From Nitrospira sp. (GTDB lineage: Bacteria; Nitrospirota; Nitrospiria; Nitrospirales; Nitrospiraceae): 64,000 nucleotides of DNA. The first letter of the stretch is position 1, and every line of letters starts with the position of its first letter. The notes under the pieces were generated by a model. It saw nothing but the letters and a program-made list of their open reading frames with translations. It was not told where the DNA came from and made no database searches. The position numbers were made by a program, and so were the translations under genes. This document shows, piece by piece, positions 1 through 64,000 of this stretch. The stretch covers positions 124,001-188,000 of the forward strand of contig JACOEL010000001.1 in NCBI GenBank assembly GCA_024998625.1. The letters are read 5' to 3'.

Positions 1-1579
1 CCGCTCTGGATCGACGAATGGCACGCGCCACCGCCGAAATAGCCTCGTTCTGTCCGATGACCCGCTTGTGAAGAAATTCTTCCATGCGGAGCAGTTTATT
101 GGATTCTTCTTCCTCCAACTTGAAGAGCGGAATGCCGGTCATCTTCGACACGACATACGCGACTTCTTCCTTGCCGATGGTCGGCTTGTGTTTCTCCTGG
201 TTCTTTTTCCATTCCCGCTTGGATTCATCCAGGAGCTTTCGCAGACGCTCTTCTTCTTCGCGATGGCGGACGGCTTCCTCGAAGTTTTGCATCGAGATCG
301 CCAGCTCTTTATCGCGAGAAATTTTCTTCAGCTCCTGCTCCAGCGCTTTGAGTTCGGTCGGCAATGCGTAGGTTTGCAATTTCGCTCGCGAGCCGGTTTC
401 GTCGATCAGATCGATCGCCTTGTCCGGCAGGAACCGGTCGGTAATATAGCGATCCGCCAACTTGACGGCTTCCACGATGGCGTCTTCCGTAATTTCCACC
501 CCGTGGTGTTCCTCGTACCGGTCCCGCAAGCCCTGGATGATCCGTACCGTTTCATCCGTGCTGGGCGGCTGTACGTGAATGGGTTGGAAGCGGCGTTTGA
601 GCGCGCCGTCTTTCTCGATGTGTTTACGGTATTCGTCGAGCGTCGTGGCGCCGATGCATTGAATCTCGCCGCGGGACAACGCCGGCTTGAGCATGTTGGA
701 GGCATCGATGGATCCTTCTGCCGCCCCTGCCCCAACCAACGTGTGCAATTCGTCGATGAAGATAATGATGTTCCCGGCCTGCACGATCTCCTTCATCACG
801 ACCTTGAGGCGTTCTTCAAACTGGCCGCGGTATTTCGTGCCTGCCACCAGCGAGCCCAGGTCGAGCGCGATGACGCGACGGGACAGCAAATTGTCCGGGA
901 CTTCCGACGCGATGATACGCTGTGCAAGTCCTTCGACGATGGCTGTCTTTCCGACTCCCGATTCGCCGATGAGTACCGGATTGTTTTTCGACCGTCGGCT
1001 GAGAATCTGCAGGACACGCTCGATTTCGTCCGCGCGACCGATGACGGGATCCAATTGCCCCTCTTGGGCCAGCTGGGTCAGGTCGCGTCCGAATTCATCA
1101 AGTGCCGGCGTATTGCTCTTGCGGTCTCGCTCACGCGGCGCAGACTTACGCAGGAAAGTAACGGTAAGTTGCCGGGCGGTCAGGAGGTTGGCGCCAAGAC
1201 TCCGGAGAATCTTCCCGCCGATGCCTTCTTCCTCTCGAAGGAGGCCGAGCAACAGATGTTCACTGCCGATGTGGTTATGACCGAGCAGCCGGGCTTCTTC
1301 AACCCCGTACTCGATGACTTTCTTGACCCGCGGGCTGAAAGGAATTTCCCCGAAGGTCATCGTTGTGCCCCCGCCCGGGAGATTCCGCTCGATTTCGAGT
1401 CGAATTTGCTCGGTGGAGAGCCCCATTTTCTTGAGGATCATCAGCGCAATCCCATCCGTCTCGCGAAGGATGGCCAACACCAGGTGCTCGGTGCCCAGGT
1501 AATCGTTCTGATGGCGCTCGGCTTCTTCACGTGCCAGGATGATGATCTTGCGACCCTTGTCCGTGAACCGTTCGAACAT
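1..1579 (-). CDS. clpC: ATP-dependent Clp protease ATPase subunit ClpC (5' part, runs off window start)
   Basis: Hsp100/ClpC AAA+ unfoldase that feeds substrates to the ClpP peptidase. About 526 N-terminal residues are visible and the second AAA+ domain lies outside the window. The translation begins [10 protein letters not shown] and shows two Clp N-domain repeats (about residues 1-145). The first AAA+ module follows, with Walker A GESGVGKT, Walker B IIFIDELH and an arginine-finger region. A UVR-like linker ([15 protein letters not shown]) marks ClpC rather than ClpA or ClpB. The start at 1579 is supported by AAGGAGG six or so bases upstream. A 509-codon open frame on the other strand is a GC-driven shadow of this gene. 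Confidence 0.95.
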
Positions 1580-1786
1580 CCCGCCTCCTTATGGTGATGG
1601 GGTCTGTAAGAGAAGCCTTAGCTGAGTGATTCAATGCAGGTCAAAGGCTCGAAAATATTGATGATGTGATTCTAACTAGCGCAATATGGGGTGTCAAGGT
1701 ATTGAGCGAAACGCGGGCGCCGCGCTGCGACTGCTGAAACAGCGGCGCGCGCAACGGAGGAAATCTCCTTCTCGCTGCGCGCTCGT

Positions 1787-1816
1787 TTGACAGTAAAAGA
1801 ATCATCCCGATACAAT
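1787..1816 (+). promoter_or_regulatory. Sigma-70-type promoter for nadK
   Basis: A perfect -35 TTGACA (1787-1792) and a -10 TACAAT (1811-1816) are separated by 18 bp. They lie about 50 bp upstream of the nadK start, in the divergent gap between clpC and nadK. Confidence 0.7.
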
Positions 1817-1866
1817 CCCGCACCTTTCAACCGGCTCCTCATTCTCCTCGCGACGCGGTCTCATGT

Positions 1867-2727
1867 ATGAAAAGTAAGAGCATCGGCATCCTGACAAAAC
1901 CAAAATTTCCGGAAGTGAAAAGCACCGTGCAAGCCGTGGTCACGTGGCTTCGTTCCCGGAACATCGACGTCCTCCTGGATACGACCGCAACGACCTTGCT
2001 TGGCGAGCCAGGCGGGTTTCAAAAAACCCATCTCGCCAACAAGGCCGATGTTCTGCTCGTGTTGGGAGGCGACGGCACGATGCTCAATGCGGCGCGATTG
2101 GCCGGCGAGCGCGGTATTCCGATTCTCGGTGTGAATATGGGCGGTCTGGGATTCTTGACCGAAGTCGTCTTGGAGAATTTGTACCCATCGCTTGAGCGGG
2201 TGTTTGCAAACGATTTCGTGCTCGACGAGCGACTGATGCTGAAGACGCATGTGCATCGGCACGGCGAAACGGTCACCCGCGGCGTGGTCTTAAACGACGT
2301 CGTCATCAGTAAGGGCACGCTCGCCCGGATGATTGAACTCAAGATCGCGATCCAGGGGCAGTTTGTGACGAACCTGCGCGGCGACGGTCTGATCATCAGC
2401 ACGCCGACCGGATCGACTGCCTACTCGCTTTCAGCCGGCGGTCCAATCATCAATCCGGCGGTCCCGTCATTGATCCTGACGCCGATCTGCCCGCATACGC
2501 TGACACATCGACCGCTGATCGTGCCTGCCAGCGCAGAAATCGAAGTGGTCCTGACTAGTAAAGATGATGGGGCGATGGCGACGCTCGACGGCCAGGTCGG
2601 GGTGGCGTTGACGCAGGGTGACACGGTGGAAATCCGGGCCTCCGAGCACATGACCAGACTCATCCGTTTTCCCGAGAGTAGTTATTATGAGGTGCTGCGG
2701 GAGAAACTGAAATGGGGCGACGGGTGA
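1867..2727 (+). CDS. nadK: NAD kinase
   Basis: Phosphorylates NAD+ to NADP+ in the cytoplasm, using ATP or polyphosphate. The 286-residue length is normal for bacterial NadK. The family signature GGDGTML appears near residue 64, followed by NMGGLGFLTE and the NAD-binding stretch GDGLIISTPTGSTAYSLSAGG-type motif around residues 175-195. The ATG at 1867 has no strong ribosome site. A closer upstream ATG (1863) gives only a four-codon frame. It is convergent with the NADP-linked oxidoreductase at 2749-4119. Confidence 0.95.
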   Translation: MKSKSIGILTKPKFPEVKSTVQAVVTWLRSRNIDVLLDTTATTLLGEPGGFQKTHLANKADVLLVLGGDGTMLNAARLAGERGIPILGVNMGGLGFLTEVVLENLYPSLERVFANDFVLDERLMLKTHVHRHGETVTRGVVLNDVVISKGTLARMIELKIAIQGQFVTNLRGDGLIISTPTGSTAYSLSAGGPIINPAVPSLILTPICPHTLTHRPLIVPASAEIEVVLTSKDDGAMATLDGQVGVALTQGDTVEIRASEHMTRLIRFPESSYYEVLREKLKWGDG

Positions 2728-2740
2728 GAAAAGTCGAGGT

Positions 2741-2760
2741 GGGCGCGGCTAGCCGCGCCC
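2741..2760. terminator. Convergent hairpin between nadK and the oxidoreductase gene
   Basis: A perfect 20-bp palindrome (8-bp GC stem, CTAG loop) overlaps the last codons of the minus-strand gene and lies 14 bp past the nadK stop. There is no T-run, so it is at best a Rho-assisted or bidirectional stop signal. Confidence 0.4.
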
Positions 2761-4119
2761 CCGCTCGATGTGAGCCAGCATGTCGGCGTTCGATGCAAAC
2801 TTAAACTCTCCGATCGCGTCAGGAGAGGCGGCATGCGCTTTCTCCGCCGCATCCAGGACCTTGAGTCCTTCGAGGTCCACCGGCCGGCTTTTTCGTTCCT
2901 TGAGAATAGTGTGAAGTTTCGCGATCACTCCATCCCTCGTTCCTCGTGAGCGTGTCGCTTGAGTCGTCAGGTACCGGGTGATCACTTCCGCGCACCAATC
3001 CCCGTCCCGCTTCGCGATACCCACCAGACCTTCGCTGGCTTTGCGTGCCCAGCCGGCGAGAAAGATGCCCTCAACGATCTGTCCTGACTTCTCGTCATAG
3101 GCTTGAAAAAGGGAATCGTCCGGATCGTTTCCGGTCTTGTTCGGGTTGGTGACGTAGACGCCGTTCTTATAGGGGAGCCCTACGGTTTCATCGACCCGGT
3201 CGCCCACGGCGAACACCACGCTGTCGACCGGGAACTCGTACAGTTGTCTGAGTCCGACGGCGGCCGTATCGTCCCCTTTCGGCTCCAGCTTGTTTTCCTC
3301 CATCTCGAGCGCGCGGACGCGATTGTTGGCATCAACCAGCACGCGCTTCGGGGAGGCCAGAAAGCGAAAGCCCATCTTGGAGGGGCTGCCTGTCGGTTCA
3401 CACTTGGTGAATTCTGCTGTCATACTCGCGAGTACTTCATCGGCATTCTGACCGACTGCGGCCAGTCGGTCCTTGATGCGGGCGAACTCTGTGGCAATGC
3501 CTTCCTGATCCATGTTGGAGCAGACGGCCCGGATTTCTTTCGGGTTGTATTTGCGCTCGACCGGCCCGCGGCGGGCGATGGCGGTGACGCGCTCTACCTT
3601 CTTGTATTTGACCAGCCAATGGGCGATGTCGACCATGACGTCGCCGACACCGATGATGGCGACATGTTTCCCCATATCGAACGGACGGTCACCGAAGCCC
3701 GGCAGGCGATTGAAGTGATACACCACGTCCTTGGCATGAAACACGCCCTTGGCTGAATCCCCTTCGACTCCGATGGCTTTTGTCCCTTGCGCGCCGATGG
3801 AGAAGGCGATGGCGCTGGCACCCAATCCGCGCAAATCCTCGACCGTGAGGTCCTTACCTTGCCCGACTGAGACATTGCCGAAGTAGTGGACATTGGGCTG
3901 CTCGAGCATGTCCCAATATTGCTTCTTCAAACCGCCGCGCAGTTTGAGCTTGCTGGGGAAGATCCCGTACTCCGCCAATCCACCGAACTTGATGTCGCGA
4001 TTGAGAATGACGACCTCGTGGCCCGCATCCGCCATCTTCTTGGCCAGGGCCATTCCAGCCGGGCCTGCGCCCACGACGATTACGACATGCCCGCTTGTCT
4101 CAGAACCGGTTGCGCTCAT
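2749..4119 (-). CDS. FAD-dependent NAD(P) oxidoreductase, ferredoxin-NADP reductase/adrenodoxin reductase type
   Basis: 456 residues. An N-terminal FAD-binding Rossmann motif (VVGAGPAGMALAKKMA, residues ~16-31) is followed by GGLAEYGIFPSK. A second nucleotide-binding motif (IIGVGDVMVDIAHWLV) lies near residue 155, and a C-terminal FAD-contact segment includes FLAGWARKASEGLVGIAKRDG. This order matches the FprA/adrenodoxin-reductase branch of the glutamate-synthase small-subunit-like family, which moves electrons between NADPH and ferredoxin. There is no N-terminal Fe-S domain. AAGGG lies upstream of the 4119 start. The electron partner is not in the window, so the physiological acceptor is unknown. 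Confidence 0.8.
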   Translation of the reverse strand: MSATGSETSGHVVIVVGAGPAGMALAKKMADAGHEVVILNRDIKFGGLAEYGIFPSKLKLRGGLKKQYWDMLEQPNVHYFGNVSVGQGKDLTVEDLRGLGASAIAFSIGAQGTKAIGVEGDSAKGVFHAKDVVYHFNRLPGFGDRPFDMGKHVAIIGVGDVMVDIAHWLVKYKKVERVTAIARRGPVERKYNPKEIRAVCSNMDQEGIATEFARIKDRLAAVGQNADEVLASMTAEFTKCEPTGSPSKMGFRFLASPKRVLVDANNRVRALEMEENKLEPKGDDTAAVGLRQLYEFPVDSVVFAVGDRVDETVGLPYKNGVYVTNPNKTGNDPDDSLFQAYDEKSGQIVEGIFLAGWARKASEGLVGIAKRDGDWCAEVITRYLTTQATRSRGTRDGVIAKLHTILKERKSRPVDLEGLKVLDAAEKAHAASPDAIGEFKFASNADMLAHIERGRG

Positions 4120-4297
4120 TATCTACCCTTCAATCTATATCGAAAGTGAATCATTAATGACGAAGACCGTTGAACGGTCGAAAGTTTGAAAATTTTGCGC
4201 ACGTTAGCACAGGGTTCATCGGGCTGTCAAAATCGCCGAACCGCCCCGGCGAACCCAGGTGTGGCGGATTGTCACGCCCGAGGAGCTGTCTGGCGGT

Positions 4298-5752
4298 CTA
4301 CCCGCCTGCACTGCCGACCGGTCCGCCGGCCTGCGTCATACGCCACGGATCCAGGAGTTGCGTGAGTCGCTTTTCCGGCAGCACGTGTTGTTCGCGAGCC
4401 ACTTCCCGGACGGTCTTGCCGGACTTATAGGCATCTTTGGCGAGTTTTGCGGCCGCCTCGTAGCCGATCACCGGCGCGAGTGCCGTGCACATGGCGAGAC
4501 TTTCTTCGATCAAACTCTTGCAGCGTTCCTCGTTCGCCTTGATGCCTTGGATGCATTTCACCGCAAAGTTTGTCGAGGCCGTTGCCAGCAACTCGATGGA
4601 CTGCAGCAAGTTGTAGGCCATCACCGGCAGCATCACGATCAACTCGAAATTGGCGGCCTGGCCGCCGACGGTGATCGTGACGTCATTGCCGATCACCTGG
4701 GCGCAGACCATGGTGACGGATTCCGCAATGACCGGATTGACTTTGCCCGGCATGATGGATGAGCCCGGCTGAGTTTCCGGAAGATTGACCTCGCCGAGTC
4801 CGCAGCGCGGACCTGACCCGAGCCAGCGAATATCATTGGCGATCTTCATCAGGCTGACTGCCAACGTGCGCAATTCCCCGCTGGCCTCGACCAATGAGTC
4901 CTGGGCGGACTGTCCTTCGAAGTGGTTGACGGCCTCCTTGAACGCGCATCCCGTTTCTTTCGAAATAATGGCCATGACCTTGCCGGCAAATTTCGGATGG
5001 CAATTGAGTCCGGTGCCGACGGCAGTGCCTCCCAGGGCCACCTCGCTGAGGGCCGCCTGTGCCCGCTTCATCCGAGCGATGCCCAATTCAATTTGTCTGG
5101 CGTAGCCGCCGAATTCCTGTCCCAATCGGACCGGCGTCGCGTCCTGCAAGTGGGTCCGGCCGATCTTGACGATCTTGTCGAATTCGCGAGCTTTGCCGTT
5201 GAGCGCTTTGTGGAGTTGCGTGAGTGCGGGAATCAGTTGCCGTTGAATGGTTTCCGAGGCCGCAATGTGGATGGCGGTCGGAACCACGTCGTTGCTGGAT
5301 TGGCCCAGGTTCACGTGGTCGTTCGGGTGCACCAGTTTACTGCCCCTGGCGCCGCCGAGCAGTTCCGTAGCCCGGTTCGAAATGACTTCGTTGGTATTCA
5401 TGTTCGTCGAGGTGCCGGAGCCGGTTTGGAAGATATCGACCGGGAATTCGGCGTCCAGGTGTCCTTCAACAACTTCGGTGGCGGCGCGAACGATGGCGTC
5501 GGCAGGCTTCTTGTCGAGTAGTTTCAACGAGTGGTTCACCGAGGCGGCGGCACGTTTGATGAGTCCCATGGCCCGGATCATCGCGCGGGGAATACGAAGC
5601 GAACTGATCGGGAAGTTCTCGATCGCGCGGGCGGTCTGGACCCCATAATAGGCATTGGAGGGAACCGGCAGTTCTCCCATCGTGTCGCGCTCCATGCGCG
5701 TGGAGGTAGTCATGGATGCGGCGATGCCGGTTGTGCGCGAAGCTTTCTTCAT
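4298..5752 (-). CDS. fumC: Fumarate hydratase, class II
   Basis: Reversible hydration of fumarate to malate in the oxidative or reductive TCA cycle. The ~484-residue protein carries the fumarase/aspartase signature GSSIMPGKVNP and the substrate-site motifs TGSGTSTNMNTNEV and GRTHLQDATPVRLGQEF. An open frame extends upstream to 6064, but the start at 5752 is chosen because a GAGGAG ribosome site precedes it and homology begins there (MGELPVPSNAYYGVQTARA). The upstream codons overlap hsp20 and look non-coding. An Fe-S-free class II enzyme is oxygen-tolerant. Confidence 0.95.
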   Translation of the reverse strand: MKKASRTTGIAASMTTSTRMERDTMGELPVPSNAYYGVQTARAIENFPISSLRIPRAMIRAMGLIKRAAASVNHSLKLLDKKPADAIVRAATEVVEGHLDAEFPVDIFQTGSGTSTNMNTNEVISNRATELLGGARGSKLVHPNDHVNLGQSSNDVVPTAIHIAASETIQRQLIPALTQLHKALNGKAREFDKIVKIGRTHLQDATPVRLGQEFGGYARQIELGIARMKRAQAALSEVALGGTAVGTGLNCHPKFAGKVMAIISKETGCAFKEAVNHFEGQSAQDSLVEASGELRTLAVSLMKIANDIRWLGSGPRCGLGEVNLPETQPGSSIMPGKVNPVIAESVTMVCAQVIGNDVTITVGGQAANFELIVMLPVMAYNLLQSIELLATASTNFAVKCIQGIKANEERCKSLIEESLAMCTALAPVIGYEAAAKLAKDAYKSGKTVREVAREQHVLPEKRLTQLLDPWRMTQAGGPVGSAGG

Positions 5753-5935
5753 CGTCGGGTCTCCTCGAATAGCTGGCGGTTGACGTGCTGGAGCCGCGCA
5801 TCTTAAACGGTCCCCGTGCGGAAGCACAAGCATGACTGCGCGCCCGGGCGCGGAAATTGCGCTCACCCGTCCGTGAACCAACCGGCCAGGGCCGACGGTG
5901 AGATGGCGATGTGATGGTAGGCGAGATGGTGAAAT

Positions 5936-5960
5936 GAAAAGGCCCGCCTGGGGCGGGCCT
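5936..5960 (-). terminator. Rho-independent terminator of hsp20
   Basis: On the minus strand a 9-bp stem AGGCCCGCC/GGCGGGCCT with a 3-nt loop is followed immediately by TTTTC. It lies 25 bp past the hsp20 stop. Confidence 0.8.
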
Positions 5961-5984
5961 TCCTTCTCATGGCCCCGGATCTCG

Positions 5985-6440
5985 TTAGGAGATCTTGACG
6001 TCGATCTGTTTCGGTTTCGCTTTTTCCGATTTCGGGAGATGCAGGTGCAGCACACCCTCCGCATATTCTGCCCTCACCTTGCTCTCGTCGACCGAATCCG
6101 GAAGTGTGAAACTCCGGACAAACCGACCGTACGACCGTTCGATACGATGGTATTTCTTGCCCTTTTCTTCCTTTTCCTGTTTCCGCTCACCTTGAATGGT
6201 GAGAACCGCATCTTCGACCGTGACCTTCACATCTTCCTTTTTCACCTCCGGAAGCTCGGCCTTAATGGCATACTCGCTTTCGGTTTCGCTGATATCGACG
6301 GTCGGAGTCCAGTCGGCAACGGTCATGACTTCCTTGCCTTGTCCGGCAGGCGTGCCGACTGACGGTCGCGCAATCATCCGGTTCAACCGGTCGGACATCT
6401 CCTCCAATTCCCTGAACGGATCCCAACGTACAATCGCCAT
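5985..6440 (-). CDS. Hsp20/alpha-crystallin small heat-shock protein
   Basis: Cytoplasmic ATP-independent holdase of about 151 residues. The start at 6440 (MAIVRWDPFRELEEM) follows a strong AAGGAGG. The open frame continues 16 codons upstream, but those lie over the ribosome site. The alpha-crystallin domain spans about residues 40-145, with PTVDISETESEYAIKAELP, the conserved GER turn, GRFVRSFTLPDSVD and the C-terminal AEYAEGVLHLHLPK strand. The tail ends KQIDVKIS, resembling the IxI-type anchor. It has its own terminator, so it is probably transcribed alone. I did not find a clear CIRCE or sigma-32 site. Confidence 0.93.
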   Translation of the reverse strand: MAIVRWDPFRELEEMSDRLNRMIARPSVGTPAGQGKEVMTVADWTPTVDISETESEYAIKAELPEVKKEDVKVTVEDAVLTIQGERKQEKEEKGKKYHRIERSYGRFVRSFTLPDSVDESKVRAEYAEGVLHLHLPKSEKAKPKQIDVKIS

Positions 6441-6569
6441 GGTGGAACCTCCTTGTGTGGATGTGTTGACGCTCTTCACTTGAGACATTCTACGTACTGG
6501 AAAGGAGGTAATCTCCAGGAAGCTGAAGTCAAGGCCCGGGCCGGAAGAGTTAAAGTCGGCGACGGGGTC

Positions 6570-6599
6570 TTGACAATGAGACCTCCGGCATTATTTAGT
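6570..6599 (+). promoter_or_regulatory. Candidate sigma-70 promoter for the 31-residue membrane peptide
   Basis: A perfect TTGACA (6570-6575) is followed 18 bp later by TTTAGT (6594-6599, 4 of 6 matches to TATAAT). The small ORF starts 23 bp further on. Confidence 0.45.
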
Positions 6600-6622
6600 A
6601 GCCCCCTTCACACAGGGAGACG

Positions 6623-6718
6623 ATGACCATGTTGGAATTCATGTCCTATGCGCTGCTCGGCGGTATCATGTTTGTGACATCGATTGTCTTGTGGTGGTTC
6701 ATCGGTCGCACTGAGTAA
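6623..6718 (+). CDS. Single-pass membrane micropeptide (31 aa), unknown
   Basis: The frame begins MTMLEFMSYALLGGI and ends FIGRTE. Nearly the whole peptide is one hydrophobic helix with a tryptophan pair and a charged tail. A GGGAGA ribosome site lies about 6 bp upstream and a TTGACA-type promoter lies just before that. The stop is 11 bp from the convergent citrate synthase stop. Very short membrane proteins like this are usually overlooked. I do not recognise a family, and the function is unknown. Confidence 0.5.
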   Translation: MTMLEFMSYALLGGIMFVTSIVLWWFIGRTE

Positions 6719-6729
6719 CCGTCCCTCCG

Positions 6730-7863
6730 CTACCGCTTGTCGATCGGCACATAGTGCCGGTCATGTTCGCCGGAATAGATCTGGTCGGGCCGATAGAGTT
6801 TGTTCTCCCGCAGTTGCTCCAGCCAATGCGCCAGCCACCCGCTCACTCGCGCCATGGCGAAGAGCGGCGTAAATAGATCCACCTCGATGCCCATCTTGTC
6901 GTAGATGATACCGGAGTAAAAGTCGACGTTCGGGTAAATCCCCTTGTCCTTCAGTCGTTCCCCCGCGAGTTGCTCCACCGCCACCGCCACTTCATACAGC
7001 GGGGACGTTCCGCAGACGTTGAAGAGCCGCATGCAGAGGTCTTGCAGTACGGTTGCGCGCGGATCCTTTACCTTATAGACGCGGTGCCCGAAACCCATGA
7101 GCTTGTTTTTGCCACCGAGCCTGGCTTCCACCGCCGCACGGGCCTGAGCCGGGGTGCCGATTTCCCTCAGCATCAGCACGACCTCTTCGTTCGCGCCGCC
7201 GTGCAACGGGCCCTTCAGCGCGCCGATCGAGGAGGCCACCACGGTATACGGGTCGGCCAAGGTGGACGCCGTCACCATGCCGGCAAAGGTCGAGGCGTTC
7301 ATGGTGTGTTCGGCGTGCAGAATCAGGCAGTCGTCGAAGACTTCGCTCCACAGCGGATGCGGAACGGTTTCGGTCAGCATGTAAAGAAAGTTATCGGAAA
7401 ACGGCAAATCATCCCGCGGCGGGATGTATTCGTCCCCGCGTCTCAAGCGCGCCCAAGCCGCCACGATGGTGGGAAGTTTGGCGATCAGCCGCACTGCCGA
7501 CCAATAGTTGTTGGCCACGTCCTTCACATTGCGGCCCGGGTAGAACATGCCCAGTGCCGCAACTGCGGCCTGCAACGCATCCATGGGGTGCCCATGCTCG
7601 GGCATCACCTTCAACAGATCGACGATACGAAATTTGATGCGTCGGTGGTGCGTGACGTCATCCACCCATTGTCTGAGCTCAGGCGCAGTCGGCAATCGAC
7701 CGAACAGCAGCAGGTAACTCGTTTCGAGGAACGACGAGTGCTGGCAGAGTTCCTCAACGCGGATGCCGCGATATTCCAGCACTCCTTGCGTTCCGTCGAC
7801 ATCGCTGATCGCTGATTTTGCGGCAGGCACCCCGGCAAGCCCCGGCATGAAATCGTGCGGCAT
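6730..7863 (-). CDS. gltA: Citrate synthase
   Basis: Condenses oxaloacetate and acetyl-CoA to citrate. The 377 residues match the short, Gram-positive/archaeal-type citrate or 2-methylcitrate synthase. The catalytic set is visible: His in HAEHTMNAS (about 183-186), His221 in GPLHGGANE and Asp314 in YPNVDFYSG, plus the GFGHRVYK motif. A purine-rich ribosome site precedes the ATG. The sequence alone does not show whether it runs forward or in reverse. Fumarase and malic enzyme lie nearby but in separate units. Confidence 0.93.
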   Translation of the reverse strand: MPHDFMPGLAGVPAAKSAISDVDGTQGVLEYRGIRVEELCQHSSFLETSYLLLFGRLPTAPELRQWVDDVTHHRRIKFRIVDLLKVMPEHGHPMDALQAAVAALGMFYPGRNVKDVANNYWSAVRLIAKLPTIVAAWARLRRGDEYIPPRDDLPFSDNFLYMLTETVPHPLWSEVFDDCLILHAEHTMNASTFAGMVTASTLADPYTVVASSIGALKGPLHGGANEEVVLMLREIGTPAQARAAVEARLGGKNKLMGFGHRVYKVKDPRATVLQDLCMRLFNVCGTSPLYEVAVAVEQLAGERLKDKGIYPNVDFYSGIIYDKMGIEVDLFTPLFAMARVSGWLAHWLEQLRENKLYRPDQIYSGEHDRHYVPIDKR

Positions 7864-8088
7864 AGACGCTCTCTCCTCTCCTTAACAATACGAATGATGA
7901 CTCCCCTGCGTACGCAGTCGGCATCATCGGATGCCTTCCCGAGTGCCGCTGCTTCGACGCCATTGTCTGCACACGTGCCTGGCTGAGCTTACCATGATCC
8001 ACAGTGCCGACTCAGCTCTCACCTTGAATTGGTGCGGCCCGCTTGGCATACTCACTCGAACGACGTGTGACTTTCTCTGAGGCATTGA

Positions 8089-8325
8089 GTGACCGGTGTG
8101 ACACGGATCCTTGTGCTACTCGGGCTTCTGGTGTTGGGTGTGGTCTTGTTCATCCTCGGGCGCGATGAGAGACCGACAGCCTCTTCCGTTGAACCACGCA
8201 TCGGGCGCAGTACCTTGAGTCATGGCGGTCCCGGCGCCGGGTCCATCCCGGTCGTGCCGGCGGAAGCCCCGTCCGCCGATCGCCGGATTCCTTCCAATCA
8301 GTCTCCGTACATAACCACGAGGTGA
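8089..8325 (+). CDS. Small membrane-anchored protein, unknown
   Basis: 78 residues from a GTG start with TGAGG six bases upstream. One N-terminal transmembrane segment (ILVLLGLLVLGVVLFILG, residues ~6-23) is followed by a polar, proline- and serine-rich tail of about 50 residues with no cysteines. The stop is 3 bp before the next ATG, so the two form an operon. I see no recognisable domain. Confidence 0.6.
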   Translation: MTGVTRILVLLGLLVLGVVLFILGRDERPTASSVEPRIGRSTLSHGGPGAGSIPVVPAEAPSADRRIPSNQSPYITTR

Positions 8326-8328
8326 GGC

Positions 8329-8718
8329 ATGAGTTGGTTCCGTTTGCGGGCGTGGGGAATCGCGACATGGGTGACACTGAGTCTGTTCGCCCCGGCCTGG
8401 GCCGATGACGACACGGTCGTGTTTGCCGTCGTCAGCGAAGTGCCGAAAGACCGGTCGCGCGTGTCGGCCAAGGCGCTGCTTGACGGTGCCGTCTCCGACT
8501 TGAAACTCCTGCCGGGAGAATCGATCCTCGGAAATCCGGTCTGGCGCACGCTGGAGGTCTGTCATGCGCTCAAGCTTGAAGGAATGAAGATGGGAGACGG
8601 ATTCAAGATCAGCACGGCACGGGTTCTGGATGCCAGTATGCTGCCGATGGCGCTGCAGGGATATGCCGGGGATTGCTTGATTAAGAAAGCGGTGGAAATT
8701 GCACCGTTGGCAGACTAG
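8329..8718 (+). CDS. Exported protein, unknown
   Basis: 129 residues. An N-terminal signal peptide (RLRAWGIATWVTLSLFAPAWA, cleavage after AWA near residue 25) gives a mature domain of about 100 residues with two cysteines (HALKLEGMK region and GDCLIKK). A GAGG ribosome site overlaps the end of the upstream gene, so the two are translated together. The TAG stop is part of the left end of the inverted-repeat element. Probably periplasmic; no family recognised. Confidence 0.65.
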   Translation: MSWFRLRAWGIATWVTLSLFAPAWADDDTVVFAVVSEVPKDRSRVSAKALLDGAVSDLKLLPGESILGNPVWRTLEVCHALKLEGMKMGDGFKISTARVLDASMLPMALQGYAGDCLIKKAVEIAPLAD

Positions 8719-8880
8719 AACCTATCTCCAAATCGATTTTCGATGTGGTCGGGCTCACTCAACGCAGGGACTTGCCGTGCAACAGATCGCATTTGGCTGA
8801 AAATGCGCGTGCCACTCGCTTGGTCGCTGGAGCTTGCGCGCGCTCGCAACGACGTTTTTCAATTTTGAGATAGGTTCTAG
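8715..8880. repeat. 166-bp inverted-repeat (MITE-like) element
   Basis: The left end CTAGAACCTATCTC (from 8715) is repeated in inverse at the right end (to 8880), with the similarity running about 17 bp including flanking A/T bases. The inside (~130 bp) has no ORF. The outermost CTAG at each end is self-palindromic, so it could be a 4-bp target duplication or part of the inverted repeat. The element begins inside the TAG stop of the upstream gene and ends one base before the stop codon of the minus-strand gene. Confidence 0.65.
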
Positions 8881-9258
8881 TTAGGATGCGCAGTCGGGAC
8901 AGACGGTCGGTTCTTCATCGGCGTCGCATTCGTCGGCCGTGAGCGGAAAGAATTGTTCACACTGCCGGCAGGTGCGGATTTCGAAATACGCCACCCCCTG
9001 CTCGTCGATCTCGGTCGGCAGCAGCAGTTCGAGCGGGTCGTAACCTAGTTTCGCGTCGTCATCGAAGCGAATGATGGCCAGGCGATCATTAAAGACTTCA
9101 AAAGTGGCTTCCTTGCCTTTCCGTTCCAACCGGTGTCCGACGACAAACACGGGTTGCCCCTTGCGTTTGGTGCGCAGATCTTTCAAGGTGCGTTGGGCCG
9201 CTGACGCACAGGAAAATTTGCCGGCCTGGTCGCTGGTGTCGGTTCCGAAAATTGGCAT
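8881..9258 (-). CDS. Protein with C-terminal zinc-ribbon-like cysteines, unknown
   Basis: 125 residues. The N-terminal two thirds are an unassigned soluble domain with KGKEATFEVFNDRLAIIRFD-like beta strands. The C-terminus carries two CxxC knuckles (CRQC near residue 96 and CPDC at 121-124) about 22 residues apart, as in a small zinc ribbon. The stop abuts the inverted-repeat element at 8880. There are no functional clues from neighbours. Confidence 0.65.
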   Translation of the reverse strand: MPIFGTDTSDQAGKFSCASAAQRTLKDLRTKRKGQPVFVVGHRLERKGKEATFEVFNDRLAIIRFDDDAKLGYDPLELLLPTEIDEQGVAYFEIRTCRQCEQFFPLTADECDADEEPTVCPDCAS

Positions 9259-9360
9259 AGGTCAACAGTATGGCTCTAGGGTGAAGATTTCTGTGTCCAT
9301 GTAACACAGGTGAAAAATTTGCGTCAAGGGAACCTCATGAGAAGGAGAGAGGCTGAAGGC

Positions 9361-9711
9361 ATGGCGGAGATCACAATTTATCAGAAACCCACCTGTTCAA
9401 CGTGTCGCGAGGCCGTCCGGATTGTGCGTGAAAGCGGGCAACCGTTTAAGGCGATCAATTATTATGAGCAACCCTTCACGAAGAGCCGGCTCAAGGTCCT
9501 GCTGAAGAAAGCCGGACTGACGGCGCGTGAGGTCTTACGGACGAAGGAAGATCTCTACAAGTCGCTGAAGTTGTCCGATCCGGCGCTGAGCGAGGACCAT
9601 GTGCTCGATCTGATGGTCCTGCATCCGGATTTGATCCAGCGTCCGCTCGTCGAAAAGGGCGACAAGGCCATGCTGGCGCGCCCCGCGGACACGATCACTC
9701 AGATGCTGTGA
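9361..9711 (+). CDS. ArsC/Spx-family glutaredoxin-fold protein (arsenate reductase-like)
   Basis: About 116 residues from ATG 9361 (MAEITIYQKPTCSTCREAV). In-frame starts at 9310 and 9337 exist but lie before the conserved core. The CSTC motif holds the catalytic cysteine of the ArsC/YffB fold. The conserved RPLVEKG arginine region near residue 95 is present. There are no ars operon neighbours (no arsR, arsB or acr3), so arsenate reduction is a family label only. An Spx- or YffB-like redox role is also possible. Confidence 0.8.
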   Translation: MAEITIYQKPTCSTCREAVRIVRESGQPFKAINYYEQPFTKSRLKVLLKKAGLTAREVLRTKEDLYKSLKLSDPALSEDHVLDLMVLHPDLIQRPLVEKGDKAMLARPADTITQML

Positions 9712-9793
9712 TCTTTCAAGGAACGTGGAAGCCGGGCGCATCTGTAGACCCTGTTGTGGAGGCGCCGGGTGGGGGTGATGGAGGACCGGACCT

Positions 9794-10036
9794 ATGTTTG
9801 CATTCGGTTCCGTTGATCGCGTGTCGTTGCTCGGGCGGATTCTGCAACGGCTCAACCTACGCTTTCCGTCGCTGTTTGTGTTGTTCGCCCTCCTCACCCT
9901 GGCGGACATCATTGTGCCGGACGTGATCCCGTTGGCCGACGAGATCGGTCTGGCCCTGCTGACGTTGTTGCTGGGGTTGTGGAAAGAGCGCCGCACTCAA
10001 CGCCGGGCCCAGGCCAGTCGAAGCACGCCGTGGTAA
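9794..10036 (+). CDS. Small membrane protein, unknown
   Basis: 80 residues with two predicted hydrophobic segments (PSLFVLFALLTLADIIVP and EIGLALLTLLLGLW) and a basic C-terminal tail (KERRTQRRAQASR). It resembles the small DUF6116-like inner-membrane proteins by the pattern RFPSLF...PDVIPLADE, but I am not certain of that label. The stop is 10 bp from the convergent RNase D stop. Confidence 0.6.
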   Translation: MFAFGSVDRVSLLGRILQRLNLRFPSLFVLFALLTLADIIVPDVIPLADEIGLALLTLLLGLWKERRTQRRAQASRSTPW

Positions 10037-10046
10037 ACGGCGGAGA

Positions 10047-11252
10047 CTAAGGGTGGTCGAGATGGCCGAAGCGGAGTTTGCCGAGCTGCGGGTCGATCCA
10101 CACCTTCAGGTCGCCGGATAAGACGCTGAGGAGTGTTTCTCCGACCAGTTGCCGCCGCCATCCCCGCAAGACGGGAATATCCATCTCTTCCACCGGCGAG
10201 GCGCGTTCGACTAGGGCCTGCAAGTCGCCGGTGGTGGCAATCAACGTCGGGGCAATGTTCTCCACAGAGGCACGGGACTTCAGCACCGCCTGCAACAGCT
10301 CCAACACCCCGGTGGATTCGGGGTCGGGTTTGCGATCGCGCGGGACCTCGGGCCATTCGGATTCCGGTCGCGCCAACGCCTGCTGCATGGTGGTGAGAAG
10401 CGCTTGCCCGTTCCGTTCGACTTCCGAGGAATACATCCCGCGCATGCCGCGCAATTGATCCAGCGTCCGCGGTGTTTGACGGGCCAGCTGCACCAGCACC
10501 TCGTCACGCATCACTCGTCCTCGCGGGACGTTGCGACGTCGGGCCTCCCCCTCACGCCAGGCGGCCAGGTCGCGCAGGACGCCGGCCGCTCGAGGTTTGA
10601 GGCTATCCCACCCGCGGATGCGCTGATACCGCTCCTGCGGGTCCCGCGCCTGTGCGCCGAGAGAGACCTCCAAGCGGGCGAATTCCTCGTCCGCCCATTC
10701 CGAGCGACCCATCACGGACAATTTCTGCCGGAGATGCCGGTGCACCGGCAGTAGAAAAGTCACGTCGTCCAGGGCATAGACCAGCTGCTCCCGACTCAGC
10801 GGCCGCTGGCTCCAATTCGTAAACGTATGAGCCTTGTCGAGTTTCACGCCCTGGACGCGTTGGACCAGGTTGGCATAGGCGGTCTGCGCGCCGTACCCGA
10901 CCATGGCGGCGGCGATCTGCGTATCGAAAAACGGCTTCGGCAGACGTCCGGCGTGGTGCGCAAACAGTTCCAGGTCCTGCCGTCCCGCATGCAGCACTTT
11001 TTCAACGGTGGCATCGCAGACAAGCTCCCAGAATCGGGCCATGGGCGCGGTCTCTTGTACGGCTGGAAAGTCGATGACCGCCGCCACCCCTTCCGCCGCG
11101 ACCTGGATCAACTCTAAACGTGGAATGAAATGCTCTTCCCCCATGAACTCGGTGTCGATGGCGATGACCGAGCTGTCGATGAGGCGATCACAGAGGGCGT
11201 CGAGCGATTCGTCGGAAGTAATGAATATCTGTTCCGGTTCCAGTGTGGCCAT
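10047..11252 (-). CDS. rnd: Ribonuclease D
   Basis: 3'-5' exoribonuclease that trims tRNA precursors. The DEDDy exonuclease signature is complete: AIDTEFMGE (Asp/Glu), HAGRQDLELF (Asp) and YALDDVTFLLPV (Tyr/Asp). An HRDC domain follows around residues 215-290 (WREGEARRRNVPRGRVMRDE). The 401-residue length is typical. It starts 3 bp after the stop of the J-domain gene, so the two are co-transcribed. Confidence 0.92.
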   Translation of the reverse strand: MATLEPEQIFITSDESLDALCDRLIDSSVIAIDTEFMGEEHFIPRLELIQVAAEGVAAVIDFPAVQETAPMARFWELVCDATVEKVLHAGRQDLELFAHHAGRLPKPFFDTQIAAAMVGYGAQTAYANLVQRVQGVKLDKAHTFTNWSQRPLSREQLVYALDDVTFLLPVHRHLRQKLSVMGRSEWADEEFARLEVSLGAQARDPQERYQRIRGWDSLKPRAAGVLRDLAAWREGEARRRNVPRGRVMRDEVLVQLARQTPRTLDQLRGMRGMYSSEVERNGQALLTTMQQALARPESEWPEVPRDRKPDPESTGVLELLQAVLKSRASVENIAPTLIATTGDLQALVERASPVEEMDIPVLRGWRRQLVGETLLSVLSGDLKVWIDPQLGKLRFGHLDHP

Positions 11253-11255
11253 CGG

Positions 11256-11885
11256 TTACTCAGTGGGACGATATTCCGCCCCGCGTGAAATCGGCGGTTC
11301 GGTGTTGCTCAGGCTCAAGTACTCTTTGAGGAATTGATAGGCTTCGAGGATCCGCCGGAGTTCGGGTTCTGAACTGCGGTCGCCGTTGCGCGCATCGGGG
11401 TGGAGTTCTTTGGCGCGTTGACGGAAGGATGTGGTCACATCGGCGAGCGGAGTCCCGAACTCGAGCCCCAGAATCTGATAGGCATCGTACGCATTGGTGA
11501 CTTCATTGGTCGCGCCGGTGGGACTTCCCTCCCCTCCCGCGGCTTTGAGGAAATCGGCCAGATTGATTTTGCGGCGTCGTCGGCGTGGACGTTCTCGAAT
11601 TTCGCTGTCGAGTTCGTCCCAGCGATCTTCGACGAACTCCAATCGTGACTCCAGCCGAACGGCACCCGAGACATCTCTCACCAGGTCCAATTCGTCTTCA
11701 ATCTGCTGCAGCGACCGTTCGACCTCTTCGAGCCCCGGCTCGATACGGAAGTAACTGTCCACCCGTTCCTGCATCATGAAATCGACGGCAAACTCCATGC
11801 TGTCGACATTCTTGGCGCGCAACATGCCGATGCGCCGTCGCATGCCTCGCTGATATTTAAACAGGCGATTAGTCGAAAAGGCCAC
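11256..11885 (-). CDS. J-domain protein (DnaJ-like co-chaperone)
   Basis: 209 residues with an unusual layout. The first ~120 residues are a charged, probably coiled-coil region ([31 protein letters not shown]). The J domain is at the C-terminus (about 133-190: YQILGLEFGTPLADVTTSFRQ), with the essential HPD in KELHPDARNG. There is no zinc-finger or C-terminal substrate domain, so this is a class III J protein that would direct DnaK to a specific client. It is in an operon with rnd. Confidence 0.85.
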   Translation of the reverse strand: MAFSTNRLFKYQRGMRRRIGMLRAKNVDSMEFAVDFMMQERVDSYFRIEPGLEEVERSLQQIEDELDLVRDVSGAVRLESRLEFVEDRWDELDSEIRERPRRRRRKINLADFLKAAGGEGSPTGATNEVTNAYDAYQILGLEFGTPLADVTTSFRQRAKELHPDARNGDRSSEPELRRILEAYQFLKEYLSLSNTEPPISRGAEYRPTE

Positions 11886-11995
11886 AAGTCCTCGTTGGGC
11901 GTGACTCTCCAGGGGGCCGGCAAAGTCGTGGGCATCTTAGCACAACCGTTTGTGCTGCGATAAGAGTGGAGCATCCTGCTAGGAAGAGGAGAAGC

Positions 11996-13255
11996 CTAGA
12001 GACACCAAAAGCCGAGCGCCGCGAGGATCGTGGGAGGCAACGCACCCAGGAACAGTCCCAGCGGATTGATGGACTCATCTTCGAAGTGGCCGCGAAGCAT
12101 AGCCACGCCGGCCGGGTTCGGCGCATTGGCGATGATGGTCAGGCCGCCGCCCGTGACTGCGCCGGCCACCAGCGCGTATTTAAATCCATCCGACAAGCCT
12201 TCCACGAGCGACCCGAGATAGGTCAGCGCCGCATTGTCGGTGAAGGCTGTCAGGATAGTCGCCCCGAAAAAAACTGCATCGTTGCTCATGCTCAGCAGGA
12301 CCGGTTGCAACCACCACTGCTGCTGTCCACCCATCACCACCAGACCTGCCAGAAAGAATCCCACAAGTAAGCCCTCGCGCAGGATTAAACGATCCTGATG
12401 TCGTTCGTAAGCCTGGGCGACACCTAGAAAGAACAGAAAGACACCCAGGAACATCACCGGGTGATGGGCGGAGAGCACCACTATTCCAAGAAATACCAGG
12501 TGCAGCACGATCATCGTGAGGGGCACCCTGCCAGGCGCTGTTTCGCGGCCCCCTGCAGTGATTCGACAGATCTCTCTACGGAACAGCAGCGCCGCAGTCA
12601 CCGCATTGGCGACAACCACAACAGCGGCTTTCCATCCGAAGTTTCCTATCATGAACGGGAAGTCCCAGTTCCAGGTGCCGGCCACCATTAAGACCGGAGG
12701 CGCCGCAAAAGGTGTGAGGGTTCCGCCGATTGAAACATTCACGAACAGCACTCCCAGGGTGGCATACCTCAAGGGTTTTGACAGGCCATTCTGAAAAAAG
12801 CGGTCACGTAGCATCAGGGCGGCCAGGGTCATGGCTGCGGGTTCGGTGATGAATGATCCCAGCAACGGTACCAGCGTCAGAATGGTGAAATAGGCGCTCA
12901 GATTGTGCGGCAACGGGAGGGCCTTGCTGAGCAGTCGCACTCCGCTCGTGGCGGCATGCAGGATGGGGCGCGTGCCCGCGATGACCATGATGGCGAAGAC
13001 GAACAGCGGTTCCGTGAAGTTGCGTGAGTCAAGGTAGTGCGTCGCGGCAGCCGGCCCATCGGTGACGAACATGACGGCGATGAGGACGAGCGCCCAGAAG
13101 CCGAAGACGACTTCGACTTCCCCCAGCAAATGCCACAGCCCGGCATGCGCCGGCCTTGTATGGGCCAGGTGCTCAAAAAATGCGGTGGAGAAGGTATGCA
13201 GGATCGCGACGGCAAACAGGGCGGTCCCGATCATTTCGATAGTGGTTGGCGTCAC
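11996..13255 (-). CDS. Putative Na+/H+ antiporter (membrane)
   Basis: 419 residues, highly hydrophobic, with about 11 predicted membrane helices. It matches the pattern of the 'putative Na+/H+ antiporter' family (PF07399 type), including FITEPAAMTLAALMLRD and NVSIGGTLTPFAAPPVLM, where acidic and polar residues inside helices would bind cations. It starts at GTG 13255. The next upstream gene is malic enzyme, about 150 bp away. Substrate and direction are inferred from the family only. Confidence 0.8.
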   Translation of the reverse strand: MTPTTIEMIGTALFAVAILHTFSTAFFEHLAHTRPAHAGLWHLLGEVEVVFGFWALVLIAVMFVTDGPAAATHYLDSRNFTEPLFVFAIMVIAGTRPILHAATSGVRLLSKALPLPHNLSAYFTILTLVPLLGSFITEPAAMTLAALMLRDRFFQNGLSKPLRYATLGVLFVNVSIGGTLTPFAAPPVLMVAGTWNWDFPFMIGNFGWKAAVVVVANAVTAALLFRREICRITAGGRETAPGRVPLTMIVLHLVFLGIVVLSAHHPVMFLGVFLFFLGVAQAYERHQDRLILREGLLVGFFLAGLVVMGGQQQWWLQPVLLSMSNDAVFFGATILTAFTDNAALTYLGSLVEGLSDGFKYALVAGAVTGGGLTIIANAPNPAGVAMLRGHFEDESINPLGLFLGALPPTILAALGFWCL

Positions 13256-13402
13256 GTTGATTTCTCAGGACGGTCGCGGCCAATCCGGCTGGGGATGACG
13301 CGCGGACGAACCGGTTTCATCAGAATATGTGCGCACTGTACATGGGGTATGAGGACTAGGCCAAGCAAGAAAAGAAAAGGCAGGGAGCTGACTGTTGGAC
13401 GG

Positions 13403-14845
13403 TCAGCGAAGATCGTCGTCGATCCGGATACGGCGGCGGGCCACGCCGGTTGCGCGCGCAGCGGCGGCCACCGCCTTCGCGACGCGCGGCACCACGTCGC
13501 GATCGAACACGCTGGGGATGATATAGTCCTCCGACAGGGCCTCGGCCGGCACACAACCGGCAATGGCCCCGGCCGCCGCCAGCTTCATGGCTTCGTTGAT
13601 CTCACTGGCTTGCACGTCGAGTGCCCCGCGGAAAATTCCCGGAAACGACAAGGCGTTGTTGATCTGGTTGGGAAAGTCCGACCGGCCGGTGGCAAAGATC
13701 CGTGAGGCCTCATCGCCCACCTTCGGCTCGATCTCCGGATCAGGGTTGGCCATCGCGAAGACGATCCGGTCCTGATTCATCCGTTCGAGATCCTCCCGGT
13801 TCAGTACATTGCCCACTGAGAGCCCGATAAACACGTCGGCTCCCTTCAAGGCCTCATGCAGAGTTCCGCGCGGTTGATCGCGCCGGATACAAGCTTGCAG
13901 ATCGGTACGGCAGGCTCGCAGTTCTTCCGCATCACCCATCAACACGATGCCTTCTTTGTCGCATCCGACGACATGGGCCGCCCCGGCGGCGAGCAAAATA
14001 CGGCAACAGGCAGTTCCGGCCGCGCCCAGACCGTTCACGACGATCCGGACCTCATCCATCCGTTTTCCGACCACCTTTAACGCATTGGTCAGGGCGGCAA
14101 GGAGGACGACGGCCGTACCGTGCTGATCGTCATGCATGACCGGAATGTCGAGGGACGTCTTGAGCGCCCGTTCAATCTCAAAACAGCGTGGCGCACTGAT
14201 GTCTTCTAGATTGATGCCCCCGAATCCCGGTGCGATGTCGCGAACGATGCGGATGATTTCGTCGGGGTCCTGTGTGGCGACACAAATCGGCCAGGCATCG
14301 ATGCCGGCCAACTCCTTGAAGAGCATGACCTTGCCTTCCATGACCGGCAGCGCGGCGGCAGGCCCGAGGTTACCTAATCCCAACACCGCGGACCCGTCTG
14401 TGACGACGGCCACGCTATTGCTCTTGATCGTGAAGGCGTAGGCTTTCGATGGATCTTTCGCAATAGCCTGGCAGACGCGTCCCACGCCGGGAGTGTAGAT
14501 CATCGAGAGGACGTTGCGCGTATTGACCGGGACTTTGCTCTGGACTCTGATTTTTCCGCCCAGATGGAGGAGGAAAATCCGGTCGGACGCCGAGAGCACA
14601 TTCACTTCCGGCAGGGCTTCGAGGCGTTCGAGGACATGATCTCCGTGGGCCTCATTCTGGACGTCGAAGGTAATGTCCCTGATCATGCGTTCGGCATTCG
14701 CCGATACGATGTCCACGGCCCCGAGGTTGGCGCCCTCTTCGGCCAGCAGGCCGGCGACCTTGGCGAAGATACCCGGTTTGTTGAGGAGTGCGAGGCGGAC
14801 GGTCAGGCGGTAGTTGGAATAGGGCCCGATGTCATCGGTGGTCAT
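13403..14845 (-). CDS. NAD-dependent malic enzyme with N-terminal ACT domain
   Basis: Oxidative decarboxylation of malate to pyruvate (or the reverse). The 480 residues start with an ACT regulatory domain (about 12-85: LTVRLALLNKPGIFAKVAGLL). The malic domain has the catalytic Tyr region MIYTPGVGRVCQAI, the metal-binding DDQHGTA motif and the NAD-binding motif VVNGLGAAGTACCRILL. It lacks the phosphotransacetylase tail of MaeB-type enzymes. There is no clear ribosome site before ATG 14845. The ACT domain suggests amino-acid or metabolite feedback. Confidence 0.9.
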   Translation of the reverse strand: MTTDDIGPYSNYRLTVRLALLNKPGIFAKVAGLLAEEGANLGAVDIVSANAERMIRDITFDVQNEAHGDHVLERLEALPEVNVLSASDRIFLLHLGGKIRVQSKVPVNTRNVLSMIYTPGVGRVCQAIAKDPSKAYAFTIKSNSVAVVTDGSAVLGLGNLGPAAALPVMEGKVMLFKELAGIDAWPICVATQDPDEIIRIVRDIAPGFGGINLEDISAPRCFEIERALKTSLDIPVMHDDQHGTAVVLLAALTNALKVVGKRMDEVRIVVNGLGAAGTACCRILLAAGAAHVVGCDKEGIVLMGDAEELRACRTDLQACIRRDQPRGTLHEALKGADVFIGLSVGNVLNREDLERMNQDRIVFAMANPDPEIEPKVGDEASRIFATGRSDFPNQINNALSFPGIFRGALDVQASEINEAMKLAAAGAIAGCVPAEALSEDYIIPSVFDRDVVPRVAKAVAAAARATGVARRRIRIDDDLR

Positions 14846-15290
14846 AGGCTGCGACTCGGAGGTGAGTGGCCTTGTTCAAGAGTGTATCACAGGGGAGAAC
14901 ACGCCGGTACGGACCATGGGGCCCGTTCGCTGCACAGGGCCGCCGCGTTCCATCGAATAGGCACCATCGCCAACGTCTTTCTGCTGCACGCAGCCGGGCG
15001 GTGAGATTCGCAGGAACGGTAACATGAACCATGGCGAGGTCGGGGAGGATGAAGGCGCAATGATTAGTTGATGTTCATGCCATATCATATTGAAAAGGCG
15101 GCATTGATCAGATTCAGGACGAAAAGCTTTTCAGCTGTTTGCCAGGGAATATCCAGGGCCCTGCTGGGCGTTCTGGGTAGGCAAAACAAGAGGGTGAAGA
15201 GTTTCGTTGACTTTTTTTGACAGGTTGGCTACCCTCGGCCCGCCCTTGTGGTGGGCACTTATATTCTCAACCTTTCAAGGAGGGGTTTCC
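14846..15290. other. 445-bp intergenic region with a promoter near its right end
   Basis: I see no convincing gene here. The right third is AT-richer and contains TTGACT (15207-15212) with TACCCT (15230-15235) at 17-bp spacing, a plausible promoter for the repeat peptide that starts at 15291. A second TTGACA at 15217 has no matching -10. Confidence 0.4.
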
Positions 15291-15515
15291 ATGAAGCGTG
15301 CTCTATTTGCATTCGTAGCGGCAGCCATTCTCGTTGCATTCACCGCCCCGTCTTTCGCCGGCGACGATAAGAAGAAGGAAGAGAAGAAGGGCGGCCACTT
15401 CTCCCAGACCCTCTTCGGTGACGACAAGAAGAAGGAAGAGAAGAAGGGGGGACACCTGTCCCAGACCGTGTTCGGCGACGACAAGAAGAAGGAAGAAAAG
15501 AAGGGCGGGCACTGA
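15291..15515 (+). CDS. Secreted lysine-rich tandem-repeat peptide
   Basis: 74 residues from ATG 15291, preceded by AAGGAGG. The start of a longer open frame at 15207 lies over the promoter and is rejected. Residues 1-23 are a signal peptide ending SFA. The mature part is two and two-thirds copies of a 19-residue unit, GDDKKKEEKKGGHFSQTLF and close variants, ending in GGH. It is extremely charged (K, E, D) with one His per unit, and so possibly disordered and metal- or polyanion-binding. It is monocistronic, with a strong terminator. No family recognised. Confidence 0.75.
   Translation: MKRALFAFVAAAILVAFTAPSFAGDDKKKEEKKGGHFSQTLFGDDKKKEEKKGGHLSQTVFGDDKKKEEKKGGH
15360..15512 (+). repeat. 57-bp in-frame tandem repeat, 2.7 copies
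   Basis: Units begin at 15360, 15417 and 15474 (the third is cut at 39 bp). They encode the GDDKKKEEKKGGH unit. Copies differ mostly at third positions and at F/L and L/V in the linker, so selection on protein sequence seems likely. Confidence 0.9.
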
Positions 15516-15545
15516 TCCCCGCTTCCAACGTTCTTTCGTAGTCTA

Positions 15546-15588
15546 AATTGGCTCGCGACTCCGGATGCCGGCGCGAGCCAATTTTTTT
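15546..15588 (+). terminator. Rho-independent terminator of the repeat-peptide gene
   Basis: A 12-bp perfect stem (AATTGGCTCGCG with its complement ending at 15583), a 14-nt loop and a run of T to 15588. It lies 30 bp past the stop. Confidence 0.9.
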
Positions 15589-15662
15589 GCCTCACGCGAC
15601 TGCCGCTTCTTCTCTCCCACGCTTCATTGACCCATTCAATTGGTGCGTGATACGGTTCGCGC

Positions 15663-18600
15663 ATGACAAGCACAACCGCCGGCCGTGAGCCGAATCGCCT
15701 CATACAGCAGACCAGTCCCTATCTTCTGCAACATGCCTATAACCCGGTGGATTGGTATCCGTGGGGCCCGGAGGCCTTGGCCCAGGCGGCGAAGCTGAAT
15801 CGACCGATTCTGCTCTCCATCGGCTATTCCTCCTGCCATTGGTGTCATGTCATGGAGCGGGAATCGTTCGAGAACGAGGCGATCGCCCGGCTGATGAATC
15901 AGCATTTCGTCTGCATCAAAGTCGATCGCGAGGAACGGCCCGATCTCGACGAAATTTATATGCAAGCCACGCTGGCGCTGAATCGTAATCAGGGTGGCTG
16001 GCCCATGACGGTGTTTCTCACCCCCGACCAGAAGCCGTTTTTTGCCGGCACCTATTTCCCGCCGGAGGATCGCTGGGGTCGTCCGGGTTTCCCCACCCTG
16101 CTGAAGAAAATTGCTGAGTACTGGGAGAAAGATCATGCGGGCGTACTCACCCAAGCCGCGACCCTCACGGCGCGCCTGCAGGACGGCAGTCACGCCCCCT
16201 CTCCGACCACGGTCGGCGAAGCCGAACTCGACATGGCTGTGACCCAGTTTGCGGAGGACTTCGATGCGAAGCTCGGAGGATTCGGCAGCGCTCCGAAATT
16301 CCCTCCTGCCACCGGGCTCTCACTGTTACTCCATTGTTATCACCGTACAAAAGATCCCCATACGCTCACGATGGTCCGTACCACGCTGGATGCCATGGCG
16401 GCCGGTGGGATCTACGATCAGATCGGGGGCGGCTTCGCGCGCTATTCGACCGACGAACGTTGGCTGGTGCCCCATTTCGAGAAGATGCTGTACGACAATG
16501 CCCTGCTGGCGCGCGTCTATGTTGAAGCGTTTCAGGTCACCGGAGATCAAAACTACCGACGCGTGGCCTGTGAGACCCTCGACTATATTCTGAAGGAAAT
16601 GACGTCCCCCGAGGGCGGATTCTATTCCGCGACCGATGCCGACTCTGAAGGGGTGGAAGGCAAATTCTTCGTCTGGACGCCGGATGAGATTGGCGCGGCG
16701 CTCTCGAACGAAGAGGATGTGCGTCGGATCTGTGTCTATTACGATGTCACACCGGCCGGCAACTGGGAGCACAAGAATGTGCTGCATACGGCCAAGTCCG
16801 TTACGTCGGTGGCGAAGGAACTGGGGCTGACCGTCGAGGAATTGCAGGAGACCATCGATCGGGTGAAACCGTTGCTCTATGCGGCGCGCGCGAACCGCGT
16901 TCCGCCCGGACTCGACGATAAGGTCATCACGGCCTGGAACGGGATGATGATCAGCGCCATGGCGGAAGCCGGGCGGGTGTTCGACATTCCGCGATATCGG
17001 GCTGCCGCCGAACGCGCCTGTGAGTTTCTCCTGACCACGCTTTCCAAGCCGGATGGACGACTCCTGCGGACCTATCGAGCCGGCACGGCCCACCTGGATG
17101 CCTATCTCGAAGACTATGCCTATTTTGCCGAAGGCTTGATCGATACCTATGAAGCAGGCAGCCACGAGCGATACCTGTCTGCGGCGGTGCGGCTCGCGGA
17201 GCGCATCCTGGCGGATTTCTCCGACAGTCAACAGGGCGGCTTCTTCACCACAGCCAGGGGCCACGAAGCCCTGATCATGCGGAGTCGTGAAGGGCCGGAC
17301 GGAGCTACGCCGAGCGGGAATGCCGTGGCGGCATCGGCGCTGGCCAGGTTGTCCTATCACTTCGGGCGGGAAGATTTCCGGCAGGCGGCTGCGGCGGCTG
17401 TGCGCGCCTATGGACGCCAGATTGCCCGCTACCCGCGCGCATTTGCGAAGAGTCTGATCGTCGTCGATCTGTTGACCAGCGGTCCGGTTGAAATGGCCGT
17501 CATCGGGGCATTCAACGATCCCAACGCCGTCGCGTTGCGCGCGGCAGTCAGCCGGACCTATATCCCGAATCGTGTCATCGCCTATCGGACATCGCAGGAG
17601 TCCGCGGCAAGCCATCCGCTGTTGCAAGGGAAGGCCCTAGTCGGTGGTAAGGCGGCGCTCTATGTCTGTCGCAATTTTGCTTGCCGACAACCGATCATTG
17701 ATCCCGCAGATCTCCCTGGCCTACTCGATCCGTCGCACACAGCTGCCCCGCCGTTGGCTGCGCCCGAGCAGAAGGTCTTGAGCGGAAAGTTGTATCCGGG
17801 GGCCGCGACCGTTCAGGGCACGGCCGGTTACGCCGCCAGGAAGATCCACGATGCCACAGGGCCTGGTTCCCTGGCCCATGGGTTCGGACCGTTCGGGACG
17901 ACGGGACTCACGGTGAGCCGCCTGGGGTTCGGCACCTATCGGGTTGGTCAACGGGAAGCGGAGCATCGGGAGGCGTTGCTCAAGGCGATTCGCTCGGGCT
18001 GCAACCTGATCGACACCTCCACGAATTATATGGACGGTGAGAGCGAGCAGGTGGTGGGGACGGTTCTGCATCAATTGATCGGGGCCGGTGAAGTGGCCCG
18101 CGAGGACATCATCGTGGTGTCGAAGATCGGCTATGTGCAGGGTCAGAATCTGGCCCAGGCTAAAACGCGGGAAAAATCCGGGAAACCCTATCCGGATATG
18201 GTGAAGTACGGCGACGATATTTGGCACTGCATTCATCCGGAGTTTCTGGCGGATCAATTGACGCTGTCCCTGGATCGACTGGGGTTGGCGACGTTGGATG
18301 TTTGTTTGCTCCACAACCCGGAGTATTTTCTATCCCACGCGACCCGGCTCGGCGCCGGTGAGCAATCTGATCTGTCCACGCTGCGCGATACATTTTATGC
18401 GCGGTTGCAACTGGCGTTCGAGTACTGCGAGCGGCAGGTCGAAGCAGGCCGGCTGCGCGGGTACGGCGTTTCGTCCAATACATCGACGGCATCCCCTGAT
18501 GAGTCCGGCGCCACGTCTTTGTCCCGCATGATTGCGGCCGCGAAGGCGGCGGCGCAAAAGGTCGGAGCGGCGGCGCACCATTTCACGGTCCTGCAATGCC

Positions 18601-19361
18601 CGATGAATGTGCACGAGTCCGGTGCGGTTCTCATCAAGAATACGGGACAGGACAACGGCAGCACGCTGCTGGATGAAGCCGTGAGGGAAGGTGTTGCGGT
18701 GCTCGTGAATCGCCCGCTGAATGCGATGCCGGCTCAGCGCGGCGGCGTAGTGCGGTTGGCCGATGCGCCGGTGCCGGCGCCGGAGGCGGACTTCGATCAG
18801 CAACGACAGAAGGTGGCCATCCTGGAAGAAGAGTATCGAAAGGATCTTGCGCCCGCGGTGGCCCACAGCGGCCAAGGCATGCTTCCCGCAGACTTTTTCC
18901 GATGGGCCGATGAACTGAACCGTATCCGCACGCAGGTGCAGGGATTGGAACAGTGGGAGCAAATCGAAACGCAGATGATTGCACCCCACGTCAACCAGGT
19001 GCTTCGCGCGCTCTCCGAGGCGTTTACGGGAACCGTGGCTGAGCAGTGGGAAGCCTGGCGTGACCGGTACGTACCGGAACTCCTCGCGCTCCTGCGAACC
19101 TTGCATCGGGAAGCCAGCGAGCGGAGCCGCCTGCGCGCGGAAGACCTGCATCGAACCCTCGATCCGCTGTTGCCCGCACAGAGACGGAAGGCCACCTTGT
19201 CGCAGAAGGCGCTGTGGATTCTCGCGAGCACGCCGGGTGTCACGTCCGTGCTCAACGGAATGCGCACGCCGGCCTACGTGGACGACGCGCTGCAGATCTT
19301 ACGGTGGGAGCCGTTGTCGGATGCGCGACGCGTCTACGATTGCTGTGCCGAGAAGAAGTAA
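15663..19361 (+). CDS. DUF255/thioredoxin-fold (YyaL/SPATA20-type) protein fused to an aldo/keto reductase
   Basis: 1232 residues in one uninterrupted frame. The N-terminal part (about 1-690) is a full YyaL-like protein: thioredoxin-like DsbH domain with C58-H-W-C61, then an alpha/alpha-barrel (N-acylglucosamine epimerase-like) with [20 protein letters not shown]. It ends in a [10 protein letters not shown] cysteine pair. After a ~45-residue linker, an aldo/keto reductase runs from ~738 to the end. All four tetrad residues seem present: Asp784 and Tyr789 in [11 protein letters not shown], Lys in VVSKIGYV and His in CLLHNPEY. Neither half is truncated. The start at 15663 lacks a clear ribosome site. 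Substrates are unknown. A normal YyaL is about 690 residues, so the fusion is real in this assembly. Confidence 0.88.
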
Positions 19362-19435
19362 CTTGCCCTGTTCATTCGATTTGATTATTCTGTGCCTCGT
19401 CCACTCCACGAACTCACCTAGCGCCGGAGGTTTTC

Positions 19436-20011
19436 ATGATACGTTTGCGCCCGTTTGTCCTGCTCGGATTGCTTGCCGTCGCCGGCCCGCTGTTTCTTGA
19501 CGGCTGCGCGAGCAAATCGGGAACCAGCGGAGGAGTGACGGCGACTCCACCGAAGCCCCGCGCAGAGGAGCGTGTGGCTGCGGCTCCGGTACAGGAAATC
19601 CCCGCCCCGTCGGAGCCGGCCCCGGTGCCGTTGCGATCGGTGGAGATGGCCGCGCGGAATGCGACAGGGGAGCAGAACATTCCGTTCCCCGATGTGCTGT
19701 TTGATTTTGACCAATACGTCCTGCGGGATGATGCGCTGACGGCGGTGGAAGCCAATGCCAAGCGGTTGAAAGACAACCGGGTGACGAAGGTATTGCTGGA
19801 AGGCCGTTGCGACGAAGTCGGGACCTCCGAATACAATCTGGTGTTGGGTGAACGGCGAGCCCTCTCCGTGAAGCGGTACCTCGAATCCTTGGGTATGAGT
19901 CAGCTCCAGGTCGATGTGACCAGTTACGGAAAAGACCGGCCGTTATGCCTCCAGCACAATCCGGTCTGCTGGCAGAAGAACCGCAGTGTCCACTTCGTGG
20001 TAAAAGAGTAG
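19436..20011 (+). CDS. OmpA/Pal-family peptidoglycan-associated lipoprotein
   Basis: 191 residues. A lipoprotein signal (FLLDG-type region ending DGC, Cys near residue 24) has Asp in the lipobox, which is unusual. A Pro/Ala-rich linker precedes the OmpA-C domain (about 85-190), which has FDFDQYVLRDDAL, LEGRCDEVGTSEYNLVLGERRA and SYGKDRP. These match the diaminopimelate-binding Asp/Arg region of Pal. GGAGG lies just upstream of the ATG. Likely an outer-membrane anchor to peptidoglycan. No tolAB genes are nearby. Cysteines near the C-terminus (PLCLQHNPVCW) are atypical for Pal. Confidence 0.88.
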   Translation: MIRLRPFVLLGLLAVAGPLFLDGCASKSGTSGGVTATPPKPRAEERVAAAPVQEIPAPSEPAPVPLRSVEMAARNATGEQNIPFPDVLFDFDQYVLRDDALTAVEANAKRLKDNRVTKVLLEGRCDEVGTSEYNLVLGERRALSVKRYLESLGMSQLQVDVTSYGKDRPLCLQHNPVCWQKNRSVHFVVKE

Positions 20012-20223
20012 TCGTTCCTCGGCGTTCCTCTCACGGTGCGGCAGCGGCGATCTTCGCCTGTGCCGCGCCTGTTCGCCCTGCATTCCACTTCGAACCCATT
20101 CGTAACACAGAATTTACGGTCGCCTAACTCTCCTGGAACGTAGCAGGAATATCCTCCCTGTTAGAGCATCGGCAAAGTAGGAGACCGCGGCCGATGACAC
20201 CCATTCAACAAGGAGGATTCAGT

Positions 20224-20607
20224 ATGGTGACAGTCAGTGAGCTTATGACGAAGAAGCTGGTGACCGTGCCGGCCGGCACTTCGGCGGCGGACGCAGCCAG
20301 AGTGATGAACGAGCGCCATGTCGGGAGCGTGTTTATCGAGCAGAACGACCGTGTGGTCGGTATCGTGACCGAGTCCGATATTGTGCGAAAGGTCGTGGGC
20401 GAAAACAGACCGGTGCATTTTGTTCCAGTGGAAACAATCATGAGCAGTCCCGTCATCAGTCTCGACGAGCGCCGTTCGATCACGGAAGCGGCCGATCTCA
20501 TGCAACATCACCACACCCGCCATCTGGGTGTCTTGAAGAGCGGCGCGATCGTCGGGGTGCTTTCAGTACGGGATCTGTTGCAGCCGGTGTCGGTGGACGA
20601 GTTTTAA
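20224..20607 (+). CDS. Two-CBS-domain protein
   Basis: About 127 residues from ATG 20224 (MVTVSELMTKKLVTV) with AAGGAGGA upstream. The in-frame ATG at 20194 covers the ribosome site. Two CBS motifs are seen (about 4-60 with RHVGSVFIEQNDRVVGIVTESDIV, and 70-125 with HLGVLKSGAIVGVLSVRDLL), forming a Bateman module that binds adenosine nucleotides. There is no catalytic domain attached. Probably a stand-alone energy sensor. Confidence 0.88.
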   Translation: MVTVSELMTKKLVTVPAGTSAADAARVMNERHVGSVFIEQNDRVVGIVTESDIVRKVVGENRPVHFVPVETIMSSPVISLDERRSITEAADLMQHHHTRHLGVLKSGAIVGVLSVRDLLQPVSVDEF

Positions 20608-20638
20608 CTCGCCACCGCACCGGTACTCGTCCATCGAC

Positions 20639-20667
20639 GGCCTGCCGGGTCTGAGCAGGCCAACTTT
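20639..20667 (+). terminator. Weak terminator after the CBS gene
   Basis: A 7-bp stem GGCCTGC/GCAGGCC with a 9-nt loop is followed by AACTTTCCCC. The T-run is short. The rest of the 237-bp gap to the regulator gene shows nothing else. Confidence 0.35.
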
Positions 20668-20844
20668 CCCCTCTTCCTCCCCCATCACCTGTTCTGTTAC
20701 CTGCCTTGACGGCGCACTCGCCATCCCTCCACTCATTCGAGGAAATGTGGCTGTACCCGTTCACTCTCACATCGGGGTGAACTTAGGAGCGGTCCGCGGC
20801 AACATGAGTGGTGTACGGGAAAGAGAAAGCCGGGAAGAAAACGG

Positions 20845-21540
20845 TCAGGTGGTCTGAAGTTTGTATCCGATCCCGCGAATGGTCACGATGAAAATCGGCT
20901 TGGCAGGATCCGCTTCGATTTTCTGGCGTAGCGAATGGATGTGAACATCCAGCGCATGTTCTTCTAGCGCATAGTCCTCCCCCCAGACACGGTTGAGCAG
21001 ATCCTGCCTCGACAGCACGACACCCGGCGAGAGGAGAAATTGATGGAGGATACGAAATTCCTTCGGTGTGAGTTCGACGAGGGCTCCCCCAACGGTCACC
21101 TCATGGCGAGCGGTATCCATAGTGAGGCCTGGGACGCGGAGCACGGAAGGCGATTCGGACGTTATCTTGAGGCGACGAAGTATCGCCCGGATGTGCGCGA
21201 GCAGTTCACGGTAATGAGGGGAACAGAACACAAGGTCGTATCCAGCCTCCAGTTCGGTGAGGCATTCATCCGGGCCGCATGACTTGTCGAATGGCTGAAG
21301 GACAATGATGGGGATGGTAGGTGAGAACTGGTCTCGACGGCCGGTTTCTTGGGCGAGGATGTCTCGATCCACAAGAATCAGTGCCGGGGAGTGTCGCCGG
21401 ATTTCTCCCTGAGCGGACGTCAGTGTCGCCGCCACGCTCAGACTGTAGCCGTTGGTCTCCAGCAGTTGTGCGAGAGATCGGGACGAAACTTTGTCGGCGC
21501 TTACGAGAAGGAGAGGCGTCTTTGTGCCGCTTGTGGTCAT
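20845..21540 (-). CDS. OmpR/PhoB-type regulator with degenerate receiver
   Basis: About 231 residues from ATG 21540 (GGAGGG upstream). The receiver-like domain (about 8-120) keeps the central Asp (LILVDRD). The N-terminal acidic pair is replaced by Ser-Ala (LLLVSADK), and the switch Lys before Pro is Ser (VFCSPHY). Normal phosphorylation-driven activation is therefore unlikely. The C-terminal winged helix (about 135-228) is intact: VELTPKEFRILHQFLLSPG, SRQDLLNRVWG and VTIRGIGYKL. It is divergent from the phosphate porin, and a Pho-box-like repeat and a perfect 13-bp inverted repeat lie in its leader. No kinase gene is adjacent. Confidence 0.85.
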   Translation of the reverse strand: MTTSGTKTPLLLVSADKVSSRSLAQLLETNGYSLSVAATLTSAQGEIRRHSPALILVDRDILAQETGRRDQFSPTIPIIVLQPFDKSCGPDECLTELEAGYDLVFCSPHYRELLAHIRAILRRLKITSESPSVLRVPGLTMDTARHEVTVGGALVELTPKEFRILHQFLLSPGVVLSRQDLLNRVWGEDYALEEHALDVHIHSLRQKIEADPAKPIFIVTIRGIGYKLQTT

Positions 21541-21551
21541 GAACCCTCCAT

Positions 21552-21588
21552 GCATTGATCGAGCACCCTAAGGTCGCTCGATCAATGC
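21552..21588 (-). promoter_or_regulatory. 13-bp perfect inverted repeat in the regulator leader
   Basis: GCATTGATCGAGC (21552-21564), an 11-nt spacer, then its exact complement (21576-21588). It lies 12 bp upstream of the regulator start codon and overlaps its ribosome-site side. It could be an operator bound by a dimer (autoregulation) or an RNA hairpin limiting translation. There is no T-run for termination. Confidence 0.6.
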
Positions 21589-21601
21589 GGAGTAATCAGC
21601 C

Positions 21602-21619
21602 TGTTACATGTGTGTAAAT
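21602..21619 (-). promoter_or_regulatory. Pho-box-like direct repeat upstream of the degenerate regulator
   Basis: On the minus strand it reads ATTTACA-CACA-TGTAACA: two heptamers with 11-bp periodicity, about 60 bp before the 21540 start. Confidence 0.4.
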
Positions 21620-21648
21620 TTTCTCCCCGCCGCACATCCTCATAGTGT

Positions 21649-21666
21649 GTTTACAAAGTCTTAATA
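21649..21666 (+). promoter_or_regulatory. Pho-box-like direct repeat upstream of the porin gene
   Basis: GTTTACA-AAGT-CTTAATA on the plus strand, with 11-bp spacing between heptamers, about 130 bp before the porin start. The second half-site is weaker. Confidence 0.35.
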
Positions 21667-21795
21667 CGTCGGTGACAGGTGCGTCACGAAGCCGAGGGAT
21701 ACTCGCCGCGTCAAATCGTTTGGCTTCATCATTTGTACTGTAAGCACAGACCATGGTCCGAATGGGTAACAGCATCACACTATGAGGAGGGATGA

Positions 21796-23307
21796 ATGAA
21801 GTACGGGAGAATCCATGTTCTCAAACGGTCTGCAGCGACGCTCGGCATCTGCGGAGCGCTGTTCTACTTGCCGCTGCCGGGATCGGCCAGCGCAAACGAT
21901 GCCGCGCCGACAGTCGTCGCCCAGGGGCCTGCTCAATCGATCCAGGCGCTCTCCGCCATGGAGACGGTACCGCAGGTGACACCCACCGCGAACAGTACCG
22001 ACCGACAAACATCGGGGCAGCGCCTCTCGATCGAGAGTACCTCCCTCGAAAGCCTGTTACTCGAGAAAGGGGTGATCACGCAGGAAGACTGGATCCGTCT
22101 CAAGGCCGAGGAGGAACGCCGCGTGTTCGAACAGTCCGCGGAATTGCAGATGGCCGGCAATCCTCGTTGGTACGAGCGCATTCGCATCACCGGCTACATT
22201 CAATACAAGTACAACATGGCGGCCACGAATCGCCTGTTCGACAATCCTTTGGGCGACAGCTTCGGCGACCAGCAGGGCAATGAATTTTACATCCGCCGGA
22301 TGCGGTTGGTGTTTCAAGGGCAAGTGTCGGAACGGGTAGCTTTCTTCACCCAGTTTGCGCTCGAAGGAGGGCAACAGACGCCGGCAAATAACGAGATGAT
22401 CGACGCCTATGCGGATTACTACCTCACCAAGGACAAGGTGCACCGCTTACGCTTTGGTTTGCAACGCGTTCCCAATTCCTTCGATACGTACCGGTCGAGC
22501 ACGAACCGGCAGGAAATGGACCGTCACGAATCCATCCAGAGCGGCGCGCCGGGCGAACGCGATTTGGGCGTGGCCTACTACTGGAGTCCCAAGATCGCAC
22601 AAGAGCGGTTTGCTCAATTGGCTGCCTATCACAACGGTCCCGGCGACTATGGCGTGTTTGGGGTCATGGTCTACAACGGGCAAGGCAGGAGCCGGTTCGA
22701 GTTGAATAAGGATAAACACATCGGCGCCAAGGTCTCCTATCCCTTCCAATTTCCGAACGGGCGGCTGCTCGAGGCCGGCGTGCTCGGGTACCACGGAGTG
22801 TTTTCCGTGCAGGGAGCCAGTCAACCCGGAGGTGCCGGCGCAGCGAGGTGTATCAGCCCCCTGACTTCGGAAGGCGGTTGCGATATCAAGGATCAACGCG
22901 TCACCGCTTACGTGTGGACTCCGCCTCAACCTTGGGGCCTCCTGGCTGAATTCACCGTCGGTCGCGGCCCTAAACGAAACGCCCAGACCAACTTCATTGA
23001 GGAAAGCAATGTGGTGGGTGGCTATGTACAGGGGTACTACACCTGGCGCTACTCCGATGTTGGTATGTTGACTCCGTACGTTCGTTACGGCGAGTACTAT
23101 GGAGGCTTCAAATCACTCACTGGTGCGCCGGACGGGCAATCACGCACATGGAATCTGGGTTTGGTGTGGGAGCCCGATACCCATTTCAGAGTAGTGGCGG
23201 ATTGGATGTTCAAGGATGGTTTGAACAGTACCTTGGTCGCGAACCGTGCCCAAAGTGACTTCGACGCATCGCAGCTGCGATTGATGACACAATGGTTCTG
23301 GAACTAA
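21796..23307 (+). CDS. Phosphate-selective porin (OprO/OprP family)
   Basis: Outer-membrane anion channel for phosphate or polyphosphate, 503 residues. A signal peptide (cleavage near SASA, residue ~33) is followed by a low-complexity segment and a short coiled-coil stretch (SLESLLLEKGVITQEDWIRLK), typical of the trimerising N-terminus of this family. A beta-barrel follows, starting RIRITGYIQYKY and GNEFYIRRMRLVFQGQVSE, and ending in aromatic residues (MTQWFWN). A strong GAGGAGG ribosome site is present. The neighbours are phosphate genes, consistent with induction on phosphate limitation. It has its own terminator. Confidence 0.9.
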   Translation: MKYGRIHVLKRSAATLGICGALFYLPLPGSASANDAAPTVVAQGPAQSIQALSAMETVPQVTPTANSTDRQTSGQRLSIESTSLESLLLEKGVITQEDWIRLKAEEERRVFEQSAELQMAGNPRWYERIRITGYIQYKYNMAATNRLFDNPLGDSFGDQQGNEFYIRRMRLVFQGQVSERVAFFTQFALEGGQQTPANNEMIDAYADYYLTKDKVHRLRFGLQRVPNSFDTYRSSTNRQEMDRHESIQSGAPGERDLGVAYYWSPKIAQERFAQLAAYHNGPGDYGVFGVMVYNGQGRSRFELNKDKHIGAKVSYPFQFPNGRLLEAGVLGYHGVFSVQGASQPGGAGAARCISPLTSEGGCDIKDQRVTAYVWTPPQPWGLLAEFTVGRGPKRNAQTNFIEESNVVGGYVQGYYTWRYSDVGMLTPYVRYGEYYGGFKSLTGAPDGQSRTWNLGLVWEPDTHFRVVADWMFKDGLNSTLVANRAQSDFDASQLRLMTQWFWN

Positions 23308-23323
23308 CGAGCAAGTAGCCGTT

Positions 23324-23375
23324 GGCGGGCGTTCGGACTTCAAGTTCCGGACGCCTGCCTCTTCCGTTCTTTTTC
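23324..23375 (+). terminator. Rho-independent terminator of the porin gene
   Basis: An imperfect stem of about 14 bp with two G-U pairs (GGCGGGCGTTCGGA with the complement ending at 23359) is followed by CTTCCG and a TTCTTTTT run. It lies 17 bp after the stop. Confidence 0.75.
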
Positions 23376-23673
23376 CTGCCAATTGGCAGTCTCGCTTTAT
23401 TCAGATCAACCTGGTCCTCATTCTTCACGCAAGCTTCTCCTACAGACGCCGACCGGTCGCTGGGATAAGCCGGCCTACGGCTCAGCGGCATGCCCCCGAA
23501 TGGGCTCTCCCCTGTCAGCCTCAACAGACGGTCTCACGTATGCTTCGGCCTCTCGGGGTTTCATACGCCCATCACGATTGGCGTCCCGTCGGTTTCGTGA
23601 GGAAGGTTCCTGACGAAACCGACCAGGCTCACCGCAAATCGAGGAGCCGGCACGATTTTATGATTTCAATGCA
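23376..23673. other. Intergenic region with a strong palindrome (23588-23623)
   Basis: It contains an 11-bp perfect inverted repeat GTCGGTTTCGT/ACGAAACCGAC enclosing an inner GGAA/TTCC pairing, 36 bp in total. There is no T-run, so it may be a Rho-dependent stop for the minus-strand lipoprotein gene or a protein site. On the minus strand, 23550-23585 would read as an EF-hand-like loop (D-A-N-R-D-G...E), but that frame has no start codon. Confidence 0.4.
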
Positions 23674-24369
23674 TCACGGGGCCGGAGGTCCTGACGGCGA
23701 TTTGGACTCAGCCGACAGACGCCGGAGGTCGATGGCGAGAATGCGGCCCTCGTCGATATAGGGCCACGAGGGCCGTTTGTCAGGCGCAGCCAGGGCCGAC
23801 GGGTGAGCGAATTCAACTCGGAAGCTCGTACGTGAGATAGGAACGAGCGGACTGTCGACCGGATCGAAATCCGTCACCATGTTTTGATTCATCCCATCAG
23901 TCGGGAGCGTGCGGTTGTTGGCGAGGACAACCACCAGGTACCCGTCCTGGACGAACATCCCGCCGGACGTGATGGCCAGTCCGGTGCTGGAGTCGGAAAA
24001 GCGACGGTAAAACGTCACCAGTTCATCGGGCTTGGCCTCAGTCAACGCGCGGCTGAGTCTTGGGGCCAAGGCCTGGATCTCAGTGGATGAAAAGGCGGGC
24101 GTGGCTTGAGCCTGTCCTGTGATCAAGGAGCCGATGAATCCGGATCGCGGGATGACTCGCAAGCCGCCCAGCACCTTGGCGATCTGTTCTGAGGAGACAT
24201 CGGCCGGGTGCTGATGGCTGGACTGGGCATGCTCATCCACGTAGAGCCGGATCGCGGTGATGGGATCTTGATACGAGGTGCGTGGCGGCGGCGGCATGGT
24301 GCAGGCGAACTGCGTCGCGGCGGCAAGAAGCAAGGGGATGATGACGGTTCGACGCAATATGGGATCCAT
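23674..24369 (-). CDS. Lipoprotein, unknown
   Basis: 231 residues with a lipoprotein signal (LLLAAATQFAC, Cys at ~23). The mature sequence starts with a Pro-rich stretch and then a mixed alpha/beta domain, including LVTFYRRFSDSSTGLAITSGGMFVQDGYLVVVLANNRT. No catalytic motif is recognised. It lies downstream of pstS in the same direction, but a terminator separates them. A role in phosphate response is only suggested by location. Confidence 0.7.
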   Translation of the reverse strand: MDPILRRTVIIPLLLAAATQFACTMPPPPRTSYQDPITAIRLYVDEHAQSSHQHPADVSSEQIAKVLGGLRVIPRSGFIGSLITGQAQATPAFSSTEIQALAPRLSRALTEAKPDELVTFYRRFSDSSTGLAITSGGMFVQDGYLVVVLANNRTLPTDGMNQNMVTDFDPVDSPLVPISRTSFRVEFAHPSALAAPDKRPSWPYIDEGRILAIDLRRLSAESKSPSGPPAP

Positions 24370-24462
24370 TCCTCTTCTCCAGTCTCAAGTTCGTGGGAAA
24401 GCACGATCGGCGGTTTACGGAAGCTGAGAGCCGACTCGCGCGCGCATCATACCAAAATAAAC

Positions 24463-24496
24463 AGAAAAGGGAGCGCCTTTTGCACCAGGCGCTCCC
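24463..24496 (-). terminator. Rho-independent terminator of the first pstS
   Basis: On the minus strand a 9-bp stem GGGAGCGCC/GGCGCTCCC with a 10-nt loop is followed by TTTTCTGTTTATTTT. It lies about 40 bp past the pstS stop. Confidence 0.88.
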
Positions 24497-24534
24497 TGTC
24501 CGTTCCCTCGTCGCAGATGCGATGGTGAGGGGTG

Positions 24535-25695
24535 TTACCGTGCGTGCTGTTCGGCGACTTGTAGATCCTGAGACGGCAGGGTGACCATCGCCCCTTTGGC
24601 CAGCCCCAGCTCCTGGCGATTCTTCGCCACCTGCGTCGAGGTCAGCGGATAGAAGTTCGCCCGCGCTACGGTCTCCTGTCCCTGGCGGCTGTTCACGAAG
24701 GCAAGAAACTCTTCAACGATCGGGTCCAGTTTGTCATTCGGGCCCTTCTTCACATACAGGTACAACGAACGGCCCAACGGATAGGCACCGGAGGTGACGG
24801 TCTCGATCGACGGCAACAGGGCCGGTCCTTCGGGCTGGGCGGCAATGGGCACCTGACGGACAGCCGAGATGTCGAAACCGGCGCCGGCATACCCCACCCC
24901 AAGCGGGTCTTGGGCGATCGCAATGATCTCCGACGCCGAACCTGGTTGCTCGACCACGTCGTCCACCAGCTCCCCGTCCTTCAGGGCGACATGTTTGAAA
25001 AACTCCCTGGTGCCGGAGCGCTTGTCTCGCCCGTACAGGTGAACCGGCTGTTTGGCCAGCGTGGAGTCGCCCAATCCGATTTGACTCCAATTGGTGACGG
25101 AGGCCAGGCCCCGTTTATGGTCTTTTCCGAAGATGGCGTCGACTTCCGCCAAGGTCAGTCGCTGAAGCGGGTTGTCCTTGTTCACATAGATGGCAACTGC
25201 ATCCATGGCGATAGGCACTTCCAAGGGGCGATAGCCGTAATTGGATTCAAAGCCCTTGGATTCATCTTCCGTCAACTGCCTGGAAGAGGCGAGCAATTCA
25301 ACCGTGCTGGATCCGGCCGTGCCCCTGCCCTGTACCTTGTCCCCCCGCCGTTGATAGGAGAGGCCCAGCAAGAACTCGCGTATGGCGGCGCTCGACCCGG
25401 TTCCCTCGACCGCAATCTGTGCGGCTGGATGGAGACTGGAGAATTGCGCCGCGAGCCTTGAAATGAGCGGCCGCATCGTATCCGATCCGGCGATGCTGAG
25501 TTTCCCCTTGAGACCGTTGTGGTTCACATAGGGTTCGATTGCGGGGTCCACGTTGGGGCCTCCGCCGCCGCTCAGTCCCGCGTGTTCCGCACGGACCTGG
25601 GAGCCCGTCAGGATCAGCATGGCGGCGGCTGCCGCCGCGACCCACGCTTGCGCTCTCGGTCGGTGATGGGAACCTGTCTGCTGCACGTGTGCCAT
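24535..25695 (-). CDS. pstS: Phosphate ABC transporter substrate-binding protein PstS (copy 1)
   Basis: 386 residues. A signal peptide ends near QVRA (residue ~36), and a Gly-rich linker precedes the type II periplasmic-binding fold. Phosphate-site motifs are present: IAGSDTMRPLI, EGTGSSAAI and the late loop YGRDKRSGTREFF (Arg and Ser that contact phosphate). GGAGG precedes the ATG. It stands alone, with no permease beside it, and has its own terminator. The clear Pho-box-like repeat 127 bp upstream is oriented towards it. It probably supplies a second binding protein for the single PstCAB encoded at 32.3-37.1 kb. Confidence 0.92.
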   Translation of the reverse strand: MAHVQQTGSHHRPRAQAWVAAAAAAMLILTGSQVRAEHAGLSGGGGPNVDPAIEPYVNHNGLKGKLSIAGSDTMRPLISRLAAQFSSLHPAAQIAVEGTGSSAAIREFLLGLSYQRRGDKVQGRGTAGSSTVELLASSRQLTEDESKGFESNYGYRPLEVPIAMDAVAIYVNKDNPLQRLTLAEVDAIFGKDHKRGLASVTNWSQIGLGDSTLAKQPVHLYGRDKRSGTREFFKHVALKDGELVDDVVEQPGSASEIIAIAQDPLGVGYAGAGFDISAVRQVPIAAQPEGPALLPSIETVTSGAYPLGRSLYLYVKKGPNDKLDPIVEEFLAFVNSRQGQETVARANFYPLTSTQVAKNRQELGLAKGAMVTLPSQDLQVAEQHAR

Positions 25696-25821
25696 GTGAT
25701 GCCTCCGTGTGAGTGGTAGATGATCCGAATGATTGTCAATACGCGCCGTTATCGTGATCGATCGAACCTGTTTGAATGCCTCGGAGGATACGCCAGGCCA
25801 ATTGCTGTGTGATTAGAGGCT

Positions 25822-25839
25822 TGTTAACTCCGTGTTAAC
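25822..25839 (-). promoter_or_regulatory. Pho-box-like direct repeat (best match) upstream of pstS copy 1
   Basis: On the minus strand it reads GTTAACA-CGGA-GTTAACA: two identical heptamers exactly 11 bp apart. The spacing is that of known PhoB and PhoP boxes, and the half-site equals the Bacillus PhoP TTAACA core. It lies between divergent pstS and the 39-residue peptide. Confidence 0.65.
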
Positions 25840-25963
25840 TCTTCCCGTTCGACTCTCTTCGAAGAAGTAACCGTCCCGTAATCGGCCTCTAAGCTGTCTG
25901 GAACAGTGGGGTTCTAGACTGTGAGGCAAGAGTGAAGGCAATTGTTTATCAAGGAGGTGTTCG

Positions 25964-26083
25964 ATGCTGTCCGATTTGTTGATGGTGCCGGTTTCCACCA
26001 ACGGGACGTTTCTCTTCACGATGCTGCTCTTGGTCGCGCTGTTTGCTGGGTTGTGGTCCGCGATGATCAGGAACGGGTGGTGA
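25964..26083 (+). CDS. Single-pass membrane micropeptide (39 aa), unknown
   Basis: MLSDLLMVPVSTNGTFLFT starts a 39-residue frame with one transmembrane helix (FTMLLLVALFAGLWSAMI) and a basic end (RNGW). AAGGAGGTG lies 6-7 bp upstream, an excellent ribosome site. It is divergent from pstS and shares the Pho-box region, so phosphate control is plausible. The broken psiE copy starts 50 bp downstream. No family recognised. Confidence 0.55.
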   Translation: MLSDLLMVPVSTNGTFLFTMLLLVALFAGLWSAMIRNGW

Positions 26084-26132
26084 CATTCAAGTCGAAGACC
26101 ACTTCGGGTGGAGAGGAAAGTAAGACGAACGC

Positions 26133-26632
26133 ACGACTTTTTTTAAGCTCCAGCCACGCGTCAGTCGAGTCAACGGTATCATTAATCGGCTCCTGGACAC
26201 CGATCCCATCGACGCATGGATGAAAGGCATCAAGGCCGTCCCAGTCTGCTCATACTGACGATCCTCATCGCCATGCCCAGCGGGGTCATCAAGACCTTCC
26301 TGGATATCCGACTGTTGTTCGATATGCCGGTTGAAATCGGGCTGTGCCAGATCAGTGTCGATACGCTGATCCTGCTCGCGGTCGTGGAAGTGTTTAAGAC
26401 CACGCTGACCTATTTTTCTGAAGGCCGCGTCAACGTTACCTTTCTCGGCGATACGATTCTCGTGGTCATGTTGACGGAAATCAATTTGCTCGGGTTCAAG
26501 GATGCGGACCACATGAAGGTGCTCTTGCTCGGAGCCATTCGCCTGTCGCTCGGAGCGATACGAGTGGTGGCGGTGCGCTGTTCCCCTGCCCATGGAGAGG
26601 GTAACGGCGGGGGGTGCCGCCGGACGCGGTGA
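26133..26632 (+). pseudogene. Broken copy of the psiE-family gene
   Basis: It aligns codon by codon with the intact gene at 27713-28222 (shared VDTLILLAVVEVFKTTL and VVMLTEI segments). Two lesions are visible. The position matching the start ATG is ACG (26133-26135), with an in-frame TAA at 26121 closing off upstream starts. One base is missing at about 26241 (GTCC-CAGTCTG against GTCCTCAGTCTG), shifting the frame after WMKGIKAV. After the shift the frame stays open to 26632, with substitutions inside otherwise conserved helices. This is a recent tandem duplicate losing function, unless the missing base is a sequencing error. Confidence 0.8.
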
Positions 26633-26750
26633 GAGGTATGACGGTCTGGAGAACCGGCCTGACGTAAGCGTCCAACTGGAACGGGGGGGATCCAACTGCC
26701 CTGCTCGCACTGAGAATCGTGGCGTATGCGAGACGAGGGGGAGGACTCGC

Positions 26751-27470
26751 TTAGATGAGTTGCGGCAACATGAATCGATACCCGATCCCGGAGAAGGTCT
26801 CGATCGATCCCACCAAATGATCGGCCGTCTTTCGGCTCAGTTCGCGAACGAGTCGCTCCAGCTCATGTTCATGTAGCAACGGGCTGTCCTTCCACAGCAG
26901 ACCGATCAATTCTTCCAGCGCCACGATCGATCCGGGTCGGGCGGTGAACAGTCGCAGAAGAGTGAGTTCCCGTGGCGAGACGGTGAACTCCTTGCCGAAC
27001 ACAGACACAAGCAAGCAGTAGTCTTTGATGGTGACCGGCGAGCTGGAGAGACATGGTGTGGTCGCCTATTGAGCCTGGGATCGCCGGAGCAGGGCCTGTG
27101 CTCGAGAGACGACCTCCCGTGGACTGAACGGCTTCGCGACATAATCGTCCGCGCCCATGCGTATTCCGGAAATCCGGTCTTCATCGCTCCCGAGGGCGCT
27201 GATCATCATGATGGGAATGTGCTTCGTGGCGGTTTGGCTCCGGATACGACGACAGACCTCCTGTCCGTTCATCCCCGGCAGCATCAGGTCCAGCAGGATG
27301 AGCGATGACGTGAGTCGCATTACGTCCGCCAAGCCGGTGACGCCATCGTGCGCCACATTCGTGCGGTAGCGGGCCTGCCGGAGAGAGTGGTCCAGCAGTT
27401 GCGCATGCAAGGGTTCGTCTTCAATGATTTGTACAATGTTCAGTGTCATCGGATCATGGTGGTCCGCCAC
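26751..27470 (-). pseudogene. OmpR-type response regulator interrupted by an in-frame amber codon
   Basis: From GTG 27470 (or ATG 27449) an intact receiver is encoded: acidic pair in IIEDEP, phospho-acceptor in LILLDLMLPG and switch Lys in VAKPFSPREVV. A TAG at 27066-27068 follows RRSQAQ. The same frame continues without a shift through about 17 linker codons into a winged-helix domain (FTVSPRELTLLRLFTARPG ... FSGIGYRFMLP) to 26751. The paralogue at 28756-29460 aligns end to end without the stop. Either a pseudogene, a stand-alone receiver or a read-through gene. The translated part is 27069-27470. Start choice is uncertain because no good ribosome site precedes either codon. Confidence 0.8.
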
Positions 27471-27560
27471 TGTTACAGGAGCGACAGGGGCTGGTTAACG
27501 CTGTGCAACATCGCGAGTCCGGCTGCCCGGAAGCGAACGCTGAACGAATCGGAGTGAAAC

Positions 27561-27578
27561 GTAACGGCGTTGTAATAC
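27561..27578 (-). promoter_or_regulatory. Weak Pho-box-like repeat upstream of the amber-interrupted regulator
   Basis: On the minus strand GTATTAC and CCGTTAC heptamers are 11 bp apart, about 90 bp before the start. The match to TTAACA is partial. Confidence 0.25.
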
Positions 27579-27712
27579 ATCGGTGATGAAGGTGGAACAG
27601 TGCCCGGGTACATTCCCCATAGGATAAGTGGTGATACTGATCATGAAGGAACGGGACAGCCAGTGACTCCTTTATGAACGGCACCATTGGCAACAACCAG
27701 GAGACACCAGGT

Positions 27713-28222
27713 ATGACCTTCAGCCACTCTCAGCCTCGCATGAACCGCCTCTCGGAGTTTGTTGGACATGTGATCGACACCGATCTCACCGAACTCTGGA
27801 TGAAAGGGATCAAGGCAGTCCTCAGTCTGCTCATTCTGACGATCCTCATTGCCCTGACCGGCGGGGTCGTCAAAACGTTTCTGGATATCGGACTGCTGCT
27901 GCATGCCCCGGTTGAGATCGGGCTCCGGCAGATTATCGTCGATACGCTGATCCTCCTCGCGGTCGTGGAAGTGTTCAAGACCACGCTGACCTATTTTTCA
28001 GAGGGCCGCGTGAAAGTCACCTTCATCGTCGATACGATCCTCGTGGTCATGCTGACGGAAATCATTTCTCTCTGGTTCAAGGAGGCGGACCACACGAAGC
28101 TGCTCTCGCTCGGAGCCATTCTTTTGGCGCTCGGGGCAATTCGGGTGGTGGCGGTGCGTTGTTCGCCGGCGCAAGGCGACGGAACCGGAAGAGGATCGTT
28201 CTGCGGCCGTGAAGAAATTTAG
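27713..28222 (+). CDS. psiE: PsiE-family (phosphate-starvation-inducible) membrane protein
   Basis: 169 residues from ATG 27713 (MTFSHSQPRMNRLSEF) with AGGAG upstream. The in-frame ATG at 27674 lies before the ribosome site. Four hydrophobic helices are seen: AVLSLLILTILIALTGGVVKTFLDIG, IIVDTLILLAVVEVFKTTLTYF, FIVDTILVVMLTEIISLWF and LLSLGAILLALGAIRVVAV. This is the usual PsiE layout. The molecular function of PsiE is unknown; the family is named for induction under phosphate limitation in E. coli. It is the intact partner of the pseudogene at 26133-26632. Confidence 0.82.
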   Translation: MTFSHSQPRMNRLSEFVGHVIDTDLTELWMKGIKAVLSLLILTILIALTGGVVKTFLDIGLLLHAPVEIGLRQIIVDTLILLAVVEVFKTTLTYFSEGRVKVTFIVDTILVVMLTEIISLWFKEADHTKLLSLGAILLALGAIRVVAVRCSPAQGDGTGRGSFCGREEI

Positions 28223-28384
28223 CGGCGTGGCGATCTCTAGAATGAGTTAACTCAGAATTGATACGGCGTTGATGGCATAGACATACGGTTTCCTTATGTT
28301 AGTGTCCGCACGTGATCGCCGACTCCGCAACTGCCCGAGTCCGCGACAAGGGTGAGTGAGAGATCCCCAACCAGGAGGCGCACC

Positions 28385-28624
28385 ATGGTGCATCCATCCA
28401 TTTCCCCCACCAGCGAAGGTCTGATTCTCGATCTCTTAGGCCTGCGTCAGTCACTGACGCTGGAGCAGGTCGTAACCCTGCTGCCGGAGCTCAGCTGGAA
28501 CCAGATCTTTAAGACTGTCGACGAGTTGAGCCGGCGTGGAGAGATCATTCTGCTTCGAAGGGGCTTCGAGTATGAGATCGAACGGATGTCGTCGAAGGTG
28601 CGGGCCTTAGCCTGCGTCGGCTGA
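28385..28624 (+). CDS. Small winged-helix-like protein, unknown
   Basis: 79 residues from ATG 28385, with GGAGG 8 bp upstream. The pattern LTLEQVVTLLPELSWNQIF, a short turn and DELSRRGEIILLRRGFEYEI looks like a winged helix with the final beta-wing. It might bind DNA or a partner regulator. A 10-bp palindrome GAGTTAACTC (28244-28253) lies about 130 bp upstream and holds a GTTAAC half-site. Convergent with the next response regulator. Family not recognised. Confidence 0.6.
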   Translation: MVHPSISPTSEGLILDLLGLRQSLTLEQVVTLLPELSWNQIFKTVDELSRRGEIILLRRGFEYEIERMSSKVRALACVG

Positions 28625-28755
28625 TCCTCGTGTGACGGGTCTCAGGTGTCCTCCTTGATCAAGGCAAGGCATTCGAGTAGGAAGTCTGTCCCCGCCGGGT
28701 AGTCGTGCTTGAGTGCCGGAGCTTTCGGAATGAGACGGTATTCCGGCCGGTTGTG

Positions 28756-29460
28756 TCAGGTTGGCTTCGGATGGGCCAGGAAGCGATAACGAGACCCAGG
28801 CAAAATCTCAATCGATCCCGTCCCGCTGTTCTCCAGCTTTCGTCGAAGAAAGCGAACGCGGTGCTCCAGGTCCTCTCTGCTCGTGCTCCCGAGCTCCTCG
28901 CCTGGCAGGTTCGACAATTCCTCCCCGTGCACCAATTTTCCATCCCGGGGCAGTAGGTACTGAAGCAGCCTCAGTTCTGTGTTCGAAACGGTGAGTTGCC
29001 GTTCCTGCAAGGACAGGACGAAGTATGGCCCATCCATTGTGATGGAGGTGTCGGAAAACAGAACGGGATCCTCACGACGTGTCTCATGGACTCTGCGCAG
29101 CACGGCCTGAACGCGGGACACGACTTCCCGCGGGCTGAACGGCTTCACCACGTAGTCGTCTGCTCCCATCTCAAGACCGGCAATACGCTCGGCTTCTGTT
29201 CCGACGGCCGTCAGCATGATGATCGGGATATGGCGCGTAGATGGTGTGCGTCGGACCAAGCGACAGACCTCCTGGCCGCTCAGACCCGGCAGCATGAGGT
29301 CGAGAAGAATCAACGAGGGCAGCAGTCGCTGCGCGTCACGCCATCCACTCTCACCATCCGCGGCAAGCGTCGTCGCGAATTGGGCCTGGCGCAAAGCGCG
29401 GTTCAACAGATCGGCGTGGAGCGGCTCGTCTTCGATGATTTGTACGATCATAGAACCCAT
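28756..29460 (-). CDS. OmpR-family response regulator
   Basis: 234 residues. The complete receiver (about 4-118) has the acidic pair in IIEDEP, the phospho-acceptor Asp in LILLDLMLPGLSGQEV and the switch Lys in VVKPFSPREVV. The C-terminal domain (about 140-230) is a divergent winged helix: QLTVSNTELRLLQYLLP, SREDLEHRVRFLRRKLE and ILPGSRYRFL. AGGG lies before ATG 29460. No kinase is adjacent, so it is an orphan. It is a paralogue of the genes at 26751-27470 and 41138-41860. A Pho-box-like repeat 136 bp upstream is oriented towards it. Confidence 0.9.
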   Translation of the reverse strand: MGSMIVQIIEDEPLHADLLNRALRQAQFATTLAADGESGWRDAQRLLPSLILLDLMLPGLSGQEVCRLVRRTPSTRHIPIIMLTAVGTEAERIAGLEMGADDYVVKPFSPREVVSRVQAVLRRVHETRREDPVLFSDTSITMDGPYFVLSLQERQLTVSNTELRLLQYLLPRDGKLVHGEELSNLPGEELGSTSREDLEHRVRFLRRKLENSGTGSIEILPGSRYRFLAHPKPT

Positions 29461-29595
29461 AGCAACGGACCCTACAGTTGGCCTGTTTCATCTTCCTCAG
29501 GGCCTCATTGCGAAGAGGTTACTTCGATAGCCACCGCCCCGGCGACTTTCGCCGTAGCGCGTACGGCTGATTCACAACTATCCAGGAATGGTCCG

Positions 29596-29613
29596 GTTTA
29601 ACCGGATGTTAAA
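29596..29613 (-). promoter_or_regulatory. Pho-box-like direct repeat upstream of the orphan regulator
   Basis: On the minus strand it reads TTTAACA-TCCG-GTTAAAC: two heptamers 11 bp apart. It lies in the divergent gap with the 56-residue ORF. Confidence 0.5.
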
Positions 29614-29677
29614 GAAACGGTGAGTCTCATGAAATGTCACGCTCCTATGCTGTCCTCCCAACGCGGAGGAGAGCGAA

Positions 29678-29848
29678 ATGTTTTCATGGAGCAATAGTCG
29701 TATACCCTTGCCCTCGGAGCAAGGCAGCGCCAACCTCACCCTTACGGTCTTGGGTCCGTTCATGACGATTCACCTCGTGAGCGCCGGATCAGGCGCGTCT
29801 TTTGACCTTGGGCAGGACAACGAGTCCGCACGAGCCGATCCCTTGTAA
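29678..29848 (+). CDS. Small ORF (56 aa), unknown
   Basis: The frame begins MFSWSNSRIPLPSEQG and ends SARADPL. GGAGGAG lies 6-7 bp upstream, a strong ribosome site, and a Pho-box-like repeat is about 65 bp before the start on the divergent side. The peptide is soluble with no transmembrane helix and no recognised domain. The alternative is that the ribosome-like site is chance. Evidence is limited to position and initiation signals. Confidence 0.4.
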   Translation: MFSWSNSRIPLPSEQGSANLTLTVLGPFMTIHLVSAGSGASFDLGQDNESARADPL

Positions 29849-30031
29849 GGACAGCCAGAGGACCGGCAAGACTGCAACACAGAGTCCTGGGTGAGGCTCT
29901 TGCCCATACCATGGTCTCGCGGAATGGTTATCTGAAAATCTCGACAAACTCGTGCTGTGCAGATTGTCCACGTGATGCGTCCCTGTCGGAAGAGGGAAAG
30001 GTTCAGTTCGATGCAACCAGGAGATTCAGCG

Positions 30032-30349
30032 ATGGCACAACGACGGATCAAGTCAAGCGCGGACAATAAGCAGAAAGGTAGCCCATCCAAGGCGGTCAAG
30101 AAGACGTCTACCCGCCCACGGCTCGCCCGCGAGCGGCGCCCGCAACCAGCCGGCGGCAGGGCAGCGGCCGAGGCCGAGGAGATCAGGATACGTATTGAGA
30201 AACTGGCCTATGAGCTGTATCAGCGCCGTGGACGGCAGGATGGGCACGATCACCAGGATTGGCTGGAGGCCGAGCGGTTGACGCTCTCACAATCCGCAGA
30301 CACGAAGCAAGATGGCCTCAATCGCCGTTCGGCTTCATCCTATGCGTAA
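30032..30349 (+). CDS. DUF2934-type small protein
   Basis: 105 residues from ATG 30032 (MAQRRIKSSADNKQ) with AGGAG upstream. An earlier in-frame ATG at 29957 has no ribosome site. The first 60 residues are basic and disordered (Lys, Arg, Ser, Pro). The conserved patch IEKLAYELYQRRGRQDGHD-x-DWLEAER matches the short DUF2934 signature, a family of unknown function often seen beside stress or plant-associated genes. Its 3' end is near the start of the LuxR-type gene, suggesting co-transcription. Confidence 0.7.
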   Translation: MAQRRIKSSADNKQKGSPSKAVKKTSTRPRLARERRPQPAGGRAAAEAEEIRIRIEKLAYELYQRRGRQDGHDHQDWLEAERLTLSQSADTKQDGLNRRSASSYA

Positions 30350-30392
30350 CGAGGCAGTAGTCGGTAGACCGCAGGCAGGAAGGATCTGTCCA

Positions 30393-31058
30393 GTGAGCCA
30401 ACGAGAATCACCCGATTCTTCGTTTGCCCTGGTGACTGTCTGCAAGAGCGATCTCGTTCGTCTCGGCCTGCAGGCCGTCCTGAAGACTCACCCGCACGTC
30501 AGGCTGGTTGGGGAAGCGATCAACGCATCGGACGCGGAGGAGATCGTCGCACGCGAGAAGCCCCGGGCGCTCATTGTGGTGCTTGAGTCAGAAATCGACG
30601 TCGCAGATCTGGCGCGGAAGGTGCGGATTTCCGCTCCGACGATCAGAATCATCGCCATCAGCGACATGGAATACAGACACGGTACGAGCGGGCTCCTGTT
30701 GTCCGGCATCGACGGCATTGTATTGAACATTCAACCGGTAGAGATCCTGCTCGCAACCGTCGACTACCTCCGCAGGCTCCCCGGATCGTTTCGGCGGCAA
30801 GAGCGCGCTGAACCGACTTCGAGTTCCTCCTTGCCTGAACGCCTTGATTCTCCCTTGACCGATCGTGAACAGGAGATCGCCCTGTTGGTCGGACAAGGTC
30901 TGTCCAACAAAGACATTGCCGACCGCCTTCACATCTCTACCATCACGGTCCGTCATCATTTGACCAATCTGTTCCAAAAGCTGGGTATCAGCACCCGGTT
31001 GAAACTGCTCCGATGGATATATCAGAAGGGCCTGGCAGGATGCGGACCGGCCGTCTGA
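30393..31058 (+). CDS. LuxR/NarL-type transcription regulator with fully degenerate receiver
   Basis: About 221 residues from GTG 30393, preceded by AGGAAGGA. In-frame starts at 30312 and 30342 overlap the previous gene. The receiver-like fold (about 10-125) has lost all phosphorylation residues: the acidic pair is Cys-Lys (VTVCKSDLV), the acceptor position is Val (ALIVVLESE) and the switch Lys is Asn (GIVLNIQPV). The C-terminal HTH (about 155-215) is classical: LTDREQEIALLVGQGLSNKDI and HISTITVRHHLTNLFQKLG. It probably works without a kinase. It lies just upstream of the pst operon, so it could be a local regulator. Confidence 0.85.
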   Translation: MSQRESPDSSFALVTVCKSDLVRLGLQAVLKTHPHVRLVGEAINASDAEEIVAREKPRALIVVLESEIDVADLARKVRISAPTIRIIAISDMEYRHGTSGLLLSGIDGIVLNIQPVEILLATVDYLRRLPGSFRRQERAEPTSSSSLPERLDSPLTDREQEIALLVGQGLSNKDIADRLHISTITVRHHLTNLFQKLGISTRLKLLRWIYQKGLAGCGPAV

Positions 31059-31233
31059 GCGGCCGCATGCCGACGAGCCAGCTAACCCATGTGCCGATCA
31101 AAGCCCGGCTTTGCCTCCCCTGCGTCATCGGCGGGCGAATCTGGAGTTCTCGCGTTTCTAGTCTAGGGTTCAGTCATGGCAGCAGTCGGCTGCTCAGCGC
31201 AACCAACAGCCGGAGCCCCATGTCGTCAGAAGA

Positions 31234-31251
31234 GTTAACAGGCATTTAACA
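31234..31251 (+). promoter_or_regulatory. Pho-box-like direct repeat upstream of the pst operon
   Basis: GTTAACA-GGCA-TTTAACA, two heptamers 11 bp apart, in the same orientation relative to its gene as the copy-1 pstS site. It lies 64 bp before the pstS start. Confidence 0.65.
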
Positions 31252-31314
31252 CAATATCGATCCAGCCGAAACTGTTCGTTCTTACATTGTGGCCCACAAC
31301 AGGAGGGAGATCAT

Positions 31315-32334
31315 ATGCGCCGCGAGTCGAGCACCGTCCGCGAATCGGAAAGCTGGCATCCGTTGACGACCGTTCTCGTGTTTTCGCTGCTCTATGCGCT
31401 GATCGTGTTGCCGGCCGCCTGCGCTGAGCAGTCCGACGGAGCAGGGATAACGTTACGACCTTATAACAAGGTCAGCGGCGTGTCCGGGACGATCAACAGC
31501 ATCGGGTCCGATACCCTCAACAACCTGATCACACTGTGGGCGGAGGGATTCCGCAAGCAATATCCCAATGTAAAAATTCAAGTGGAGGGTAAAGGTTCCA
31601 GCACAGCGCCGCCTGCCCTCATTGAAAATACGGCTCAACTCGGTCCCATGTCGCGGACGATGAAGTCGAGCGAGGTCGATGCATTCGAAACGAAGTTCGG
31701 GTACCCGCCGACTGCCTACCCTGTCGCGGTGGATGCTTTGGCGCTGTTCGTCAACAAAGATAATCCGATCAAGGGGCTCACGGTTGCGGAGGTGGATGCG
31801 CTGTTTTCCAAGTCCCGAAGGCAGGGCCATGCCGTCGACCTGAACAAGTGGGGGCAACTCGGATTGAGCGGAGACTGGGCCGCTGCGCCTGTCAGTCTCT
31901 ACGGCCGCAATTCTGCTTCCGGCACATATGGATTTTTCAAGGAACATGCTCTCAAGAATGGTGACTTCAAGGATCAGGTGAAGGAACAGCCAGGCTCCGC
32001 CTCGGTGGTGCAGGGGATCAACGAAGATCGTTACGGCATCGGGTTCAGCGGGATCGGCTATAGTACGTCCGGAGTGAAAATGCTTCCGCTGGCGATGAAG
32101 CCCGGCCAACCGTTTATCGAACCCACCCAGGCAAACACGAGGAACGGCACGTATCCGCTCTGGCGATACTTGTATATCTATGTGAATCAGGCTCCGGGAA
32201 AACCCCTCTCCCCCATCGTGAAAGAGTTTCTTACCTACGTCTACAGCAGGGAGGGGCAATCCGACGTGCTGAGGGATGGCTATTTCCCGGTCGATGCCAC
32301 CTTGGCCGAGAAGCAACTGAGCCAGATCCGGTAA
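31315..32334 (+). CDS. pstS: Phosphate ABC transporter substrate-binding protein PstS (copy 2)
   Basis: 339 residues. A signal or lipoprotein-like leader (FSLLYALIVLPAACAEQ, Cys near residue 36) precedes the binding fold. Phosphate contacts are visible: NSIGSDTLNNLI, EGKGSSTAPPAL, LGPMSR and YGRNSASGTYGFF. GGAGG lies upstream. The TAA stop shares its last A with the pstC ATG. It is clearly diverged from copy 1 (no Gly-rich linker, different TGSS loop), so the two may differ in affinity. First gene of pstSCAB-phoU-ppx. Confidence 0.92.
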   Translation: MRRESSTVRESESWHPLTTVLVFSLLYALIVLPAACAEQSDGAGITLRPYNKVSGVSGTINSIGSDTLNNLITLWAEGFRKQYPNVKIQVEGKGSSTAPPALIENTAQLGPMSRTMKSSEVDAFETKFGYPPTAYPVAVDALALFVNKDNPIKGLTVAEVDALFSKSRRQGHAVDLNKWGQLGLSGDWAAAPVSLYGRNSASGTYGFFKEHALKNGDFKDQVKEQPGSASVVQGINEDRYGIGFSGIGYSTSGVKMLPLAMKPGQPFIEPTQANTRNGTYPLWRYLYIYVNQAPGKPLSPIVKEFLTYVYSREGQSDVLRDGYFPVDATLAEKQLSQIR

Positions 32335-34562
32335 TGATCACGGAGCGATTCCGACTCATGTTGAGGTCCGTGCATCTCCGAACATGGCTCGATCGACTCG
32401 CCCGGACCATTATTACCGTCGGTGGGCTCGCGACCATCGTCAGCATTCTCGGGATCTTCTTCTTTCTGTTTCGCGAAGTCACCCCGTTGTTCACCGCACC
32501 GAGCGCGAAGTTGACTCAGCGCCTGAGTGTGCCTGCCCTGCTTGTCGACGAAGGCCCGGCTCAGGTAGCAGTCGATGAACATCGTGAGATCGCGCAGGTG
32601 TTCACATCAGGAGCCATTCAGTTCTTCGACCTGGCATCGGGTCAACCCATCCCGTTAGACATGCCGGCGCAGGTGAAAAGTCGCCAGATCACGGCGATGG
32701 CGTCCGGTGGCGGCAATACTCCGCGGTTGGCCGTGGGCACAGCAGAGGGGGAAGTCCTGTTCTTGAAAGTCGGCACCACGACGGAATTTACCGATCAAGG
32801 CGAGCGACGGAAGCGTCCGCACATTCGCGCCGGCCAGCCTATTCCATTGACGAAGAGCCCCATCGTCCGGCTGGCCTTCCGGGCCAATGATCACGAAAGT
32901 CTGCTGGCCCTTCTGTCGAAGGACGGCCGCCTGCTTGTCGTGCGCATAGCAGCGGATGACGTGGCGGGCGACCATCCGATCATCACGGAACTGCCGCAAC
33001 CGAGAGGTCCGGTGACGGCCCTCGCCCTGGATGCGTTGCTTGAAAATCTGTATGTGGGAACCGCGGACGGACAGGTGGTGCATGTCGCCTTGTCTGAGAC
33101 GGAACCGCCGGAGATGAGGGCCACCTATACGGTCGCCGCATCCTCGACGGCCGTCACGACGTTGGGGTTCCTGAGCGGCGATCGTAGCCTGGTGGTCATG
33201 TCTGCGGAGGGTGCGGTCTCGACCTGGGGGCTTGTGCGACGCGCCGATGCCCCGTCCGGTTGGACACTGACCCAAACCCATACCCTCCACGCTCACAATG
33301 CGTCGGTCACGGCATTTGCCCCGTCTCAACGGGTCAAGGGGTTTGTGACCGGCGATAGGAAGGGCAATCTGTTCCTGCACCATGCGACCTCTTCTCAAAC
33401 GTTGTTGCGGCTGGCCAACAGTGAGTTTCCGATCCGCGCCGTGGCGTTCGCGCCGAAGGGCGACGGGTTGATCGCGTTGGACGGGGCCGGGCAACTGTCG
33501 CTGTACCAGGTGCAGAATGCCTATCCTGAAGTGACGCTTGAGACATTGTTCGGCCAGGTCTGGTATGAGGGGTACGATCAGCCGGCCCATGTGTGGCAAT
33601 CTTCCTCCGGGTCGGATGATGTTGAGCCGAAGCTCGGCCTGCTCCCGCTGGCATTCGGGACTCTTAAGGGAACGATGTACGCCCTGTTTCTCGCCGTGCC
33701 GATTGCCATTCTAGCGGCGATGTGCACCTCGCAGTTCATGCACCAGGACCTGCGCGCGAAAATTAAACCGATTATTGAAGTCATGGCAGCGTTGCCGACC
33801 GTGGTGCTCGGTTTCCTTGCCGGGCTCTGGCTGGCTCCCCTGCTTGAACGAATGCTCCCGGCCGTGGCCGCTATGGTGCTGGTGTTGCCGGTGCTGGTGA
33901 TCGTGGCCTCGTTCGCCTGGCACCTCTGTCCGTTATCCGTGAAACGACACCTGCCGCAGGGCCAGGAAGCCTTGCTGTTGATTCCTATCCTGGGTCTGGG
34001 AATCGCCGGGTGCCTCTGGGCCAATCCCTTGATCGAAGGTTGGTGGTTCGGCGGGAACGTCAAGGCCTGGCTCTCAAGCCGGCTTGGTATCCAATACGAT
34101 CAGCGCAACGCCCTGATCGTCGGTATCGTCATGGGATTTGCCATCGTCCCGGTGATCTACAGCATTGCCGAAGAGGCACTCTCGAATGTGCCGAAGATCC
34201 AAATCGCCGGCTCGCTTGCGTTGGGCGCGACCCGTTGGCAAACCGTTCTGTATCTGGTGCTGTTGTCCGCCAGCCCGGGAATATTTTCCGCCGTGATGAT
34301 CGGGTTTGGGCGCGCGATCGGGGAAACCATGATCGTCCTGATGGCCACGGGGAATACTCCGATCTTGGATTGGAATTGGGCGAACGGCTTTCGGACGCTG
34401 TCGGCCAATATCGCCGTGGAAATTCCGGAAGCCCCGCATGGCGGAAGTCTCTATCGGGTGTTGTTCCTGGCCGCCCTGCTCTTGTTCATCGTCACGTTCG
34501 TCATCAACTCATTAGCGGAACTCATTCGTCAGCGACTCCGGGAGAAGTACAGCCATGGGTGA
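32334..34562 (+). CDS. pstC: Phosphate ABC transporter permease PstC, long form
   Basis: 742 residues, against about 320 for E. coli PstC. A first membrane helix (about 24-45) is followed by a ~380-residue insert with beta-propeller-like repeats (AIQFFDLASGQPI, TALALDALLENLYVGTADG, RAVAFAPKGDGLIALDGAG). The MetI-type permease core then runs from about 440 to 742 with the EAA loop (LPTVVLGFLAGLWLAPLL; GATRWQTVLYLVLLSASPGI). Long PstC proteins occur in proteobacteria such as Pseudomonas. The 3' end overlaps pstA by 8 bp. Confidence 0.9.
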   Translation: MITERFRLMLRSVHLRTWLDRLARTIITVGGLATIVSILGIFFFLFREVTPLFTAPSAKLTQRLSVPALLVDEGPAQVAVDEHREIAQVFTSGAIQFFDLASGQPIPLDMPAQVKSRQITAMASGGGNTPRLAVGTAEGEVLFLKVGTTTEFTDQGERRKRPHIRAGQPIPLTKSPIVRLAFRANDHESLLALLSKDGRLLVVRIAADDVAGDHPIITELPQPRGPVTALALDALLENLYVGTADGQVVHVALSETEPPEMRATYTVAASSTAVTTLGFLSGDRSLVVMSAEGAVSTWGLVRRADAPSGWTLTQTHTLHAHNASVTAFAPSQRVKGFVTGDRKGNLFLHHATSSQTLLRLANSEFPIRAVAFAPKGDGLIALDGAGQLSLYQVQNAYPEVTLETLFGQVWYEGYDQPAHVWQSSSGSDDVEPKLGLLPLAFGTLKGTMYALFLAVPIAILAAMCTSQFMHQDLRAKIKPIIEVMAALPTVVLGFLAGLWLAPLLERMLPAVAAMVLVLPVLVIVASFAWHLCPLSVKRHLPQGQEALLLIPILGLGIAGCLWANPLIEGWWFGGNVKAWLSSRLGIQYDQRNALIVGIVMGFAIVPVIYSIAEEALSNVPKIQIAGSLALGATRWQTVLYLVLLSASPGIFSAVMIGFGRAIGETMIVLMATGNTPILDWNWANGFRTLSANIAVEIPEAPHGGSLYRVLFLAALLLFIVTFVINSLAELIRQRLREKYSHG

Positions 34563-36204
34563 ACGGTCGAAACTCATGAAGGACTTCTGGCGTGGCGGAG
34601 AACTGTTTGTTTGGATGGCGGCCTCCGGCGTGGCGCTCAGCCTGCTGATGGTAGGCGGTATGCTGGCACTGATTATGATCAATGGCCTGGGACAATTCTG
34701 GCCCGGTGCCTTGCAGGAGACGACGCTGAGGACGCAGGAGACGGTGATCGGTCAAGTGGTGGGAGAAGAAGTCATCCCCAATTCGGTCACGCCGGACTCG
34801 CCCTCCGGACAGCGCCGCTTTCGGTATCGCGTCGGCAATCGGGATGTGTTCGGGTCTGAATATCGTTGGATCAATGCCGCGGACATTGTGTCGAGCGTGT
34901 GCCCCGAGGATCTCACGGTTGTCGAGCGGCGTGAGTGGGGGCCTGCCTTTGGTCGCATCACGGTCGGCGTGGAGGGGGCCGCGGCAGGAAACGCAAGCGG
35001 GAGTTCATGGACGACGGTGAAGACGCTGGTTGAGCGGGCCAATCAGTTACGTCGGCGGATCGAACATCTGGAGCGAGCAGAAATCGGCTCCATCAACTAT
35101 CGGATTGAGAAGGCCAGGCTTGCCCGACATGCGTTGACCCTGAGCGGGCCACTCAGCCCCGGCGATGCCGAAAAAGACCAGGCCCTCCTCGATCAGATGA
35201 CCGCGTTGGAACAAGATTATCTCGCTAAGACTGAGGCGCTTGAGTGGCTACACAAGGAGGCCGGGCAGGAGGTCTTGTTCTTGACCGTCTCCACCGGCCG
35301 GTCGGTGCGGCTCTCTCTCGATCAGGTGTTGGCCGTCAGTCGGCCGAACGCGATGCACTGGGGTGAGAAACTCCTGGCCTATGTCCTGAATTTGTGGCTG
35401 TTTGTTTCTAGCGAACCCCGTGAAGCGAACACGGAGGGAGGGATCTTCCCGGCGATCTTCGGCACGGTGTTGATGGTGTTTCTGATGACCCTGGCTGTGA
35501 TGCCGTTTGGTGTAATGGCCGCTGTCTATTTGCGGGAGTATGCGAATCAAGGCCTGTTGGTGAGGCTGGTTCGGATTGCGGTGAACAACCTGGCCGGTGT
35601 GCCGTCCATTGTCTTCGGGGTGTTCGGCCTCGCTTTTTTTGTCTACGCGCTGGGCGGCACGATCGACCACTGGTTGTTTCCTGAGGCGCTCCCGAATCCC
35701 ACCTTCGGCACGGGCGGCATCCTGTGGGCGTCTTTGACCCTGGCGCTGCTCACCGTCCCGGTCGTGATCGTGGCGACGGAGGAGGGACTCTCTGCGGTCC
35801 CGCGCGATTTTCGCGAAGGTTCGCTCGGGCTGGGCGCGACCAAATTTGAAACACTCCGGCATGTGATCCTCCCCTGCGCGTTGCCGGGAATTTTGACGGG
35901 ATTGATCCTGGCCATGGCGAGGGCCGCCGGGGAAGTGGCGCCCTTGATGCTGACCGGGGTGGTGAAATTGGCCCCTGCCCTCCCGCTGGACGAATACCTT
36001 CCATTTCTGCATCTCGATCGAAAGTTCATGCATTTGGGCTTCCATATCTACGACGTCGGGTTTCAGTCCCCGAACGTCGAGGCGGCAAAGCCGATGGTGT
36101 ATATGACCACGCTGATTCTGATCCTCGTGGTCGTGTTGCTGAATTGGGCGGCTGTGCGGCTACGCAACCAGTTACGGCGACGATTTACCGCATCGGCAGT
36201 GTGA
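34555..36204 (+). CDS. pstA: Phosphate ABC transporter permease PstA, long form
   Basis: 549 residues. An N-terminal helix is followed by a ~230-residue non-membrane segment that includes a charged, probably coiled-coil part (about 145-225: VERANQLRRRIEHLERAEI). The MetI-like permease domain runs from ~300 to the end with the EAA loop LSAVPRDFREGSLGLGATKFE. The extended N-terminus pairs with the extended PstC, so the extra domains probably contact each other outside the membrane. Translationally coupled to pstC. Confidence 0.9.
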   Translation: MGERSKLMKDFWRGGELFVWMAASGVALSLLMVGGMLALIMINGLGQFWPGALQETTLRTQETVIGQVVGEEVIPNSVTPDSPSGQRRFRYRVGNRDVFGSEYRWINAADIVSSVCPEDLTVVERREWGPAFGRITVGVEGAAAGNASGSSWTTVKTLVERANQLRRRIEHLERAEIGSINYRIEKARLARHALTLSGPLSPGDAEKDQALLDQMTALEQDYLAKTEALEWLHKEAGQEVLFLTVSTGRSVRLSLDQVLAVSRPNAMHWGEKLLAYVLNLWLFVSSEPREANTEGGIFPAIFGTVLMVFLMTLAVMPFGVMAAVYLREYANQGLLVRLVRIAVNNLAGVPSIVFGVFGLAFFVYALGGTIDHWLFPEALPNPTFGTGGILWASLTLALLTVPVVIVATEEGLSAVPRDFREGSLGLGATKFETLRHVILPCALPGILTGLILAMARAAGEVAPLMLTGVVKLAPALPLDEYLPFLHLDRKFMHLGFHIYDVGFQSPNVEAAKPMVYMTTLILILVVVLLNWAAVRLRNQLRRRFTASAV

Positions 36205-36222
36205 TCACAGAAAGGATTGCGC

Positions 36223-37086
36223 ATGGATATCCAGACTCGTAGTCTGTCGCCGACGGCGCCGGCCTTGTCACTGCGTCCCACCGTTCCCCAGCCGCGTCTC
36301 ACTCGTCCCCACGAGGTGCACGGCGCTTCCGTCGATGCAAAAGTGCTGGTCCGCAATCTCGATTTTTATTATGGCCAACGGCAGGCCCTTTTTCGGGTCT
36401 CACTGACGGTGCGGACCCATTCGGTCACCTCCTTCATCGGTCCGTCAGGGTGCGGAAAATCCACCTTGCTGCGATGCCTGAATCGGATGAACGACCTGGT
36501 GGAAGGAGCGCGCGCGGTGGGGCGTGTGGAACTGGACGGTGCCGACATCTACGACCCCGCCATCGACGTCACCGATCTCAGGAAGCGTGTGGGGATGGTC
36601 TTTCAGAAATCGAACCCGTTTCCCAAATCGATCTACGACAATGTCGCGTATGGGCCGCGCCTGCACGGCACCAAGGAGAAGCGGTCTCTGGATGAACTGG
36701 TGCAGCATAGTCTGCAGGGTGCCGGACTCTGGGATGAGGTAAAGGACCGGTTGATGCAAAGCGCCCTGGGATTGTCTGGCGGACAGCAACAGCGGTTGTG
36801 CATCGCGCGCGCGCTGGCGGTCCAGCCCGACGTCATCCTGATGGATGAGCCCTGTTCGGCCCTGGATCCCATCGCGACCGGCAAGATCGAAGAACTCATC
36901 TATACCTTGAAGGATACCTACACCGTGGTGATCGTGACGCACAACATGCAGCAGGCCGCGCGCGTGTCGGATCAATGCGGCTTTTTCCTAATGGGCGAAT
37001 TGGTAGAGTTCGGCGATACGAAGACGATCTTTACGACCCCGCATGATAAACGAACGGAAGACTACATCACCGGCCGGTTTGGATAA
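36223..37086 (+). CDS. pstB: Phosphate ABC transporter ATP-binding protein PstB
   Basis: 287 residues from ATG 36223, with AAAGGA six bases upstream. A TTG six bases earlier is less likely. Walker [12 protein letters not shown], the Q-loop in [13 protein letters not shown], signature LSGGQQQRL, Walker B VILMDEP and the switch His in VTHNM are all present. A ~40-residue Pro-rich N-terminal extension precedes the fold. It energises PstCA and with PhoU normally signals phosphate status. Confidence 0.95.
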
Positions 37087-37106
37087 CTCGCGGGAGGAGT
37101 TGGAGC

Positions 37107-37775
37107 ATGCAACGACATTTCGATCAAGACCTTGCGCATCTCAAGCAGACGTTGCTCCGCATGGGTGGGCTCGTCGAATCGCAGATTCAACAGGCCCTCC
37201 AGGCGCTGGTGGATCGGGATTCCGACCTGGCGGTCGACGTCATCAAGCAGGACCACGACGTCAACGCGCTGGATGTCGAGATCGACGAACTCTGCATTCA
37301 ATTGCTGGCGCTGCAACAGCCGACGGCCCGCGATCTCCGCTTCGTGACGACGGGGATGAAAATTTCCTCTGAATTGGAACGGATGGGCGATCTGGCCGAC
37401 AACATCGCTCAGCGTGCCCTGGAGCTGAACGGCGAGCCGCAGCTGAAGCCCTATATCGACATTCCGCGCATGGCCAATTGGACGATGCGCATGGTGAAGG
37501 ACTGTTTGGATGCCTTCGTGAATTCAGATCCGGTGCTGGCGAGGAAGGTGTGCGCCGACGACGACTTTGTCGATGAAGTGAACGAGCAGTTGTTTCGAGA
37601 ACTGCTCTCCTTTATGCTGGAGGACACGCGGACCATTACCCGCGCGATCCGGCTCACCTTCGTGGCGAAGTCGCTCGAACGGATCGCCGACCATGCCACC
37701 AATATTGCGGAACTGGTCGTCTACATGGTGGAAGGCAAGAACATCCGGCACGTAGCCCCCTCTGCGAGCGTGTAG
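37107..37775 (+). CDS. phoU: Phosphate signalling protein PhoU
   Basis: 222 residues in two PhoU three-helix bundles (about 15-105 and 120-210). Metal-binding signatures are seen: ISSELERMGDLADNIAQRA and AKSLERIADHATNIAELVVYM (E/DxxxD). It links PstSCAB occupancy to a PhoR-type kinase in other bacteria, but no such kinase gene appears in the window. The stop is adjacent to the ppx ATG. Confidence 0.95.
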   Translation: MQRHFDQDLAHLKQTLLRMGGLVESQIQQALQALVDRDSDLAVDVIKQDHDVNALDVEIDELCIQLLALQQPTARDLRFVTTGMKISSELERMGDLADNIAQRALELNGEPQLKPYIDIPRMANWTMRMVKDCLDAFVNSDPVLARKVCADDDFVDEVNEQLFRELLSFMLEDTRTITRAIRLTFVAKSLERIADHATNIAELVVYMVEGKNIRHVAPSASV

Positions 37776-39329
37776 ATGCCTAAACTGGCCGTCCTCGATA
37801 TCGGCACCAATTCCATTCATATGGTCCTGGCGGAAGTGCAGCCGGACTACACCTATAAGATCCTCGACCGCTTCAAGGACATGACCCGTCTCGGCGACGG
37901 GGTATTCACGTCACGCCGCCTTTCCGACCAGGCGATGATGCGCGGCCTTGAAGTCATCCGAAATCTGGTCACGCTGGCCAGGAACAAGGGTTACGAGCGG
38001 ATCGAAGGCGTGGCGACCAGCGCCGTGCGGGAAGCGAGAAACGGCGGGGAATTTCTGGATCATGTCGCGCAACAAACCGGGTTGACGGTCCGAGTCATCA
38101 CGGGCGCCGAGGAAGCCCGCTTGATCTTTCTCGGCGTGCAAAACAGCGTCGCTCTTCCTGAGCCGCCGACCCTCGTGATCGATATCGGAGGCGGTTCAGT
38201 CGAGGTGATCGTCGGAAACCGGGAGACGATCTATCAGGCTCGCAGCCTCAAGTTGGGCGCGATTCGCCTGAAAGATTTGTATCTGACCAAGACGCCGCCC
38301 TCCAAGGCGATGCTGCACGACTTGGAAGAGGCCGTGACCGGCCAACTCAAGCAGGCGCTCGGGACCTATAAGACGAAACGCGTGGAGCAGATCATTGCCA
38401 CCTCCGGGATGGCGGGCAATCTGGCCGAAGTCATTTACCTGCAGCGCACAGGTCGCCCGCTCCAGCAGCTGAACCTCACGAAAATTTCGGCGAAAGAAAT
38501 CGCCGCCGTTGAAAAACGTCTGGCCGACGCCACGCTGAAGACCAGGCTGGCCATGCCGGGACTGGATCCCAAACGGGTGGATACGCTGCTGCCTGCGACG
38601 ATGGTGTTTAGAATTCTGCTCGACCTGTTGCAGAAGAATGAACTCACGATTTGTGACAAGGCGATCCGGGAAGGGATCATTTACGACTTTATTCAGCGGC
38701 ACCACGAGGGCATTCAGGCGGAGCGGGACATCCCCGACGTCCGGAAGCGGAACATCTTGGCCCTGGCTCGCCGGTGCCATGTCTCCGAGACGCATGCGCT
38801 CCATGTCGCCGGACTCGCATTGCGGCTGTTCGATCAAACCACGTCGTTGCACGGATTCGGACAGCGGGAGCGTGAGTGGCTGGAGTTTGCGGCCATCCTG
38901 CACGACATCGGCTATTTGATCAATTCACGCCAGCATCACAAACATGCCTACTACCTGATCAAGAACAGCGATCTCTCCGGATTCACCGCCGAGGAAATCG
39001 ATCTGGTGGCGAATGTCGCGCGGTATCACCGCCGCTCGGTGCCGACGCGGAAGCACAGTGAGTTCACGGCCTTGCCGGAAGGAAACCAGCGCATCATCAA
39101 CGTGCTGTCGGCCCTGCTCCGTATTGCCGACGGATTGGATCGAAGCCAGTTTTCGGTGGTGCGGAATGTCGAGGTTAAAATCGGCAAGACCGTCGTCATC
39201 ACGGTGGACGTGTCGGGTGATGCCGAGCTGGAACTCTGGGCAGCGCGGGGTCGCAGCGATCTCTTTGAGAAGGTGTTCAAGCGGCCGGTTCACTTCGTCA
39301 CCACAAGCCAGGAAGACGAAGTCACCTAA
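37776..39329 (+). CDS. ppx: Exopolyphosphatase / pppGpp phosphohydrolase (Ppx/GppA)
   Basis: 517 residues. The ASKHA ATPase-type domain (1-300) shows LDIGTNSIHMVLAE, VATSAVREARNG and VIDIGGGSVEVIVG. The C-terminal HD-type domain (about 310-517) has AILHDIGYLINSRQHHKHAYYLI. It removes terminal phosphate from polyphosphate or pppGpp. It begins at the base after phoU and is the last gene of the pst operon. Its TAA stop is part of the CTAA duplicated at the ends of the inserted element. Confidence 0.93.
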   Translation: MPKLAVLDIGTNSIHMVLAEVQPDYTYKILDRFKDMTRLGDGVFTSRRLSDQAMMRGLEVIRNLVTLARNKGYERIEGVATSAVREARNGGEFLDHVAQQTGLTVRVITGAEEARLIFLGVQNSVALPEPPTLVIDIGGGSVEVIVGNRETIYQARSLKLGAIRLKDLYLTKTPPSKAMLHDLEEAVTGQLKQALGTYKTKRVEQIIATSGMAGNLAEVIYLQRTGRPLQQLNLTKISAKEIAAVEKRLADATLKTRLAMPGLDPKRVDTLLPATMVFRILLDLLQKNELTICDKAIREGIIYDFIQRHHEGIQAERDIPDVRKRNILALARRCHVSETHALHVAGLALRLFDQTTSLHGFGQREREWLEFAAILHDIGYLINSRQHHKHAYYLIKNSDLSGFTAEEIDLVANVARYHRRSVPTRKHSEFTALPEGNQRIINVLSALLRIADGLDRSQFSVVRNVEVKIGKTVVITVDVSGDAELELWAARGRSDLFEKVFKRPVHFVTTSQEDEVT

Positions 39330-39518
39330 CCCGCATTATTCATGAGCACTTCTGCTGCAATCGCCGATCCGCTGCTGCGACGAGCCTTCGGCCGACGGGC
39401 TCGCCCCTCGGCCCCTCGACGGACTGTACGAGTACGCCTCGGGTCCTCACGGCTCCGCGCGCCGGTCTCGCGACGTGGCTCGACGATTTCGCGACGAACC
39501 GTCATGAATAATGCGGGC
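39330..39518. repeat. 189-bp MITE-like element with 16-bp terminal inverted repeats and CTAA duplication
   Basis: The left end CCCGCATTATTCATGA (39330-39345) and right end TCATGAATAATGCGGG (39503-39518) are perfect inverses. CTAA flanks both sides (39326-39329 and 39519-39522), as expected of a 4-bp target duplication. The interior has no ORF of its own. A 4-bp duplication and CC ends fit IS1380-type transposition, but I could not check a database. The insertion falls on the ppx stop codon and leaves it intact. Confidence 0.75.
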
Positions 39519-39689
39519 TAAAGCGTCGGCCGTTTCGAGCTCTGTTTCCTCCGCCCTCCCTCGCATGGCGTGCATGTGCGATGCCCGGTCTGCTTCTATG
39601 AACAGTCTCAAGTATCCCAGCAGGTCCGGTTTCACGATGCGCGGCAGGCATTCTCCGATTGTTGGGGTGGCTTGTGAGTAGGCTGGTGA

Positions 39690-40187
39690 TCATGCGAGGG
39701 CGCGCAATTGTGCTGCCGTCAGCCACCATTCGAGTCGTCCTGTCGCCGGCCTCACGGACTCTTCGATGTGGATCAGGCAAGCCCCTGCTTTTTTGAGCGA
39801 CAGGCCGCTGCAGGGTTTTCCCGTGAGCAGGATTCCGGCAGCGAGGCTGAGGTGAGGTTCGTGGCCGATACAGAGCGCGACGGCGTCCGACGGCAACGCA
39901 TCCAGCAGCGCGAACAGGGCGCGCGGTGCCGCTGCAGGATCGAGTTCGCTGCAGATCCGGATCTTCGGCTTGGAACGAGTCAATGATTGAAGAATGGCGG
40001 CGGTTTCGTGCGCACGCACTAGGGGACTTGAAAGGATATGCGTCGGCCTGATGCGCAGACTGAGCAGCCCCTTGCCGGATTCCCGGGTTCGCGCTGCGCC
40101 TTGGTCGGTCAGTGGCCGGTCCTGTTCCCGCCCGCTCCACTCCTGACGCTCGATCGCGATACCATGTCGAAAGAAGAGGCAGTCCAT
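39690..40187 (-). CDS. SixA-type phosphohistidine phosphatase (histidine phosphatase superfamily)
   Basis: About 165 residues from ATG 40187 (MDCLFFRHGIAIE), with AAGGA upstream. The catalytic RHG motif is at residues ~7-9. Other core residues are Arg in ILSSPLVRAHETA and His in LCIGHEPHLSL. The short length matches SixA, which dephosphorylates histidine-containing phosphotransfer domains or PTSNtr proteins. Divergent from the CHAD gene, which lies 119 bp away. No phosphorelay partner is visible. Confidence 0.85.
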   Translation of the reverse strand: MDCLFFRHGIAIERQEWSGREQDRPLTDQGAARTRESGKGLLSLRIRPTHILSSPLVRAHETAAILQSLTRSKPKIRICSELDPAAAPRALFALLDALPSDAVALCIGHEPHLSLAAGILLTGKPCSGLSLKKAGACLIHIEESVRPATGRLEWWLTAAQLRALA

Positions 40188-40306
40188 CGGGCATCCTTCA
40201 GCAGGAAGAAAATCGGTGGTCAAGCGGACGTCGCTAGTTCAATCGTTACTCGACGTCTTGCCGTTGCGCTTCGGCTGGCCTCTCTCATTTCCATTTTGAG
40301 TCTGCC

Positions 40307-41170
40307 ATGAGAAAACCACGTTTTTCTATTCATACCGCACCACCCACTTTTGGGCAAGATATCGTTCAGGCGGCTGCCGCCTATCAAGCCACAGTGCTTC
40401 GTTTGATACGCCACGCGATGGCGGGCGACGGCACCGCTGATACCATCCATTCGATTCGCACCCACTGCCGTAGACTTCAAGCATTACTGGAGCTCTGTGA
40501 CAATCGTGACCGCGCCGCGGTGATGGCTCAGACCGTGAGCCGCTTGAGTCGGCTGCGGGCACTGCAAGTCTTCCGGCAATATCTGATGAAGATTGAAGCG
40601 CCCGAGTCGGACATTACCGCCGTCGATGCCTGGATCGTCGAGCGGGAACACAAGCTGACTCGCGCGCAAACCTATCGCAAGATTGAACAGGCAGTCTGGA
40701 AACAGGCGCTCCCCATGATCACTCCCCCAGGCCTTTCGCTGAAGCACCGCGTGGAAATCTTGAGGCATGAGCATGAGCGCGTCCTCTCGCGGCTGATCGA
40801 GAAGGCTTCGGAAAAGCCTCGTCGAAAACGCCTCCATACTCTGCGCCTCGCGCTGAAGACGATCCGCTATCAGACGGAATGGCTGCCGGGACAAACGGCG
40901 ACCAAACAGGATGGGCTGAAAGGGATCAAACGGGTTCAGGCCCTATTGGGGCGCTATGAGGAAATGGCGGATTTCAGGCGTTGGGGCAAGAGGCTGAATC
41001 TTACTGTGCAGGCACGTATCGAACGGGATTGGAAGCGGGCTCGTCGCCGAGCGAGACGAGTGCCGGGAGAGTTGACCTGGTTGCTTGATGTGCTGGCATC
41101 CGGCCAGCTGTGGAGCGGGGGCGATCGGAAAGGCGCGTTATTGCGCCTGGACGGCGTCCGGCTTCTCTGA
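40307..41170 (+). CDS. CHAD-domain protein
   Basis: 287 residues, alpha-helical and very basic (many Arg and Lys), with the CHAD pattern of conserved His/Arg/Lys: TIHSIRTHCRRLQALLELC near residue 45, then LHTLRLALKTIRYQTEW near 175. CHAD domains bind inorganic polyphosphate and go to polyphosphate granules. A CYTH domain is absent. Being next to ppx, phoU and sixA fits polyphosphate storage. The last 33 bp overlap the end of the convergent regulator gene. Confidence 0.82.
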   Translation: MRKPRFSIHTAPPTFGQDIVQAAAAYQATVLRLIRHAMAGDGTADTIHSIRTHCRRLQALLELCDNRDRAAVMAQTVSRLSRLRALQVFRQYLMKIEAPESDITAVDAWIVEREHKLTRAQTYRKIEQAVWKQALPMITPPGLSLKHRVEILRHEHERVLSRLIEKASEKPRRKRLHTLRLALKTIRYQTEWLPGQTATKQDGLKGIKRVQALLGRYEEMADFRRWGKRLNLTVQARIERDWKRARRRARRVPGELTWLLDVLASGQLWSGGDRKGALLRLDGVRLL

Positions 41171-41860
41171 GGGAGGGATGACCAGGCGGAAGCCGCCGGG
41201 AACCATTTTGATGTGTCCCATCGCCGGGCCCTCCCCGGCTAGTTTCTTATTCAATTGCTCCATGCACCGGTCGATTTCTCCGTCATGCATCAGGGCGTCG
41301 TCTCCCCAGAGGAGCGTGCTGAGTTCTTCTCGCGGTACCACGCTTCCGACCGTACCGGTCAGTCGTCGTAGTGATTTCCATTCATGAACGGATAGCGTCA
41401 ACTTCTGCCCGCGGTACACCGCCACGTACAGATTCTCCGTCAAGGCGAGATCCTCACCGAGTTCTTCGTCCTGTTCTTGCCCCTGGCGAGATCGGCGCAG
41501 CAGCGCCCGCACGCGCGCCACGAGTTCGGCCGCTGCATAGGGTTTGACGATGAAGTCATCAGCTCCGCCGTCGAGCGCCTCGACACGACGTTCTTCCGAC
41601 GAATAGCCAGACATGAGAATGATGGGAATGTATTTCGTGGAAGGGTCCTGCCGGAGGCGTTTGCACATTTCTCGACCGGTCAGGCCGGGCAAGTTATCGT
41701 CGGCCATGATCAAGGAGGGCTTGATCCGCCACACATCCTGCATCGCGGAGGGGCCATCGAATGCGACGTTGGTTCGGAACGACGCTTGCCGAAGGATCTG
41801 ATCCAGCAACTTGGCCTGACCCTGGTCATCTTCGACAATTTCAATGATTTCCAAACCCAT
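41138..41860 (-). CDS. OmpR-family response regulator
   Basis: About 240 residues from ATG 41860 (MGLEIIEIVEDDQGQ), with GGGGAG upstream. An open frame extends 42 codons upstream, overlapping the dehydrogenase end, and is rejected. The receiver is intact: EDD, acceptor Asp in LIMADDNLPGL, and Lys in FIVKPYAAAELV. The output domain is a divergent winged helix (KLTLSVHEWKSLRRLTGTVG ... MVPGGFRLVIPP). Paralogous to the regulators at 26.8 and 28.8 kb. Orphan. It sits between the polyphosphate and exopolysaccharide regions and might serve either. Confidence 0.9.
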   Translation of the reverse strand: MGLEIIEIVEDDQGQAKLLDQILRQASFRTNVAFDGPSAMQDVWRIKPSLIMADDNLPGLTGREMCKRLRQDPSTKYIPIILMSGYSSEERRVEALDGGADDFIVKPYAAAELVARVRALLRRSRQGQEQDEELGEDLALTENLYVAVYRGQKLTLSVHEWKSLRRLTGTVGSVVPREELSTLLWGDDALMHDGEIDRCMEQLNKKLAGEGPAMGHIKMVPGGFRLVIPPSEKPDAVQAQ

Positions 41861-41966
41861 GCAGACACTCCCCTGAACCATCATCGGTCGGCGGCGGAGG
41901 AAACTTGAGGCGAACTGATCTGGAATGGGACAGGCAGGCCGCACTCGTCGCTTGTCTGGCAGCCTG

Positions 41967-44117
41967 CTAGAGGCGATAGGCAACACCGGAGCGTAGGCTT
42001 TGTACGGCCAGGAAGCAGGCCCGTGTCACTGCGTCGATCTGCTCGAACGGGATGACCGGGGCTTGTCCTCCCGCAACGGCTTGTACAAACCGTGACATTT
42101 CTTCCGTAAACCCCTTGTCCCGTTTTGCGGTCTTGAACACGGTGCTCTTGCCGTCTTTATAGGTCTGCGTCTCTAGGAAATCGTGCATGACGAGCGACTT
42201 GCCGTCGGCATGGGCCTCAAAGCGTTCTTTCGGAAGTTCGCTGTTCCCCTCTGCCGTGTAAATGACGGTGCCGATGGATCCGTCCGAAAAATTGAGCACA
42301 ATACTGCATTGGTCATCGGTCATGCCGGAGCTATGCTGTCCGATTCTGGCGGCATACACCGAGATGGGCGGTGATCCGGCGAGTGCTTGCATGTAATCGA
42401 CGAAATGACACATTTCACCGATGAGGCGCCCGCCTCCTCTGTCCGGGTGTTGCACCCAATGATCGGCTGGGATGCGTCCTGCGTTAATGCGATAGAGCAT
42501 GACGAGCGGGTTGCCGCGCGATGAGAAAAAATTCCTGGCTTCCTGTGCATGCGGAGAAAACCGCCGATTGAAGCCCACCATCAGATGCAATCCTTCGGCG
42601 GCCTTCTTTTCATAGACGGAGCGGATGTCCTCCAGTTCGTCTTCCGTCAGGCAGAGGGGTTTCTCTACGAACACATGCTTGCCCGCGAGTAGCGCTTTGA
42701 TCGTCAGCGTGGCATGGCTGTCATGGCGAGTTCCGATCAGGACCGTGTTGATGGCCTGGTCTTCTAGAATAGACTGGCTGTCGCTCGTGCAATAGGCGGC
42801 GGCGACTTTCCCCGCCAGCGTCTTGGCTGTGATGCCTGAGGCGGTACAGATGCCGCGAATGTCGACATTTTCCATGTTTTGCAGCGGCGGGAGCAGCATA
42901 TCTTTTACATGGTTTCCCGCACCAATGATCCCCAGCGTCACCGGGCGAGCCTTGTGGGTCGCCCCGACAGCAATGGTTCGCGGTATGAGGCGAGCGTGAT
43001 CGGATGGATAGGTAATGACCATCGCGACATAGGGCGCGGCGCCCTCCATCATCAGGGCGTAAGCCGACTCGGACTGCTCGATGGGAAAGCGATGGGTGAT
43101 CAGCGGCTTGAGGCGCATCTTCCCTGCCGCGACGAGTTCGAGAAACGCCTGCATGTTACGTTGCTCTGTCCAGCGCACATATCCGAACGGGTAATCGTGC
43201 CCCTGTTCCTCGTATGCCTGGTCATAGCGGCCAGGGCCGTAGGACATGGACAAGCGCAGGTCCAACTCCTTCTGATAGTACGGTTCGCGGGGTATATTCA
43301 TGCCCACCGCGCCGACCACCACCACCTTCCCCTTTTTTCTCGCGATTTCGCCGGCTGTCTCCACGGGGCCGTTATCCTTGGTGCTGGCCGTGATGAGCAC
43401 CGCATCGACGCCGTGCCCGTCTGAAAAGACCGCGGAAGCATTCGCAAGATCGGAAGACGGGGTCACCACGTCGGCTCCCAACTGTCGCGCCAGTTCCAGC
43501 TTGGATCGATCCACATCAGATCCCAGCACACGGCAACCGGATGCCTTCAACAATTGCACAGTCAACTGGCCGAGCAACCCAAGGCCGATGACGGCGATCC
43601 GGTCTCCTAGCCTGGGCTCCGCCTGACGAACGCCCTGCAGGGCGATGGCTCCGAGCGTCACAAAGGAAGCATCCTCGAAATCCACGCCGTCCGGAATTTT
43701 CACGCAAAGATGTTTGGGAACGTAGACCATTTCTGCATGGGAGGCATAGTTGTGCCCCGCACAGGCCACTCGGTCACCGACCGTAAAAGATCCTGCGTCG
43801 CGAGCAACCTCCAGCACGGTGCCGGCGCAGCTGTACCCCAGCGAGGCTGGCGAATCCAATTTATCGAATACACGGGAAAGCGTGAGCGCGAGCCCGTCTG
43901 TCTGAATCGCGGCGAGAGCCTTTTTCACCTTCTCAGGACGTTCCATGGCCTTGCTGAGCAGCGATTTCTTGGTGCTCTGAATCGTCGACTTTTCGGTTCC
44001 CGGGCTGATGAGCGAGGCTTCATTCAGGACAAGGAGTCCGCATCCTCGTAGCGAGGGCGGAGGGACCTCCTCTACTTTGACCACTCCGGATCGCTTATGC
44101 TGAAGAATTTGTTTCAT
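41967..44117 (-). CDS. Two-domain oxidoreductase: zinc-type alcohol dehydrogenase plus Gfo/Idh/MocA
   Basis: 716 residues. The N-terminal half (about 1-350) is a medium-chain dehydrogenase with SLGYSCAGTVLEVA, the Rossmann motif IAVIGLGLLGQLTVQLL and YGPGRYD. The C-terminal half (about 380-700) is a Gfo/Idh/MocA domain with TLGIIGAGNHVKDM and HVFVEKPLCL (catalytic Lys of EKP). This bi-domain type is found in exopolysaccharide loci, where it likely acts on nucleotide sugars or sugar alcohols. It is the last gene of the exosortase/EPS cluster. There is no catalytic zinc-cysteine cluster, so the zinc label is by fold only. Confidence 0.88.
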   Translation of the reverse strand: MKQILQHKRSGVVKVEEVPPPSLRGCGLLVLNEASLISPGTEKSTIQSTKKSLLSKAMERPEKVKKALAAIQTDGLALTLSRVFDKLDSPASLGYSCAGTVLEVARDAGSFTVGDRVACAGHNYASHAEMVYVPKHLCVKIPDGVDFEDASFVTLGAIALQGVRQAEPRLGDRIAVIGLGLLGQLTVQLLKASGCRVLGSDVDRSKLELARQLGADVVTPSSDLANASAVFSDGHGVDAVLITASTKDNGPVETAGEIARKKGKVVVVGAVGMNIPREPYYQKELDLRLSMSYGPGRYDQAYEEQGHDYPFGYVRWTEQRNMQAFLELVAAGKMRLKPLITHRFPIEQSESAYALMMEGAAPYVAMVITYPSDHARLIPRTIAVGATHKARPVTLGIIGAGNHVKDMLLPPLQNMENVDIRGICTASGITAKTLAGKVAAAYCTSDSQSILEDQAINTVLIGTRHDSHATLTIKALLAGKHVFVEKPLCLTEDELEDIRSVYEKKAAEGLHLMVGFNRRFSPHAQEARNFFSSRGNPLVMLYRINAGRIPADHWVQHPDRGGGRLIGEMCHFVDYMQALAGSPPISVYAARIGQHSSGMTDDQCSIVLNFSDGSIGTVIYTAEGNSELPKERFEAHADGKSLVMHDFLETQTYKDGKSTVFKTAKRDKGFTEEMSRFVQAVAGGQAPVIPFEQIDAVTRACFLAVQSLRSGVAYRL

Positions 44118-44151
44118 GGAAGAGGCTGCCTGGGTCGGTATTGTCCTGCTA

Positions 44152-45552
44152 TCAACTGTTCCCCTTCAACAACTGCCGGACGTGTTTCCACGCTTGTCCG
44201 AATCCCCACGACTGGGTGCCTGGCGGCCCCGCCTCACGAGTCTGATCCCCTTCCAGGCTTGAGAGGCGAACGGCCGTGTCCTTGAAAGTCCGGTCGGTGC
44301 GGAAAATCAACCGGTATTGCTCAAGCGCTTCCGGTTTTTCCCCCAACTGCTCCAGGGTTCGCCCCAACAGATAGCGTACGCTTAAACTTTGCGTGCGCGG
44401 CGCGTTGTAATCCGTGCAGGCCTTTCGAAATGCCGCCACGGCCTGGGGGACAAGACCAAGCGCCCGGTAACAGAGCCCGATCTGTCCAAACGCGCGCAGG
44501 TGGTAGGCCGGGTCGCGAGCGGCCTGCTCGAATTGGGCGATCGCGGCGATATAGTCCTGAGATTTCCGGAGCGTCATTCCCCGCTGATAGTAGGGTTCTG
44601 CCGCGCCGACAGGTTGTTGGCTCTCGATTTGTAGCGGGGACTCACGTGATGGTAGAGATTGCGCGATGGATTCCTGCGCATCGGGCTCCTCCGCATCCTT
44701 CCCTGCCGCGAGCTCTTCCAGATCGTCCAGTTCCGCCAGCGGGAGGATTCGATTCTTTCGTCGATCGAGCGCCGCCTGCGCCAGCAGCTTCGCGGTGATC
44801 CGCGCGGCCTGCTGCGCATACCCATAGGTCAAGGCCATTTCGCACACTTGGTTGATCAACCGTGGATTTCCCTGGCTCAAACGGTAGGTCAAGGCACAAG
44901 CCGGGGCGCTAAAGAGCGGTTGCGTCGATCCTGCGAGCTGGATACGGTGGCGAATATAGTGCGCGACTTCTTCCTCCGTGAAGGGTTGCAGATGGTAATC
45001 CACCACGACCCGCTGCGCGAACTGGGTCATATCCACCCGGCGCAAGAGTGTTTGCAGATCCGGTTGGCCTGAGAGGATGATTTGCAGTTGCAGCGTCTTT
45101 TCCTGATTCAAATTGGAGAGCAACCGCAACTCCTCGAGCAGTTTCACGCCCAGATTTTGCGCCTCGTCCATGATCAGTACTACCCGCCGGTGCCGTGCCC
45201 TTTCCTGGGCAAGAAAATTGGCGAAGAGATGCTGGGCTTCGACCGGATCGACTTGTTTGTTGTTCAGACCAAGCGCAAAGAGAATCCACGGCAGCAGATG
45301 ATCCACATCGTAGCGGGCATTGGTGAGGAAGCCGATCGAAAAGGCGTCGCGGGTATCCGCGATCAATTTTTGAAGCAGCGAGGTCTTGCCCATGCCGGGA
45401 TCGCCGGTCAGCACCATGAATGGGGCTTCGGTGAGGAGGCCGTACTCCAATAGGCTGTAGGCGGTGCGGTGGGTCGAACCAAGATAGAGAAACTCACTGT
45501 CCGGCAGCAGCGAAAACGGTTTGCTATGGAGTTGATAGAAGCTTTTATACAT
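44152..45552 (-). CDS. ExeA-like AAA ATPase with TPR tail (exosortase/EPS-associated, XrtA ATPase type)
   Basis: 466 residues. The N-terminus MYKSFYQLHSKPFSLLPD is the hallmark of the putative secretion ATPase family (TIGR03015 type). Walker A is GDPGMGKTS and Walker B is VVLIMDEAQ, followed by sensor LSGQPDLQTLL and GNPRLINQVCE. From about residue 320, two TPR-like repeats (YYQRGMTLRKSQDYIAAIAQF) form the tail. Starts 8 bp after the kinase stop, so co-transcribed. Such ATPases accompany exosortase-linked polysaccharide loci; the precise task is unknown. Confidence 0.88.
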   Translation of the reverse strand: MYKSFYQLHSKPFSLLPDSEFLYLGSTHRTAYSLLEYGLLTEAPFMVLTGDPGMGKTSLLQKLIADTRDAFSIGFLTNARYDVDHLLPWILFALGLNNKQVDPVEAQHLFANFLAQERARHRRVVLIMDEAQNLGVKLLEELRLLSNLNQEKTLQLQIILSGQPDLQTLLRRVDMTQFAQRVVVDYHLQPFTEEEVAHYIRHRIQLAGSTQPLFSAPACALTYRLSQGNPRLINQVCEMALTYGYAQQAARITAKLLAQAALDRRKNRILPLAELDDLEELAAGKDAEEPDAQESIAQSLPSRESPLQIESQQPVGAAEPYYQRGMTLRKSQDYIAAIAQFEQAARDPAYHLRAFGQIGLCYRALGLVPQAVAAFRKACTDYNAPRTQSLSVRYLLGRTLEQLGEKPEALEQYRLIFRTDRTFKDTAVRLSSLEGDQTREAGPPGTQSWGFGQAWKHVRQLLKGNS

Positions 45553-45559
45553 CGATGGC

Positions 45560-46384
45560 CTATATCATTCTCTTCATGGTCGCCGGCGTGGCCGTCGCGT
45601 GGCCCACTTTGTTGACGACCGTCCCCAGTACAGGTGTCGACTGTTTGATGAGCGATAGCGCTCGTTCCACATCTTCCGCTTTTGTACGCCCCTCTTCCAC
45701 CACCAACAAAAGAGCGTCCAGATGGGGTGCAAAAGCCAGGACGTCCGAGGTCTTCAAGAGCGGCGGTAGGTCGAACAGGATCATACGCGATTGGTAGCGG
45801 TGCTTACACTCCTCGACCAGAGCCAACATCTTCGGTGACGTCAATGCTTCCGCCGAGTGTGACACGGTCCGTCCTCCGGGCAGAAAAACGAAGCGGCCGA
45901 TACCGGGATGCACCAGTAATTGTTCGATAGGCACATCATCCAGCAAATAATCGGCCAGTCCCTGACACTCACCCAGATCGAACATCTCATGCACGCTGGG
46001 GTGCCGGAGATTTGCATCGACCAGCAGCACGGATTGCGTGACGTCCATGGCTATACTGGCGGCCAGATTGACCGCGGTGAAGGTCTTTCCCTCTTGCTCG
46101 CCCGGACTGGTCACGCCGATGACATTCCAGCCTTTTTCCCGGATTCGATGCATGACTTGTGTGCGCAAAATCTTGAAGGCATCTACGAATGGCCCGGCGT
46201 CGAATCCGGCCATAATGCGCTGTTCACGCAACACCGGCTCGGGAACCTGTACCGATCGCGTACGTGTGTAGACGATGGGGGCCGGCACGGATCGCATGGA
46301 GTGGGTACGTTCGGGCTTAGGAGCGGCATGGCCCTGGTGGTGTTGTTGTTTGTATCGATCAAGCGCAGCTTGAAACCATTCCAT
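45560..46384 (-). CDS. CpsD/CapB-type tyrosine autokinase (XrtA-associated type)
   Basis: About 274 residues from ATG 46384, with AAAGGG upstream; 26 upstream codons are rejected. A P-loop (SPGEQEGKTFTAVNLA) is followed by the Walker A' motif VLLVDANLRHPSVHEMF and Walker B MILFDLPPLL. The usual GEGK is GEQEGK, one residue longer. There is no Tyr-rich C-terminal tail, as in the XrtA-associated group. It partners the Wzz-type protein encoded just upstream to control polysaccharide polymerisation. Confidence 0.88.
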   Translation of the reverse strand: MEWFQAALDRYKQQHHQGHAAPKPERTHSMRSVPAPIVYTRTRSVQVPEPVLREQRIMAGFDAGPFVDAFKILRTQVMHRIREKGWNVIGVTSPGEQEGKTFTAVNLAASIAMDVTQSVLLVDANLRHPSVHEMFDLGECQGLADYLLDDVPIEQLLVHPGIGRFVFLPGGRTVSHSAEALTSPKMLALVEECKHRYQSRMILFDLPPLLKTSDVLAFAPHLDALLLVVEEGRTKAEDVERALSLIKQSTPVLGTVVNKVGHATATPATMKRMI

Positions 46385-46448
46385 GGTAATCCCTTTCCGT
46401 ACCGGCGAAGTAACTCGAGGCCTTGGGCGGCGCCCTGCGGACACTGCT

Positions 46449-48218
46449 CTATTCGATGCCAAACCGTCTCAATGTTGCGTACCACACCACATCTAATGGG
46501 GTCCAAAACAGATGGCAGATGAGCAACAACAGGGCCACCGTTCCCAGGCCCGTGAGACGAATCCTGTTTCTTCTGGCGAGTGCACGAGCCAGATCTGCCC
46601 GATTGGGCATGTAAGGAATGAACGCCAGGGGGAAGGCCTGCGACACTCGTACCAGTTGTTCAGGGGTACGAATAGAATGGTCGAGATGCTCCGTGAGCGC
46701 GGCGGCCCCTGCGCCGCCCGCCAGCGCCAGGATGAACCCCAACAGCACAATGGCCTTCCGGTTGGGCTTCTCCGGCGATTCCGGCAGCCCCGGAGGATCG
46801 ATGAGCGAGAACCGCTCGCCTTTCCGTTGCACTTCGAGGCCTTCCGACACCTTGGCCTCCAGGAGTCGCGAGCGAATGTCCTGATATTTTTGGGACGAGG
46901 TGTCGCGGTCGCGCGCGAGCGTCAGATAGTCCGGTTCCAGCACCGGAGTCCGCTCGATGCGTTTGGCATAATCCTGAAGTCGTTGTTTGACGGTCGTACG
47001 GCTGGTTTTCAATGCTTGCAGAGATGAATTCACCGAATTGAGTTGTGCCTGAATGTTGATGTAGGCGGGATTTTCCGGACGCTGCATCGACTTGTTGCCG
47101 GCACCCGTGCCGATCCGACGGAGTTCCCGTTCCAGCGCCAGGATCGTGCGTTGAGTCTGTAACACATCGGGGTGGTTCTCTCCGAGGCGGTCGGCAAGTG
47201 TGGCCTGCCTGGCCCGGGCATCGATCAATTGTTTTGCGACCTCTTCAGTCTCCGGATTCGCCCCGGTTTCCCGCTCCAGCGCAGAGATTTCCTGTTTCAT
47301 CTTAATCACGTCCGGATGGTCCGACGACAGATTCGCGGCCACTCCGGCATATTCGGCCCGGAGGCTACGTAACCGCTCCACACTATCGAGGATACGTTCT
47401 CCGGTGACGGATAGGATGGGTGTATTCGGCTTGATGGTCGCCAATTCCCCGTCGAGATACGACTTCCGCTCCTCAAGGCTGCGGATCTGTTGATCGAGGT
47501 CCATCAGCTCACGATCCGACTGGTTCATCATTTGGAGATTCAGCGGCATTAACTCGGGCAACGCACCGGCCGCGCGTTGTTTGAAGTTGGCCAATTTGGC
47601 TTCCACTTCTTCGATATGCGCCGCGAGACTCTCCGCTTCCTGTTTCAGAAAGGTAGTGGTTTCTTGTGCTTGGCGTTCGCGGCTCTTGAGATTCTCGCCG
47701 AGAAACAGGCTTGTCAGTTCATTCGCCACACGTTGGGCGGTATCAGGCGACCCACTGTTGTAGGACACGGTGAAAGCAATGGTGGCCTTGGTCGCATGCT
47801 GCGTACGTTTGTCGATGACATCGGCGCTCATCACCTCAACCTCGATATCCTTGATGAACCGCTTGATGACCCCTTCTGTAGGGCTTTCACGTCTCATTTC
47901 AGGATACAGATTGTACTGTTCCACGACCTTCCAGAGACTGGCACGACTCATGACCTGCTGCTTGATCATTTCAATCCGCTGGTCGGCATAACTCGTGATG
48001 GTGCTATGGACCAACTCGGCAGGCACTTCTTGTTCTTCGATCAGAATCGTTGCCATGGATTTATAAGTCGGGGGCCAAAGTGTTGCTGTGGCAACGCTCG
48101 CACAAAATAGTATCCCCCCGGCGCCGAATATGACCCAGCGACGACGCTGAAACACTTCTCGTAATGCTTGGAGGTTAATGGTCGATTCAGGTTCATGAAG
48201 ACGTTCTAGAATGGGCAT
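46449..48218 (-). CDS. Wzz/EpsF-type polysaccharide chain-length determinant
   Basis: About 589 residues from ATG 48218 (AAGGAGG upstream). A first membrane helix near 30-50 (WVIFGAGGILFCASVATATLW) is followed by a Wzz domain and a long periplasmic coiled coil (about 170-430, with LDQQIRSLEERKSYLDGEL). A second helix lies near 510 (AIVLLGFILALAGGAGAAAL), and a third hydrophobic helix near the C-terminus. The Pro-rich motif ENPxYI lies in PENPAYINIQAQL. The separate kinase gene follows. Confidence 0.88.
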   Translation of the reverse strand: MPILERLHEPESTINLQALREVFQRRRWVIFGAGGILFCASVATATLWPPTYKSMATILIEEQEVPAELVHSTITSYADQRIEMIKQQVMSRASLWKVVEQYNLYPEMRRESPTEGVIKRFIKDIEVEVMSADVIDKRTQHATKATIAFTVSYNSGSPDTAQRVANELTSLFLGENLKSRERQAQETTTFLKQEAESLAAHIEEVEAKLANFKQRAAGALPELMPLNLQMMNQSDRELMDLDQQIRSLEERKSYLDGELATIKPNTPILSVTGERILDSVERLRSLRAEYAGVAANLSSDHPDVIKMKQEISALERETGANPETEEVAKQLIDARARQATLADRLGENHPDVLQTQRTILALERELRRIGTGAGNKSMQRPENPAYINIQAQLNSVNSSLQALKTSRTTVKQRLQDYAKRIERTPVLEPDYLTLARDRDTSSQKYQDIRSRLLEAKVSEGLEVQRKGERFSLIDPPGLPESPEKPNRKAIVLLGFILALAGGAGAAALTEHLDHSIRTPEQLVRVSQAFPLAFIPYMPNRADLARALARRNRIRLTGLGTVALLLLICHLFWTPLDVVWYATLRRFGIE

Positions 48219-48259
48219 CAATGGCCTCCTTTGGATTAATCTTCAGGATGGGCCTTTGC

Positions 48260-49495
48260 CTAGTTCCCAACTGAAATCTTAAGGGGATAGTAAGTTAACA
48301 TCAGTACCATGGCATTCGACATTGTGGGGTCTGCAAGAGTTTCCCCATCACGCCATCCGTAGATGTATGAGGCATCTAGCTTCCATCGTTCCGAAAACTT
48401 CCACGTGAGTTTGGGCGTCAGGTACAATAGGTTGCTATTTGGAAATAGGCTCCCTCCCGCCAGCGAGGTTGCTCCAGTGACAAAATAGCCGGATGCATCA
48501 AAAGAGGCCATAACAGATTCCGATAACGTATATGAGGCAAGCATTCCTATGCGGTCTGTCTGGACAAGAAGCCCAACTCCAAGAGGAAAAATCTCTCTCC
48601 CAATTGTAAATTGAATGGAGGAGCTCTCAAATTCCTTGGTCAACCCAATTCCATAAACCCAGATCGTATCGCGACTGCTTTGTGTGATTCCGCCCGACTG
48701 AGACGTAGAACTCAGAAACTTTGGTCCTCCGTAAATCGTTGTTTTAATGTCTTCCGTGAAGATATGGGTAAAACTCAACATGGCTCCTGGATAATAAGCA
48801 CGCAAGCCAAAGGAGCCATTTATCGTGCGAAAATTGGTATAGGTTCCAGCCAACTGGATATCGTCACGTTCTGTCAGGTGATACAAGAATCCCGCTGATC
48901 CGCCATACAATTGATAGTCCAGCAAACCAAGTCGTAAGCCATCCTGATAACTTGCATCGTTAAACTGCAGCGAGCTTTGAACTGATAACTTATCGGTGAC
49001 CATTCTTGTCCACGTGGGGCTAATCGTCCAGAGATTGCGTTGGGTGAAGCGTAACACGACTCCGGTGGTTAACAGCTCGCCCATCAAGGTATTGTCTCTG
49101 GTGAACCCTCCGGTGAATGCCCATTCGTCTCGCTCCGTCCGATATTTCATCGTGAGCGGCAAGAACACATTGGTAAACCGGCTTGGTTCTCCCCCATAAT
49201 AATCCACAAAGTCTAATGCTGCCTTGCCGCTCACCTCTAGTCGTTCGGTCTTCCCTGAAAATTCGACCCCCGGCGAAACCCAATATCCATAAGTCGGGTC
49301 GTGTGGCAACGGAGTCAGCAAGAGGTTGTCGTTGTAATAGGCCTTGGTGCTCATCCATGGTACGATCGACCACTCGGCGGCAAGACTCGGAACGGTCATG
49401 GTTAAGACCAGAGATACAACTGCAAGGCAAGCAAGTCTTCTACCTGACTTCCAGGCGGTCTGCCCCCTTTTCCAACTCAGCGACGACAACCTCAC
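48260..49495 (-). CDS. Outer-membrane beta-barrel protein of the exosortase/EPS locus
   Basis: 411 residues from GTG 49495. A signal peptide with cleavage after SLAAEW-type region (residue ~40) is followed by alternating beta strands rich in Tyr, Ser and Gly (LEVSGKAALDFVDYYGG, FTHIFTEDIKTTIYGGPKF). It resembles the PEP-CTERM-associated barrel family (TIGR03016 type), probably an export pore or barrel partner of the Wza-like protein, whose stop is 3 bp upstream. Base composition is more AT-rich than its neighbours. Confidence 0.75.
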   Translation of the reverse strand: MRLSSLSWKRGQTAWKSGRRLACLAVVSLVLTMTVPSLAAEWSIVPWMSTKAYYNDNLLLTPLPHDPTYGYWVSPGVEFSGKTERLEVSGKAALDFVDYYGGEPSRFTNVFLPLTMKYRTERDEWAFTGGFTRDNTLMGELLTTGVVLRFTQRNLWTISPTWTRMVTDKLSVQSSLQFNDASYQDGLRLGLLDYQLYGGSAGFLYHLTERDDIQLAGTYTNFRTINGSFGLRAYYPGAMLSFTHIFTEDIKTTIYGGPKFLSSTSQSGGITQSSRDTIWVYGIGLTKEFESSSIQFTIGREIFPLGVGLLVQTDRIGMLASYTLSESVMASFDASGYFVTGATSLAGGSLFPNSNLLYLTPKLTWKFSERWKLDASYIYGWRDGETLADPTMSNAMVLMLTYYPLKISVGN

Positions 49496-49498
49496 GAG

Positions 49499-50113
49499 TT
49501 ACGGCACCATCACGACATCGCCGCGTTGCAGAAGGATATTCTGTTCTAGATCAATTCCCTTTCGCACATCACTATAGCGGAAGGGAAATGTCTGCTGTTG
49601 TCCCATAACCCGCCGCACAATCTTAATGTCGTTTTCCGCCGCAAAAGGAGTCAGTCCCCCTGCGAGGCTTAAGGCTTGGAGGACATCGGTATAGTGGCCG
49701 ACCAGGTATTCGCCGGGCTTGGTCACTCTGCCTACGATATAGACTTTGTAACTCAATACTTTCATGACGGCGACCGTGACGTTCACCGCAGGAATATATT
49801 TAATCAGCCGTTTGGCGAGTTCTATGCGCAATTCCTCCACAGTTCGACCTTCGGCCTGCACATCCCCCACCAGCGGAAAGGAGATCATACCGTCCGGCCG
49901 GACGACCACCTCTCTCGTCAGGTGCTCATCTTTCCAGACGGAAATTAGCAAGACGTCTTCCGGGCCGAGCGTATAGCCGGAATCAGGTACCGGTACAGTT
50001 GGTGTCGCTCCGGGCCCGCCGGAGATGCACGAGATGAACGAACTCATGACAAAGACACAAGCGATCAATGTGAACGCCCTCGTCCGCAAGAATACCCGCA
50101 TGTCACAACGCAT
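49499..50113 (-). CDS. Wza-type polysaccharide export lipoprotein
   Basis: 204 residues from ATG 50113 with AGGAG upstream. A lipoprotein signal (FVMSSFISC, Cys ~29) precedes a Poly_export domain (about 45-130: YTLGPEDVLLISVWKDEHL, VVRPDGMISFPLVGDVQAEG) and an SLBB domain (YKVYIVGRVTKPGEYLV). It is shorter than E. coli Wza (379 residues) and has one SLBB, typical of XrtA-type loci. It exports polymer across the outer membrane. Confidence 0.92.
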   Translation of the reverse strand: MRCDMRVFLRTRAFTLIACVFVMSSFISCISGGPGATPTVPVPDSGYTLGPEDVLLISVWKDEHLTREVVVRPDGMISFPLVGDVQAEGRTVEELRIELAKRLIKYIPAVNVTVAVMKVLSYKVYIVGRVTKPGEYLVGHYTDVLQALSLAGGLTPFAAENDIKIVRRVMGQQQTFPFRYSDVRKGIDLEQNILLQRGDVVMVP

Positions 50114-50124
50114 TAAAAGAACTC

Positions 50125-52575
50125 CTATCCGCTCGTCTGGGCGAGCAACCGTTCCGCTTCTCGACGCCCTTGGAATGCTTCCGTACTCTTGAGTGCCTTG
50201 GCCAGGTACACCTTGGCTTCGATGTTCCGTCCCGACTGATACAGCGCTGCGCCGAGGTGATAATTGAGCATCGGGAGGTCGGGGGCCTTGGCAATCGCTT
50301 GCCGCATGAGACGAACCGCATCATCCAAATGCCCCATTTTCAACCGAACCCACCCCAGCGTATCGAGAAAAAGCGGGTGCGGCGCCTCTTTCTCAAAGTC
50401 GCGGCTCAAGAGAAAAGCCCGCTCCAAATGCGACGCATCAGCTTTGAAATCAGCGAGTAGAGTCGCTAGGTTGTTCGCAGAGAGGACATTGCGGGGATTC
50501 ATCCGCAACACGGCGTCGTATGCACCGATGGCTTCATCGACCGAACCCTGGTTTGCCAGGACCGATGCCAGCAGCATCTGCAGTTCTTCACTGGTCGAAT
50601 TGACCACGAGGCCTTCTCTTAATGTTCGGATTGCACTGTCCGCCTGGCCCTGCAAGAGCAACAGTGTCGCCCAGTTTATCCAGGGGAGCACCCAAGTCGG
50701 ATTGATTCTGGTCGCTTCGCGGAATTGTGCGGTTGCGGCATCGTGCCGACCGACAATCGACAGGACTTCTCCGAGTAACCCGTGGGCGTAGGGATGGGCA
50801 GGATTTGCGGCTACCACAGTTTCCAGGCGTCGACGTGCTCGATCGGCTTGTTTTTGGCCTAGATCGAGCCGGATGACTGCTAACAAGGGCTCTTGCGCAT
50901 CGGGGCTCATCGCAGCCGCCCGCTCAAAAGCCACGGTCGCTCTTGCGAAGTCCTTTTGGGCCTCCTTGAGACGGCCATCCGCCATCATAGTCACGGTAGT
51001 CTCGCCGATCACTCCACGCAAGCTTCCCAGGGTAGCTCTGGCATGGTTCCAATCACCTGCCCCAAGATCCAGGGCAAAGAGGCGCTCCATTGTTGGGATG
51101 TGATCAGGGTGAGATTTCAGAATCTCGTTCAGGCGCACTCTGGCCCGTTGGAATTGTCCGCTCTGACTCTCCAATATGGCTAGCGCCAAATTCGGCTCGA
51201 CCATATTTGGATGGAGCGCCATGGCCCGCTCGAAACTTTCGCGCGCCAACTGCGAGTCTCCGGTCATTAGATAGGCTTGCCCAAGCGAATAGTGCACGTG
51301 GGCCAGTTCGGGTTGATCCCGAAGCACTGTGCGAAACGCTTGTACAGCATCCTTTCCATTTCCCACGATGAGAGCGATTTTCCCCTGCAGTATCAAGCCT
51401 TCGGCCGAACGTGGATTTTCCCTCAATATCTCTCTTAGCCGTCGTTCAGCTTTAGCTCGATGTCCGGCGTTGAAGTCGAGCTGTGCTAGCTTAACCTGTG
51501 CATCTAAGCCAGCAGGCTTCTGCCGATAGTCTCTCGCCAGGTTTTCATAGACCATCCTAGCTGCAACCGGGTCCTTGTGTGCCTCATAGAGAGCAGCTAA
51601 GGCGAACGGTATCTTTGTGGAATAGGGAAGCCGTTCAGCCGCCTGGTGCAAGCTGGACACCGCAGCCTCTTTAGCTCGGCGGAGGTTCAAGAAATCGGCT
51701 AAGGCCAACCATGCTTGCTCGCTTTCTGGAAAAACCTGCACCGCCTCGCGTAATACAGATTCTGCGTGATCGAACCCATGGTATTGATCATGGAATCGGG
51801 CCAGTTTCAGGCGATGGTCATACACCATCGGTTCCTCTTCGATCATTCGACGCAGCACCTGCTCCGTTGCCTTATGGTCGTTGGTCTGGTCCAGGATGGT
51901 CTTTAGGTTGTTCAAAAGATCCAGGTGATGCGGATGGGCCTGGAGCGCCCGCTGCAAGGTGATCCGGGCTTCCTGAGCGCGATGCTCATGAGCATACAGC
52001 GTGGCCAGGAGAATCGCGACATCCGGCTCAGTCGGGTACTTTTTGCTCAACTCCTCCGCCCGGACCGTCGCCTGATCAATCTTGTCCTGCTGCGCGAGCA
52101 AGGCGATCTTCAGGGCCTGAGCCTGCGGGTCTTGCGGATTTTTTGCGAGCACCTTGTCCGCCGCCCGTCCCACCTCATCCACCAGTTTGGCCTCGAGATA
52201 ATACTTGGCCAAAATGATGAGGGCATCTTTGTGATCGGGTATGATCTCTATCACCTGTTGATAGTTGGCGACCGCATTGCGCCAGTTCTTTTCCTTTTCT
52301 TCCACCTGTGCCACGAGGAAGTAGGCGTCGGCGTCTTTGGGATCGATCTTCAGTACATTTCGCAACGCCACCCGGGCCTTCGGGAAGTTCCCTGCCTGGA
52401 TATAATCCTGCGCTTTGCTGCGATATTGCGCCTTCCGCTCCTGAGGGCCTCCACAGGCTGATAAGGTGAGTATCACCGCAAGCGCGACCATGGCCGCGAA
52501 AGGCCTGAGGATGGAAGGCCGCAGGCCGGTAATCGGGATCATACGATGCACTGGTTGTCTCGATCCTACAGCCAT
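50125..52575 (-). CDS. TPR-repeat lipoprotein, PrsT/PEP-CTERM system type
   Basis: About 816 residues from ATG 52575, which overlaps the upstream stop by 10 bp. An N-terminal lipoprotein signal (VALAVILTLSACGG) is followed by roughly 20 tetratricopeptide repeats to the C-terminus, with the recurring pattern A-x-Y/F-x-A-L-x-x-x-P (for example GNFPKARVALRNVLKIDPKDADAYF). This matches the PEP-CTERM system TPR lipoprotein. It is likely a periplasmic scaffold holding the export or sorting complex. Confidence 0.88.
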   Translation of the reverse strand: MAVGSRQPVHRMIPITGLRPSILRPFAAMVALAVILTLSACGGPQERKAQYRSKAQDYIQAGNFPKARVALRNVLKIDPKDADAYFLVAQVEEKEKNWRNAVANYQQVIEIIPDHKDALIILAKYYLEAKLVDEVGRAADKVLAKNPQDPQAQALKIALLAQQDKIDQATVRAEELSKKYPTEPDVAILLATLYAHEHRAQEARITLQRALQAHPHHLDLLNNLKTILDQTNDHKATEQVLRRMIEEEPMVYDHRLKLARFHDQYHGFDHAESVLREAVQVFPESEQAWLALADFLNLRRAKEAAVSSLHQAAERLPYSTKIPFALAALYEAHKDPVAARMVYENLARDYRQKPAGLDAQVKLAQLDFNAGHRAKAERRLREILRENPRSAEGLILQGKIALIVGNGKDAVQAFRTVLRDQPELAHVHYSLGQAYLMTGDSQLARESFERAMALHPNMVEPNLALAILESQSGQFQRARVRLNEILKSHPDHIPTMERLFALDLGAGDWNHARATLGSLRGVIGETTVTMMADGRLKEAQKDFARATVAFERAAAMSPDAQEPLLAVIRLDLGQKQADRARRRLETVVAANPAHPYAHGLLGEVLSIVGRHDAATAQFREATRINPTWVLPWINWATLLLLQGQADSAIRTLREGLVVNSTSEELQMLLASVLANQGSVDEAIGAYDAVLRMNPRNVLSANNLATLLADFKADASHLERAFLLSRDFEKEAPHPLFLDTLGWVRLKMGHLDDAVRLMRQAIAKAPDLPMLNYHLGAALYQSGRNIEAKVYLAKALKSTEAFQGRREAERLLAQTSG

Positions 52576-54194
52576 GCCTTTACTCCCAATCCGAACAGGA
52601 CCCATAACGAGAGGAACCCCAAGTGCTTCACTCGGTCGACGAACGAATGGAGTAATAACTCAAACGAAAAATACAACACGATCAACTTGGCGGCGAGAAT
52701 GCTCAGGGTCGGCATATCGGCTCGCATTTCCGGCAGCAAGGGGACGATCAAGGCGAAAAATACCATCAGGTAATCCAGGGGTGTGGTCTGGAATCGATTC
52801 CCGCGGCTGAATCGCATGCTCAATAACACCAGAAGGGCGATGAGCGCCAACAGGGTATTCTGCGTCACGTAGATGGGCCAGATCTCCGGAATGCCCGACT
52901 GCTCTCCCATATACATCAGGAAAGCGCTGCCGACATACAGGCCCCCGCGCACAAAATGGGAGCGGTATTCGGGCATGAACCACAGACCTCCCAAGACCAC
53001 GGCGAACAGGCTGAAGGCCGCGTACCCGACATCCATCGGGACATGTCCCGGCAAGAACACGCTCGCGATCAAGAACAACGGCACCACGACCGCGAGAAAC
53101 CGCGGCGCCATGTCGCTGAGCCATATCCCGGCACGGGCCAATTTGGTATCGGAGAGCACTCGGCCCTTCGACGTTTCCGATAGCAGAAGGCCTCCCCGCT
53201 CGGCCGCGACGAACAGGGCGAACATGGCCGTGGCAAATGCGCCATACATGGTGAAAATCAGGGCATCGGATTGCCAGCGCAGAAGATACGCGAGGCCCAC
53301 CATCACCGCCTGGATCCCATAGATCACGATGACGGCTTCATGGTGCGAGAGTCCGAGAGCCAGCAACTTGTGGTGGACATGGTTCCGGTCGCCGATGAAG
53401 GGCGAGCGGCCCTTCGCAAGCCGCTGCCCCATGACCGCAAGCGTATCCAGAAACGGCAAGCCCAGCACCAGCAGTCCGACAGTCACAGGAAAGGGGGTGC
53501 GCGCAGGGTCACTCATGAGGAGTACGAGGACTCCCATCGAGAACCCGAGCAATTGGCTTCCCGCGTCGCCCATGAAAATCCTGGCCGGATAGGTGTTGTA
53601 CCTCAAAAATCCCAGTAAGCCGCCTAAGAATCCCGCTGCCAGCACCAACACCGTGGTCTCGTGCGACAGATAGGCGAGATACGCAATGCCGGCAAAACTC
53701 AGAAAGGCTAGACCTCCTGCTAGACCGTCGAGGCCGTCGGAGAGGTTGACCGCGTTCGAGGCTCCGACAAGAAATACCACGGTCAAGGGCATCGTCAGCC
53801 AAAGCGGCGCTTCCTCATCGTGAATAAACGGAATCTGTTCGAAGTGAATGTGACCGAAAATGACTACCACGAAGATGGCCAGTAATTGTCCAACGAGTTT
53901 GGTTCTGTAATTCAGGTTGGCACGGTCGTCCCAAATGCCGAAACCCAGGATGATTGTCGCGCTCACCAATACCGGCGTGATGATAGGATCCTGCGGCGCC
54001 CAGAAGAAAACTGACAGGAGTGCCGCGAAGCCGAACGCGATGCCGCCGATCCTCGGAATCGGATTCGCATGGACCTTTCGTTCGCCTGGAAGATCCATGA
54101 AGCGCCAGCGCCCCGCGTTCATCTGTAGCGGCGGGATCAGCGCCATGCAAATGAAGAGCGAGGTGATGAAACTGAAAAAGACGGCGCTGGTCAT
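52566..54194 (-). CDS. Undecaprenyl-phosphate glycosyl-1-phosphate transferase (WecA/MraY family)
   Basis: 542 residues with about 14 membrane helices. Family motifs: PRIGGIAFG, the aspartate motif NLSDGLDGLAGG, FMGDAGSQLLG and the HIH-like motif DRNHVHHKLL. The first 330 residues are the transferase. The last ~200 are extra membrane helices not found in WecA, whose role is unknown. It would start the repeat unit by loading a sugar phosphate on the lipid carrier. The gene starts 2 bp after the exosortase stop. Confidence 0.9.
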   Translation of the reverse strand: MTSAVFFSFITSLFICMALIPPLQMNAGRWRFMDLPGERKVHANPIPRIGGIAFGFAALLSVFFWAPQDPIITPVLVSATIILGFGIWDDRANLNYRTKLVGQLLAIFVVVIFGHIHFEQIPFIHDEEAPLWLTMPLTVVFLVGASNAVNLSDGLDGLAGGLAFLSFAGIAYLAYLSHETTVLVLAAGFLGGLLGFLRYNTYPARIFMGDAGSQLLGFSMGVLVLLMSDPARTPFPVTVGLLVLGLPFLDTLAVMGQRLAKGRSPFIGDRNHVHHKLLALGLSHHEAVIVIYGIQAVMVGLAYLLRWQSDALIFTMYGAFATAMFALFVAAERGGLLLSETSKGRVLSDTKLARAGIWLSDMAPRFLAVVVPLFLIASVFLPGHVPMDVGYAAFSLFAVVLGGLWFMPEYRSHFVRGGLYVGSAFLMYMGEQSGIPEIWPIYVTQNTLLALIALLVLLSMRFSRGNRFQTTPLDYLMVFFALIVPLLPEMRADMPTLSILAAKLIVLYFSFELLLHSFVDRVKHLGFLSLWVLFGLGVKAWL

Positions 54195-54196
54195 GG

Positions 54197-55741
54197 TCAG
54201 TCCGGAATATACCGCTTCAATTGAGGGTGTATGTTCCTGGCAAACTCGAATAGTCGATTCTCGACATCCTGTTCACTCTCGTTGGGTTCGATGGCGGCCG
54301 AAAGGCGAATCAAGGATCCATCAGTGCGCTGTTTGGTCAATGCATCCCAAAACAAATACACCTTTACTAGGTACTCGTTGGAGAGGGTGCGATCGCGTTG
54401 CTTGAACCAATAAAGCACCAGTTGTTTCTGCCGATCTTTTTGAATTAACACACGATTGGCCGGCTGGGAGAGACCGTCCATAGACAGATTCACGGTGCGA
54501 TGGGAGGTGATCTCCCATCCTCCACCGGGAATGCAACTCTGCGGGGAATGCGCGGATTGGCCCTTTCGCTGCGATCGGTAGTACGCCATATAGAGGGTGA
54601 TCGGACCTCCTCCTGTTAACGCATAATCGGCTAGCAGGTAATCGTCGAATCGCAGGGCAGAGATAAACTGTGTCTCCAGGGGCAAGGGGGTCCCCTGCCA
54701 CTTTCCGATACGCATGGAAAAATCGACGAACGCGGCCCGGTCTGGCGGCACCTCCTGTCGATCACCGATCGACCAGGAAAACAAGGCTGCGGGCAGAATG
54801 AGCGCAAGGCTTCCCAAATAAGGCGGCACCCTGAGTACTGTGGCAGCAACAGGGAACGCGGACCGGGAGGAGAAATCCCGCGAATCTTGATACTCGTAAA
54901 TGTGGAATTGGGACAGGAAACCGTGGGAGCCAGGCATCGGTTGCACCAGTGTCAATCCCCACATTTCAAATACCAACAAACCCAAGGTAAACATGAACAG
55001 CACCCAGCCTTCGAAGAGGTGCAGGAACCCTTCGGCCGCCTGCGGCCCATAGACTTCCACAAGCATGCCGACAATTCCGATTCGCAGACCATTCACCAGG
55101 ATGGAGATCGGTAACGCAGATAGGGCCAGCACCACCCGCTTCCACATCCGATCCCGAAAAAAGTATGCGCATAAGAGTGCGAGTGCCGTCAGGGGAAACA
55201 GATACCTGATTCCGCTACAGGCCTCGGCGACCTGCAATTGAACCGGACCGAGATCGATGACGTTGCCTTCGCGAAATGCCGTCACCTCAATGGTCTGAAG
55301 AAAACCCACGCCCAAAGCTGAGGACCACAGCTGCAACTGGCTTGAGAGCGAGTTGTGCAGAAAGGCTGGAAGGGGAATGCTGCTTAGAAGATACACCAAG
55401 GGAAAGGCTAGGTCTCGCGAGCCTCCAAGCCCGATCCACGAAAGAGCCAGTCCGACGATGACCACCCACAGGGATAACTGCAGAACGACGAAGAGAGTGG
55501 AGAAATTACCGACGAAGTAGAGCGATAGGCCAATAAGAACGACCACCGGCCCCCACCAGGACGGAGCTAGGCCGACCGCTGCTAATCGGTGCCGCCGCTG
55601 CCAAGCAATGGCCCCACTGATGATTGGGACGAATATTCCATGGCTGTAGTCATCACTCATCCATTGGCCGAAGAGGAACATTGAGCTGTCGGCGTACATG
55701 TAACCCAAGAGGGCCACAGTCAGTAATCCGATTACTGCCAC
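54197..55741 (-). CDS. xrtD: Exosortase D (VPLPA-CTERM specific) with fused EpsI domain
   Basis: 514 residues. The first ~285 residues are a polytopic exosortase with the transpeptidase-like triad visible: Cys175 in AEACSGIRYLFPL, Arg220 in LVNGLRIGIVG and His241 in HLFEGW. From about 300 on, an EpsI domain follows (SMRIGKWQGTPLP, YMAYYRSQRKGQSAHSPQSCIPG). It would cut and transfer proteins bearing a VPLPA-CTERM tail, such as the adjacent gene product. GTG 55741 is the best start but lacks a clear ribosome site, and the N-terminus may be a little short. Confidence 0.9.
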   Translation of the reverse strand: MAVIGLLTVALLGYMYADSSMFLFGQWMSDDYSHGIFVPIISGAIAWQRRHRLAAVGLAPSWWGPVVVLIGLSLYFVGNFSTLFVVLQLSLWVVIVGLALSWIGLGGSRDLAFPLVYLLSSIPLPAFLHNSLSSQLQLWSSALGVGFLQTIEVTAFREGNVIDLGPVQLQVAEACSGIRYLFPLTALALLCAYFFRDRMWKRVVLALSALPISILVNGLRIGIVGMLVEVYGPQAAEGFLHLFEGWVLFMFTLGLLVFEMWGLTLVQPMPGSHGFLSQFHIYEYQDSRDFSSRSAFPVAATVLRVPPYLGSLALILPAALFSWSIGDRQEVPPDRAAFVDFSMRIGKWQGTPLPLETQFISALRFDDYLLADYALTGGGPITLYMAYYRSQRKGQSAHSPQSCIPGGGWEITSHRTVNLSMDGLSQPANRVLIQKDRQKQLVLYWFKQRDRTLSNEYLVKVYLFWDALTKQRTDGSLIRLSAAIEPNESEQDVENRLFEFARNIHPQLKRYIPD

Positions 55742-55764
55742 CAGGCACCTGGATGTGATGCTAA

Positions 55765-55790
55765 TCCTCTCCCCCGTTCGGGGGAGAGGA
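55765..55790. terminator. Strong hairpin between the VPLPA-CTERM gene and the exosortase gene
   Basis: An 11-bp perfect stem (TCCTCTCCCCC and its complement) closes a 4-nt loop, 24 bp upstream of the exosortase start. There is no T-run on either strand. It could attenuate read-through from the target gene or be an interspersed repeat. Confidence 0.45.
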
Positions 55791-55912
55791 AGAAAAGCGG
55801 AGAGCGACGTGAATCGTGCGAATGATGAGGGAAGTATCGCAACGACTATTAGTTGAGGTGAGGGATGTTGCGTTTGAACCTCTCAAGCCGTGTTGTTCAG
55901 TTTTCACCAGCT

Positions 55913-56602
55913 TTACGACTCTTTTCGTGATGTCAGGCCACGCGAGCCTAGTCCGACTAAAGCGATCAGTCCCGCGCCGAACAACCACACAGCTGCAGGC
56001 AATGGAACGAGGGACGTGAGAGCCCCCTGTACCCGATTACCCACTCCGCTAAACACCAGACGCCATTGATTCGAAGCAAACGATGAGAGACTTGGAGGCG
56101 TGGTAGGGAGATGGTCATTTGCGAAGACGTTTCCGCTTGGGTTGACTAACTCCATTTCGAATGTCGTGGGCGTTAAGCCATTCACCGTGGCAGGACTGCT
56201 CGTAAATCCATTGAGCGTCACCTTGAACGTGTCACCGAGTCCCGGGTTGTTGATCACTTGCATGACGCTGGATCCAGGGCTGAAGGTTGCTGTGTAGTTT
56301 CCGACCTTGACGGTCATGTTCTGGATTGGATTGGCGTACAGGCCCCACATGGGATCCCCGGGCAAGACGTCTGGAGTGGAGGAGTTGTAGGTGAAACTTC
56401 CAGACACCGGGAGAGCTGAACCGAACCCATTCACCCCGGATCCTCCCGATGTGAAGACACCACCGTGGACTTCTGCCACCGAGCCGCTGAAATTGAACGG
56501 TATGGTAGCCGCCTCGCTTGACGGAGCCACTATCAGCGCGCAAAAAGTCCCAACGGTAAGCCCTACAGTTCTAATAAGTACTCTCAGTTTGACCTGGCTC
56601 AT
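55913..56602 (-). CDS. VPLPA-CTERM sorted exported protein
   Basis: 229 residues from ATG 56602 with GGAG upstream. A signal peptide (cleavage near SSEA, residue ~31) precedes a beta-rich domain with many Ser, Thr, Gly, Asn and Pro (FNFSGSVAEVHGG, PVSGSFTYNSSTPDV). The C-terminal tripartite signal is complete: VPLPA, a hydrophobic helix (VWLFGAGLIALVGLG) and a basic tail (SRGLTSRKES). It is the evident substrate of the neighbouring exosortase D. The function of the mature protein is unknown. Confidence 0.9.
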   Translation of the reverse strand: MSQVKLRVLIRTVGLTVGTFCALIVAPSSEAATIPFNFSGSVAEVHGGVFTSGGSGVNGFGSALPVSGSFTYNSSTPDVLPGDPMWGLYANPIQNMTVKVGNYTATFSPGSSVMQVINNPGLGDTFKVTLNGFTSSPATVNGLTPTTFEMELVNPSGNVFANDHLPTTPPSLSSFASNQWRLVFSGVGNRVQGALTSLVPLPAAVWLFGAGLIALVGLGSRGLTSRKES

Positions 56603-57113
56603 CGTTTCTCCTTCACGCAGAAAAATGGACATCACAACTCTCTACCAGGACAAGAAGTAGAGAAGTCTCTTGCTTGACTACTTAGCATAGATATTTTTTG
56701 CACCATACATAAAAAGCAAGAAACTGCGCAAGAGTTTTTCTGTAAAATCTTAAAGTTGTATAGGTATTTCCATGAAGTGAATGGAAATACCTTCGGTATG
56801 TATCATCTCGATACAGTGAATGCAGGCAATTGAATGAAAATGAGCCACTATGACGCACCACATATCTAGAGCTAGTAGCCGTCTACTAGGGCTGAATGGA
56901 TGGGGCCATTCAGCTAATCAGCTTCACGCCTACATCATCAACTTCACGAGTTGATCACGTCAGATGATGTAAAAGATGCAGTCTGCATTGTGGTTTTCAT
57001 CGAAGAGGCAATGTATATGAAGTTGAAGAGCATGATCGTGGAAGTGCGTCCATATTTTCCGCCTCTATGCGTCCTCTTATTCCTCAGCACACATAGGGCT
57101 GCCCCTCCGCCCT
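56603..57113. other. AT-rich intergenic region with several inverted repeats
   Basis: There is no credible gene. A 12-bp perfect inverted repeat with a 7-nt loop lies at 56762-56792 (AGGTATTTCCAT arm). A 9-bp one is at 56891-56914 (GCTGAATGG arm). A nested pair is at 56931-56971 (TACATCATC outer arm, ATCAACT inner arm). The region is upstream of the VPLPA-CTERM gene and downstream of the WecG-type gene, so it should hold the promoter and regulator sites of the exosortase locus. I found no convincing sigma-54 -24/-12 pair. Confidence 0.5.
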
Positions 57114-57881
57114 CTACCTTCCAAGCCCAAGTACATGTTGCTTGAGCACCAGCCAAATGAATCTCGGGGTAGAAACGAAATTGCGCCTCCACATGCGACG
57201 CGGTTCCAGAATAAATCGATAGGCCCACTCCAGCCCGATCTTGGAGATCCATCGAGGCGCTCGTGAATACGTGCCTGCATAAAAATCGAATACGGCACCG
57301 ATCGAACCGATCACTCGGGCATTCAGTCGTCCACAATTGGCTGCCACCCACTTCTCTTGTTTCGGCGCTGTCATACCGACCCAGAGCACATCAGGCGTCG
57401 CCTCATTGATAACGGCCGTCATCCTGCGGTCCTCCTCTTCACTCCACGAGCCAAAAGGGGGCGAATAGGTTCCGCATAATGTGAGTTCCGGAAATTCAGC
57501 TACAAAACGCCTTGCCAGGAGCGCTAGAACCTGTTGCGAAGATCCAAAAAAAAAGACGCGGCCCTGTCCACGATGTTGCATGGATTTCAGCAACGAGAAA
57601 AAGTAATCATGGCCTGTGATCCTCTGCCCAATTGAAAGGCCAATCATTTTTGCCGTGAGAGTAATCCCAACACCATCAGCCACCACGAGGTTCGCCTGTG
57701 TTAGTGCTTCCTTGAATTCCGAATCGGTCTGCGCCACTACAAGGGAATGTGGATTTGCGCAGGCAAACACTATTTGAGGGTGTATTCCGCTTATTGCATT
57801 AACGGAAACCTCTGTTGCTGTTTCAAGAGAGATTCGATCGACTGGAATATCTAGAATAATTTCAGTCCGACGTTGAGCCAT
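57114..57881 (-). CDS. WecG/TagA/CpsF-family glycosyltransferase
   Basis: 255 residues. Family GT26 signatures: ANPHSLVVAQTDSEF, ADGVGITLTAKMIG, RITGHDYFFSLL, VFFFGSSQQVL and VGMTAPKQEKW. It adds a sugar (often N-acetylmannosaminuronate or N-acetylmannosamine) to the lipid-linked primer made by a WecA-like enzyme, of which one is encoded at 52566-54194. It ends in a basic amphipathic helix (EPRRMWRRNFVSTPRF) that would hold it at the membrane. Confidence 0.92.
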   Translation of the reverse strand: MAQRRTEIILDIPVDRISLETATEVSVNAISGIHPQIVFACANPHSLVVAQTDSEFKEALTQANLVVADGVGITLTAKMIGLSIGQRITGHDYFFSLLKSMQHRGQGRVFFFGSSQQVLALLARRFVAEFPELTLCGTYSPPFGSWSEEEDRRMTAVINEATPDVLWVGMTAPKQEKWVAANCGRLNARVIGSIGAVFDFYAGTYSRAPRWISKIGLEWAYRFILEPRRMWRRNFVSTPRFIWLVLKQHVLGLGR

Positions 57882-58064
57882 GACGTACCCCGAACGTTCT
57901 ACTGAGAAGACAGTCTCGTTTTACACACCAATACCCGGAAGAAATAATGTGGGACACATCCACATCGATCAGACGTGGTGACTCTCGAACCGGGAAGGTA
58001 GAATCCGCGCACTCTCAATACGATAATGTCAGATGAATGAGCACTCCGATTGGCTGATGAATTT

Positions 58065-58940
58065 CTATGCCGCATAGCTTGCCAGGTCGGCAAAGTATTT
58101 TTTAAATAGGCAGATGAGGAAGAGGCTTCCTCCAAACGCAACTATTGCCTTTTCCGCTGGTGTCGCAAGAGTATATTTCCCCAGTATCATCAAAATGAGT
58201 GGGTGGATTAAGTAAATGCCCAGCGTGCATTTGGAGAGGGGGCGAACGTTAAGCTTGATCTCTCGTTCCTGTGAGAGAAGGACTAAAGCGGACAAGCTAA
58301 TGCCAACTGTATAGGGAATGCCGTATCCTTTAATCGAGATAGCGGATGCCGAGGCGATAAGAAGGGTTAGTGTCAAATAGGGCGCAAGCCATTGAGGAAG
58401 GGCGTTGTAATTCATCATAAAGATACCGATGGATATGCCAGTCATTGCATGGCCATACTGCATCCAAGGGTACCCTGAGGGACTTGATGGGACGCTCCAT
58501 CTCCCCCAAGAAAATAACGCTACTGTTGCAAATGCATACCCCGTCCAGGCGAGGGACGATGGAGACAATTTCATTCGTACGCTGTCAATGATCACCAGAA
58601 GAACGAAAATAAAAGGTAAATACCACAGATGGCTACTCGGGCCGGAAAGTACTCCGGCAATAACTCCATTATCTAGTGGAACAATTGGCTTCTGAGTGAG
58701 GAGCCTAATGAGACCATAGACGAGGAACCAAATGCTCCAAGGAGCAAGTAGTCGTCTTGCTCTCACCTTAAGGTTCCTTGAGATATTCTGATAGCCTTTC
58801 TGGGATAGGTAGACAGACAGGACGAGGAAAACAACCAATCCTGAGTAGGCAACTTCTCTACCAGGCGCACCAGAATGAAACCACACGATACCAAAGGCGC
58901 TCAAGACTCTGAGAATCTCAATGTCCTGGCGTATCTTCAT
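58065..58940 (-). CDS. Acyltransferase 3-family membrane protein
   Basis: 291 residues with about 10 helices. The N-terminus DIEILRVLSAFGIVWFHSG carries the conserved Arg and His of the family. It also has SSHLWYLPFIFVLL and a late GIYLIHPLI. These enzymes O-acetylate or otherwise acylate surface sugars. It lacks an SGNH domain. Noticeably AT-rich compared with the first half of the window. The 183 bp between it and the WecG-type gene show no other gene. Confidence 0.85.
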   Translation of the reverse strand: MKIRQDIEILRVLSAFGIVWFHSGAPGREVAYSGLVVFLVLSVYLSQKGYQNISRNLKVRARRLLAPWSIWFLVYGLIRLLTQKPIVPLDNGVIAGVLSGPSSHLWYLPFIFVLLVIIDSVRMKLSPSSLAWTGYAFATVALFSWGRWSVPSSPSGYPWMQYGHAMTGISIGIFMMNYNALPQWLAPYLTLTLLIASASAISIKGYGIPYTVGISLSALVLLSQEREIKLNVRPLSKCTLGIYLIHPLILMILGKYTLATPAEKAIVAFGGSLFLICLFKKYFADLASYAA

Positions 58941-59038
58941 GAGGCTATTCTTAAGTTCTCAAGCACGCTGGTCGCGCCCTCTCGGTTTATTTGTCTCATG
59001 CGAACAACGTAGAGTGTCATATTCATCATATTCAAAGG

Positions 59039-59668
59039 TTAATACGTGGCCAAATAGTACCCGATCTTGATGTACTCCTCGATCACAAAAGTTGCCGAAA
59101 CCGGATTCGCCCACCACTTTGTGGCATCCCACCACTTTGGATTCGAGGCAATCAACTGATACCGAATGTTGATAGGCTGAAGCACCTTCCCAAGGATCCA
59201 GGCGAGTCGCGCCAGATGAGGAGGATCACTCACGATCAACACTGTTCCCCACTGCTTTTCTTGCATGAGCATGGCGATTGACCGTGCTTCCTCTCCGCTG
59301 TTTCTTGCGTGAGAATCCTTCAAGATGGCCTCCGCAGGCACGCCGATTCCCTGCAGGTAGCGGAAGCGCCAATCAGCCTGCCATTCTACAATCGCCAACG
59401 ATTCTTCGGAAAAGCCCGTCACCAAGATCCGAGACGCCAATCCCTGTCGATACAGATCAGCGCCTTTTTTTAGTCTGGCAGACATCGAACCGCCGCCCAA
59501 TATCACGATGAGGTCTGCGGGTGTTGGTGAATGAGCTGGTGATTGCAAAATATGTCCGCCAAAGGTGACAAGAATAGTAAGAGCAAATATCTCAAGTGTG
59601 AGTATCCAAGCAGGGAATCGACACCTAAACTGCTTCCACCTGTGGATTGGCGATAGTTCAGGAAGCAT
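59039..59668 (-). CDS. YdcF/DUF218-family membrane-anchored protein
   Basis: 209 residues. One N-terminal helix (WILTLEIFALTILVTFGGHIL) is followed by the DUF218 fold (about 50-200): LIVILGGGSMSARLKKGADLY, ILVTGFSEES, ILKDSHARNSGEEA and VLIVSDPPHLARLAWI. SanA and ElyC, proteins of this family, affect envelope integrity or polysaccharide synthesis, and its gene lies among sugar transferases. Exact function unknown. Confidence 0.85.
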   Translation of the reverse strand: MLPELSPIHRWKQFRCRFPAWILTLEIFALTILVTFGGHILQSPAHSPTPADLIVILGGGSMSARLKKGADLYRQGLASRILVTGFSEESLAIVEWQADWRFRYLQGIGVPAEAILKDSHARNSGEEARSIAMLMQEKQWGTVLIVSDPPHLARLAWILGKVLQPINIRYQLIASNPKWWDATKWWANPVSATFVIEEYIKIGYYLATY

Positions 59669-59762
59669 CAGTATCGTTCAGGCCCCCTGACAGGCATGTT
59701 ACGGCATAGGAATCCTGACAAAACGTGCGGGTCTTCCACGTTTTCAGAACCCAAAGTGCTGA

Positions 59763-60560
59763 TCATAACTTTGTCATTTCGAAAACTCCGCACCCATACA
59801 CGCAGCCGAAATTCGTTCGGACCTGATTGGTAGACATAGTTGCATTTTCATGTAACGCACCGTCGTCATCGATAAATGAGAATGAGTCAATACGATATTG
59901 CGATTCAAAAAGGCTCAAGAGATAGGAGACGGAAAACACCCGATGGGCATTAAATTCTATTCTTTGTGGGCCGATTGGGACGGAAAAGTAAAGCTTCCCT
60001 CCGCTCTTCAATATGCGATGCAAATTGCTAAGTCCAAGAAGATGACCATTAGAATTTATGGGATCTCCATACCTTCCTAGTCCAAAATGTTCAATTGCAT
60101 GGAGGCACGACAACGAATCACAGCAGTCAATCAGCGTGCCGTCTATGATCGGCTGCATCATATCGGCCTGTAAGAAGGCGATGTTCGGAATGGTGCATGG
60201 CAAGGGGCGGATATCTATCACGTGAATTTGCCGAAAAGATGCGACATGGGCCACAAACCCGTCGACTCTTGACCCAACGTCAACGTGGGTGTGGGGAACG
60301 CTTGAATGTATGCGGCGCGCAACGAGTAGATCCTGATGGAAATAATGTCCCTTTGCGGCACCGCTTGCCGCATGTCGCTCTCCCAGACACGGGAAAGGAC
60401 GTCCGAACACAAACGCCCTCTCCCCTGAGGCCGACTGAGATCTCAGGCGGCGGAGATCCAAATAGTAACGAGGGAGTCCTCTCACCGCATAAAACATTCT
60501 TCGTGGATCGATCCCAAACATTACTAGAAGGCTATATACACTCCGTAGTAGCCGTTTCAT
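59763..60560 (-). CDS. DUF268 protein, methyltransferase-like fold
   Basis: 265 residues. The C-terminal two thirds follow the DUF268 pattern: HVDVGSRVDGFVAHV (a SAM-like glycine stretch), VIDIRPLPC, CLHAIEHFGLGRYGDPI and LKSGGKLYFSVPIG. This resembles a class I methyltransferase with an altered SAM loop. Common in O-antigen and capsule loci; reaction unknown. Weak purine-rich stretch before ATG 60560. Confidence 0.8.
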   Translation of the reverse strand: MKRLLRSVYSLLVMFGIDPRRMFYAVRGLPRYYLDLRRLRSQSASGERAFVFGRPFPCLGERHAASGAAKGHYFHQDLLVARRIHSSVPHTHVDVGSRVDGFVAHVASFRQIHVIDIRPLPCTIPNIAFLQADMMQPIIDGTLIDCCDSLSCLHAIEHFGLGRYGDPINSNGHLLGLSNLHRILKSGGKLYFSVPIGPQRIEFNAHRVFSVSYLLSLFESQYRIDSFSFIDDDGALHENATMSTNQVRTNFGCVYGCGVFEMTKL

Positions 60561-60676
60561 GCAGGTCTTTCCTCGCCTTCTTGATTTGCCGAAAACTCAT
60601 GCTCGGCCAGTGAGCTTCGTCATCTGCTCATTGCGAAGGCCGATGACGTCCTCGCAAGCATCGGTCCTCTCAAGTG

Positions 60677-62065
60677 CTAATACCGGATGTCATAAACCTT
60701 TGCGGACTTGCCATCAACGCTTTGCGCATACACCAAAAACTGTCCGTGCTTCTGGAGATGAAGAATTTTGAGGAAACCAAAACGAGAAGACCCGGTATCC
60801 TCATAGGCCTTGATCCAGTTCATGTTGCTTTCGTTTCGCGAGTACACTTTTAGGCCGGTTGCGAACGCCCACTGTTTCCCGACATCGTCAATTTCGAAGA
60901 TTTGTGCGCCGGCAGGAGTCGGTTCACCAGAGCTCCATTCATTGGCATCCCATCGATAGTAACGAACTTCGCTGGCCTTCCCCTTCTCACTAGTGACGAC
61001 ATATGGGGTTCCTTCGGGATCAGCCGTGACATAGGCCATTGGAGAGCTCAATCGACTCTCAGGGCGGTCCGGAAACAATAGTCCCGAATCTTGCAACCGT
61101 ACTGGCAAAGTATGCTTATTCCCATCGGCTCGGTAGAATAAATTCTCATTATCCCTGCTATACGCATAGCTGGGGCGCACAAAAGGTGAATCACCATAGA
61201 ACTCGCGCCAGCTCCAAGAGATGTGCATGCGGTTCTTGCGGTCGAAAAACAGCCGCAGAAGTTGAGGTTGCCATCCTTCTGAGCAGATAAAAGCTTTCAC
61301 TTCCGTTTCGGATAATCCTCTCGGGAGCGCAGCTTCTCCAGCCGTGACCTTGATCGATCCCCCTAAAGAGACCCAGCGTTTCGTAGGGACATCATACCGA
61401 GCAAGCGCGAATGCAAAGCCTCTATTGCCGAACGCCTTTTTCGGCCTGGTCGCAAACCGGTAGGTTAAATAAATCTCCCCCTGCCGATCATAAAAAAACG
61501 CCGGATACGTAATTTGATTTCCTGGAATAGCCGCTGTTCCGATTGAGGGGAATGGGGTTTTGTTTAAATGCTTTACAGTGGACTTCTCGGCTAACGATAT
61601 TTTATCCCCCTTAAACTCAAACGACGTAATGTCACCGGGTTTTTTGGAGACGACATACTGCCAGGGCATGTTGTGCATGTTGTACACGACATGCAGATAC
61701 CCTTCCTTATCTATCGCTATGGACGCCTGCGTATGGTACATATCGTCCAACGTAGCTTCATCAATGACTGCAGATTCCCACTGCCAACGGCCTTGCCGTT
61801 CTGAACCTTTCCTGATGACCGTCCGAAGGTTGACACCGTTGTTGTTGCTCAAGGGCGGTTCCACACTAACTACGTAGATACTCCCCTGATAGTAGGCTAA
61901 CGGTGTGGCAAATGAATTGACGTTGGATGGTGACACGGGGAAGGCCGGAGTTTCCTTGACGTCCAATGCAACAGCTGGTTGCCCCTGTGCCACAGGGGCA
62001 ACCAGCATCAGGAGCACTTGAATTATGGACGCTAAGACGTGATCCTTCTTGCTCCTGAATCGCAT
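60677..62065 (-). CDS. BNR-repeat-containing exported protein (BNR_4 type)
   Basis: About 462 residues from ATG 62065 (AGGAGG upstream, somewhat far); a GTG at 62107 is possible. A signal peptide (LASIIQVLLMLVAPVAQG, cleavage ~35) precedes a six-bladed propeller-like domain: SIYVVSVEPPL, HTQASIAIDKEGYLHVVYNMHN, FYDRQGEIYLTYR and RLFFDRKNRMHISWSWRE. BNR_4 proteins include glycan lyases and hydrolases (ulvan or rhamnogalacturonan lyase relatives), so it may trim the polymer made by this locus. No signature catalytic site could be assigned. Confidence 0.8.
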   Translation of the reverse strand: MRFRSKKDHVLASIIQVLLMLVAPVAQGQPAVALDVKETPAFPVSPSNVNSFATPLAYYQGSIYVVSVEPPLSNNNGVNLRTVIRKGSERQGRWQWESAVIDEATLDDMYHTQASIAIDKEGYLHVVYNMHNMPWQYVVSKKPGDITSFEFKGDKISLAEKSTVKHLNKTPFPSIGTAAIPGNQITYPAFFYDRQGEIYLTYRFATRPKKAFGNRGFAFALARYDVPTKRWVSLGGSIKVTAGEAALPRGLSETEVKAFICSEGWQPQLLRLFFDRKNRMHISWSWREFYGDSPFVRPSYAYSRDNENLFYRADGNKHTLPVRLQDSGLLFPDRPESRLSSPMAYVTADPEGTPYVVTSEKGKASEVRYYRWDANEWSSGEPTPAGAQIFEIDDVGKQWAFATGLKVYSRNESNMNWIKAYEDTGSSRFGFLKILHLQKHGQFLVYAQSVDGKSAKVYDIRY

Positions 62066-62197
62066 GGATATGCTACCTCCTGAAATGTTCCGCATTAACA
62101 ATTGCACTTTGGGTGCATAATGCCATCGGTGGGCGACGAGCGCACACTTCGTACGGATTGATACCCAAGAGCCTGAGCGAGAGACCTGTCATAGGAG

Positions 62198-63367
62198 TCA
62201 GCAATTACGGTCATAAATCTCCATGAGAAGGTGGAAATTTCTGGCCGAAGTGTATCGCGCAAGAAACTCCGATCGAGCGTGCTCACGCATACGCAGCAGA
62301 CCGCCAGGATCATCGACCAGGTGCTTCACCGTTCGAGCCAAATCCACAGCATTACCTGCCTCAAACCCGGCACCGGTCTCCCCTTCTCGAACGATTTCTT
62401 CCAGGCTCCCGATCCGGGAACAGACGACAGGAGTTCCGCAGGCATAGGCTTCAGGCACCACCATCGGAAAGCCTTCATAGCATTCAGATGGAATCACTTG
62501 AACTAGGGCATGACGCACGGCATGCAGAACGGCCGGACGGGCGCACAGACCGAGAAACTGGATAGGAAGGCGTTTTCGCAGTACATACTCCGTGAGCTGT
62601 CCCCGTAATGGGCCATCACCGACAATCTTGAGCGGGATCTCGCGAAGAAATTCCCACGCAGCGATGAGGGTGCGCAGGCCTTTTTCAGCGCTCAGCCGAC
62701 CGACAAACACGGCGTACCCTCCATTCCCGGGACCTGGCTCGGCGATATCGGGTGCAAAGTTCGGTTTGATACAGATGCGATCCTTCGGTATTCCACCGGC
62801 AATCAAGCGGCCGGCTGCAAACTCGGTTAGTGCAATGTAGCAATTCACCTGTGTCTGATATGTTCCCTCCAGGCGGTTACGGATCAGCATCCACACCAAG
62901 GCCCCCGTTGCCGGCAGAGATGATCGGTAACATCGGTGTCGCAGGGCGGGCATGAGTGTCGTCCCTACGCAGTCTTCGCAGGGATGGCCGTCCCTGAGTA
63001 AAAGCCCACCCGGACAGATGAAGCGAAAGTTGTGAAGGGTCTGGACGACGGGAACGCCGTTGTCGCGACAGGCCGCATACGCGCTGGGGGAAATCTGCGG
63101 GAAGGTGTTATGGAAGTGTGCGATATCGGGTCTGGTGCGTTTGACTAATCGACTAACTGCCTCATAGGTTTCGCGCGACCATGCGGTATCCAAAGCAAGC
63201 TTGACTCGACGGGTAAGGGACGTGGTATCGATGCGGTCGTTAAAGACTTCATAGGACACGACATCGACTCCGTTGCGACGAAGCAGATCTCTCTCGTTGC
63301 GGAAGGCTGTATCTTCCCCGCTGGGGGCGCTGGACCGGTAGAAGTTGTGGCCTAGGAGCACTTTCAT
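62198..63367 (-). CDS. Glycosyltransferase family 4
   Basis: About 389 residues from ATG 63367, 4 bp after the upstream stop. A GT-B fold N-terminal domain (LGHNFYRSSAPSGEDTAF, HFHNTFPQISPSAY) carries a short cysteine cluster (ICPGGLLLRDGHPCEDCVG). The C-terminal donor site follows: FVGRLSAEKGLRTLI, VPSECYEGFP-like PSECYEGFPMVVPEAYACG with the EX7E pattern, and GEGTG-like GETGAGFEAG. It transfers a sugar to the growing repeat unit; donor and acceptor unknown. Confidence 0.92.
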   Translation of the reverse strand: MKVLLGHNFYRSSAPSGEDTAFRNERDLLRRNGVDVVSYEVFNDRIDTTSLTRRVKLALDTAWSRETYEAVSRLVKRTRPDIAHFHNTFPQISPSAYAACRDNGVPVVQTLHNFRFICPGGLLLRDGHPCEDCVGTTLMPALRHRCYRSSLPATGALVWMLIRNRLEGTYQTQVNCYIALTEFAAGRLIAGGIPKDRICIKPNFAPDIAEPGPGNGGYAVFVGRLSAEKGLRTLIAAWEFLREIPLKIVGDGPLRGQLTEYVLRKRLPIQFLGLCARPAVLHAVRHALVQVIPSECYEGFPMVVPEAYACGTPVVCSRIGSLEEIVREGETGAGFEAGNAVDLARTVKHLVDDPGGLLRMREHARSEFLARYTSARNFHLLMEIYDRNC

Positions 63368-63371
63368 TTTT

Positions 63372-64000
63372 TTAGGCCCACTGCCCAAGACACGCCCTGA
63401 TCCCCGTAGCCATGTTGTTCACCATCGCTTCCATCGAATACTTATAGGCACTGCTTCGACAACCCTCAATCAAGATTTGCTTTTGCGTAGGCGAGTTTAG
63501 GAAGGTACAGACTGCATCTACATAAGCAGCCAGAGAGTCAGACGTGACGCAACCATTGGAGCCGTTTTCGAGAAACGCGATTTCTGGGCCGTGGGTACTC
63601 AGATTGGTTGTGAAGAGTGGGACCTCCGCAACGAAACTATCGACAATGACCAGCCCAATTGTGCCAGGCTGGATCAGCACATCGCTTATCTTGAAATAGG
63701 GCGCACGTTCGACGCCGAATTTGGGGCCGACATAATGGAGCCATGGATGGGAGGCTGCCGCCTCCTCAACAATACGCTGTTCCGGTCCGCTCCCTATAAT
63801 AATTGCTTCAAAATCAGGGATGCGTCGTCGTATAGCCACGCATGCCTGGACCACCATATCCATCCGTTTGGGCGCTATGAATGCGCCGCAGTATAAACCA
63901 ACCTGTGAGCCGGTGATGCCCAGCGTGTCCCGCAGGTTCGCGCATTGCTGTGGCGTCACCGCTTCAATGGCACATGTGAATGCCTCATTATCGACGGCAT
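63372..64000 (-). CDS. Glycosyltransferase family 4 (C-terminal part, runs off window end)
   Basis: About 209 C-terminal codons are visible and the frame is open to the last base. The donor-site half of a GT-B enzyme is seen: YCGAFIAPKRMDMVVQACVA, AIIIGSGPEQRIVEEAA, HYVGPKFGVERAPYFKISDV and IGLVIVDSFVAEVPLFTTNL. The usual EX7E pair appears changed (GLVIVDSFVAEVPLF), so the first Glu is absent. Co-directional and nearly abutting the next transferase. Confidence 0.85.
   Translation of the reverse strand, partial: AVDNEAFTCAIEAVTPQQCANLRDTLGITGSQVGLYCGAFIAPKRMDMVVQACVAIRRRIPDFEAIIIGSGPEQRIVEEAAASHPWLHYVGPKFGVERAPYFKISDVLIQPGTIGLVIVDSFVAEVPLFTTNLSTHGPEIAFLENGSNGCVTSDSLAAYVDAVCTFLNSPTQKQILIEGCRSSAYKYSMEAMVNNMATGIRACLGQWA

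Follow-up and report, generated by a model that had tools for sequence, protein, structure and literature searches.

Results

An exosortase and its probable dedicated target

Within a 64,000-nucleotide stretch of Nitrospira sp. DNA (hereafter the window), the gene for an exosortase of the XrtD family follows that of a secreted protein with a VPLPA-type sorting tail, and comparison of the sequences makes it probable that the two form a dedicated exosortase–substrate pair embedded in a polysaccharide (EPS) locus. Since many such systems have dozens of targets, co-occurrence usually serves to guess which tail belongs to which exosortase. Where one enzyme serves one target with a nearly fixed tail, the pair would offer a clean substrate with which to reconstitute cleavage and find the acceptor.

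The exosortase gene (54197..55741, minus strand) opens with a GTG codon behind AGGTG, a GTG or TTG start with this element (AGGTA in one case) being common to the window and 10 congeners. Its product scores 523.7 bits against TIGR04152 (cut-off 400), labelled by NCBI as the VPLPA-CTERM-specific exosortase, and 181.3 bits against the XrtA model TIGR03109, under the cut-off of 208. The EpsH part carries the Cys/Arg/His triad of an XrtD, and an EpsI is fused to it: PF09721 spans residues 10–261, and the DUF3485/EpsI domain (PF11984) residues 312–511 (54209..54808, minus strand). Cys175 (codon 55217..55219, minus strand), Arg220 (55082–55084) and His241 (55019–55021) stand where a first, sequence-only reading had put them and are invariant in an alignment of 43 XrtDs; we take their catalytic role to be established family knowledge. 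A profile of 43 XrtDs detected nothing credible among solved structures (the best match, at E 0.049, was to ribosomal proteins), and the predicted model of the EpsI domain resembles the DcrB/SciW/PsbP/Mog1 fold, with Z up to 7.9.

The target (55913..56602, minus strand) encodes a predicted secreted protein of 229 aa with a signal peptide, an all-beta ectodomain and a C-terminal sorting tail. Its ATG at 56602 is preceded by a Shine-Dalgarno sequence, AAGGAG, and its stop at 55913 leaves 171 bp before XrtD downstream, in agreement with the gap and the end coordinate proposed earlier. The predicted signal peptide (about residues 1–31; 56510..56602, minus strand) forms a helix at residues 4–22 in the AlphaFold model and has a putative cleavage point at its end; among 35 targets A31 is invariant and A32 nearly so. 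The 31-residue tail (55916..56008, minus strand; VPLPAAVWLFGAGLIALVGLGSRGLTSRKES) reaches 70.1 bits with a profile of relatives' tails and falls under the cut-off of TIGR03370 (25.35), with 20.6 bits for the protein and 24 bits in the genome search. The target has the VPLPA-CTERM layout of signal peptide, motif, helix (203–220 in the model) and basic end, this last being late and weak.

The target model has a mean pLDDT of 84.2, with the ectodomain predicted as all-beta. Pfam gave no domain, apart from a stray match at 0.0077 in one of 35 family members, and no solved relative was found by sequence at E<=1. Assignment of the ectodomain to a known fold was rejected, Foldseek giving no match at E<=0.001; the best VIA-align scores (Z 9.8 to PagL, 8.3 to OmpA) reflect a barrel arrangement and show no function.

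This tail is the only one of its kind recognised in the genome. TIGR03370, run over the 4.42-Mb genome at E<=10, marks five places. One is credible (2.9e-4); the remaining four, of which the best has 0.255, prove on reading not to be C-terminal tails. The exact VPLPA-type pattern matches once genome-wide, and the profile of relatives' tails finds one place among the matches listed, with the limits that the profile was built from the same adjacent targets and is hence biased to them, and that changed-motif tails (VSLPA in L156) can slip past the searches. The PEP-CTERM model has zero matches above its cut-off (best E 1.27); the best of its four matches (L008) has a C-terminal helix and basic end but no PEP motif, and the remaining three are not tails. 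The earlier description of the target as the sole visible VPLPA substrate thus holds, and the numerous further VPLPA tails that would have made the adjacency incidental were sought without success.

Conservation of the pairing across relatives

Two sets of XrtD loci can be distinguished among relatives, clade A, which includes the window enzyme, and group B. The initial division, at a post hoc threshold of 55% identity to the window, was then borne out by the tree: clade A lies on one side of a branch with SH-aLRT 99 (81 rows) and, once outgroups are included (56 rows), forms a clade at 98. Group B, not shown as a single clade, involves three changes on the rooted tree, in which clade A was represented by 18 of 54 rows and group B by 14 of 27. 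Eight later loci (L167–L169, L171, L172, L174–L176) were assigned by identity alone. Outside both sets, although above the TIGR04152 cut-off, stand the enzyme of G071 (L170; 30% identical), which lacks a same-strand tail of this sort upstream, and a third XrtD type present in at least G043, G045, G063 and G089 and examined at L177 and L178 (33% identical).

A VPLP-tailed ORF lies upstream of XrtD on the same strand at 57 of 60 clade A loci (the named loci overlap other genomes in the set and are not independent). The cultivable N. defluvii (L189) also has the pair. In the window's genome both marks of a dedicated sorting system are seen, a single recognisable target and its position in a gene next to that of the enzyme. 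Two of the three exceptions are contig ends (L102, L174), and the third (L109) has a disrupted frame close to a gap in the assembly, but its tail can still be read. The tailed ORF is within 700 bp in 50 and within 1.7 kb in 52 of the first 54 clade A loci, and within 0.9 kb in five of the six added later. At group B loci no VPLP-tailed ORF was found within 1.7 kb (0 of 29, of which L130 shows only 356 bp); a similar tail occurs 5.2 kb upstream at L081, L113 and L114. Conservation across clade A opposes a chance adjacency of XrtD and target. Conserved adjacency is evidence of linkage, not of catalysis.

The number of such tails differs between genomes. Among the matches listed, the median count of VPLP-type tails is one in genomes with a clade A enzyme only and 7.5 in those with both A and B. 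Exactly one tail is listed in 24 of the 44 A-only genomes; the other 20 have two to ten, some in tandem and some elsewhere, and "one target" is therefore no rule of clade A. By our classing, neither an A nor a B enzyme was present in sixteen genomes with listed tail matches (for example G071 with at least 19; G069 and G070 with at least 8 each). Tail specificity can be tested directly in genomes that combine a one-target with a many-target XrtD.

These counts bear on the possibility, which we regard as unlikely, that XrtD has further targets in the window's genome with tails missed by the profiles, the neighbour being only the most recognisable. The curated models are indeed weak here: at E<=0.01, TIGR03370 recognises just 6 of 35 target relatives, so that targets of this family have probably been overlooked in annotation, and L156 provides a degenerate tail. 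However, the single place given both by the pattern and, among the matches listed, by the relatives'-tail profile stands against up to at least 28 matches that the same profile yields in genomes also holding a group B enzyme.

Tail and ectodomain have diverged at very different rates. Over 51 targets, the pairwise medians are 35% for the part before the tail and 92% for the first 25 tail residues, with 63% for XrtD. In the most divergent pairs, fourfold sites in the tail codons differ at 0.67–0.70, and the tail is therefore conserved at the protein level.

The polysaccharide locus around the pair

Only 2 bp after XrtD, a WecA-like undecaprenyl-phosphate sugar transferase (52566..54194; PF00953; 81 of 81 XrtD loci) begins a series of EPS genes, all on the minus strand. 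It is followed by a PrsT-like TPR lipoprotein (50125..52605; TIGR02917 298.5 bits, cut-off 312.2; 81/81), a Wza-type polysaccharide export protein (49499..50113; PF02563; 79/81), which scores 141 against the XrtA-system model (cut-off 180), an outer-membrane beta-barrel-like protein (48260..49495; weak TIGR03016, 23.2 bits, cut-off 91; 75/81), a Wzz-like chain-length determinant (46449..48221; TIGR03007 251.9, cut-off 278.85; 73/81), a tyrosine autokinase (45560..46462; TIGR03018 180.6, cut-off 230.65; 71/81) and an ExeA-like ATPase with a TPR end (44152..45552; TIGR03015 235.3, cut-off 324.5), the sole TIGR03015 match in the genome at E<=1e-6. The ATPase is the last gene of the set and occurs in 69/81, some loci stopping short of it. 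Upstream of the target, a WecG/TagA glycosyltransferase (57114..57881, minus strand; TIGR00696, PF03808) is no fixed neighbour, as it occurs in only 15 of 54 clade A loci. TIGR02915 (PrsR) has 58 matches in the genome, none above the cut-off (best 497.7 against 502.6) and none at the XrtD locus.

The sequence-only reading had described these accessories as XrtA-type and their company with XrtD as a mixture. The gene kinds are as described, but at the window locus all six XrtA-system families (TIGR02917, 03015, 03018, 03007, 03027, 03016) score under their curated cut-offs. Since they do, and since the same EPS set follows XrtD in clade A and group B alike (81 loci), this is an ordinary XrtD locus of the family, and the view of it as an unusual mixture is not supported; with WecA and PrsT at 81/81 and the ATPase at 69/81, a takeover of an XrtA locus by XrtD in this genome was rejected. 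As for the "compact one-substrate system" proposed earlier, one recognisable, adjoining target and a pairing conserved in the clade bear out the second term, but "compact" overstates the case for a large polysaccharide locus.

The constancy of these genes allows a reading in which XrtD/EpsI acts mainly in the assembly of EPS, while the target, uncleaved by XrtD, merely binds EPS as an accessory and is carried along. EPS genes do follow XrtD in both groups, and excerpts of Haft 2006 (PMC1569441) place 90% of EpsH homologues near EPS genes. We find this shared role improbable, however, as it leaves unexplained both the near-fixed tail against the changing rest of the target and the absence of a tailed neighbour in group B, whose loci have these genes too. 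That XrtA rather than XrtD processes the target is highly improbable: the XrtA whose presence had been in question does exist on another contig (C27; 214.7 bits, meeting the TIGR03109 cut-off of 208), but it adjoins its own small VPVPGT-tailed protein, the only one of five pattern matches to have such a tail, and the NCBI name ties VPLPA-CTERM specificity to TIGR04152.

A conserved hairpin between target and exosortase

Between target and XrtD lies a hairpin with a 10-bp stem and a 4-nt loop (55766..55789, minus strand). A dispersed repeat was rejected, since the hairpin's pattern has a single occurrence genome-wide. A strong hairpin is present in all 50 clade A gaps tested (60–450 nt; 50 of 54 loci), with z-scores from 20 mononucleotide shuffles per gap; the group B control was the 220 nt upstream of XrtD at 27 loci, which are partly coding. 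Covariation was assessed at 27 of the 41 loci outside the genus, where both partners vary in 10 of 13 pairs (0 of 500 shuffles). This set omits close copies (L095, L104, L107, L115, L117) and L139, six bulged-stem variants (L092, L098, L100, L101, L108, L143) and two loci with another hairpin (L122, L157). Within the genus, where the arms were paired from both ends by script, L146 holds four of the six both-side changes. T-rich sequence, read by eye, follows the stem in most of the 27 loci outside the genus; an intrinsic terminator was rejected for the window, in which no terminator-like site (G+C-rich hairpin plus T run) was found. Rfam gave no match at gathering score over 55600–57100, its one sub-threshold hit (20.1 bits, gathering 54) lying outside the hairpin.

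Proposed sorting route and relation to known systems

If XrtD and its neighbour are a dedicated pair, the target would be exported via its Sec signal peptide, and its C-terminal VPLPA-type tail would anchor it in the inner membrane. Through Cys175/Arg220/His241, XrtD would recognise and then cut the tail, and would probably transfer the newly formed C-terminus to an acceptor. Once mature, the beta-rich protein would reach the cell surface and join the EPS made and exported by the adjoining genes. Being read by a single enzyme, the tail would be kept almost constant by selection, with the ectodomain diversifying, and the hairpin between the genes probably permits an excess of target over XrtD. 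Such a surface EPS protein may bear on Nitrospira flocs and biofilms.

A broader proposal is more speculative, and we consider it possible but doubtful: clade A may have arisen within Nitrospirota as a sorting channel both private and insulated, its exosortase matched to a re-shaped tail (a Gly-rich end with no immediate Arg cluster). Set apart from a coexisting many-target XrtD, it would supply the EPS of its own species with one fast-changing, recombining, beta-rich recognition or glue protein, and a conserved RNA hairpin would determine how much target is made relative to the enzyme.

The pair shares with the XrtD/VPLPA-CTERM system (TIGR04152, TIGR03370) the enzyme family by curated score, the triad, the fused EpsI, the VPLPA motif and the transmembrane helix; it differs in having one adjacent target where that system has many scattered ones, and a tail under the VPLPA cut-off. 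In 51 of 52 tails here, residue 23 or 26 of the tail is the first basic one, against positions 21–22 in 26 of 27 readable comparison tails, which come from 28 of 30 loci, were picked by best VPLPA score and are thus biased to canonical forms (one was empty, one misread and three VPEPAS).

The text available from Haft and Varghese 2011 (PMC3237569) describes rhombosortase and a single GlyGly-CTERM target in neighbouring genes when a genome has one target, an arrangement like the present one; the enzyme family is unrelated, however, and here the adjacency is also found in 14 of 16 genomes that have a group B XrtD too. The XrtA/PEP-CTERM EPS locus with PrsT, as given in the excerpts of Haft 2006, has the same accessory gene kinds around its exosortase, whereas here the exosortase is XrtD, the accessories score under the XrtA-system cut-offs and XrtA lies elsewhere. 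In Aquincola pepA–prsT, so far as the quoted portions of PMC9850573 extend, a PEP-CTERM gene is likewise followed by a stem-loop before the next gene of the system, but that gene is prsT rather than the exosortase, and covariation of the stem-loop was tested here. A sigma-54-like element, none of whose sites falls in the window's genus, matches at least 9 of 11 positions in 20 of 51 clade A targets, about 2.9 being expected from mononucleotide shuffles.

The XrtD–target pair in its genome

XrtD (54197-55741, minus strand) scores 523.7 bits against the XrtD model TIGR04152 (cut-off 400) and combines an EpsH part with a fused EpsI/DUF3485 part. Its residues Cys175, Arg220 and His241 lie where the sequence-only reading had placed them, and are invariant in an alignment of 43 XrtDs that spans Nitrospirota and Pseudomonadota. 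The target, encoded upstream on that strand, is a VPLPA-tailed secreted protein (55913-56602) whose ATG at 56602 is preceded by AAGGAG; 171 bp separate its end from the GTG start of XrtD at 55741, which is preceded by AGGTG. In the window and 10 congeners, XrtD starts at a GTG or TTG after AGGTG (AGGTA in one).

The reading had proposed a compact one-substrate system; many other VPLPA-tailed proteins in the genome (4.42 Mb, 37 contigs, 100% complete; the window is C9:124001-188000) would have made the adjacency incidental. Such proteins were not found in genome-wide searches with model, pattern and profile. The VPLPA-CTERM model TIGR03370 matches five places at E≤10, among which the target alone is credible (2.9e-4, 24 bits; next 0.255); the other four were rejected as targets because they are not C-terminal tails. 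The VPLPA-type pattern occurs at one place genome-wide, and a profile of relatives' tails gives, among the matches listed, one place at 70.1 bits. No match in the genome exceeds the cut-off of the PEP-CTERM model TIGR02595, whose best candidate (E 1.27), a helix at the C-terminus ending in basic residues, was rejected because it lacks the motif.

Pairing of enzyme and target across the family

TIGR04152 has matches in at least 90 of 120 family genomes, over cut-off in at least 73. We compared 81 XrtD loci (80 fetched, plus the window) and split them by identity and tree into clade A (n=54, window included) and a remainder, group B (n=27), which are divided by one branch (SH-aLRT 99). In a tree of 56 rows that also takes in Pseudomonadota and other Nitrospirota (18 A, 14 B and 24 others), A forms a clade at 98 and B does not. 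A few enzymes that pass the TIGR04152 cut-off but are more distant were kept out of both groups.

A VPLP-tailed ORF ends within 700 bp upstream of XrtD, on the same strand, in 50 of the 81 loci. For clade A, a tailed ORF lies upstream within 700 bp in 50/54 loci, within 1 kb in 51/54 and within 1.7 kb in 52/54, with a median gap of 214.5 bp; in the locus with the largest gap (L156), a VSLPA-tailed ORF sits between. Twenty further loci yielded six more A-like XrtDs, five of them with the target 165 to 891 bp upstream. Overall, the target is upstream in 57 of 60 clade A loci, and the remaining three are accounted for: L102 begins 81 bp before XrtD, L109 has a tail readable in another frame close to a run of N, and L174, the sixth added locus, ends at the contig end. 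No VPLP-type tail was found within 1.7 kb upstream of XrtD in any of 29 group B loci (the 27 plus L167 and L176; L130 has 356 bp visible), and a similar tail lies 5.2 kb upstream in L081, L113 and L114.

Tails per genome were counted at E≤0.001 with a profile of adjacent targets' tails, which favours those targets, and all counts are among the matches listed. Genomes with A alone have a median of one tail match (exactly one in 24/44, maximum ten), those with B alone three (n=13), and those with both 7.5 (n=16, maximum 28); 16 genomes with tail matches had neither enzyme by the classing used. One-target dedication is thus typical of clade A, common but no universal rule.

Several more distant enzymes were also seen. 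L170 (G071) carries an XrtD over cut-off (449.8 bits) that shares only 30% identity with the one in the window; its genome has at least 22 VPLPA-type tail matches. A third XrtD-like enzyme in L177 and L178 (G043, G063), 33% identical, is followed after about 5.5 kb by a VPEPAS-tailed protein, and distant exosortases at 25% identity (L179, L180 and L186, from G013, G010 and G017) have APEPAT/APEPGT-tailed proteins upstream.

A conserved tail on a diverging ectodomain

Across all pairs of 51 targets, median identity is 35% before the tail and 92% over its first 25 residues, against 63% for XrtD. Pairs at 25-30% pre-tail identity have tails that are 84% identical, yet 68% of fourfold-degenerate sites differ. 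The tail residues V1, P2, L3, P4, A6, L9, F10, G13, L14, L17, G19 and L20 are identical in 52/52, and the first basic residue falls at position 26 or 23 in 51/52 clade A tails, as against 21-22 in 26 of 27 readable comparison tails, a set biased to canonical tails. Even with the threshold relaxed to E≤0.01, the NCBI VPLPA model matches only 6 of 35 targets.

The target ectodomain matched no Pfam family, nor any Foldseek entry at E≤0.001. Its AlphaFold model (mean pLDDT 84.2, about 90 or more across most of the ectodomain) predicts an all-beta domain followed by a helix at 203-220. VIA-align gave Z 9.8 for PagL and 8.3 for OmpA, a likeness that would reflect the barrel arrangement and shows no function.

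The window genome and G010 fall in one genus, within which (10 loci) identity to the window's proteins is 46-97% for the ectodomain and 71-80% for the exosortase part of XrtD. Between the window and G029 (L090), DNA identity is 98-100% over about 180 nt in mid-target, about 97% where wecA begins and about 70% in xrtD, which lies between them. This mosaic between two species of the genus suggests recombination.

As modelled by AlphaFold, the EpsI domain (XrtD residues 312-511, 54209-54808) resembles the DcrB/SciW-EagT6/PsbP/Mog1 fold, which makes up most of the top 34 rows (Z 7.9 to about 6); the best Foldseek E is 0.085. Since several SciW/EagT6 structures hold transmembrane regions of effectors in complex, the EpsI domain, at a Z under 8, might conceivably hold the tail, cut or uncut.

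A hairpin between target and XrtD

The hairpin CCTCTCCCCC-GAAC-GGGGGAGAGG (55766-55789) lies between target and XrtD, and its pattern occurs nowhere else in the genome. Each of the 50 clade A gaps tested (of 54 loci) contains a stretch that folds more stably than its shuffled versions (z<-2, median -4.35), against 2/27 for the 220 nt upstream of group B XrtDs. Within the genus (11 loci), 108/110 cells pair, with both-side changes in 4/10 pairs, mostly from one locus. Outside it (27 chosen of 41 loci), 98.6% of cells pair and 10/13 pairs show both-side changes, a number reached in 0/500 shuffles; when the partner was shifted by one to three columns, at most four such pairs remained. There, the stem comes soon after the target stop and is usually followed by T-rich sequence, as in a terminator; the window stem, 24 nt before the XrtD start, is not terminator-like. 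An Rfam search gave no match to the hairpin. We think that it may allow more target than enzyme to be made. A putative stem-loop terminator is reported between pepA and prsT of Aquincola (PMC9850573).

Upstream of 18/51 clade A targets (L082, L093, L099 and 15 other loci) we observed a sigma-54-like TGGYCY-N4/5-TTGCT element, about 65-125 nt before the ATG; 20/51 sites reach 9 of 11 matches, against about 2.9 expected. None was seen before targets of the window's genus.

The EPS locus and a possible role

The genes after XrtD are the same in clade A and group B: homologues of WecA and PrsT in all 81 loci, Wza in 79, barrel in 75, Wzz in 73, kinase in 71 and ATPase in 69; several of the loci stop early. 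What differs is the gene preceding XrtD, which is the target in A; in 16/27 group B loci a WecG-like glycosyltransferase homologue lies about 0.9 kb upstream.

In the PEP-CTERM proposal (Haft 2006, PMC1569441), the signal peptide is cut, the tail sits in the inner membrane with its motif at the periplasmic face, and a cysteine enzyme cuts there, passing the product to a postulated acceptor. In floc formers, PEP-CTERM proteins are reported to keep EPS on cells (PMC9850573, PMC12188702). Together with WecA (lipid-linked sugar start), chain-length control, Wza export and the barrel, the enzyme–target pair could deliver one protein with EPS; the gene order fits this, and for Nitrospira we offer it as a proposal. 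Dedicated systems, in which a sorting enzyme has a single target, have been described: in single-target rhombosortase genomes, enzyme and target lie at most one gene apart in 16/21 (Haft and Varghese, PMC3237569). In the window, XrtD likewise adjoins the one recognisable target in its genome.

XrtD and VPLPA tails are already known as curated families, and a literature search of limited coverage found no report naming XrtD together with exosortase. For exosortase and Nitrospira, one passage concerns Nitrosospira and another names 'Nitrospira multiformis' with Nmul locus tags, which we take to be Nitrosospira as well.

XrtA and minor observations

PF09721 finds two exosortases in the genome. 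The second, on contig C27, is XrtA (214.7 bits, cut-off 208), whose presence the sequence-only reading had left to be checked. Downstream of it (L016) are diverged homologues of the chain-length protein and the kinase, and the sole TIGR03015 match in the genome at E≤1e-6 is at the XrtD locus. XrtA (L015:17500-19008) is adjoined upstream by a 113-aa secreted protein with a VPVPGT tail, ending VPVPGTILPFGIGFAGLMAWGSIRAYVRKQRKR. The VPxPGT pattern occurs at five places in the genome, as a tail only at this neighbour; the backwards control gives six. No such tail was seen in the regions taken from G033, G019 and G024 (the G024 match starts 50 bp from the contig start), and in G002 (L182) an XrtA-like gene is preceded by two proteins with VPxPGT tails and by a PrsT homologue.

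Two further ORFs appear to be fusions. One that closes the EPS locus (716 aa, 41967-44117) presumably joins an alcohol dehydrogenase to a Gfo/Idh-type oxidoreductase, and another (1232 aa, 15663-19361) we take to combine a thioredoxin-domain (DUF255/YyaL-type) protein with an aldo/keto reductase.
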